In this document: in pieces, positions 1 through 28,619 of the stretch | Numbering within the stretch: position 1 is the first letter of the stretch | Layout of the letters: the number at the start of each line of letters is the position of its first letter | IMG/VR virus record: IMGVR_UViG_3300030520_000090 | Span: 1 to 28,619 of that record | Reading direction: 5' to 3' (one strand) | Source: a virus | DNA length: 28,619 bases | Notes under the pieces: generated by a model | Seen by the model: only the letters and a program-made list of their open reading frames with translations | Told to the model about the DNA's origin: nothing | The model's database searches: none | Translations under genes and position numbers: made by a program

Positions 1-2
1 TC

Positions 3-230
3 GGATTGGCTACGACAGCCGCAACGGTTGGCTATGAGGCCTCGCAGGGTGGGGGCCCATCAGCCCCGACGCAGCAGCAAGATGCAGCAGAGCAGGCCAA
101 GGCAGCTACAGCAGCATCCCAGGCCCAAGCAGAAGCACTTACGAAGCGCAGGGGTATGGCCTCTACGCAGTTGACGAGTCCACTCGGCACATCCGGCACG
201 GCATCCGTGCAGAAACAGACCCTGGGATAA
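3..230 (+). CDS. 3' end of a small phage protein, truncated by the window edge
   Basis: The reading frame is open to the left edge, so the true start is probably outside the window; the in-frame TTG at 6 has no visible ribosome site and need not be the start. The visible part is Ala/Gln-rich (low complexity, probably helical or disordered). It ends in a tail of the form KRRGMASTQLTSPLG...KQTLG, which resembles a short C-terminal motif recurring in small proteins encoded beside phage connector or ejection genes. Its stop codon directly abuts the portal ATG (TAA at 228-230, ATG at 231), so it sits in the same late operon. The function is unknown; a minor virion protein is a guess from position only. 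Confidence 0.6.
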   Translation, partial: GLATTAATVGYEASQGGGPSAPTQQQDAAEQAKAATAASQAQAEALTKRRGMASTQLTSPLGTSGTASVQKQTLG

Positions 231-2120
231 ATGGCATATTCGATAGGTGGATCGAGACCGGCCGGGAACTACTACAACTCGACGGGGTACGCCCCGACAG
301 AGTTGGGCTCAGTCGACGCCGAGATGCGGGCCAAGGATCTCCAGAAGTATTTGAACGTTCTGGCACAGCAGAGGCTTCCGTGGGAGCCGATGATCGACAA
401 CATCATCATGTACGTCAACCACGGCCGACGCTACGTTCAGGATTGGGATTTGTACCCTGGGATGCAGACCGGTCAAGAGGTCTACGACGACTCGGCCATG
501 CTTGCGCGGAACATCCTCACCGATGGCATGGTGGGCTATCTGTGCAGCCGGAACCAGCCTTGGTTCGGATTAGAGCTTCCCGGAAAGTTCAACTTCCCTC
601 GCGATTCTCAGATGCGTCGCTGGAATGGTCAGCGCATCGACTCATACCCCCAGGTTCAACGCTGGCTGCAAGACTGTCAGACGGTAATGTACTCGGCCTT
701 CAATCGATCAAACTTTTACGATGTTGTCACCGAGTTCATCTCTGACGGAGCCACCTGCGGAACGGCGCACATGCTGTCCGAGGAAGATGTAGCGAACGGG
801 CAGATTGTCTTCACTGTCCCCCACTTCCGCGAGTGTTTCATCGCCGAGAATGAGTTTGGTGAAGTCGATACCTGCTACCGGGTCTTCATGATGACCCTGA
901 AGCAGCTCGCCGAGAAGTTCGGCATGGAGGCAATGAAACTTGCTGATCGAAATTTTGAGAAGGATTACAAGGCGAATATGTATGACCAGCGCCAGATCCT
1001 TCATGCGATTTACCCTCGCCGGGACTTTGACCCAACAAGGATTGACGCGAAGAATAAGAAGTGGGCGTCCGAGTGGGTCTACCAGCAGGGCGGGAAGATC
1101 CTCAACAAGGCCGGAGCAAACGGCGGAACCCGAGGAGACAGTAAGGTAACGCTAGTGGGCGAAGGCGGCTACGACACGATGCCGATCCTCTCCTGGCGCT
1201 GGAGGAAGAACGATGACGAGATTTACGGTCGCGGCCCGGCGCACGACGCGTTCGTTTCTATCGCTCAAGCCAACCAGATGGGTCGCACGAATCTGGTCAC
1301 GGCTCAACAAGCGGCTGAACCGCCTCTTATTGCTTACGCAGATCAGCGCGGATCTATTCAGCGCGGTCCCAATGGAATTACATACGTTGAGGCGAATCGC
1401 GGTGACATTCGAGCTAGAGCACCGATGCCGCTCACGACTGGCGTGCAGAACCTTCCGTTCAATATCGAGTACCAGGAGCGGGTCCAAAAGATCATCAACC
1501 AGCACTTCCACACAGACGTTTTCATGATGATGTCTCAGCTCGCCGCAGGCGGTAAGAGCGAGCGTATGGTGACCGAGCAGATCGCGGAGCTTCAAGGTGA
1601 GAAAGCGGCGATCCTCGGCACCCGCGTGGGTAAGTTGCAGTCCGAGGCGTTCAATCCCCTCATCGCTCGCGTATACTCCATCGAGGCCAACGCTGGGCGG
1701 ATTCCCGAGCCCCCAGCGATCCTCTTGGAGGCAATCCACGGTCCCGTGCAAGTCGAATACCTCGGCCCCCTAGCGCAGGCCCAGACCCGCCTCACGACGA
1801 TCCGCTCGATCCAGTCCTTCCTGCAAGTCGTCCAGCAGGTAGCGCAGTTCGATCAGACCATCACCCACGCGGTGAATGCGCCTGAGGTTCTGAGAATCGT
1901 CAGAGACGCGATGAACGCGCCTGTCGACATCGTCTACGACGCGAAGACCTATGCGGGCATTGTGGCGGCGGTCAACAAGCAAGCGCAGCAGATGCAGACC
2001 GCCGAGACGCTGCCGAAGTTGGCGAAGGCTGCGAGCGCGCTTGCGAAGCAGCCCGAAGCTGGAAGTATTCTCTCCAAGCTGATGGGCAACGACGAGGGAT
2101 CAGATGCCGCAGGCCAGTGA
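231..2120 (+). CDS. Portal / head-to-tail connector protein (T7 gp8-like)
   Basis: This is the dodecameric portal through which DNA is packaged and ejected, and to which the tail tube attaches. The 629 residues fit the head-tail connecting protein family of podoviruses. Recognisable landmarks are the helical start with an LPWEP segment, the central SDGATCGTAHML strand-turn, and the conserved block at about residues 332-368 (YGRGPA..., then NQMGRTNLVTAQQAAEPP), which matches the family's YGRGPA...PP signature. The C-terminal third is helical and Ala/Gln-rich, as expected for the crown. The ATG follows the previous stop directly, and the 3' end overlaps the next gene by 17 nt, so translation is probably coupled. 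Large antisense ORFs across this gene are GC-driven shadows. Confidence 0.93.
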   Translation: MAYSIGGSRPAGNYYNSTGYAPTELGSVDAEMRAKDLQKYLNVLAQQRLPWEPMIDNIIMYVNHGRRYVQDWDLYPGMQTGQEVYDDSAMLARNILTDGMVGYLCSRNQPWFGLELPGKFNFPRDSQMRRWNGQRIDSYPQVQRWLQDCQTVMYSAFNRSNFYDVVTEFISDGATCGTAHMLSEEDVANGQIVFTVPHFRECFIAENEFGEVDTCYRVFMMTLKQLAEKFGMEAMKLADRNFEKDYKANMYDQRQILHAIYPRRDFDPTRIDAKNKKWASEWVYQQGGKILNKAGANGGTRGDSKVTLVGEGGYDTMPILSWRWRKNDDEIYGRGPAHDAFVSIAQANQMGRTNLVTAQQAAEPPLIAYADQRGSIQRGPNGITYVEANRGDIRARAPMPLTTGVQNLPFNIEYQERVQKIINQHFHTDVFMMMSQLAAGGKSERMVTEQIAELQGEKAAILGTRVGKLQSEAFNPLIARVYSIEANAGRIPEPPAILLEAIHGPVQVEYLGPLAQAQTRLTTIRSIQSFLQVVQQVAQFDQTITHAVNAPEVLRIVRDAMNAPVDIVYDAKTYAGIVAAVNKQAQQMQTAETLPKLAKAASALAKQPEAGSILSKLMGNDEGSDAAGQ

Positions 2121-2358
2121 CGATCAAAAAGCTCAGATCCAAGCAGCCAAAGACATGCAGCAGATGTACAAAAATGTCTTCAGCTCCGCTGAGGGTAGAA
2201 TTGTTTTAGGTGATATCTTGACGACAGCACACTTTGGTGATCCACTGAATCCATTGGACCCTGTCGCTGTGGCTGAACACAATGCAGCCGTTTTGATAGC
2301 CCGACTAGCAGGCGCGTTCGACGGCCTCTGGAATGATCTTGGAATGAAAACGAGGTAA
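2104..2358 (+). CDS. Small head-module protein, Bbp19-like
   Basis: An 84-residue protein whose start lies inside the 3' end of the portal gene; GAGGGAT just upstream of the ATG is a good ribosome site. The core MYKNVFSSAEGRIVLGDIL, followed by a hydrophobic helix (AAVLIARLAGAF), resembles the small Bbp19-type proteins encoded next to portal genes in podoviruses such as Bordetella phage BPP-1. Their role is not well defined; a minor head or head-completion role is inferred from position. The gene is visibly richer in AT than its neighbours, and the overlapping start suggests coupled translation. Assignment to the family rests on my reading of this short motif. Confidence 0.65.
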   Translation: MPQASDDQKAQIQAAKDMQQMYKNVFSSAEGRIVLGDILTTAHFGDPLNPLDPVAVAEHNAAVLIARLAGAFDGLWNDLGMKTR

Positions 2359-2359
2359 T

Positions 2360-2770
2360 ATGCCGAATCCGAGTCCGACTTACGATAACGTTCAATGGCC
2401 TGGTGGTGATGGTCTTCGTGTTCCGCAGGAGCGTGGTGGCTTCAAGGCGTCGACGACCGAGACCCTTCCGTCTCTCCAGACTTACGGTGAGCTGGATCTC
2501 GGCGCGATTGGCGTGAGTCCTTACAATCTCAACGCTCAACAGGCGGGCGCGTCACTTATCACCGTAAACCCGACCGTGGCCTTGACGATCAACTTCCCGA
2601 CATGCCAGCCGGGCCAGCAGACCATCGTTCAGAACACGAATGCCACCAACGCGGTCTCCGTGCGTGTCGCCGGAAACGGTGCGAACACGGCTACGGTTGC
2701 CGTCAGCTCGGTCGCCATCGTGGTGCAGACCGGAACAAACGGTGGAGTGGCTCTGGTCTCTGGGACCTAA
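2360..2770 (+). CDS. Beta-rich head-module protein, function unknown
   Basis: A 136-residue protein preceded by GAGGTAAT, one base after the previous stop. The N-terminal 55 residues are Pro/Gly-rich and probably extended. Residues about 60-136 alternate short hydrophobic strands with Asn/Gly/Thr turns (for example LITVNPTVALTINFP and TATVAVSSVAIVVQT), a pattern typical of a small beta-sandwich. There is one Cys and no membrane segment. It lies between the portal/Bbp19-like pair and the scaffold, where podoviruses often encode head decoration or fibre proteins, so a capsid decoration role is plausible but unproven. I do not recognise a specific family. Confidence 0.75.
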   Translation: MPNPSPTYDNVQWPGGDGLRVPQERGGFKASTTETLPSLQTYGELDLGAIGVSPYNLNAQQAGASLITVNPTVALTINFPTCQPGQQTIVQNTNATNAVSVRVAGNGANTATVAVSSVAIVVQTGTNGGVALVSGT

Positions 2771-2819
2771 TCCTGGGGTAGGGTGAAGTTTTTGCAGCGA
2801 AGTTTCAACGGAGTGTGAC

Positions 2820-3548
2820 ATGCCTGAAGCAGTATTGGAAACGCCAGTAACGACAGAGACGACCGAATCGCTGGGATGGCGAGCCGGGTTGCCGGACGAA
2901 CTCAAAAAGAACGAGACCTTCTCGAAGTTCAAGACCGTTGGCGAGTTTGCCAACGACTACCTTGCAACGGCGACCAAGGCCACCGAACTGGAGGGTAAGC
3001 TCGGCAACACGATTCCCAAACTGAAGGACGGTGCGACTCCTGAGGAGCGGGCGGGATACTACGAGGCTCTGGGCAGGCCGAAGGAAGCAAAAGAGTACGA
3101 ATTCGAGGGCGAGAACGAGAACGCTACCGAGTGGACGAGCAACTGGAAGAAGGAATTTTACGACTTGGGTCTCACGAAGGACCAGGCCAAGCAACTGAGC
3201 GGCAAGTGGAATGGTGCCGTGCAGAAGATGGTCGAGGCGCATAACGCCGCGCTCAAGACGGAGATTGCTGCTTCGGAACAGAAGCTCAAAAGCGAGTGGG
3301 GCGACAAGTACGAAGCCAACGTGGAACTGGCAAAGCGGTTGTACAACAAGCATCTGGGCGCTGAATTCGACAAGGACTTCGATGCTGGAACGAGCACAAA
3401 TCGTTTCAACATGGTTCGTTATCTGGTCAAGCTCGCCGCCTTGACGGGGGAAGATCGCACGCCGCAGGGTGGGCAGCAAGGCGCAGGTCAGAAGGGGATG
3501 CCATTTATCAACTTCGACAAGAGCCCGGCCCCTCCCAAGAGAAACTAG
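2820..3548 (+). CDS. Capsid scaffolding (assembly) protein
   Basis: A 242-residue acidic, highly helical protein directly upstream of the major capsid gene, the standard place for a podoviral scaffold. An N-terminal LPDELKKNETFSKFKTVGEF segment (residues 24-43), followed by IPKLKDGATPEERAGYYEALGRPKEAKEY (about 65-93), matches the usual scaffold pattern of an LP-x-x-L helix, then a Pro-led segment and an LGRP...Y motif. The C-terminal third is Lys/Glu-rich coiled helix ending in a basic, Pro-containing tail (APPKRN), the part that usually contacts the capsid protein. The ATG at 2820 has GGAG upstream. It would be expelled or degraded as the procapsid matures. Confidence 0.85.
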   Translation: MPEAVLETPVTTETTESLGWRAGLPDELKKNETFSKFKTVGEFANDYLATATKATELEGKLGNTIPKLKDGATPEERAGYYEALGRPKEAKEYEFEGENENATEWTSNWKKEFYDLGLTKDQAKQLSGKWNGAVQKMVEAHNAALKTEIAASEQKLKSEWGDKYEANVELAKRLYNKHLGAEFDKDFDAGTSTNRFNMVRYLVKLAALTGEDRTPQGGQQGAGQKGMPFINFDKSPAPPKRN

Positions 3549-3563
3549 CAAAGGGGATACACA

Positions 3564-4622
3564 ATGGCTGACGTAGGTCAACTTGGTTACTCAACTCTCG
3601 TAGATATTTTGGCGAATTACTCGTCCGCAGATGCGGGCGCGAAGCTGATTCTGCCGGCGCGCATCCTGGACCGCATGACACCGCTGGTCAAGATGCTTCC
3701 CATGAAGCCCAGCAACAACATCCTGTCGAACATCGCTGTTCGCACGGACTCGTTGCCCATCGCTTCCAATCGCCAGTTCAATGCTGGTATCTTGGCGACC
3801 GCTTCCAAGAACGCTCCGATCAGCGATCCGATTGCCCTCTTTGAGGACTATGCGGAAGTCGACAAGGCGCTCTGGGGCATCCAGAACGATCCGAACATGT
3901 GGCGCGCCGATCAGGTCGCTAACCATATCGAGGGCCTCTTCCAGCTCATGGAATCCACGTTGCTGTACGGCAACTTGGCGACCAACCCTGGCGGCTTCAA
4001 CGGCCTGGCGACGCGGTTCAATAACCTCGAATCCTATCCGAACGGTGACGCGAGCGGTGTGTTCTTGCCGAACGTGTGGAACGGTGGATTCACGGGCGCT
4101 GGTGCTTGCACCTCTGCCTGGATGATCGAGTTCGGTGAAGATTCCGTTTACGGCATCTATCCCCCGAACACGGCTGCCGGTCTGGACATTCGGGATCTTG
4201 GTGAAGTCACCAAGGAGCGCCCGAGCGGTTCCGGCGCGGTCGGTGCGAACTACATGTACCAGGTGCTCCGCACCATGTTGCAGTGGTGGATGGGTGTCCA
4301 GATCGCGGACGAACGCTGCATCCAACGCATCGCCAACATCAACCCCATCGCCCTGTCCACGGGGAACTTCGACGAGAACATCTTCATCCAGGCGAAGAAC
4401 AACCTGCCTCGCGTTGGAGAGTCCGGCACGACCGTCATCTTGGTCAACCGGCAGCTCAAGGCGCAGATCGACATCCGCGCTGTCTCGCAGAAGATCAACA
4501 CCTACTTCACTCCGCCCTCGAACAACACGATGGATGTTTTCGGCAAGTCCGTCACTCAGTTCCAAGGCATTCCGATCTACGTCGCTGAGAAGATTCTCAG
4601 CACGGAGACCGTCGTAAGCTAG
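3564..4622 (+). CDS. Major capsid protein
   Basis: A 352-residue protein that builds the icosahedral shell, expected to have an HK97-like fold. It resembles capsid proteins of BPP-1-like podoviruses and related environmental phages. Landmarks are STLVDILANY near the N-terminus, SDPIALFEDYAEVDKAL, FQLMESTLLYGN at about residue 130, GGFNGLATRFNN, the GIYPPNTAAGL-DLGE segment, and a late QIADERCIQRIANIN. These match the order of conserved blocks in that family (E-YSEVDK, LFYGN, F-GLA-RYN, GIYP-G--AGL). The strong AAAGGGGA ribosome site lies at about 3550. It sits between the scaffold and a candidate cement gene. The 324-residue antisense ORF beneath it is a shadow. Confidence 0.93.
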   Translation: MADVGQLGYSTLVDILANYSSADAGAKLILPARILDRMTPLVKMLPMKPSNNILSNIAVRTDSLPIASNRQFNAGILATASKNAPISDPIALFEDYAEVDKALWGIQNDPNMWRADQVANHIEGLFQLMESTLLYGNLATNPGGFNGLATRFNNLESYPNGDASGVFLPNVWNGGFTGAGACTSAWMIEFGEDSVYGIYPPNTAAGLDIRDLGEVTKERPSGSGAVGANYMYQVLRTMLQWWMGVQIADERCIQRIANINPIALSTGNFDENIFIQAKNNLPRVGESGTTVILVNRQLKAQIDIRAVSQKINTYFTPPSNNTMDVFGKSVTQFQGIPIYVAEKILSTETVVS

Positions 4623-4630
4623 TACATCCC

Positions 4631-4644
4631 CGACCAGGAGGTCG
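4631..4644 (+). promoter_or_regulatory. Short hairpin carrying the ribosome site of the cement gene
   Basis: The leader between capsid and cement genes reads CGACC-AGGA-GGTCG, a perfect 5-bp stem with a 4-nt loop, three bases before the ATG at 4648. The AGGAGG Shine-Dalgarno spans the loop and the 3' stem arm, so folding would partly hide it. It could tune cement relative to capsid synthesis, but a 5-bp stem may be weak or accidental. Confidence 0.3.
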
Positions 4645-4647
4645 ACA

Positions 4648-5178
4648 ATGCCTGTAACTGATATCGTTTCCTATCTACACGGGACGGGGACATCCGCTTA
4701 CGGTCCTCTCACCAATAACGCTGGCGTATACGGAGATGCTTTCCTCGCCACGGGTTATTCCAACCTGGAACTCGACTTCGGTGCTCCCGCCACTGGCGCG
4801 GCGTATCCGTGGATAGCCGAGTTCCCGTCTCTCGCTGAGAAGGGTTACGCCTTCCCCCCTGAAGTTGTTGGTCAGGGCGGCGTGGACTTCGGGCTCCACT
4901 TCATCGTCGGCCAGGCGTTCAACAACCTGACCAACATCTCGTTCCAGGGTTGCACCTCAGCCACGACCGGCGCTCTCTTCTCGGCCGCTCCGAATCCGAT
5001 TGCAGCTCGCACCCTAACCCTAGCCCAACTCCAGGTCGTGGGAGCCCACTATTACATTCCCCTTCAGGGCGTGTCGATTCTGGAGTTCCTCCGCTGGTAT
5101 GGGCTCATCACCGGCACGGTGCCGACCACCGGGACGCTGATCTCGTGGTTCGGACCTCGCACTGGAGGCGAGCAGTAA
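4648..5178 (+). CDS. Candidate capsid cement protein, Bbp16-like
   Basis: A 176-residue protein immediately downstream of the major capsid gene with a strong AGGAGG site. The sequence is beta-rich. Its C-terminal half contains a VGAHYYIPLQG strand, then FLRWYGLITGTVPTTGTLISWFGP, which resembles the ending of the small capsid-stabilising proteins encoded beside podoviral capsid genes (Bbp16 in BPP-1, where cryo-EM shows a cement dimer on the shell). Position and length both fit. There is one Cys and no membrane segment. The family match is by eye over a short region, so the cement role is a good inference rather than a firm identification. Confidence 0.6.
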   Translation: MPVTDIVSYLHGTGTSAYGPLTNNAGVYGDAFLATGYSNLELDFGAPATGAAYPWIAEFPSLAEKGYAFPPEVVGQGGVDFGLHFIVGQAFNNLTNISFQGCTSATTGALFSAAPNPIAARTLTLAQLQVVGAHYYIPLQGVSILEFLRWYGLITGTVPTTGTLISWFGPRTGGEQ

Positions 5179-5179
5179 A

Positions 5180-5632
5180 ATGATCGTAAAGGCAAGATGC
5201 ACTGCTGCTGCGTGGGACAGCCCTTCGGCTGTCTACTACGCTCCTGGTGGTGGCCCGTTGGAGGGCGGTCTCTATGAGATCGACTCCACCGGGCCACTAG
5301 CCCCTCTCAAGATCGGCAACCGGTACGTCTTCGAGTTCGACAGAAATGCGAACCCCGACGACAAGCCTCACGACTATTCCTGCAAGGAGGATGACTGCGG
5401 TGCGAAGTTCAAAACTCTGAACGAGTTGGGAACTCACACTCGGAAGTTCCACAAGGATAGTCCAGTGGTGGACAACGAGCCTGCTGTGATCGTCAAGGAC
5501 GGTCGCGGTAAGGCGAAGAAGGGGTCCATCAAGTGCAAGGAGTGCGGGGAAGTTGTTCCTCACCTCTACGCCCTGAAGGTCCACAAGAAAGAAAAGCACG
5601 CCAAGGTCGAGGCCGAGCCCGTTCTCGCCTAG
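5180..5632 (+). CDS. Protein with two classical C2H2 zinc fingers in the head operon
   Basis: A 150-residue protein with a ribosome site (GGAGG) inside the previous gene. Residues 1-57 look like a small beta domain. Two zinc fingers follow. Finger 1 has C68, C73, H86 and H91 (C-x4-C-x12-H-x4-H) with core residues F77 and L83. Finger 2 has C119, C122, H135 and H140 (C-x2-C-x12-H-x4-H) with V126 and L132 at the same core positions. Spacing and hydrophobic core both match the classical TFIIIA-type fold. The linker between fingers is Lys/Gly-rich and basic, so nucleic acid binding is plausible. It lies between the candidate cement gene and the tail tube gene, where podoviruses normally encode only structural proteins. 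A virion protein, a late regulator or a host-directed factor are all possible. Confidence 0.85.
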   Translation: MIVKARCTAAAWDSPSAVYYAPGGGPLEGGLYEIDSTGPLAPLKIGNRYVFEFDRNANPDDKPHDYSCKEDDCGAKFKTLNELGTHTRKFHKDSPVVDNEPAVIVKDGRGKAKKGSIKCKECGEVVPHLYALKVHKKEKHAKVEAEPVLA

Positions 5633-5644
5633 AGAGAGGGCCAA

Positions 5645-6394
5645 GTGAACTATAATCAAGTCCAGATCGTGAACCTGGCCCTCGGTCGCCTCGGCGCTCG
5701 CGCAATCACGGACATCAACGAGTCTTCACCTAACGCGGTGAAGGCTCTGACTGTCTGGGACCCAATATTTCAAGAGGTTCTTAGCGAGCGGGACTGGCGC
5801 TTCGCTAAGACTCGCACGCTGCTCCAACTCAGCCCCTGGCAGCCCCTCTACGGCTACAAGTGGGCCTGGGCGCTACCTGCGGACCTCCTGCGCTTCGTCA
5901 GGCCCTACAGGAAGCAGCACGAGGGCGGTGGGTACTACTGGGGAGTCGGTCCCGAGGGTGAAGGATGCTACTCCCGCCGCGACGCCCCCCTCTGGCCCTT
6001 CAACATGCCCTATGTGATTGAGACGATGCAGACCGGTGCAATCCCCACGCCGGTCAACGGAGCGCCTCCCGACCCCCTTCCGGCGTCCCCGAACGGACGC
6101 TACGTCCTGTGTGACTACAACGGCTGCTATGGGCCTGTCGCCATCACCTACATCCAGCTCATCTCCGACTACACCCAGCTCATGCCGGGTTTTGTGAATG
6201 CCCTGACCAATCGCCTAGCCCAGGAGCTTGCCATCCCCATCACCGAGGACAAGGCGAAGTTCCAAGCAGCGGCCGAATGGTATAAGGAAAGCCTCAACTC
6301 CTCCGAGGCTCAGAACGAGTGCCTGGATTACAGTGAGGATGAGGCGGGAACCGATTCTTGGCGGCGAGCAGGCCGCTACGCGTGGCGGTGGTAA
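5645..6394 (+). CDS. Tail tubular protein A (T7 gp11-like adaptor)
   Basis: A 249-residue protein starting with GTG at 5645 after a GAGAGAGGG site. The N-terminal pattern QIVNLALGRLGARAITDINE, followed by AVKALTVWDPIFQEVLSERDWRFAKTR with W51, is the signature of the gp11/gp4 adaptor family that forms the ring between portal and tail nozzle. The middle holds an aromatic, Pro/Gly-rich stretch, and the C-terminal part has the helix-rich LTNRLAQELAIPITEDKAKFQAAAEWYKES segment typical of the family. Its stop directly abuts the ATG of the gp12-like gene, so the two tail tube proteins are made together. Confidence 0.9.
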   Translation: MNYNQVQIVNLALGRLGARAITDINESSPNAVKALTVWDPIFQEVLSERDWRFAKTRTLLQLSPWQPLYGYKWAWALPADLLRFVRPYRKQHEGGGYYWGVGPEGEGCYSRRDAPLWPFNMPYVIETMQTGAIPTPVNGAPPDPLPASPNGRYVLCDYNGCYGPVAITYIQLISDYTQLMPGFVNALTNRLAQELAIPITEDKAKFQAAAEWYKESLNSSEAQNECLDYSEDEAGTDSWRRAGRYAWRW

Positions 6395-9300
6395 ATGGCT
6401 CCAAAGACCTATCCAGTAAAGTACGCGTTCAACGCGGGAGAAATCTCGGAGCTTTGTCAGTTCCGCGATGACGTTCAGAAGATTTCGAGCGCGTGCCTTC
6501 AACTGGAAAACCTCGTCCCCCTCGTTGAGGGAGGTGTCAAGAAGATGCCCGGCACCTACTTCGCCGGAGCGACCGCGCTAGGCGGGGCGATGTTCATCGG
6601 GTCGATTGACGGTACGACGCTCACTGTCACGGAAGTCATCTATGGCACCATCCGTATCGGGCAGACGGTCTCTGGCGTCGGCGTAGCTCCGGGTACGGTC
6701 ATCACGGCCTACATCCCCACAGAGACTCCATTCTTCACCTTCTACACCGTGTCGGAAACTTCATCTGGAACCGGAACTGGCGATTGGCAATTTGTTGGGA
6801 CGCAGTGGAGGACTCACTTTGAGCCAGTCACCACCACCCTCAGTCAACTTACCTTCACGAACCTCGGATTCTCCATCCCCGCGACCGCGACCATCCTCGG
6901 AGTTTCGGTAAGCGCGGAGCTTGTGTCTCAGTTCGCAACCACGAGTGTCCTATCCCAAGTGGCCTTGTGGTCGGCTGGAGCCCCTCTCGGAACAATCAAA
7001 GCCCCCAACACCCCGTTCACGACCTCAGTTCTGACCGAGGTCTACGGGAACTCTACCGACCTGTGGGGAGCTGCCCTGACTCCTGCAATCGTCAATGCAG
7101 CGGGTTTCGGTTTTGCGATGGCGGTCGCGACAGATACGTCACGCATTTTCATTGGCGAGCCCTTCAAGGTGACCATTGAGTACCAGATTGAGACGACGGT
7201 AGAGAGTGGATCTCCTGGCGGTGTAGGGCAGTACACGGTTAGTCAAACGCAGGAGATAACAAGCGAGTTGATGCAAACTGCGTCGAGCGGGAAGAGTCGC
7301 TTAGTGCCGTTCCAGTTCTCCACGATTCAAGGAGCCGTGCTCGAATTTTCCGCTGGCATCATACGGATATGGGAAGGAGCCTCTCAGGGTTCGTGGTCCC
7401 TCGGACTCGCTCTACAGACCCCTCCAGCGGGCTCTGATTACATGCCATCGGATGCCTACGCCGCTGGAGATCTAGCTCTTGTAGGATCGTACGCCGCTGC
7501 ACTGAACTATACGTCTACAGGAGCAGGGTGGGTACCCGATTCTGCACTGGGGGTTCTCCACTTCGCTGCCCCATACCTGCAAAGTATTGCGGTGCCGGCG
7601 CCGATCACGATTACTACGAACGGGTCGGATACTTTGAGTGTCACGAAAACGGGGACTGCCCCAAATCAGGGGATCAATGTAGCCCTAGCGAATACCACTC
7701 CGTCACTGAACGCTGCCGCCTTGATTCAGGTGGCGATTCGCGCGCTCGGGTCAGTCAACACTCCTGGTAACAACTTTGTCGACCTCTCTCAGTGGGTGGT
7801 TGTGCCGAGTGCTTTCTATTACGCCACCCCGTGGATCGTGGCCCCAACAACTGCTCCAGGGAGCAGCATAAGTGTCGGCCTCACCGAATCTGTCGTCGTC
7901 CAGTGCGTGGCCCCAAACACGCAAGACGAGTTCCCTCTCTTTTATGACGGAACCTTCAACTCGACGTATTGGGTGGCCTACAACGCGACCGAGCAGCCCG
8001 CTATTGAGTTGGCTACGCCATATCTCGAAGGGGACCTGTTCGCTCTCGATTGCAGTACGCAGAGCGCAGATGTTTTGTGGATCTTCCACCCTAACTACCC
8101 TCCGGCCGTGATCGAGCGCCTGGGGCCTAATTCGTGGGTCTACAGCCTATCTCTTCCGGGGCAGCAGGCCGGAGAGCCTCCCTATAGAGGGACGCTCGAT
8201 GTCGTGACGACTGGTTACAGCGCCCTCGGGCAAAACATTAGTCTCATTTCACAGGCGGCGACCTGCACCGTGGTTCTGACTACGAGTCCCAACAATCAGC
8301 CGTTCAATGTTGGCGACAGGATCTACATCAATGAAGGTGCGGGCATGGTCGAGCTGAACGAGGGGGAATTTCTCGTTCACACTATCGCTTATGGTGCGGT
8401 AACCATCCCCGTGATCGACTCCGCTGGAACCGCCTCCACAATCTCTGGGACGGGATGGTACATCACTCTTTCCGACCCGGATACGGGAGTTGTAATCAAC
8501 TCCTCCAGCTATTTGCAGTACCAGGGAGGAGCCTTCGCTGTGAAGGTAGCTGCGATCTACGCGTCGTCAGGAGACTATCCGGCCTGCGGCACGCTCTACC
8601 AGGAGCGCCTTACCGTGGGCGGGTCCAACAATAACCCGACGCGCTTGAGCGGCAGCGTGGCGGATGACTACCCGAACTTTATTTGCGATCCCAACGAAGA
8701 GGACTACGCCTTCCAGTTCACGTTGGTATCCGACCAGGTCAACCAGCTTCTCAATATGATCGGAACCCCCAATGCATTGCTCGCGGGGACCTCTGGAGGC
8801 GTCTGGGTGATTGCACCAAGTAGCGGAACCTCTCTGAGTCAGACCAACGTCAACGCGGGCCAGCAGGGGTCGCTGGGGGTGGCTCCCTTGCAGCCGCAGG
8901 CGATCAACGGGTCGGCGATCTTCGTATCGCGCTCCGCACGGATCATCACCTTCCTCGAATACGACTTCGTGAGCAACGCTTGGAAGAATACGGATCTAAC
9001 TCGCCTCAACCGGAACATCACGATCACGAACTCCTATGCCACTTCGGGCGTAGCGCAGACAGCTTTCCAGACCGAGCCCTATCCGATCTACTGGTGCGTT
9101 CGCAACGACGGGCAACTGATCGGTCTCGTGTTCAATACGCAGGATGAAATCTACGCGTGGTTCCGAGTGAACATGCAGGGTACTGGAACCATCGAGTCGA
9201 TAGCCTGTATTAGCGGGCAAGACCAAGAGGACCAGCTCGCTATTGTCGTCAACCGAACGATCAACGGCGTGTCGCAGAGGTTCGTCGAATACTTCATGCA

Positions 9301-10117
9301 GCAGGAGTTGTTCCATCAGTTATCGAATGCGTTCTTCGTGAACTGCGGCCAGCAACTCAACGGCGGGTCGAGCGTGGAGATTCTTGGAATCAGCAACTCG
9401 AATCCTCCCGTAGTGATGGCTCCCGGTCACGGCTTTACGAATGGAATGCTCATCAATATCTCCGACGTGGTGGGCATGTCCTATACGGTAGGCGAGCCTC
9501 CGAACCAGCAGATAGTCTCGGAGATCAACATCGATCAGACTTCGGCGTATACGGTCATCAATGCGAGCGCGAACACTTTCGCCCTTCAAGGCATGGACTC
9601 GACCACTTTCGCCCCCTACATCAGTGGGGGAACGGCTAAGCAGGTGTTCAACCAAGTTACCGGCCTGAGCTATCTCCTCGGTCAAACAGTTGTTGCAGTG
9701 GGAGACGGGGCTCAGATCCTCCAGCCTACGGTGGTTACAGAAGATTCGATCACGCTGCCCTACTACTCAAACCTCATAACTATCGGTATTCCCTACGAGA
9801 TCATCCTGCGCCCCACCAACCCCGTGCTCGCATCGCCTGACGCCACGACTCGCAGCATGAAGCAGAAGCTCAATCGCGCTACACTGTCTTTATACGAAGC
9901 GATGGGAGGACAGGTTGGAGTTGACCTACTGCACATGTACGACATTGAATACGGTCCAGGGTCGATGCTCCAGCAGCCAGAGATGACGACGGCTTCAGTA
10001 GTCATGGATCTCGATGCTGATTGGGAGGTTTCTTCCAAGCTTTACATCACGCAGAATGTGCCTTTCCCGTTCACTCTGCTGGGTTTGGTTTTGCGTATGA
10101 ACGTCAATCAGGATTGA
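6395..10117 (+). CDS. Tail tubular protein B (T7 gp12-like nozzle), enlarged by inserted modules
   Basis: At 1240 residues this is much longer than T7 gp12 (about 800). The canonical start is present (FNAGEISEL, F-x-DDVQKISSACLQLENLVPLVEGGVKKMPGTYFAG, residues 11-58), but the expected continuation (SGKSRLVPFQFSTIQGAVLEF) comes only at about residue 298. Between them lie a GTVITAY...YTVS-type segment and a beta-sandwich with a FSIPATATILGVSVS start and a DLWGAALTPAIVNAAGFGFA motif. A second insertion (about 330-540) precedes the canonical ELATPYLEGDLFALDCSTQSADVLWIFHPNYPPAVIERLG block. Two further modules resemble the E1-FCCH-like domains of phage tail proteins (about 622-700 and 995-1090). 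The tube-forming core appears intact, so the inserts probably decorate the nozzle. Confidence 0.9.
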   Translation: MAPKTYPVKYAFNAGEISELCQFRDDVQKISSACLQLENLVPLVEGGVKKMPGTYFAGATALGGAMFIGSIDGTTLTVTEVIYGTIRIGQTVSGVGVAPGTVITAYIPTETPFFTFYTVSETSSGTGTGDWQFVGTQWRTHFEPVTTTLSQLTFTNLGFSIPATATILGVSVSAELVSQFATTSVLSQVALWSAGAPLGTIKAPNTPFTTSVLTEVYGNSTDLWGAALTPAIVNAAGFGFAMAVATDTSRIFIGEPFKVTIEYQIETTVESGSPGGVGQYTVSQTQEITSELMQTASSGKSRLVPFQFSTIQGAVLEFSAGIIRIWEGASQGSWSLGLALQTPPAGSDYMPSDAYAAGDLALVGSYAAALNYTSTGAGWVPDSALGVLHFAAPYLQSIAVPAPITITTNGSDTLSVTKTGTAPNQGINVALANTTPSLNAAALIQVAIRALGSVNTPGNNFVDLSQWVVVPSAFYYATPWIVAPTTAPGSSISVGLTESVVVQCVAPNTQDEFPLFYDGTFNSTYWVAYNATEQPAIELATPYLEGDLFALDCSTQSADVLWIFHPNYPPAVIERLGPNSWVYSLSLPGQQAGEPPYRGTLDVVTTGYSALGQNISLISQAATCTVVLTTSPNNQPFNVGDRIYINEGAGMVELNEGEFLVHTIAYGAVTIPVIDSAGTASTISGTGWYITLSDPDTGVVINSSSYLQYQGGAFAVKVAAIYASSGDYPACGTLYQERLTVGGSNNNPTRLSGSVADDYPNFICDPNEEDYAFQFTLVSDQVNQLLNMIGTPNALLAGTSGGVWVIAPSSGTSLSQTNVNAGQQGSLGVAPLQPQAINGSAIFVSRSARIITFLEYDFVSNAWKNTDLTRLNRNITITNSYATSGVAQTAFQTEPYPIYWCVRNDGQLIGLVFNTQDEIYAWFRVNMQGTGTIESIACISGQDQEDQLAIVVNRTINGVSQRFVEYFMQQELFHQLSNAFFVNCGQQLNGGSSVEILGISNSNPPVVMAPGHGFTNGMLINISDVVGMSYTVGEPPNQQIVSEINIDQTSAYTVINASANTFALQGMDSTTFAPYISGGTAKQVFNQVTGLSYLLGQTVVAVGDGAQILQPTVVTEDSITLPYYSNLITIGIPYEIILRPTNPVLASPDATTRSMKQKLNRATLSLYEAMGGQVGVDLLHMYDIEYGPGSMLQQPEMTTASVVMDLDADWEVSSKLYITQNVPFPFTLLGLVLRMNVNQD

Positions 10118-10127
10118 GGATAGAAGT

Positions 10128-10616
10128 ATGTCAGGAATCTCTTCGGGAACTTCGATGTTGATAGCGGGAGGGGCGTCTAGCCTCACCTCGGCTGCCGGGA
10201 AGATTCTGGGTGGCCAGGAGCAGCAGAAGGCCGATGACTACAACGCTTCCGTTGCACTGACCAACATGCGAGCGCAGATGGTTACTAACCAAGAAAAGAC
10301 CTCCGAGAGAACAGGGAAGCAGGCGAGTTCGTATGCAGCATCGGGTGTGGATATTGCTTCTGGGTCTCCTCTTCTTATCATGGCTGCAACAGCGGCGCGA
10401 GGATCGCAGCAGGGTGAAGAGATCGAGTCGGCCGGGACGGAGGAGGCGGCGATCCAGAAATACTATGGCAAGATCGCGGCATTCTCTGGAACCATGAGTG
10501 GCATCGGTGCATTCATGTCCGGGATGACTTCGACGTTCGCTTCTTCGCTCAAGCCTTCGGCCGATGCGGGCACCGCTCCATCTGTTCCTAACTCGATGTT
10601 CGATACGGTGAGCTAA
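10128..10616 (+). CDS. Internal virion / ejection protein, gp14-like
   Basis: A 162-residue protein with GAGGATAGA before its ATG. It has a Gly/Ala/Ser-rich hydrophobic start, then a long helix (QEQQKADDYNASVALTNMRAQMV), then a segment reading GKQASSYAASGVDIASGSPLLIMAATAARG. The ASGVD-x-x-SGSP motif is typical of the smallest T7-type ejection protein, which inserts in the outer membrane and opens the DNA channel on infection. The C-terminus has another Gly/Met-rich helix. It is the first gene of three ejection genes in the usual gp14-15-16 order and overlaps the next by one base. Confidence 0.82.
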   Translation: MSGISSGTSMLIAGGASSLTSAAGKILGGQEQQKADDYNASVALTNMRAQMVTNQEKTSERTGKQASSYAASGVDIASGSPLLIMAATAARGSQQGEEIESAGTEEAAIQKYYGKIAAFSGTMSGIGAFMSGMTSTFASSLKPSADAGTAPSVPNSMFDTVS

Positions 10617-12391
10617 TGGCCCGGATACCTGGAGTGCCCACACTCGATCCCGTCGAGAAGCCGCGAGAAAACCCCCGAGAGATGGGGAAGGTAGGTGAGG
10701 CTATTGGAGACTTTGGCGACACCTCTCTCGCCATCGTCAATCACGTCCGGCAGGCGCAATCGCAAGTCGACACTCTTGCCGCACGCAACCAACTCAACCA
10801 GGTCCACACAGATATCCAGGACCAACTAGCGAAGACTCAGAACTCCCGCGATGTTGACGGAGTGATTCAGAGCGGCAAGGACAACCTTGCTCGCGTCGCC
10901 GATTCCTGGTCGAAGTCTCCTGCGGCTCTGGCAATTCAAATGGACGCGCAGTCCCTCAACCCGAGTCTCGACCACCTCAGTACAGTGAAGCAGATTGACC
11001 TGATGACCAAAGAGGGGAAGATACAGCTCACGCAGGCTGCGCAGACCTTCGCTCAGGAGTACGCGAAGTCGAGGGGTAACGCAGATGCGGCCGGGGAGCA
11101 GAACGCGCTCGCGGCCTACGAGCATTCCGTGAATAGCCTAGTAACAAGCGGACTCATGGGGGACGCCGAGGCGCAGGAATCGATTCGTTCATTCAAGGAG
11201 TCGGGGCAGGAGCTTCAGATCCGCAACGCAATCAGCAATGCGGAACCCAGCGCCAACATGAAGATTCACGAGGAGATGGCTAACCACCCAGAGATGTTTC
11301 CCGACGTGAAGCCCGAGGTGCTCGACACCTACAAGGGCCAGGCGCTATCCGCATTCGAGTCGCATACGAAATTCCAGGAGTGGAGCCAAGGGCAGGACGC
11401 GGTGAAGACGAAGCTGATCCCGCTCATCAACCTCAACACGAATCCTGCGGACGGAGTCTTCAACGAGGGATCGGCCATGAAGAATATCGCCGATGGGGTT
11501 TCTGATGGAAGTATCACTCCGTATCAGGAAAAGGTTTTGTCTGAAGCTGTTCACTCTCATGCCGCCGAACTCTCCGTCTCCTATAAGCAGGATGGAACGA
11601 AGCGTCTGGACGCGGTCGAGGACCTTCTAACCAAGCATCAATTCGGTGCGGCGAAGTTGCAGATGGAGCAAGACAAGGGATGGTTCGAGGAGCACGGCTT
11701 GGGAGCGGACCACGCCGCCGAGCTGCATTACATGTCGGCAATGGAGACTCAGGCTCGCGCCGAGGCCGCTACTGCCCGCACTGAGAATCGGTATGAGTAC
11801 ATGATGCAGAAGCAGATCGCGCAGGACAATAGCAACGACACGTTCAACAATGTGGCGCACCTCATGTCCGAAGGGGCATCCATCTCGAAGGCTCAAATCT
11901 ACAACCTCGCCGAGGCTAACCCCGGCAAAGGCAAGCTGAGTGTGGCCGATGCTGACCGGGCGTGGAAGACGATGCAGGCCTATCAGAAAGAGCCGGACTT
12001 CAAGGCTGGCATTGACTACATCAACGGCGCATTTGCTCCTCCGAAGGGGTCGAGCAACGACACATATGCCGCGAGCGACAAGGCTAAGGCCGACACGCTC
12101 GCCCTCTTCCAGCAGCAGGTGAATGCCGACCCCAAGAAGAGTAAGCTCCAGATCGCGCAGGAGATCGTCAAGTCGAAGGGCGAGGAGCAGATCAAGGACC
12201 AGGCTAACAAGATGTTTGGCGGTGGGTCCAGCGGGTTCTCCTTGAAGGGGTTGTTCTCTCATGTCGGCTTATTCTCGCCCAGTTCCGAGGACAATCCTGC
12301 GCAGCCGTCCGCTCCCCCGCGCCCCGCCAATGTCCCGGAGGGCTATCACTACGATGAGAACGGCCCCAAAGGAAAGGGCTGGTATAAGTAA
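10616..12391 (+). CDS. Internal virion / ejection protein, gp15-like
   Basis: A 591-residue, almost wholly helical protein rich in Gln, Ala, Lys and Glu, in the gp15 position. Its ATG shares a base with the previous stop (TAATG). The start (ARIPGVPTLDPVEKP) is extended. It is followed by helices with heptad-like spacing, including DTLAARNQLNQVHTDIQDQL, and by the repeat-like helical bundle expected of a periplasmic tunnel component. The C-terminus is a Pro-rich linker ending in VPEGYHYDENGPKGKGWYK, a tail seen in phage ejection proteins. No enzyme motif is visible. Sequence alone gives little beyond order, length and composition, so the assignment rests mainly on synteny. Confidence 0.78.
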   Translation: MARIPGVPTLDPVEKPRENPREMGKVGEAIGDFGDTSLAIVNHVRQAQSQVDTLAARNQLNQVHTDIQDQLAKTQNSRDVDGVIQSGKDNLARVADSWSKSPAALAIQMDAQSLNPSLDHLSTVKQIDLMTKEGKIQLTQAAQTFAQEYAKSRGNADAAGEQNALAAYEHSVNSLVTSGLMGDAEAQESIRSFKESGQELQIRNAISNAEPSANMKIHEEMANHPEMFPDVKPEVLDTYKGQALSAFESHTKFQEWSQGQDAVKTKLIPLINLNTNPADGVFNEGSAMKNIADGVSDGSITPYQEKVLSEAVHSHAAELSVSYKQDGTKRLDAVEDLLTKHQFGAAKLQMEQDKGWFEEHGLGADHAAELHYMSAMETQARAEAATARTENRYEYMMQKQIAQDNSNDTFNNVAHLMSEGASISKAQIYNLAEANPGKGKLSVADADRAWKTMQAYQKEPDFKAGIDYINGAFAPPKGSSNDTYAASDKAKADTLALFQQQVNADPKKSKLQIAQEIVKSKGEEQIKDQANKMFGGGSSGFSLKGLFSHVGLFSPSSEDNPAQPSAPPRPANVPEGYHYDENGPKGKGWYK

Positions 12392-15300
12392 TGCCCGTCA
12401 AGCAGGCCACCGCTCCGGCTCCTGACTTCATCCCGGCAGCCGAACCCGACTTCATTCCCGCCGAGGCTCCTCAGCAGCCCCAGGCAAAACAGCCGCAGGC
12501 TCCTCCCCCGGTAGATCCCGGCCTCGCCTCTGACATGTTCAAGGCTGGCATCAATGCAAAGATGCTGGACATCTCCCCCGGAACGGCACTCCAGAATGCT
12601 GATGTCGTCGACCAGACTCTCCGCGAGCACGCTGGAGATTACGACCAGCCTCTCGACCCGACGATCATGAACGACGTCAAGGTCGGCTTCCAAGGAACAA
12701 TTTTCGGGCTCAAGCACCGCGAGAAGATGCCGGACGAGGTTCGCAACGCTGGTAAGGTGGACGAATTCGTTCAAGGATTGGCTACGATGGTCGGAGACGC
12801 TCCCTTCATGATCGCTGGAGGGGTCGCAGGGGCCGGTGCCGGAGCCGTGGCTGGCTCGGAGGCTCCAGTGCTAGGTAATGTCACCCTGGGGGCCGTGGGA
12901 GCCGGCGCCGGGGCGTTTGCGCTGCCTGCGGCTATCCGTGAGCAGCTCGTGCTCGGAATCCAGCAGGGCGAGGTCAAAGGCTTCAAAGATTTGATGACCC
13001 GCGCAGCCAAAACCGTCTGGGCTGGAGCGAAGGGGGCTATCACAGGAGCCGCTACTGAAGCTGCTGGAGGGTTACCCGTGGGGGTGCTCGCCAAAAGTCC
13101 TCTGACGGCCGTAGCCGCAAAGGCTCTTTACCAGTCGACAGCTATCACGACGGTAGGTTCCCTGCTCGACGGGAAGGTTCCGAATGCTGACGACTTCGCA
13201 AAGAACGCCGCGATGATCGTCCCACTGAATCTCGTCACTCACGGCATGGCCCTGCGCGGGTCCACCGCGAAGCAGGCCGTCATGGATACCTATATGAAGG
13301 ACGGCACCACGCCGCAGGAGACGGCCACCAAACTCACTGCGCAGCCTCCAGTGAAGCTGGATGCCCCTCCAGGGCTAGTACCCGCGATCAAGCTCGGAGA
13401 TCAGCACTTGGAGGCGAATGATGGAGAGAATCACTCGGAGTTCTCGGCGCGAGTCCTCGGCCAGAAGCCGGTCGGGATGGATGACCTGGAAGCAGATCCT
13501 AAGCTCGCCGACAAAGTTCTCCAGCAGCCTGCGATCCACGATCAGGAAGTCATCGACAAGGCGTGGCAACTCAAGAAGGAAGCATTAGAGCGCGGCGACC
13601 CTCACGAGTTCGCTGAGGGCGATGCGAGTGCGGAGTTGGGGCAGCCCGATAACATAGCTGCTCTCTACAATCGCGGCGAGATGAAGAGTGGTCGCGGCTT
13701 CTCCACTCCTGACGGAAAGTTCCTCACCCGCGATCAGGCTGCGGCGTGGACGAAGGAGAATGAGCCCGAGGTTCACGACTTCTGGAAGAACTACACCCAG
13801 AAGGGCAACGGGTTCCACTCTGAGGACTACCAGGAAGCCCGGAGCCGGATTCAGGCGATGAACGTTGCCGAGGGAGAGCCGGACTATAAGGACATGGGGC
13901 CGGAGCTTGCGAAGTCTCTCGCTGGCGCCCGCGAGTATCTCAACAGCATCCAGGCCTCCGATAAGGTCACTGGCTTCGGCAAGTCGCTCCTGCGCACGCT
14001 GTGGGTAGGTCCTCGCAACATGCTTCGCGCTGAAGGCGAGCAGCTCGTTTCCGGTCTCAAGAAGATGGTCCCCGACACGGTCGACCAGGAAGCGATCAGC
14101 TTCATGCGCGACTACAGCGACAACCCCGAGGAGCTTCGTACTGGGATCGACGTAGTGGAGGCAGGAAGCAACGAGAAGCTGAAGGCGTTCATCCCCGCGA
14201 TGAAGCGGGCTCTTGAACCCTCGCCAGAGATGAAAGAGGCGAGCGACAAGCTCACCGAGTATTTCAAGAAGGCCCTCAGTCGGTCGCAGCAGTTGGGGAT
14301 CTTCAGTAGCCAGATCGACCCGGAGCGCTACAGTCCACGCATGTTCCAGAAGGCTCTCGACGATGAGGAGAATCCCACGGGCATCCGGCGCTCCTCCAAG
14401 TTCACGCAGAAGACTCCGAACTCCATTGAGAGAAAGTACGGGCACATCCTCGACGCCGTGGAGTCAGGAGAGACGGAAGCGCAGACCTTCAACGCGTTCC
14501 ACGAGACCTCGATCTACTCTGACCGGCACGCTACTGCTGTCGCCACCAAACTGTTCCTCACACAGTTGAAGAACTCTGAGGTAGGAAAGTTTGGGACCAA
14601 CTCGGAGCATCCGAAGGGCTGGGTGCAACTCTCCCCCGGCAAGCGGGCTCTTGAGCAGACGCGGGCATTCGTAGACCCTGACGGGGAGGCTAAGATTGTG
14701 TCGAAGTCCTTCTACGTTCCGAAGGCGATTGCGGACGCGATGAAGCCCATCCTCGAAGACAGCGGCACTTCCCAGATTGGCAAGGCCCTCCACCTTCAGT
14801 CAGTCACGAAGGGATTGGAACTTGGTCTATCCGTGTTCCACATGAAGGCCATGACGGTCACCGCCATGAACAACATGAAGATGACCGACTTCGTGAAAGC
14901 GATGCACTCAGACAATAGCTCTCCCGAATTCGAGGAGCAGGAAAGAACGGGTGCGCTTTATGGTTTGGAGACCACTAAGACTGGCCCGGTATACGAGGCT
15001 TACAAGGGTCTACAGGAAGGCGCGAAGGCGACGGGACTTGGCCGGTTGGCTGAAGCCCCTGTGGTCAAGCAAGTGGATGCGTTTGCGAAAAAGATAACGG
15101 ACGAGACCTTCAACGTCATCCAGCGCAAATTCAAAGTGCAGGACTTCGCGTTGAAGAAGGCTGCGTGGGAGGCCAGGAATCCCGATGCCACTCCTGCTGA
15201 GCACGGCGAGGCGATGCGCGGCTACGCGAAGGAAGTCAACGCGGCCTACGGTGGGTTGAATTGGGAGGTTATGGGTGTCAGTAAGGGCTTGCAGGACGTG

Positions 15301-16002
15301 TCCCGACTCTTCCTTCTCGCTCCCGACTGGACCTTCTCGAATGTCGCCAATCTGAAGTACGCGGGCGAGGGTGGGGCCGCTGGTCAAGCCGCTCGCGCTT
15401 TCTGGACGAAGTCATTCATTACCGGCTTCGGTATGAGTGCAGCAGCGAGCATTTCTGTCGCGGCGGCTGGAGGCAGCAATACTAAGGACGCCTTCTCCGA
15501 GTGGGCCAAGCAGCCAGAGAATGTCTACCTCGGGGTCGACAAAGATGGCAAGAAGATGTACACGAGTCTCTTCTTTGCTGGTGCTCCAAAGGATGCCATC
15601 CATCTAGCTAACCGGGTGATGAAGGAACACTCCGCGCTGATCGGGCTCTCTGAAGTCATCGCCGGAAAGTCTGGACCCGGACTTGGGGCGCTCTTCGGCC
15701 TGGCTAGCAATAAGGACTACGCGGGCAAGCCCATCGCGGACAAGAAGGAAGGATGGATGCGTGACGTGGATGCTGCGAAGTTCCTCGGTGAGAAGGCCCT
15801 GCCGATTTCTGGCGTAAGTACCGCGCAGACCATCGCCAAGGCTCTCATGGACCCCACGCATGAGTATTCCTACAAGGACATCCTTGAGCTTGCTGCAGAT
15901 GCCGCCGGCTCGCCCATTTACCATGAGGGTGGGGGATCGAACGCTAAGGCTGGTCGCACCGAGGGCCGTAGTAAACCGCGCTACAGTGCGTTGAGGAAGT
16001 AA
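12391..16002 (+). CDS. Large ejection protein, gp16-like inner-membrane channel component
   Basis: A 1203-residue protein overlapping the previous gene by one base (TAATG). It starts with a Pro/Ala-rich tail containing a duplicated PDFIPA (residues 11-16 and 19-24). Long Gly/Ala hydrophobic stretches follow (about 131-185 and 210-260), suited to crossing the inner membrane. The bulk is helical and charged. Near the C-terminus a NAAYGGLNWE segment is followed by a RLFLLAPDWTFSN motif (about 973-985), which is widespread in giant phage ejection proteins, and a further hydrophobic segment (about 1005-1040). Unlike T7 gp16, I see no lytic transglycosylase motif at the N-terminus, so peptidoglycan opening must come from another virion protein or be absent. 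Confidence 0.82.
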   Translation: MPVKQATAPAPDFIPAAEPDFIPAEAPQQPQAKQPQAPPPVDPGLASDMFKAGINAKMLDISPGTALQNADVVDQTLREHAGDYDQPLDPTIMNDVKVGFQGTIFGLKHREKMPDEVRNAGKVDEFVQGLATMVGDAPFMIAGGVAGAGAGAVAGSEAPVLGNVTLGAVGAGAGAFALPAAIREQLVLGIQQGEVKGFKDLMTRAAKTVWAGAKGAITGAATEAAGGLPVGVLAKSPLTAVAAKALYQSTAITTVGSLLDGKVPNADDFAKNAAMIVPLNLVTHGMALRGSTAKQAVMDTYMKDGTTPQETATKLTAQPPVKLDAPPGLVPAIKLGDQHLEANDGENHSEFSARVLGQKPVGMDDLEADPKLADKVLQQPAIHDQEVIDKAWQLKKEALERGDPHEFAEGDASAELGQPDNIAALYNRGEMKSGRGFSTPDGKFLTRDQAAAWTKENEPEVHDFWKNYTQKGNGFHSEDYQEARSRIQAMNVAEGEPDYKDMGPELAKSLAGAREYLNSIQASDKVTGFGKSLLRTLWVGPRNMLRAEGEQLVSGLKKMVPDTVDQEAISFMRDYSDNPEELRTGIDVVEAGSNEKLKAFIPAMKRALEPSPEMKEASDKLTEYFKKALSRSQQLGIFSSQIDPERYSPRMFQKALDDEENPTGIRRSSKFTQKTPNSIERKYGHILDAVESGETEAQTFNAFHETSIYSDRHATAVATKLFLTQLKNSEVGKFGTNSEHPKGWVQLSPGKRALEQTRAFVDPDGEAKIVSKSFYVPKAIADAMKPILEDSGTSQIGKALHLQSVTKGLELGLSVFHMKAMTVTAMNNMKMTDFVKAMHSDNSSPEFEEQERTGALYGLETTKTGPVYEAYKGLQEGAKATGLGRLAEAPVVKQVDAFAKKITDETFNVIQRKFKVQDFALKKAAWEARNPDATPAEHGEAMRGYAKEVNAAYGGLNWEVMGVSKGLQDVSRLFLLAPDWTFSNVANLKYAGEGGAAGQAARAFWTKSFITGFGMSAAASISVAAAGGSNTKDAFSEWAKQPENVYLGVDKDGKKMYTSLFFAGAPKDAIHLANRVMKEHSALIGLSEVIAGKSGPGLGALFGLASNKDYAGKPIADKKEGWMRDVDAAKFLGEKALPISGVSTAQTIAKALMDPTHEYSYKDILELAADAAGSPIYHEGGGSNAKAGRTEGRSKPRYSALRK

Positions 16003-16106
16003 TGAGACGAGCCTTTGACAACGGTACTAAGCCTGCGGGGTATCACACGTCGTGGACGTATACGTGGAACTGCATCTGCAAGCAGTTAGGAATTGAGGAA
16101 TTTTGA
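16002..16106 (+). CDS. 34-residue ORF coupled to both neighbours, function unknown
   Basis: A short frame starting with ATG at 16002, sharing one base with the stop of the large ejection gene (TAATG) and overlapping the next gene's TTG by four bases (TTGA). GAGGAAG lies just before the ATG. The peptide begins MRRAFDNGTKPAGYHTSW, is rich in Trp, Tyr and Thr, has a CIC pair and ends GIEEF. Precise fit between two coding frames, with a ribosome site, argues for translation. Otherwise the space would be an unusually long gap for this operon. It could be a leader peptide coupling translation of the ATP-grasp gene, a peptide substrate, or non-functional. Confidence 0.5.
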   Translation: MRRAFDNGTKPAGYHTSWTYTWNCICKQLGIEEF

Positions 16107-17383
16107 GCGACTACAAATCCAAGTCGGTGGCGGTTGTCGATAATGGCCTATATAGTGAATTGGCTCTGAAATTATCTAAAACTTTTGGAAAAGTCTGGTA
16201 CTCGTGCCCGTGGATTGACGACTTCCCGAACTCCTACCGCGTGAAGTTGGGCGAGGGGTTCACCGAGTTCGAGCGCGTGGATGACGTTCTTGAAGTCGTC
16301 GACGATGTGGACCTCTTCGTGTTCCCTGACTCCAACCAAGGCATCCTACAGACGCATTTGGCAGACCTTGGCAAGCGCGTGTGGGGTTCGCGGCTCGGTG
16401 ACGAGCTTGAGCTATACCGCGAAGATTCCAGGGCCTTCTACGATAGCCTCGGCATTCTCCAGCCGCCCTATGAGGTGGTGAAGGGAATGAAGAACCTGCG
16501 TGCCTACATCAAGGGGCGAGGCAATGATAAGCTCTGGGTAAAGATTAGCTTCACGCGCGGCGACACGGAGACGTTCTCGGTCGAGGGATACGAACTGAGC
16601 AAGAATCACTTGGATGCTCTGGAGGCCAAACTTGGACCAATGGCCGAGTTCCGATCTTTTGTTGTTGAGGAGCATCTTCCTGGGACTTACGATCTCGCTA
16701 TTGATACTTTTTGTATCGACGGCAAGTTCCCTAAGAAGGGGCTTCTCGGCAATGAGCAGAAGGACCAGGGGTATATCGGAGTCGTCAAGGAGTGGGGCGA
16801 GCAGCCGAAGACAATCGCCGAGAACTACGAGAAGATGAGTCCGGCCCTGAAGGGGTACGGGTATCGCAACTTCTTCGCGGTTGAGCACCGCATCGGTCCC
16901 GATAAGCAATACTTCTCCGATCCCGCCATGCGCGTAGGGTCTCCCATCTTCGAGTTAGAGCTTGAGATGATGGCAAACCTTCCCGATATCCTCTGGGAAG
17001 GCGCGGACGGCAAGTTGGTTGAGCCAGAGTACAAGGGCAAATTCGGCTACGAGATTCTCGTTCAGAGTAGTTGGGTAGCGACACACCCACTCCTCGTCGA
17101 GTTCCCCGAGAAGTATAAAGACAAGATCAAATTCCGCTACGCCTCCCGCTTCCCTGATGGATTGTGGATCTTGCCACAGAAGCAGACGCCGGTCCCGGAT
17201 GGAGGTGCGGTAGCCTTCGGAGCCATTGTCACCTACGGGGAAAGCATCGACGATTGTGTTGAGGAAGCGGCTGAGATCGCGGCCGAGATCAAGGGCGAAA
17301 AGGTTGAATCCTTCACGGGGTCGGCGTCAGCCCTGAAAGAAAACTTGGAGCAGATGGCCGAGTGGGGGATAGAATTCAAGTGA
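16103..17383 (+). CDS. GARS-type ATP-grasp domain protein (carboxylate-amine ligase-like)
   Basis: A 426-residue protein. TTG at 16103 is the first plausible start, since an in-frame stop lies at 16094-16096 and the first beta strand (SVAVVDN) begins at residue 8; AGGA and GAGG precede it. The order matches PurD/CPS-like ATP-grasp enzymes. There is an N-terminal pre-ATP-grasp domain, then GKRVWGSRLGDELELYRED (90-108) and VVKGMKNLRAYI. LWVKISFTRGDTETF (144-158) holds a candidate ATP-binding K147. The hinge is VVEEHLPG (187-194), with a probable Mg site around S272-D273-P-A-M-R277. The C-terminal AFGAIVTYGESIDDCVEEAAEIAAEI resembles a GARS C-domain. Its substrate is unknown; it is not part of a purine cluster here. 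Similar proteins occur in other phage late regions as far as I recall. Confidence 0.75.
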   Translation: MSDYKSKSVAVVDNGLYSELALKLSKTFGKVWYSCPWIDDFPNSYRVKLGEGFTEFERVDDVLEVVDDVDLFVFPDSNQGILQTHLADLGKRVWGSRLGDELELYREDSRAFYDSLGILQPPYEVVKGMKNLRAYIKGRGNDKLWVKISFTRGDTETFSVEGYELSKNHLDALEAKLGPMAEFRSFVVEEHLPGTYDLAIDTFCIDGKFPKKGLLGNEQKDQGYIGVVKEWGEQPKTIAENYEKMSPALKGYGYRNFFAVEHRIGPDKQYFSDPAMRVGSPIFELELEMMANLPDILWEGADGKLVEPEYKGKFGYEILVQSSWVATHPLLVEFPEKYKDKIKFRYASRFPDGLWILPQKQTPVPDGGAVAFGAIVTYGESIDDCVEEAAEIAAEIKGEKVESFTGSASALKENLEQMAEWGIEFK

Positions 17384-17393
17384 GGGTAATCAC

Positions 17394-17675
17394 ATGCCAC
17401 TTTTGACGGTAACGCTTGGTGCGGGAGCAACTCAATTTACGAATCAACCCCTGCGGGGTATGGCGGTGAAAGCGTGGCAGGGAGCCAGCGCCTCGTTCGT
17501 AGGCGACTCCCCTACCGTTACGACATCGACCGGCATCCCGGTCACGAACGCATCCGCGACCGTCGCCCCGCTGAACCTTGGTCCTTTCACCAGCGGAGCG
17601 CTTAACTTGAACCAGTGGTACGCAATCGGGACGCCTGGCGATGTTGTCCACATTCAGTACACTCCCGAAGAGTAA
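17394..17675 (+). CDS. Small beta-rich structural protein, function unknown
   Basis: A 93-residue protein with GAGGGTAA before its ATG. It consists of short strands and turns: an N-terminal LLTVTLGAGATQFTN, then VKAWQGASASFVGDSPTVTTSTGIPV, and a C-terminal LNLNQWYAIGTPGDVVHIQY. The YVGD(S)-x-V-x-x-x-x-GIP-like element and the IGT-x-GD-x-V-x-x-x-Y ending recur in small proteins near phage tail genes, some of which sit at virion vertices or tails. It has no cysteine, no signal peptide and no membrane segment, unlike the three large genes that follow. An adaptor for the appendages is possible from position, but nothing in the sequence shows it. Confidence 0.75.
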   Translation: MPLLTVTLGAGATQFTNQPLRGMAVKAWQGASASFVGDSPTVTTSTGIPVTNASATVAPLNLGPFTSGALNLNQWYAIGTPGDVVHIQYTPEE

Positions 17676-17684
17676 GGGGTAACG

Positions 17685-20600
17685 ATGAAGCGCATTCTTG
17701 TCTTTCTCTTCGCTTTGCTGTGTCCGCTGGTGGGGCACGCTACGGTCACGACACTATACAACAGCGCCTCGTTCGCTTGCACCGGAAGCACTGGACCTTA
17801 TCCATTCACCTTCCCGATCAGCGACCCTACGGCGATGACTGTATTTCAGAACGGAGTGACCGTACCCTCCACGTCTTACACCATCATCCCCGTGAACAAC
17901 GCCTACAAGAATGGCGGCAGCGTAACCCTAGCGGTCGCCTGCCCCTCAGGTGGAACCCTTCTACTTCTTCAGCGCAAGACTCCCCTCACGCAGACTCAGG
18001 TATTCACGAATAACATGCCGATCCCGATGACGGCTATCGAGAATGGTCTCGACAAGCTCACTGAGATCGCGCAGGACCAGCAGGCAATTCTGGATCTTGG
18101 AATCGTCCAAAGCGTAACCCCCGGAACGAACATCTCTTGCACGCCTTTCGTAGGTGGCAAGTGTACCGGGGCGATCACGATCAATGGGGCATCCAGCGGC
18201 ACTGGCATCCCCTATCCGGGAGCCGGGATAGCTAACAGCTCCGGCAGTGCGTGGAACACGAGCTACAGCAACACGAACCCCATCCCTGCAAGCTTCTTGT
18301 CGGCAATCCTCCCCTCCCAGGTTCAGCCTAGCTCGACCAATGGACAGATTCTCACTACGCAGGGCGGTGTGGCCTCATGGCAGCCTCCTAGCGGAGCAAC
18401 GTCTCCTGGTGGCTCTGTCGCTTATGTGCAACTCACCACTCTCGGCGCTTATACCTCCTGCCCCACGCTGACCTTCTCTGGCGGCGGCAGCCCTTCTGTG
18501 GCTGCTGTTGGAACCATCGTATGCGATGGTAGCGGTAACCCCCTCTATGCGCTTCTGACGAATGCTGGGTATGGGTACACCAGCACTCCGACCGTGGCTG
18601 TTACTGGCGGAGCGGGTGGAGGCGGGACGGCTGTTGCTGAGATGGGATCATTCGTCATCGCCCTCAATACTCCGGTAGCCTCCTCTGGAGCGGCTACTCC
18701 CAGCTTGAGCAATGGTATCTTGACGATTCCCTATTGGCCTTCTAGTGGTGGCGGTAGTGGATGCGCTATAGGTACCTGCGTAGTGAATGCAGGTACGGCA
18801 AATCAGTATGTTGTTCAATCGTCGGGAACGTCCTACGGATTCAGCGAAACGAGCACCTACAACGGCACGCAAAACTTCGACGGCTCATACTTCTCATCTA
18901 CGGCTCCCGGATGGAACAATGGGACGCCCTACAACGGAAACACCGATTGGGCCGGAGAGTCGTTCCGCTCCGCTGCTCCGGGCTTTATGTCAGCGACTGC
19001 TGGCATTACGCAATATGAACGCTGCCTCCTGACCCACGCCGCAGAAGGTGATACGCAGTGCGCCTATGACTACTTCTACATCTTCGGCAACGTGGTCAAC
19101 CCAAATGACGAGGGTGGAACCTACCGCGCGGCTCACGTCTATCAAATAGGTAACTACTATGGTCCAGTTGTTTCGGCGACGGCGGGGAGCAACGGCACGA
19201 CTCTTCTGGTCGTAACTGGTCCGTCATGTTTTGGAGCCTGCTCGGAACACGCCTACAACGCCAGTCAGTTTGCAGTCGGCGGAATCACAGTAAATCAGAC
19301 TTCAGGTGTTACGGGTCCGTACACGGTAAGCAATTGGACCCCTAACGTAGACGGCGCTCAGGAGTACGCCCTCAGCTCGGGAACCGTGACTCCTTCTACC
19401 GCTATCGGAACGATCTCGGGAACCTGCACAACTAGCGTGCAGGGTAAATTCGGAGTCTACGGAACGCAGACTTGCACAGTGAGTGTGATCCTGGGCTCCT
19501 TCGTCTCGGGGACTAATGTATTCCATGTCGGAGCGAAAGAGGAGGAAGATACTGGAGTTACAGTGACGGGAAGCGGATCGACTCAGACCGTCACGATGCA
19601 GTCGATGTATCCATTTGCGGCTGGCGACTTCCTCGGGCAAGGCGGTCCAGCAGGCAATGCTCTTGGCCCTAACACGGGCACCGTAACTACGGTCGATCTC
19701 ATCGCGGGGGCCCTCGATTCAACTCACATTCTGTTCGGTCATTGTGCGGCTGGGAGTGGGTGTGCCGGTGGCGGCAATGTGGTCAAGCCAAATACTGCGA
19801 CCACTAGCGCGAACTTATCCCGCAATAGTGGCACCGGCCTCGTCACGGCTACCCCCAACCCCTACAATTTTGGTTCCTTCACCTACCTCCCGGTTGGATC
19901 GACAATCGTCATCACGGGGGCGGTTCCTTCCGACCTAAATGGAACGTTCACAATTGCCTCCAATACTGGAGACCTCTACAACTCTTCAATAACTTGGGTC
20001 CAGTCCGGTTCTACTGAGACCAGCACGACGGCTGGCACGATGTCGTTCCCGCTGCCTACGATCAATATCTATCCGGCTGCGATGAACTGCGGTACAAACA
20101 ACGCTACTCAAGGCGACATCCAACTCTGCACAAACCACGCGACCTGGAACGTTGCCGATGTTGCGGTCGGCGCAGAGTCAAACGAGGTTGAGCTATCAGC
20201 CTACAACATCTACATGGGTCAGAGTTCGGGATTCAACGCGAGCATTCCGTCTGCGGGCATAACCCTGTTCAACCAGGGCGCTCAGGGAGTTGGGTGGATG
20301 TACGGATGCTATAACCAAACGGCCACCGACTCAGAGTGCGTCAACATCGACGGAAACTACTCCAACGACATCTGGATTGATCGCGACCCCGTGAACAACG
20401 GAGCACTCATCCTAGACGAGAACAATACTCATTCCACAAAGCCTCTCTTCTTGATACTTCGCGGGAACTCAAATATCCAGATTTTGATGACGCCGAGCAC
20501 AGACACCTATACGTTCGGTCCCCAAGGCGCTGGCGGCTTGGTGGCTTCCTCCCTTGCGCTTCCTACTGGAGGCTCTCCGACGGTTTGCTTCCACACAGAC

Positions 20601-21629
20601 GGATCGAACGGAGCCTGCGGCAGTGGAGGCTCGGTAAGCTCTGTCGCGAACAGCGACGGCACTCTGACCATCACGCCAACCACTGGATCGGTCATAGCCT
20701 CACTTGCACTGGGACACTCGAATACCTGGACGGCACCGCAAACTTTTGCTGGGCCGGTGACGGTTACAGGAGCAAGCCAGGGTCTAGTCTTCGCGGCCGG
20801 AACGGCTACTACTGGTACCGCTGGCTCGGTCGTCTACAGTGTTGACTCTACGCATGGGTACGCAGAGGTAAACGAAAACAACACCGGGCTTGCCCGAGTT
20901 TGCACATCCACGAACAGTATTTGCTCGACAGGTGGAACCGGCCTTTCGGGCATGACTGCGGGTCAAGTGCCTATTGCCGCGACAGCATCAACGGTCACCA
21001 GTTCTGTAGCTCCTTCGATCATCATCAACACGATCACTTGCCCACTTGGCGCGGCCGGTTGCACGGTGACTCTTCCTCCTCCGGTCAACTACATCTTTTA
21101 CCCTGCCGCAACCTCTGACGGTGGATCGTCCTTCGCCTCGGGTTGCACGCGATACTCCAGCAACCAGCCGCAAGCAGGATCGGTCAATTCCGCCGCGTCA
21201 GCTCTTGGGTATATGACCTTCCAAGCTGCTCCATCCTCGCTTCAATACTGCGAGTTCACTCGTACCGAGCCGTCTTACTGGACTGGAACGTCGATGAGCT
21301 TCGACTTCTTTAGCTCTGCTACTACAGGGACGGTCATTTGGGAAGTCCAGACGGTGTGCGTGATTTCTGGTACGACGGTCCTTTCATCCTCCTATAGCCC
21401 CACGTTTGGGACGGCTTCGACCGTGACTACGACGGTGAGTGGAACCGCAAATACGCTTGGCACGACTACGACGCTGGCGAACGTGGCGCAACCGGGAGTC
21501 GGCAACTGCCCAGCGAGTCCGACAACCCCAACGCAAGTTACCTATCGTGTCTTCCGTTCGGCTTCAGACACCGCCGCCGCGAACGCGAACCTGCTCGGCC
21601 TGAACCTTGGCGTTGGAAGGAGTCAGTAA
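17685..21629 (+). CDS. T7-type tail fibre protein with an N-terminal Sec signal peptide
   Basis: A 1314-residue protein after an AAGGGG site. It begins with a clear signal peptide: basic MKR, hydrophobic ILVFLFALLCPLV, and a probable cleavage after GHA (residue 19). The mature protein starts with a domain like the T7 gp17 fibre anchor (PYPFTFPISDPTAMTVFQNGVTVPS...TSYTI, then LLLLQRKTPLTQ and a LTEIAQDQQAIL helix, to about 140), which normally docks on the tail. Then come a GY-type module (243-320), mixed beta modules, an E1-FCCH-like module (about 710-790), a GLSGMTAGQVPIAATAS linker and a C-terminal beta-sandwich that may bind glycans. Thirty cysteines lie outside the signal, mostly as nearby pairs. 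This combination is unexpected in a cytoplasmically assembled fibre. Host binding is the likely role. Confidence 0.85.
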   Translation: MKRILVFLFALLCPLVGHATVTTLYNSASFACTGSTGPYPFTFPISDPTAMTVFQNGVTVPSTSYTIIPVNNAYKNGGSVTLAVACPSGGTLLLLQRKTPLTQTQVFTNNMPIPMTAIENGLDKLTEIAQDQQAILDLGIVQSVTPGTNISCTPFVGGKCTGAITINGASSGTGIPYPGAGIANSSGSAWNTSYSNTNPIPASFLSAILPSQVQPSSTNGQILTTQGGVASWQPPSGATSPGGSVAYVQLTTLGAYTSCPTLTFSGGGSPSVAAVGTIVCDGSGNPLYALLTNAGYGYTSTPTVAVTGGAGGGGTAVAEMGSFVIALNTPVASSGAATPSLSNGILTIPYWPSSGGGSGCAIGTCVVNAGTANQYVVQSSGTSYGFSETSTYNGTQNFDGSYFSSTAPGWNNGTPYNGNTDWAGESFRSAAPGFMSATAGITQYERCLLTHAAEGDTQCAYDYFYIFGNVVNPNDEGGTYRAAHVYQIGNYYGPVVSATAGSNGTTLLVVTGPSCFGACSEHAYNASQFAVGGITVNQTSGVTGPYTVSNWTPNVDGAQEYALSSGTVTPSTAIGTISGTCTTSVQGKFGVYGTQTCTVSVILGSFVSGTNVFHVGAKEEEDTGVTVTGSGSTQTVTMQSMYPFAAGDFLGQGGPAGNALGPNTGTVTTVDLIAGALDSTHILFGHCAAGSGCAGGGNVVKPNTATTSANLSRNSGTGLVTATPNPYNFGSFTYLPVGSTIVITGAVPSDLNGTFTIASNTGDLYNSSITWVQSGSTETSTTAGTMSFPLPTINIYPAAMNCGTNNATQGDIQLCTNHATWNVADVAVGAESNEVELSAYNIYMGQSSGFNASIPSAGITLFNQGAQGVGWMYGCYNQTATDSECVNIDGNYSNDIWIDRDPVNNGALILDENNTHSTKPLFLILRGNSNIQILMTPSTDTYTFGPQGAGGLVASSLALPTGGSPTVCFHTDGSNGACGSGGSVSSVANSDGTLTITPTTGSVIASLALGHSNTWTAPQTFAGPVTVTGASQGLVFAAGTATTGTAGSVVYSVDSTHGYAEVNENNTGLARVCTSTNSICSTGGTGLSGMTAGQVPIAATASTVTSSVAPSIIINTITCPLGAAGCTVTLPPPVNYIFYPAATSDGGSSFASGCTRYSSNQPQAGSVNSAASALGYMTFQAAPSSLQYCEFTRTEPSYWTGTSMSFDFFSSATTGTVIWEVQTVCVISGTTVLSSSYSPTFGTASTVTTTVSGTANTLGTTTTLANVAQPGVGNCPASPTTPTQVTYRVFRSASDTAAANANLLGLNLGVGRSQ
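18411..18644 (+). repeat. GY-type module, copy 1 (in the fibre protein)
   Basis: Residues 243-320 of the fibre contain the two-lobed pattern GAYTSCPTLTFSGGG and GYGYTSTPTVAVTGGAGGGG, each lobe being an aromatic turn, TS-x-PT-hydrophobic strand and Gly-rich loop. Copies 2 and 3 in the next gene share the CTS(T/A)PT(L/V)T core. The similarity is at protein level; I see no long DNA identity. Confidence 0.5.
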
Positions 21630-24600
21630 TGTTTCGCAAGTTACTGCCATTCCTTCTTTGTGCTTCGGCTCTGGGTCAGGCGACCAATCCGCAGAATACC
21701 TATGTCTCGTCGGTGCTGGTCAACTCCCCATCGCTCTACCTGAACTACAACGACGCGACTTCGGCGTTCAGAGACCAAATTTCTGGATCGAACTTTAGTG
21801 GTGTGGCGTCTCTTCCAACGCCTTATGGCACTTTCCCCACAACGACAAACGCATACGGGCCGGGCCAAGTATTTCTTACTGGGTTTATCCTCCCAACTGG
21901 AAGTGTTACCTCTATTGAAATCAAATATGCGGCTGCTCCTACCTCTGGATGGACATTGACTTGCGGGGTGTTCACCAATACCAGCGGGTCAAATTGGACT
22001 GCCGGTGCGAGCGTAGTTCTAACATCCAATGGATCGATTGACCAAAAATTCAACGCTCCCACCAATTTTACGGCGTTCGCTTCGACGTCAGGGCAGATGC
22101 TGGGATGCTGGGCTCCAGCAGCATACTCTGAACCGTTCAACGGAGCAATTACAGGGAACACGGGCTACTACTTGCCCGCCGCGCAAAGTTCTTTTCCTGT
22201 AGGATCATTTTCTTATACGGCAGTAGCGGGTGGCGGCTATGCTGTCATTACTACCGTGTCTGTCCCCTACACCTCTGGTACTGTCACGACACAGCAGCCT
22301 GGATTCGACAATACGAACAACACGAACTATTCGGCTGAATACCCATACAACGGATTCTCTGTAGCCCCAAACAACACGCTCGGCGCGTTCGACTGGTCAA
22401 GTCCAGAGACTCTGATGATTCACGTCGATAGGCTGAACTGGACTCGATCTGGAACGCTGGTCCTAGCCAGCAAAGGCGATACGTCGCAGTCTACGAATTT
22501 CTGGAGGCTTTACCTTCAGATGTCTGGACAAGATAGCCAACTGTGTTTCGAGTCGTTCGGGATTGGCCCCGGTGCCGTCTCTGGTGCGCCTGCAAATGCG
22601 GACAATGTGAACTGCACGGTAGCCGCTGTTGACGTGATGCCGAACGGGTTCAACTACAACATCATGGTGCAGCTCGGAGGCAACGGCTCCGTCTATTCGA
22701 ACAGCATCTACATCAACGGGCTAGCTCAATCTCTAACCAATTCTCAGGTTGGCAGCAAGGGCTTTGGGTATGTGACCGTGGCGCTTTCGGGCAGCGGTAC
22801 GGGATACGCGAGCAACACCTACTTCTCGAACAACGGCACGGGCGGGTCAAACTGCAACGTATTCGGTGTTATGAACGCGACCGGAGGGGTGCCGGCGCTC
22901 TCTAATCCGTTCAACACTACTCCGGCTCCGAATGGGACCTATCCGATTGACTACGGCTGCACCTCTACCCCGACGCTGACCTTCTCGTTTTCGCAGACAG
23001 CCTCCATGTCTTTTGGAGGTGCTTCCAACGTTCCGACACTGACCTCGTCCACCACGGCAACTTCAGTGAACAACGGGGTCGGCAGCGGAGTGCCAGCAGG
23101 AAGCTTACTTGTCGTGCAGGGTCTTCCCCCGAGCACGACAGCAGTCACCGATTCGGGTGGGGCAACGTGCTCTCTTGCGTCTGGCGCGTCGGGCGGCGAT
23201 TCGCTGGTGTATACCTGTCCAAACGTAACCTCGGGCAGCCACACGATCACGGCGACCTTCACTTCTGGTTCCACGTACACGTCAATCAACTCGGTTGACG
23301 TTATAGGGGCAGCCACGACTTCGCCGGTCGATACTACCGTTTACGCCACTGGAACGGGAACAGCCATATCGGTGGGCCCAATCACCACTACGGGGACCGG
23401 TGAATTTTTGGTCGGCTTCGCGGGCAACAGCAATATAGCCTCCAACGGTTGGACGGCTGGCGGAACGTCGCCTTGGCCTGGTAAGGGCGGAAATTCATAT
23501 ACGTATTCCTACCTGTCAGCCCCGACAGCCGGTGCGCAGCCGACGTGGGCCGTGACGGCGACAACCTCTAATCCGTGGTACGCCACCATCGTTGCCATTA
23601 AGCCACTAGTCACGACGTATTCAGCGACGGGAACCGGTGCCACAGTGGTCGCTACGATGTCGGGGGCATCGATGAACTCAGCGGCTAGCCCAATCATGGC
23701 TCCCGGATACATCAACACCAATGTTGCGTACGGAGTGGCTGGCTCTGCGTCAACGCAAACTCCCACTTACGTGGACGAGTTCGCGGAGTTTCCTTCGACG
23801 CTATCGCTAAGCGCTCTCGGAAATATCTTTTATCAAACCAAGTTCTATCAGGGCTTGAACGACCTCGCTTCAGTGGGCAATCCAGTCAAGGTTATTTTCG
23901 ACGATGACGGATGCAACGACTTAGACAATCTGTGGGCGTTGCAGGCGGCTATCTCAGAGCAAAATTTGGGATACATTCGCTTGGTTGGAGTAGTTGAAAC
24001 GAATCTCAACTACAACGACGTTGCGATATTCCGGCAGATGCTCGATCAGGCTGGCCTCGCCAGCGTTCCAGTTGGAGTCGTGGGGACTCTTGCGTCGGGT
24101 GCTGGTGGAGCTGCTTGTCCTACGGGAAACATCAACATATTCAACTCTTCAACCCTGGCCGTCGTCGCGGCAGAACCGGGCAATGGCATTCTATCCGCAG
24201 CGACCGTCTATCGTTTGGCGATGGCTGGTTCCCCCACGAAGCCAGTCATCATCTTTAGTGCAGGCTCCACGGTCGGCATTCAGCAGTTCATGCAAAGCGC
24301 GGCAGACAGCATCTCCCCTCTGACCGGGCAGCAACTGTGGAACCTGGACGTTACGAACGGCGGCGCGGTTTACATGCAAGGCGGCGGCGGAAGCTTTCCT
24401 TCGCTGCCGAACACGGCTGGCTTCTCTGGGGGTATCGGAAGCAACTGGGGCTTGAACTACACGGCCAGTCAGTATATCCTCACCAACCAAAACTCCATGC
24501 CACTCTACTGGTATGGAGGAACTCCGCAAAGCTCCGGCCCGGACCCTGAATACACCAGAATCGGCACTGATCCAATGTGGCTGGCCTGCTCCAACTCTGC

Positions 24601-25129
24601 CTGGACATCCTGCGTTCGCTCGGCATGGGACTCGTTGCCAATGGCGAATCTCATCAGCAGCTACTTCGCTCAGGGCGTGACGATTGGCGTGACTGGCGGC
24701 ACCGGATATGCGAACAGTACAGTGTTCAATCTTTCTGGAGGTGGATCGACCTGCTCTGGCTCCGGAATTATGACCGCGAGCAGCGGAGTGCCTAACGGGT
24801 TCACTACCGCTTCCGGGGTGAACATCAACGTTGAAGGAGCCTATGCGGCGCTTGGCGCGGGTAAGGGCTGCACAAGCGCTCCTACCGTCACCTTGGTAGC
24901 CCCCACAGGAACCGGGGCGACCTTTACGACCTACCTTACCTCGCTTTGTGGAACAGACGTGATTAGCGGCGGCTCGGATTCTTTTACCACCGGAACGTGC
25001 TCCAACCAGTACATCGTGTTTCAAAATCAGTATGCGGGCGGCTCGGGAATTTCTCCGATCTTCACTCAGTTTATGGATAGCTTGATCGATGCCCCGCCCA
25101 ACGGCTCGCCGAGGATCGTACCGCAGTGA
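21629..25129 (+). CDS. Signal-peptide-bearing lectin / nucleoside-hydrolase-like appendage protein
   Basis: A 1166-residue protein whose ATG overlaps the fibre stop (TAATG) after GGAAGGAG. Its signal peptide is MFRK + LLPFLLCASAL with probable cleavage after GQA (residue 18). The N-terminal part resembles a LamG/concanavalin-like lectin: YLNYNDATSAFRDQISG at 37, APNNTLGAFDWSSPETLMIHVDRLNW, and a closing YVDEFAEFPSTLSLSALGNIFY. It is interrupted by an insert at about 62-222 and by a GY-type module that itself carries about 205 extra residues (458-663). From about 750 a nucleoside-hydrolase-like domain follows (VIFDDDGCNDLDNLWAL at 755-771, VYMQGG, SNWGLNY at 938-944, SAWDSL), with a third GY-type module at 1014-1100. 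Sixteen Cys lie outside the signal. It is probably surface-acting; catalysis is uncertain because two predicted metal-ligand Asp positions are Asn (767, 943). Confidence 0.8.
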   Translation: MFRKLLPFLLCASALGQATNPQNTYVSSVLVNSPSLYLNYNDATSAFRDQISGSNFSGVASLPTPYGTFPTTTNAYGPGQVFLTGFILPTGSVTSIEIKYAAAPTSGWTLTCGVFTNTSGSNWTAGASVVLTSNGSIDQKFNAPTNFTAFASTSGQMLGCWAPAAYSEPFNGAITGNTGYYLPAAQSSFPVGSFSYTAVAGGGYAVITTVSVPYTSGTVTTQQPGFDNTNNTNYSAEYPYNGFSVAPNNTLGAFDWSSPETLMIHVDRLNWTRSGTLVLASKGDTSQSTNFWRLYLQMSGQDSQLCFESFGIGPGAVSGAPANADNVNCTVAAVDVMPNGFNYNIMVQLGGNGSVYSNSIYINGLAQSLTNSQVGSKGFGYVTVALSGSGTGYASNTYFSNNGTGGSNCNVFGVMNATGGVPALSNPFNTTPAPNGTYPIDYGCTSTPTLTFSFSQTASMSFGGASNVPTLTSSTTATSVNNGVGSGVPAGSLLVVQGLPPSTTAVTDSGGATCSLASGASGGDSLVYTCPNVTSGSHTITATFTSGSTYTSINSVDVIGAATTSPVDTTVYATGTGTAISVGPITTTGTGEFLVGFAGNSNIASNGWTAGGTSPWPGKGGNSYTYSYLSAPTAGAQPTWAVTATTSNPWYATIVAIKPLVTTYSATGTGATVVATMSGASMNSAASPIMAPGYINTNVAYGVAGSASTQTPTYVDEFAEFPSTLSLSALGNIFYQTKFYQGLNDLASVGNPVKVIFDDDGCNDLDNLWALQAAISEQNLGYIRLVGVVETNLNYNDVAIFRQMLDQAGLASVPVGVVGTLASGAGGAACPTGNINIFNSSTLAVVAAEPGNGILSAATVYRLAMAGSPTKPVIIFSAGSTVGIQQFMQSAADSISPLTGQQLWNLDVTNGGAVYMQGGGGSFPSLPNTAGFSGGIGSNWGLNYTASQYILTNQNSMPLYWYGGTPQSSGPDPEYTRIGTDPMWLACSNSAWTSCVRSAWDSLPMANLISSYFAQGVTIGVTGGTGYANSTVFNLSGGGSTCSGSGIMTASSGVPNGFTTASGVNINVEGAYAALGAGKGCTSAPTVTLVAPTGTGATFTTYLTSLCGTDVISGGSDSFTTGTCSNQYIVFQNQYAGGSGISPIFTQFMDSLIDAPPNGSPRIVPQ
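22751..22999 (+). repeat. GY-type module, copy 2, first part
   Basis: Residues 375-457 contain GSGTGYASNTYFSNNGTGGSNC and GCTSTPTLTFSFSQ, closely parallel to copy 3 (GGTGYANSTVFNLSGGGSTC and GCTSAPTVTLVAP). The copy breaks off after the PTLTF strand and resumes at 23618 with ATGTGAT, about 205 residues later. Confidence 0.55.
23618..23662 (+). repeat. GY-type module, copy 2, second part
   Basis: Residues 664-678 (YSATGTGATVVATMS) match the end of copy 3 (APTGTGATFTTYL). This marks the right boundary of the domain inserted between the two parts. Confidence 0.5.
24668..24928 (+). repeat. GY-type module, copy 3 (inside the hydrolase-like domain)
   Basis: Residues 1014-1100 form an uninterrupted GY-type module lying between two parts of the nucleoside-hydrolase-like domain: the SAWDSLPMANLI segment before it and a C-terminal helix (FTQFMDSLIDAPP) after it. 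It is the best reference copy for reading the split copy 2. Confidence 0.55.
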
Positions 25130-27231
25130 GAAACCTGCTCATCCTCGCGCTTCTACTGTGCTCCGTTCCCGCGTGGGCCACAACCTGGTTTGTGCGCCAA
25201 GCGGGAGGGACTCGCTACGACGCAACGCACACCTCAGGGCAGTGCTCGGGTCTTGCGGATGCCGACTACCCCGGTACCGGCACAAATCAAGCGTGCGCTT
25301 TCTCAAGCGTGCAATACCTCTACAGCGACGGCACATATGGAGTGGCGGCGTGGGTAGGAACGGGCGGAGATACCTACGTTATTCGTGGGTGCGCAGCGTT
25401 CTCAGGCGAGTCCAACCCGTCTCCTCCGAACTGCCGAGTAGGTTGGGTGACCAACACCGGCTCTGGAGGTTTGTGCGCCGGCATCACGGCCTACTATGGA
25501 TGCTCAATCCCGCCTCCACCCAGCGGGACATCCGGCAATCCAACGAAGATCCTCGGTGGCTGCGCCTACGGAACGTATACCTGCACGCCGGTAACGAGCT
25601 ATCCCTACGCGAGCAACAACCTCACGCAAATCTTCGGAGGCATGAACGTCGGTGCTGTGCTGTGGCTCTACGGCTCGCAGTACGTGACCATCGAAGGTAT
25701 AGAGATTACGACGCACAACGGGGCGTGCAGTCCAACTGGCTCACCAGCCTACCCTGCCGCGTGCAGCAACTCTTCTCCAGTCAGCGACTATGCAAAGTAC
25801 GGCATTCTGACCAACAACCAAACCTCAAACATCGTCCTCCAGGATGTCTACATTCATGGCATGGCGGTGGAAGGGATCGGCGGCCCAATCGGCGGCCCAT
25901 TCACTTTGACGCGGGTCTCCAACGACTTCAACGCCTTTGCTGGGTGGAACTTCGACGACACGAACTCCTACTTCGGCAACGTCACTTCGTACTCCATCAC
26001 CAGCAACGTCATCACACTTCAGTACACGAACGGCGAGGGTTTCTCGCTGACGGCTGGTCAGCTAATCAACCTCTCGGGATTCGGAACCTCGACGTTCCTG
26101 AACGGCCAAGCAATCACTCTGACCTCAGCGACCTCTTCTCAGATGGTGGCAAGCTTTACCCACGCGAACACCTCGGCGACGGAGAGTGGGAGCTATGCGA
26201 ATGGCCCAACGCCCGACGCTTCCGGTTCGACAATCACCCAGAGCTACATGACGATGGTTGGGAATGGATGCTTAGAGCAGTATCCCATCTCAAATACCGC
26301 GTTTCCCGCGAAGGCTTGCTGGGATAGCAACAGCGCCGGATTCGGCGACTCATGGTCGGGTCAGAACAGCGAACTGGACACTTTCACCTGTGACCATTGC
26401 GCGGTCTACTACAACGTGAAGGACGCAGCGATGGGTCCGCACACGCTCATTAAGAACCTCAGCGTGACAAACTCCATCTTCTACGGGAATATGGGGCAGC
26501 AGGGGAAGTGGGGCACGACAGCGAGCAATACCACCCTCTTCCAGAACAACCTCTACGTGGGCGACTGCCAGCGGATGTCTACGGCTTTACCGGGGGCTGC
26601 GCAGAACTTCAATCAGACGACAGGGCTGGGCGGCTCGTACCTAACCAATTACTGCCGCGCAGCTGGCGACCTGTTCGACTACTTCTCGGACATCAACTCC
26701 ACAGTCAACTTCAATGGCAATACTTTCATAGGCTACAACGCGACGATCTTGAATCTTGGCTTCGCGACAGTAGGCCAGGGTGCGACCTCTCCCTACAACT
26801 TCACGGACAATTCATTTCTCGGCTATTCGACCACCACGGGCAACTACCCGAACACAGGCCAGGCGCCAGGTCTGTTTTACAAGTCGGAGTCCTCTGTCAC
26901 CCTCGTCTCCTCGTACAACGCTGAATATGGAACCCGGAACGACAATTGCGACGGCACCTTTACGGGAACGCATATTGTCTGCACCGACCCCGCTTTCGTC
27001 AGCGAGCCAGCGCAGGGTGCCTATCCCCCGGATTCAGTGTTCGACAGCTTCAACTTTCACCCAACCTCCGGAAGCCCCTTGCGCGCGGCGGGCACGACGA
27101 TCTCAGGCATGACGACCGATTACTACGGGGTTACGCGCCCTAGCCCTCCAGGAATAGGCGGAGTTGAGTATTCCATCGCGACGTCAGCTAGTTTTTCAGG
27201 GGGATACATCTCTGGAGGTGTCGTTTATTAG
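25126..27231 (+). CDS. Exported parallel beta-helix protein (possible polysaccharide-acting appendage)
   Basis: A 701-residue protein starting with GTG at 25126, overlapping the previous stop by 4 nt (GTGA), with GAGGAT upstream. The signal peptide is MRN + LLILALLLCSV with a classic AWA cleavage site at residue 18. The mature start (WFVRQAGGTRYDATH...VGTGGDTYVIRG) is the usual opening of pectate-lyase-like right-handed beta-helices. Rungs follow, such as LYGSQYVTIEGIEITTHN and NIVLQDVYIHGMAVEGI. An E1-FCCH-like module (about 286-366) interrupts the rungs. The end (SPLRAAGTTISGMTTDYYGVTRPSPPGIGGVEY) is the typical closing of secreted beta-helix proteins. There are 18 Cys outside the signal. 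It may be a depolymerase or a binding protein; I see no definite catalytic residues. A longer-looking overlapping frame (25089-26327) is an Arg-rich shadow. Confidence 0.82.
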   Translation: MRNLLILALLLCSVPAWATTWFVRQAGGTRYDATHTSGQCSGLADADYPGTGTNQACAFSSVQYLYSDGTYGVAAWVGTGGDTYVIRGCAAFSGESNPSPPNCRVGWVTNTGSGGLCAGITAYYGCSIPPPPSGTSGNPTKILGGCAYGTYTCTPVTSYPYASNNLTQIFGGMNVGAVLWLYGSQYVTIEGIEITTHNGACSPTGSPAYPAACSNSSPVSDYAKYGILTNNQTSNIVLQDVYIHGMAVEGIGGPIGGPFTLTRVSNDFNAFAGWNFDDTNSYFGNVTSYSITSNVITLQYTNGEGFSLTAGQLINLSGFGTSTFLNGQAITLTSATSSQMVASFTHANTSATESGSYANGPTPDASGSTITQSYMTMVGNGCLEQYPISNTAFPAKACWDSNSAGFGDSWSGQNSELDTFTCDHCAVYYNVKDAAMGPHTLIKNLSVTNSIFYGNMGQQGKWGTTASNTTLFQNNLYVGDCQRMSTALPGAAQNFNQTTGLGGSYLTNYCRAAGDLFDYFSDINSTVNFNGNTFIGYNATILNLGFATVGQGATSPYNFTDNSFLGYSTTTGNYPNTGQAPGLFYKSESSVTLVSSYNAEYGTRNDNCDGTFTGTHIVCTDPAFVSEPAQGAYPPDSVFDSFNFHPTSGSPLRAAGTTISGMTTDYYGVTRPSPPGIGGVEYSIATSASFSGGYISGGVVY

Positions 27232-27284
27232 AGGACCTGTTCATGGTGGGGTAATCTGTTGAAGGGGATATTTGGACGGCTGTC

Positions 27285-27298
27285 TAACCTATAGGGGG
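27285..27298 (+). promoter_or_regulatory. Possible phage-type promoter core upstream of the lysis genes
   Basis: The 73-bp space before the lysis cassette is the largest gap in the window and contains TAACCTATAGGGGG. CTATAGGG matches the initiation end of single-subunit RNA polymerase promoters, but the upstream recognition half does not match T7, and part of the run also serves as the ribosome site of the next gene. No such polymerase gene is in the window. Confidence 0.2.
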
Positions 27299-27304
27299 TT
27301 TCGC

Positions 27305-27535
27305 GTGAATACATGGGCTGTTTGGGTTCCTTCGATCATCACTCTCGTCTCCGTGATCTATGCGGCGGGAGCTATCGTTGGAAGAATCAAGGATCAGGAA
27401 GCTACCATTTCAGCCCACAACGACTGGCTCAAAAGTCACGACGTTAGGTTAGGGGTCAACGAAATCGCCATCGCCAAAGGCGAGGCGTGGCGTGCTGGGT
27501 ACGATGCGGGCAAGTCTTCGCACGGGAGGGCCTAG
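27305..27535 (+). CDS. Small one-TM membrane protein of the lysis cassette
   Basis: I place the start at GTG 27305, which has AGGGGG six bases upstream; an earlier in-frame TTG at 27272 has poorer support and would put a charged stretch before the membrane segment. The 76-residue product has one N-terminal transmembrane helix (WAVWVPSIITLVSVIYAAGAIVG, about 4-26) and a charged helical tail (KDQEATISAHNDWLKSHDVRL). Its topology suits an inner-membrane spanin subunit, holin accessory or antiholin, and it lies directly before the lysozyme, overlapping it by one base (TAGTG). Which of these it is cannot be told from the sequence. Confidence 0.7.
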   Translation: MNTWAVWVPSIITLVSVIYAAGAIVGRIKDQEATISAHNDWLKSHDVRLGVNEIAIAKGEAWRAGYDAGKSSHGRA

Positions 27536-27969
27536 TGGACCTCGGACCCAAAGGCCTAGCCCTCATCAAGAGCTTCGAGAAATGCGTCCTGACGGCCTAC
27601 AGGGACGGGGCCGGCATTCTTACCATAGGTTGGGGTCACCGAGGACCCGAAGTTGTCCCTGGGCTCACCTGGACGCAGCAGCAGGCCGACCAGCAGCTCA
27701 TCAAGGACACCTCTTGGGCTCAATCGGTCGTCAATGCGATCACGGAGCCGATCAACCAGAATCAGAACGACGCCCTGGTCTCGTTCGTAGTCAATGTCGG
27801 CTCCGGGAACTTCATCTCCTCCCACCTTCGGCTCTACGTGAACGAGGGAGAGTTCGGCCAAGCCGCCCAGCAGTTCCTTCGCTGGGTACACGACGCAAAT
27901 GGTAATGTAGAGCAAGGCCTGGTGACGCGCCGAGAGGCTGAGATGGCATTATTCGAGGAGGCAGCATGA
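27535..27969 (+). CDS. Endolysin: T4-type lysozyme (GH24 muramidase)
   Basis: It cleaves the MurNAc-GlcNAc bonds of peptidoglycan at lysis. From the GTG at 27535 (GGGAGGG site, one-base overlap with the previous stop) it is 144 residues. The catalytic triad is visible with exact T4 spacing: E15 in SFEK, D24 in AYRDG and T30 in LTIGWGH (T4: E11, D20, T26). A NQNQNDALVSFVVNVG segment and a C-terminal LVTRREAEMALF complete the family pattern. There is no signal peptide or signal-anchor, so it depends on a holin to reach the wall. An in-frame start at 27487 would overlap the membrane protein gene by 49 nt and is less likely. The 3' end overlaps the holin gene by 4 nt (ATGA). Confidence 0.92.
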   Translation: MDLGPKGLALIKSFEKCVLTAYRDGAGILTIGWGHRGPEVVPGLTWTQQQADQQLIKDTSWAQSVVNAITEPINQNQNDALVSFVVNVGSGNFISSHLRLYVNEGEFGQAAQQFLRWVHDANGNVEQGLVTRREAEMALFEEAA

Positions 27970-28208
27970 AGGACTTGAGTAATTCGGGATGGGCTGGAAT
28001 CTTTATCTTTATGGCTGTAGTTTTGGCCGGGGTCGCGCTTTTCTCCAAAAGCTCGAATGCGACCGAGGTCCTCACCATCGCGTCGTCGATCATCACCGGG
28101 GCCTTCGGCTACATCCAGGGCGTGAACTCGAACAAGAACAATGTCCAGATCCCGCTCAACCCGGACTCACCGAGCCCGAACGTCAGCGTGAACAGCCCAA
28201 AAGCGTAA
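27966..28208 (+). CDS. Holin candidate (two transmembrane helices)
   Basis: An 80-residue protein whose ATG overlaps the lysozyme stop (ATGA), with GAGGAGGCAGC upstream. Two hydrophobic helices are evident: about 9-26 (WAGIFIFMAVVLAGVALF) and about 34-52 (EVLTIASSIITGAFGYIQG), joined by a short polar turn. A hydrophilic Asn/Pro/Ser-rich tail follows. This is the size and topology of a class II holin, which would let the signal-less lysozyme reach the periplasm. No specific family is recognised; the call rests on topology and its place next to the lysozyme. Confidence 0.72.
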   Translation: MKDLSNSGWAGIFIFMAVVLAGVALFSKSSNATEVLTIASSIITGAFGYIQGVNSNKNNVQIPLNPDSPSPNVSVNSPKA

Positions 28209-28226
28209 GCGTACCAAAGGAGCCCC

Positions 28227-28595
28227 ATGAAGAAGTTTCTCTTACCTCTCGTTCTTCTCTTAGCGGGTTGCCACGCGGCGACCTCCACAACCCCTCCAGT
28301 AGCCCTAGCGCCGGGCTTCTCCAGCCAAGCCGATCAAACCGTCGATCAGATCCTAGTGGGGGCACGCGGGTTCTACGTGTCGATCCAGGACAGCGTGAAT
28401 GCCCAAACCTACACGCCCACTCCGGCAGCCCTAAAGGCCCTCAACGACTTTGGAGTCGCCCTCAACACGGCCGAGACAGTGTATCTCGCCTACCACAACG
28501 GGACGGCAACTCTGGCTCAGGCTCAAGCGGCCGCAGCTACCGTGTCGACTCAGCAAACCGCAGTCTCAACCCTCGTCACAGGAGCAACCCAGTGA
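28227..28595 (+). CDS. Phage lipoprotein downstream of the holin
   Basis: A 122-residue protein with AAAGGAG before its ATG. It has a lipoprotein signal (MKKFLLPLVLLLAGC) with lipobox L-A-G-C and lipidated Cys at 15, followed by a Thr/Pro-rich spacer. The mature part is Ala/Gln/Thr-rich and probably helical (QADQTVDQILVGARGFYVSIQDSV, then a long Ala-rich helix), with no further Cys. The position suggests a lysis or envelope role. It could be an outer-membrane spanin partner for the 76-residue membrane protein, but it is longer and less Pro-rich than most o-spanins. A lipoprotein acting in superinfection exclusion is an alternative. Confidence 0.78.
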   Translation: MKKFLLPLVLLLAGCHAATSTTPPVALAPGFSSQADQTVDQILVGARGFYVSIQDSVNAQTYTPTPAALKALNDFGVALNTAETVYLAYHNGTATLAQAQAAAATVSTQQTAVSTLVTGATQ

Positions 28596-28619
28596 GCAAC
28601 GTCTTTGTAGCTGATGTTT
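28592..28619 (+). CDS. 5' end of a further gene, cut by the window edge
   Basis: GTG at 28592 overlaps the lipoprotein stop (GTGA), as at several junctions in this operon, and AGGAG lies 8-9 bases upstream. Only nine codons (beginning VSNVFVADV) are visible, so nothing can be said about the product. Confidence 0.45.

Follow-up and report, generated by a model that had tools for sequence, protein, structure and literature searches.

In the textbook scheme of tailed-phage assembly, fibres join the tails in the cytoplasm, a compartment where disulfides do not form. Fibres with the T7 gp17-type anchor (the PF03906 fold, as in Carin1 8ck1, LME-1 9efk and T7 7boz) share with the fibre described here, P1, the anchor fold, its position at the mature N-terminus and a C-terminal receptor-binding part. 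However, the known members start at the anchor and have neither a signal peptide nor a Cys pair in it, whereas P1 has both. Podoviruses of the BPP-1/epsilon15/BcepC6B type resemble the locus in their capsid proteins (27-36% identity), in gene order and in carrying fibres with the same anchor. Their anchored fibres lack a signal peptide, but the product of the next gene, BcepC6B gp19, has one.

The preliminary description knew of no signal peptide placed directly before a fibre anchor domain. This has to be corrected, since the exopolysaccharide hydrolase WceF of Pantoea stewartii, which has a tailspike fold and requires its head domain for stability, carries a signal directly before a P22-tailspike-like head (PMC7949094). 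Unlike P1, WceF is a bacterial gene product with a Tat rather than a Sec signal and a P22-type head, and belongs to no virion (PMC7949094). Tail proteins of the Tunturi phages and of BcepC6B/PBR31 also have signal peptides that go unremarked in the phage records. Secreted phage endolysins (fOg44 Lys44, SAR endolysins) likewise use host Sec and an N-terminal signal, but they are lysis enzymes rather than appendages and SAR signals stay uncleaved (PMC6116005). Among cultured phages, the nearest relatives of P2 and P3, encoded beside P1, are found in Tunturi phages 1-5 of Acidobacteriota, which are of other phage types and have other anchors; the main text of the paper on them does not mention signal peptides (PMC11924767). 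The open library that we searched yielded no publication describing a signal peptide on a fibre of a tailed phage.

The window is the whole stretch of viral DNA analysed, 28,619 nucleotides long and from a soil phage (Table 1). The reading frames and N-termini of P1-P3 agree with those quoted previously, and P3 starts with GTG. The three genes are part of the late virion operon. Pfam and NCBIfam gave no hit above cut-off for P1, P2 or P3, PADLOC matched no defence system, and a promoter and terminator scan gave matches below chance.

Table 1. Positions of features in the window.
Feature	Position	Strand	Remarks
Tail tubular/adaptor-like protein, phrog_394	5645..6394	+	no signal peptide
Tail nozzle-like protein, phrog_376	6395..10117	+	anchor presumably docks here; no signal peptide
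Two internal virion proteins, 591 and 1203 aa	10616..16002	+	zero Cys, no signal peptide
P1, tail fibre, 1314 aa	17685..21629	+	signal peptide 1-19, T7-type anchor about 20-135, Cys-rich shaft/tip
P1 predicted Sec signal peptide, MKRILVFLFALLCPLVGHA	17685..17741	+	scorer call; end = start of signal-less homologues
P1 fibre anchor domain, Cys32 and Cys86	17742..18104	+	Cys-pair comparison, AlphaFold2 model
P2, predicted exported appendage, 1166 aa	21629..25129	+	signal peptide 1-18; mature chain 16 Cys
P3, predicted exported beta-helix protein, 701 aa	25126..27231	+	signal peptide 1-18; mature chain 18 Cys
Lysis module: membrane protein, phage lysozyme, membrane protein, lipoprotein	27272..28595	+	
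Phage lysozyme, PF00959	27487-27969	+	within lysis module
Lipoprotein of lysis module	28227-28595	+	called by signal-peptide scorer

We scored signal peptides with a home-made model of the n-, h- and c-regions, trained on an approximate list of E. coli-type signal peptides and recovering, depending on threshold, 31-36 of 40 of these when each was left out in turn. The N-termini of P1-P3 have a basic n-region, a hydrophobic core and small residues at -3/-1, as expected for Sec and signal peptidase I, and the scorer called all three, with cleavage at 19|20 in P1 (A|TVTTLY, score 5.0), 18|19 in P2 (A|TNPQNT, 8.7) and 18|19 in P3 (A|TTWFVR, 17.3). P1 had the lowest score. Among 5000 shuffles of the first 45 residues, the real score was reached by 72 for P1, 5 for P2 and none for P3. 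The scorer called none of the 14 listed genes that precede P1. P1-P3 are the sole signal-bearing genes of the virion module; the only other call was the lysis lipoprotein at 28227. A Tat signal was rejected because MKRILV, MFRKLL and MRNLLI lack the S/T-R-R-x-F-L-K motif, and a lipoprotein signal because the +1 residue is T in all three, where a lipobox needs Cys. A dual start yielding a secreted and a cytoplasmic form was also rejected, as no conserved start site inside the gene had a convincing Shine-Dalgarno sequence; this argues for a single form.

The best Foldseek matches of the P1 anchor (AlphaFold2 model, mean pLDDT 78.8) were portal-tail fibre anchors (8ck1, 9efk, 8es4, 8i4m, 7boz), and hmmsearch against the 8ck1 fibre gave 1.2e-5, which bears out the T7-type anchor proposed from the sequence alone. 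P1 also matches PHROG tail-fibre families. The PF03906 gathering score was not reached (no match for the window's anchor; E 0.0013 for one A1 member), and the anchor is T7-type by fold, not as a member of PF03906. A scan with the P1 N-terminus as a single protein found no relatives, whereas an alignment-based scan retrieved them; two scans of bacterial genome contigs, made as a clue to the host, found none. With P1 included, 16 distinct anchors carry signal peptides (judged by inspection, most also called by the scorer), each fused exactly where signal-less homologues begin: A|TV or A|AV at the junction against a start at M-TV, TI or SV. The signal-less forms include anchors of cultured Klebsiella, Vibrio, Alteromonas, Pelagibacter, Burkholderia, Bordetella and Salmonella phages. 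Most of the upstream start sites of the 16 have a Shine-Dalgarno match. Three consecutive appendage genes with Sec signals, as first described, are backed by the scorer and by this conservation. Twenty-two columns of the anchor are invariant, with signal-bearing and signal-less members equally conserved. From fold, conservation and gene position we infer that the P1 anchor binds the tail nozzle.

The cysteines, too, point to folding outside the cytoplasm. Both anchor cysteines were present in 16/16 signal-bearing and 0/15 signal-less anchors. Two signal-less anchors, L074 and L079, nest within the signal-bearing clade of the tree and lack the pair, so signal and cysteines were most simply lost together. 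An even Cys count was found in 56 of 60 mature signal-bearing appendage proteins (22 of 24 homology clusters; p 1.8e-5), and in an automated set in 25/26 signal-bearing versus 53/96 other proteins. All eight proteins whose signal peptide holds an odd Cys reach an even count only after cleavage. Close-pair spacing occurred in 28/33 signal-bearing proteins and 0/23 controls, and members of the P3 family have lost cysteines two at a time. By contrast, the internal virion proteins and their relatives have no Cys at all. Even-numbered, pairwise-placed cysteines, as expected of a disulfide-bonded exported protein, are thus what we found. Export of the appendages, suggested earlier, is well supported by the signal directly before the anchor, the covarying Cys pair and the predicted disulfides of the mature chains; for export together with disulfides the sequences give strong backing. 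The junction and the Cys parity indirectly support cleavage by signal peptidase I in vivo.

We propose that P1-P3 serve as tail appendages and would be exported via the host Sec system, losing their first 18-19 residues to signal peptidase I. In the periplasm, an oxidising compartment, the chains would then fold and join almost every cysteine to a nearby one by a disulfide. Once processed, P1 would start with TVTT..., much as an ordinary cytoplasmic fibre does when its Met is gone, so the anchor should still be able to dock on the tail nozzle. Since tail assembly takes place in the cytoplasm, docking would wait until lysis opens the envelope, and the lysis module presumably unites virions with exported fibres. 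We hold this to be the best explanation, with moderate confidence. Its signal peptides, cleavage junction, disulfide signature, anchor fold, lack of an internal start and conservation across phages are supported by sequence; presence in the virion, the timing of docking and an Acidobacteriota host we infer. In this phage group, the parts that bind the host are probably made in a compartment other than that of the rest of the particle. If fibre folding is separate from virion assembly, this would explain the use of disulfide-hardened adhesins and give a reason for attachment at lysis; infectivity would need host Sec, signal peptidase and thiol oxidases.

It is possible, but in our judgement unlikely, that P1-P3 are exported and disulfide-bonded yet never reach virions, acting, either free or bound to the cell, as adhesins or as polysaccharide enzymes (in exopolysaccharide clearing, receptor masking on debris or neighbours, or superinfection exclusion) with the anchor kept for trimerisation. 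WceF appears to be such a free hydrolase, with a Tat signal and a tailspike-like head (PMC7949094), the model of P3 is that of a carbohydrate-active beta-helix, and in two contigs (G003, G033) a signal-less anchor protein sits beside large signal-bearing proteins. However, the invariant anchor columns are conserved alike with and without a signal, the genes sit in the late virion operon, and the near-complete contig G026 shows no signal-less fibre candidate in an inventory by eye. A division in which P1-type fibres dock at lysis and P2/P3-type proteins are free enzymes or fibre-attached appears quite doubtful. Only P1 has a recognised tail anchor, and in L101 and L112 the P3 relative is joined to a long N-terminal region, whereas in other phages it stands alone; against the division, the P3 relatives Tunturi gp17/gp114 are annotated, by homology only, as virion structural proteins.

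The short, hydrophobic N-terminus was previously offered as a docking element, and a fibre element that stays uncleaved and serves to dock or to pierce membranes would have such a start. We regard this as very improbable, as signal-less homologues begin at the cleavage point, the motif there is of the A-x-A type, and the disulfide signature includes Cys parity attained only after removal of the signal. That the N-termini are hydrophobic by chance, or that the start codons are wrongly assigned, is barely credible: 1.4% of P1 shuffles do attain its score, but three consecutive genes have the feature and unrelated phages keep it. The strongest argument against chance is conservation, as in P1 and its 15 relatives the N-terminus has diverged yet stays signal-like, with upstream start sites and the same junction.

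Appendages with signal peptides occur well beyond the window. In the cultured Acidobacteriota phages Tunturi 1, 2, 4 and 5, tail-fibre or virion-structural genes carry signal peptides, and unrelated large phages from metagenomes display the same pattern; Tunturi_3, which shares its host with Tunturi_1 and 2, has none on tail-labelled genes. In G026 all four appendage genes carry signals (inventory by eye of ORFs of at least 150 aa, covering all but about 0.8 kb of the contig); with no signal-less candidate seen, its receptor-binding protein should be exported. We give an even chance to the broader idea that a large group of tailed phages from soil, mixed in phylogeny and typical of hosts among the Acidobacteriota, exports its receptor-binding appendages by Sec, folds them oxidatively in the periplasm and attaches them only as the cell lyses, completing the infectious particle extracytoplasmically. 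The cultured Tunturi phages make the exported-fibre idea testable now. For annotation, a protein that looks secreted can be a tail fibre when it is encoded on a viral contig.

The N-terminal anchor of Tunturi_5 gp337 matched only Tunturi_5 itself by tblastn against other phages; its resemblance to Tunturi_4 gp112 is therefore a judgement by eye. A search of viral contigs found no relatives of P2, and its residues 752-1005 are akin to the Tunturi_5 virion structural protein gp338. P3 has relatives in Tunturi phages and in large phages from metagenomes. The P3 model is of low confidence (pLDDT 49.8) and hints at a beta-helix, its Foldseek matches being carbohydrate-active beta-helices and tailspikes.

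The window, an IMG/VR fragment of 28.6 kb, encodes the structural module of a phage with a short tail. The genes run portal, scaffold, major capsid, tail tubular protein (phrog_394), nozzle (phrog_376), internal virion proteins, a conserved 426-aa gene, a 93-aa gene, the three large appendage genes P1, P2 and P3, and a lysis module. The capsid is distantly related, at 27-36% identity, to BPP-1, epsilon15-like and BcepC6B-type podovirus capsids. The preliminary description had proposed that P1, P2 and P3 each begin with a Sec signal peptide (SP), and the N-termini it quoted match the translated genes. Using a home-made scorer of n-, h- and c-regions we obtained the same result, with cleavage after residue 19 in P1 and residue 18 in both P2 and P3. 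The lysis lipoprotein was the sole other call in the window; of the listed genes preceding P1, none was called.

Features of the window and of metagenomic relatives (L, locus; G, contig)
Feature	Position	Strand	Observation
Nozzle-like protein	6395-10117		E1_FCCH-like domain match at 1011-1084 (E 1e-9), unexpected in a tail protein
Internal virion proteins (591 and 1203 aa)	10616-16002		No Cys; none in counterparts of the relatives examined
Conserved gene	16103-17383		KSVAVVDNG...SFGKVYYTSPWV; 418-426 aa; kept in relatives between internal virion proteins and exported cluster
93-aa gene	17394-17675		SP-less, likewise in G033
P1	17685-21629	+	
P2	21629-25129	+	
P2 residues about 750-1005	roughly 23876-24643	+	Common to Tunturi_5 gp338; contains VIFDDDGCNDLDNLWAL
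P3	25126-27231	+	
Relative L057 (G007)	1984-2406	opposite	Small SP-bearing Cys-rich protein, distant from tail cluster
Relative L076	3204-13760		Two SP-bearing anchored fibre genes (708 and 1919 aa)

P1 is a fibre. Its mature N-terminal domain, the anchor, matched PHROG tail-fibre families, several of them aligned from profile position 1-2 on, and residues 2-124 of the Carin1 fibre (PDB 8ck1; E 1.2e-5); no Pfam family scored above cut-off. The top PDB matches of an AlphaFold2 model (mean pLDDT 78.8) were the portal-tail complex fibre anchors of Carin1, LME-1, HRP29 and P-SCSP1u, with T7 gp17 ranked lower. Thus, as far as the fold goes, the earlier label "T7-type" is correct.

We then compared close anchors, collected through capsid relatives and a scan with the anchor alignment. 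In 16 distinct anchors, including that of the window, the N-terminus is divergent yet signal-like and ends A|TV or A|AV. SP-less anchors start at the same junction, with M-TV, M-TI, M-SV or similar, so that mature exported and Met-trimmed cytoplasmic N-termini would be equivalent. These comprised two close metagenomic relatives (L074/G003 and L079/G033), a distant one (L082), and the cultured phages BcepC6B, BPP-1, SPN1S, BUCT711, ST512-KPC3phi13.3, K300, ZP6, ctVRi840 and Pelagibacter phages; in HTVC204P the annotated start lies 13 codons upstream of the junction, with no SP there. On these alignments the signal peptide is a module. SP-bearing anchors have exactly two Cys each, at aligned positions or, in L077 and L080, shifted by two residues. 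The pair occurs in no SP-less anchor; most have no Cys, the exceptions being BPP-1 with one and L082 with two, one of them at another position. Since L074 and L079 nest within the SP-bearing clade (clade support 99/96; join to L066 89/82), the most economical history would be one gain and one loss, the SP and both Cys leaving together. In the SP-bearing anchor genes the start sites precede the SP, and none of their internal starts has a convincing Shine-Dalgarno site, so nothing in these sequences points to an additional, cytoplasmic form. In G033 and G003 (L059, L061), whose anchor has no SP, the anchor protein is a short one of 357-358 aa, free of Cys, and the following genes carry SPs; there, a cytoplasmic adaptor may serve as the docking site for exported tips.

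Cys are enriched in P1-P3, at 64 in 3126 mature residues versus 25 in 5363 for SP-less virion-module genes (p 2e-11). In a set assembled automatically, without hand-picking, from the window and its relatives, the Cys number after cleavage was even in 25 of 26 Cys-bearing SP proteins versus 53 of 96 SP-less ones, and all eight proteins with an odd Cys number in the signal become even only upon its removal. A larger curated set including Tunturi phages, chosen by eye after SP calling from a listing that also displayed Cys counts, gave 56/60, or 22/24 with one protein per homology cluster (p 1.8e-5); in all these tests the proteins are partly homologous and the cleavage sites predicted. Cys in P1 lie in close pairs (median gap 10 residues within successive pairs, 73 between pairs), and short/long alternation was significant in 28/33 SP-bearing proteins versus 0/23 SP-less controls. 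Loss is also pairwise in the P3 family: 117 and 126 are both gone in L112, 481 and 510 in L105, and P3 of the window is without one further pair found in most relatives. Such even, close-paired, pairwise-lost Cys are expected from periplasmic oxidative folding and are hard to explain in proteins retained in the reducing cytoplasm.

The sequence itself shows a secretion signal, a cleavage junction, a disulfide pattern, a fibre-anchor fold and a single translated form. In vivo the appendages would be exported and fold in the periplasm, and would dock to the nozzle after the envelope is breached by the products of the lysis genes. Such late attachment is plausible, since particles of well-studied phages can receive their fibres and tailspikes in vitro. 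The chief competing explanation is free action of the exported proteins, for which WceF, a Tat-exported tailspike-like exopolysaccharide hydrolase of bacterial origin from Pantoea, is a real precedent (PMC7949094). P3 was modelled, at low confidence, as a carbohydrate-active beta-helix, which is compatible with both free action and docking on the virion. Secreted phage endolysins have been described (PMC6116005). In the open-access literature searched, signal peptides on the fibres of tailed phages were nowhere reported, and the main text of the Tunturi phage paper does not mention them; earlier notice elsewhere is possible. Fibre anchors and Sec export are each known, and as far as we found their joining in tailed phages is apparently new.

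In the phage collection searched, relatives of P2 and P3 were found only in the cultured Tunturi phages of Acidobacteriota. SPs occur on tail-region genes of Tunturi_2 (gp12, gp13, gp14, gp16, gp17), Tunturi_1 (gp17), Tunturi_4 (gp114 and, by eye, gp113) and Tunturi_5 (gp337, gp338, gp341 and, by eye, gp342); the tail-labelled genes of Tunturi_3 have none. In Tunturi_5 gp337 and gp341 the SP is followed by a "PNL.L..P...E.(D/E)WG"-like segment that by eye resembles the start of SP-less Tunturi_4 gp112. From the Tunturi links only, we infer Acidobacteriota as host of the window phage; genome scans for its relatives found none. Complete P3 relatives in metagenomic phages begin with SPs, some on contigs of 101-231 kb. 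G026, a near-complete contig of 48 kb, has four appendage genes (548, 756, 290 and 1186 aa), all of them with SPs, the 290-aa one scoring under threshold, and no SP-less fibre candidate was seen. Beyond this group, small SP-bearing proteins adjoin SP-less fibres in BcepC6B (gp19) and Xanthomonas phage PBR31 (orf035).

The P2 stretch shared with Tunturi_5 had no Pfam match and by eye is reminiscent of nucleoside-hydrolase-like folds. The product of the conserved gene before the 93-aa gene had no match in Pfam, PHROG or NCBIfam and looks ATP-grasp-like by eye. At the position of the 93-aa gene most relatives encode an SP-bearing protein of about 175-415 aa with the conserved start AGTCTVTDVTSTQ.
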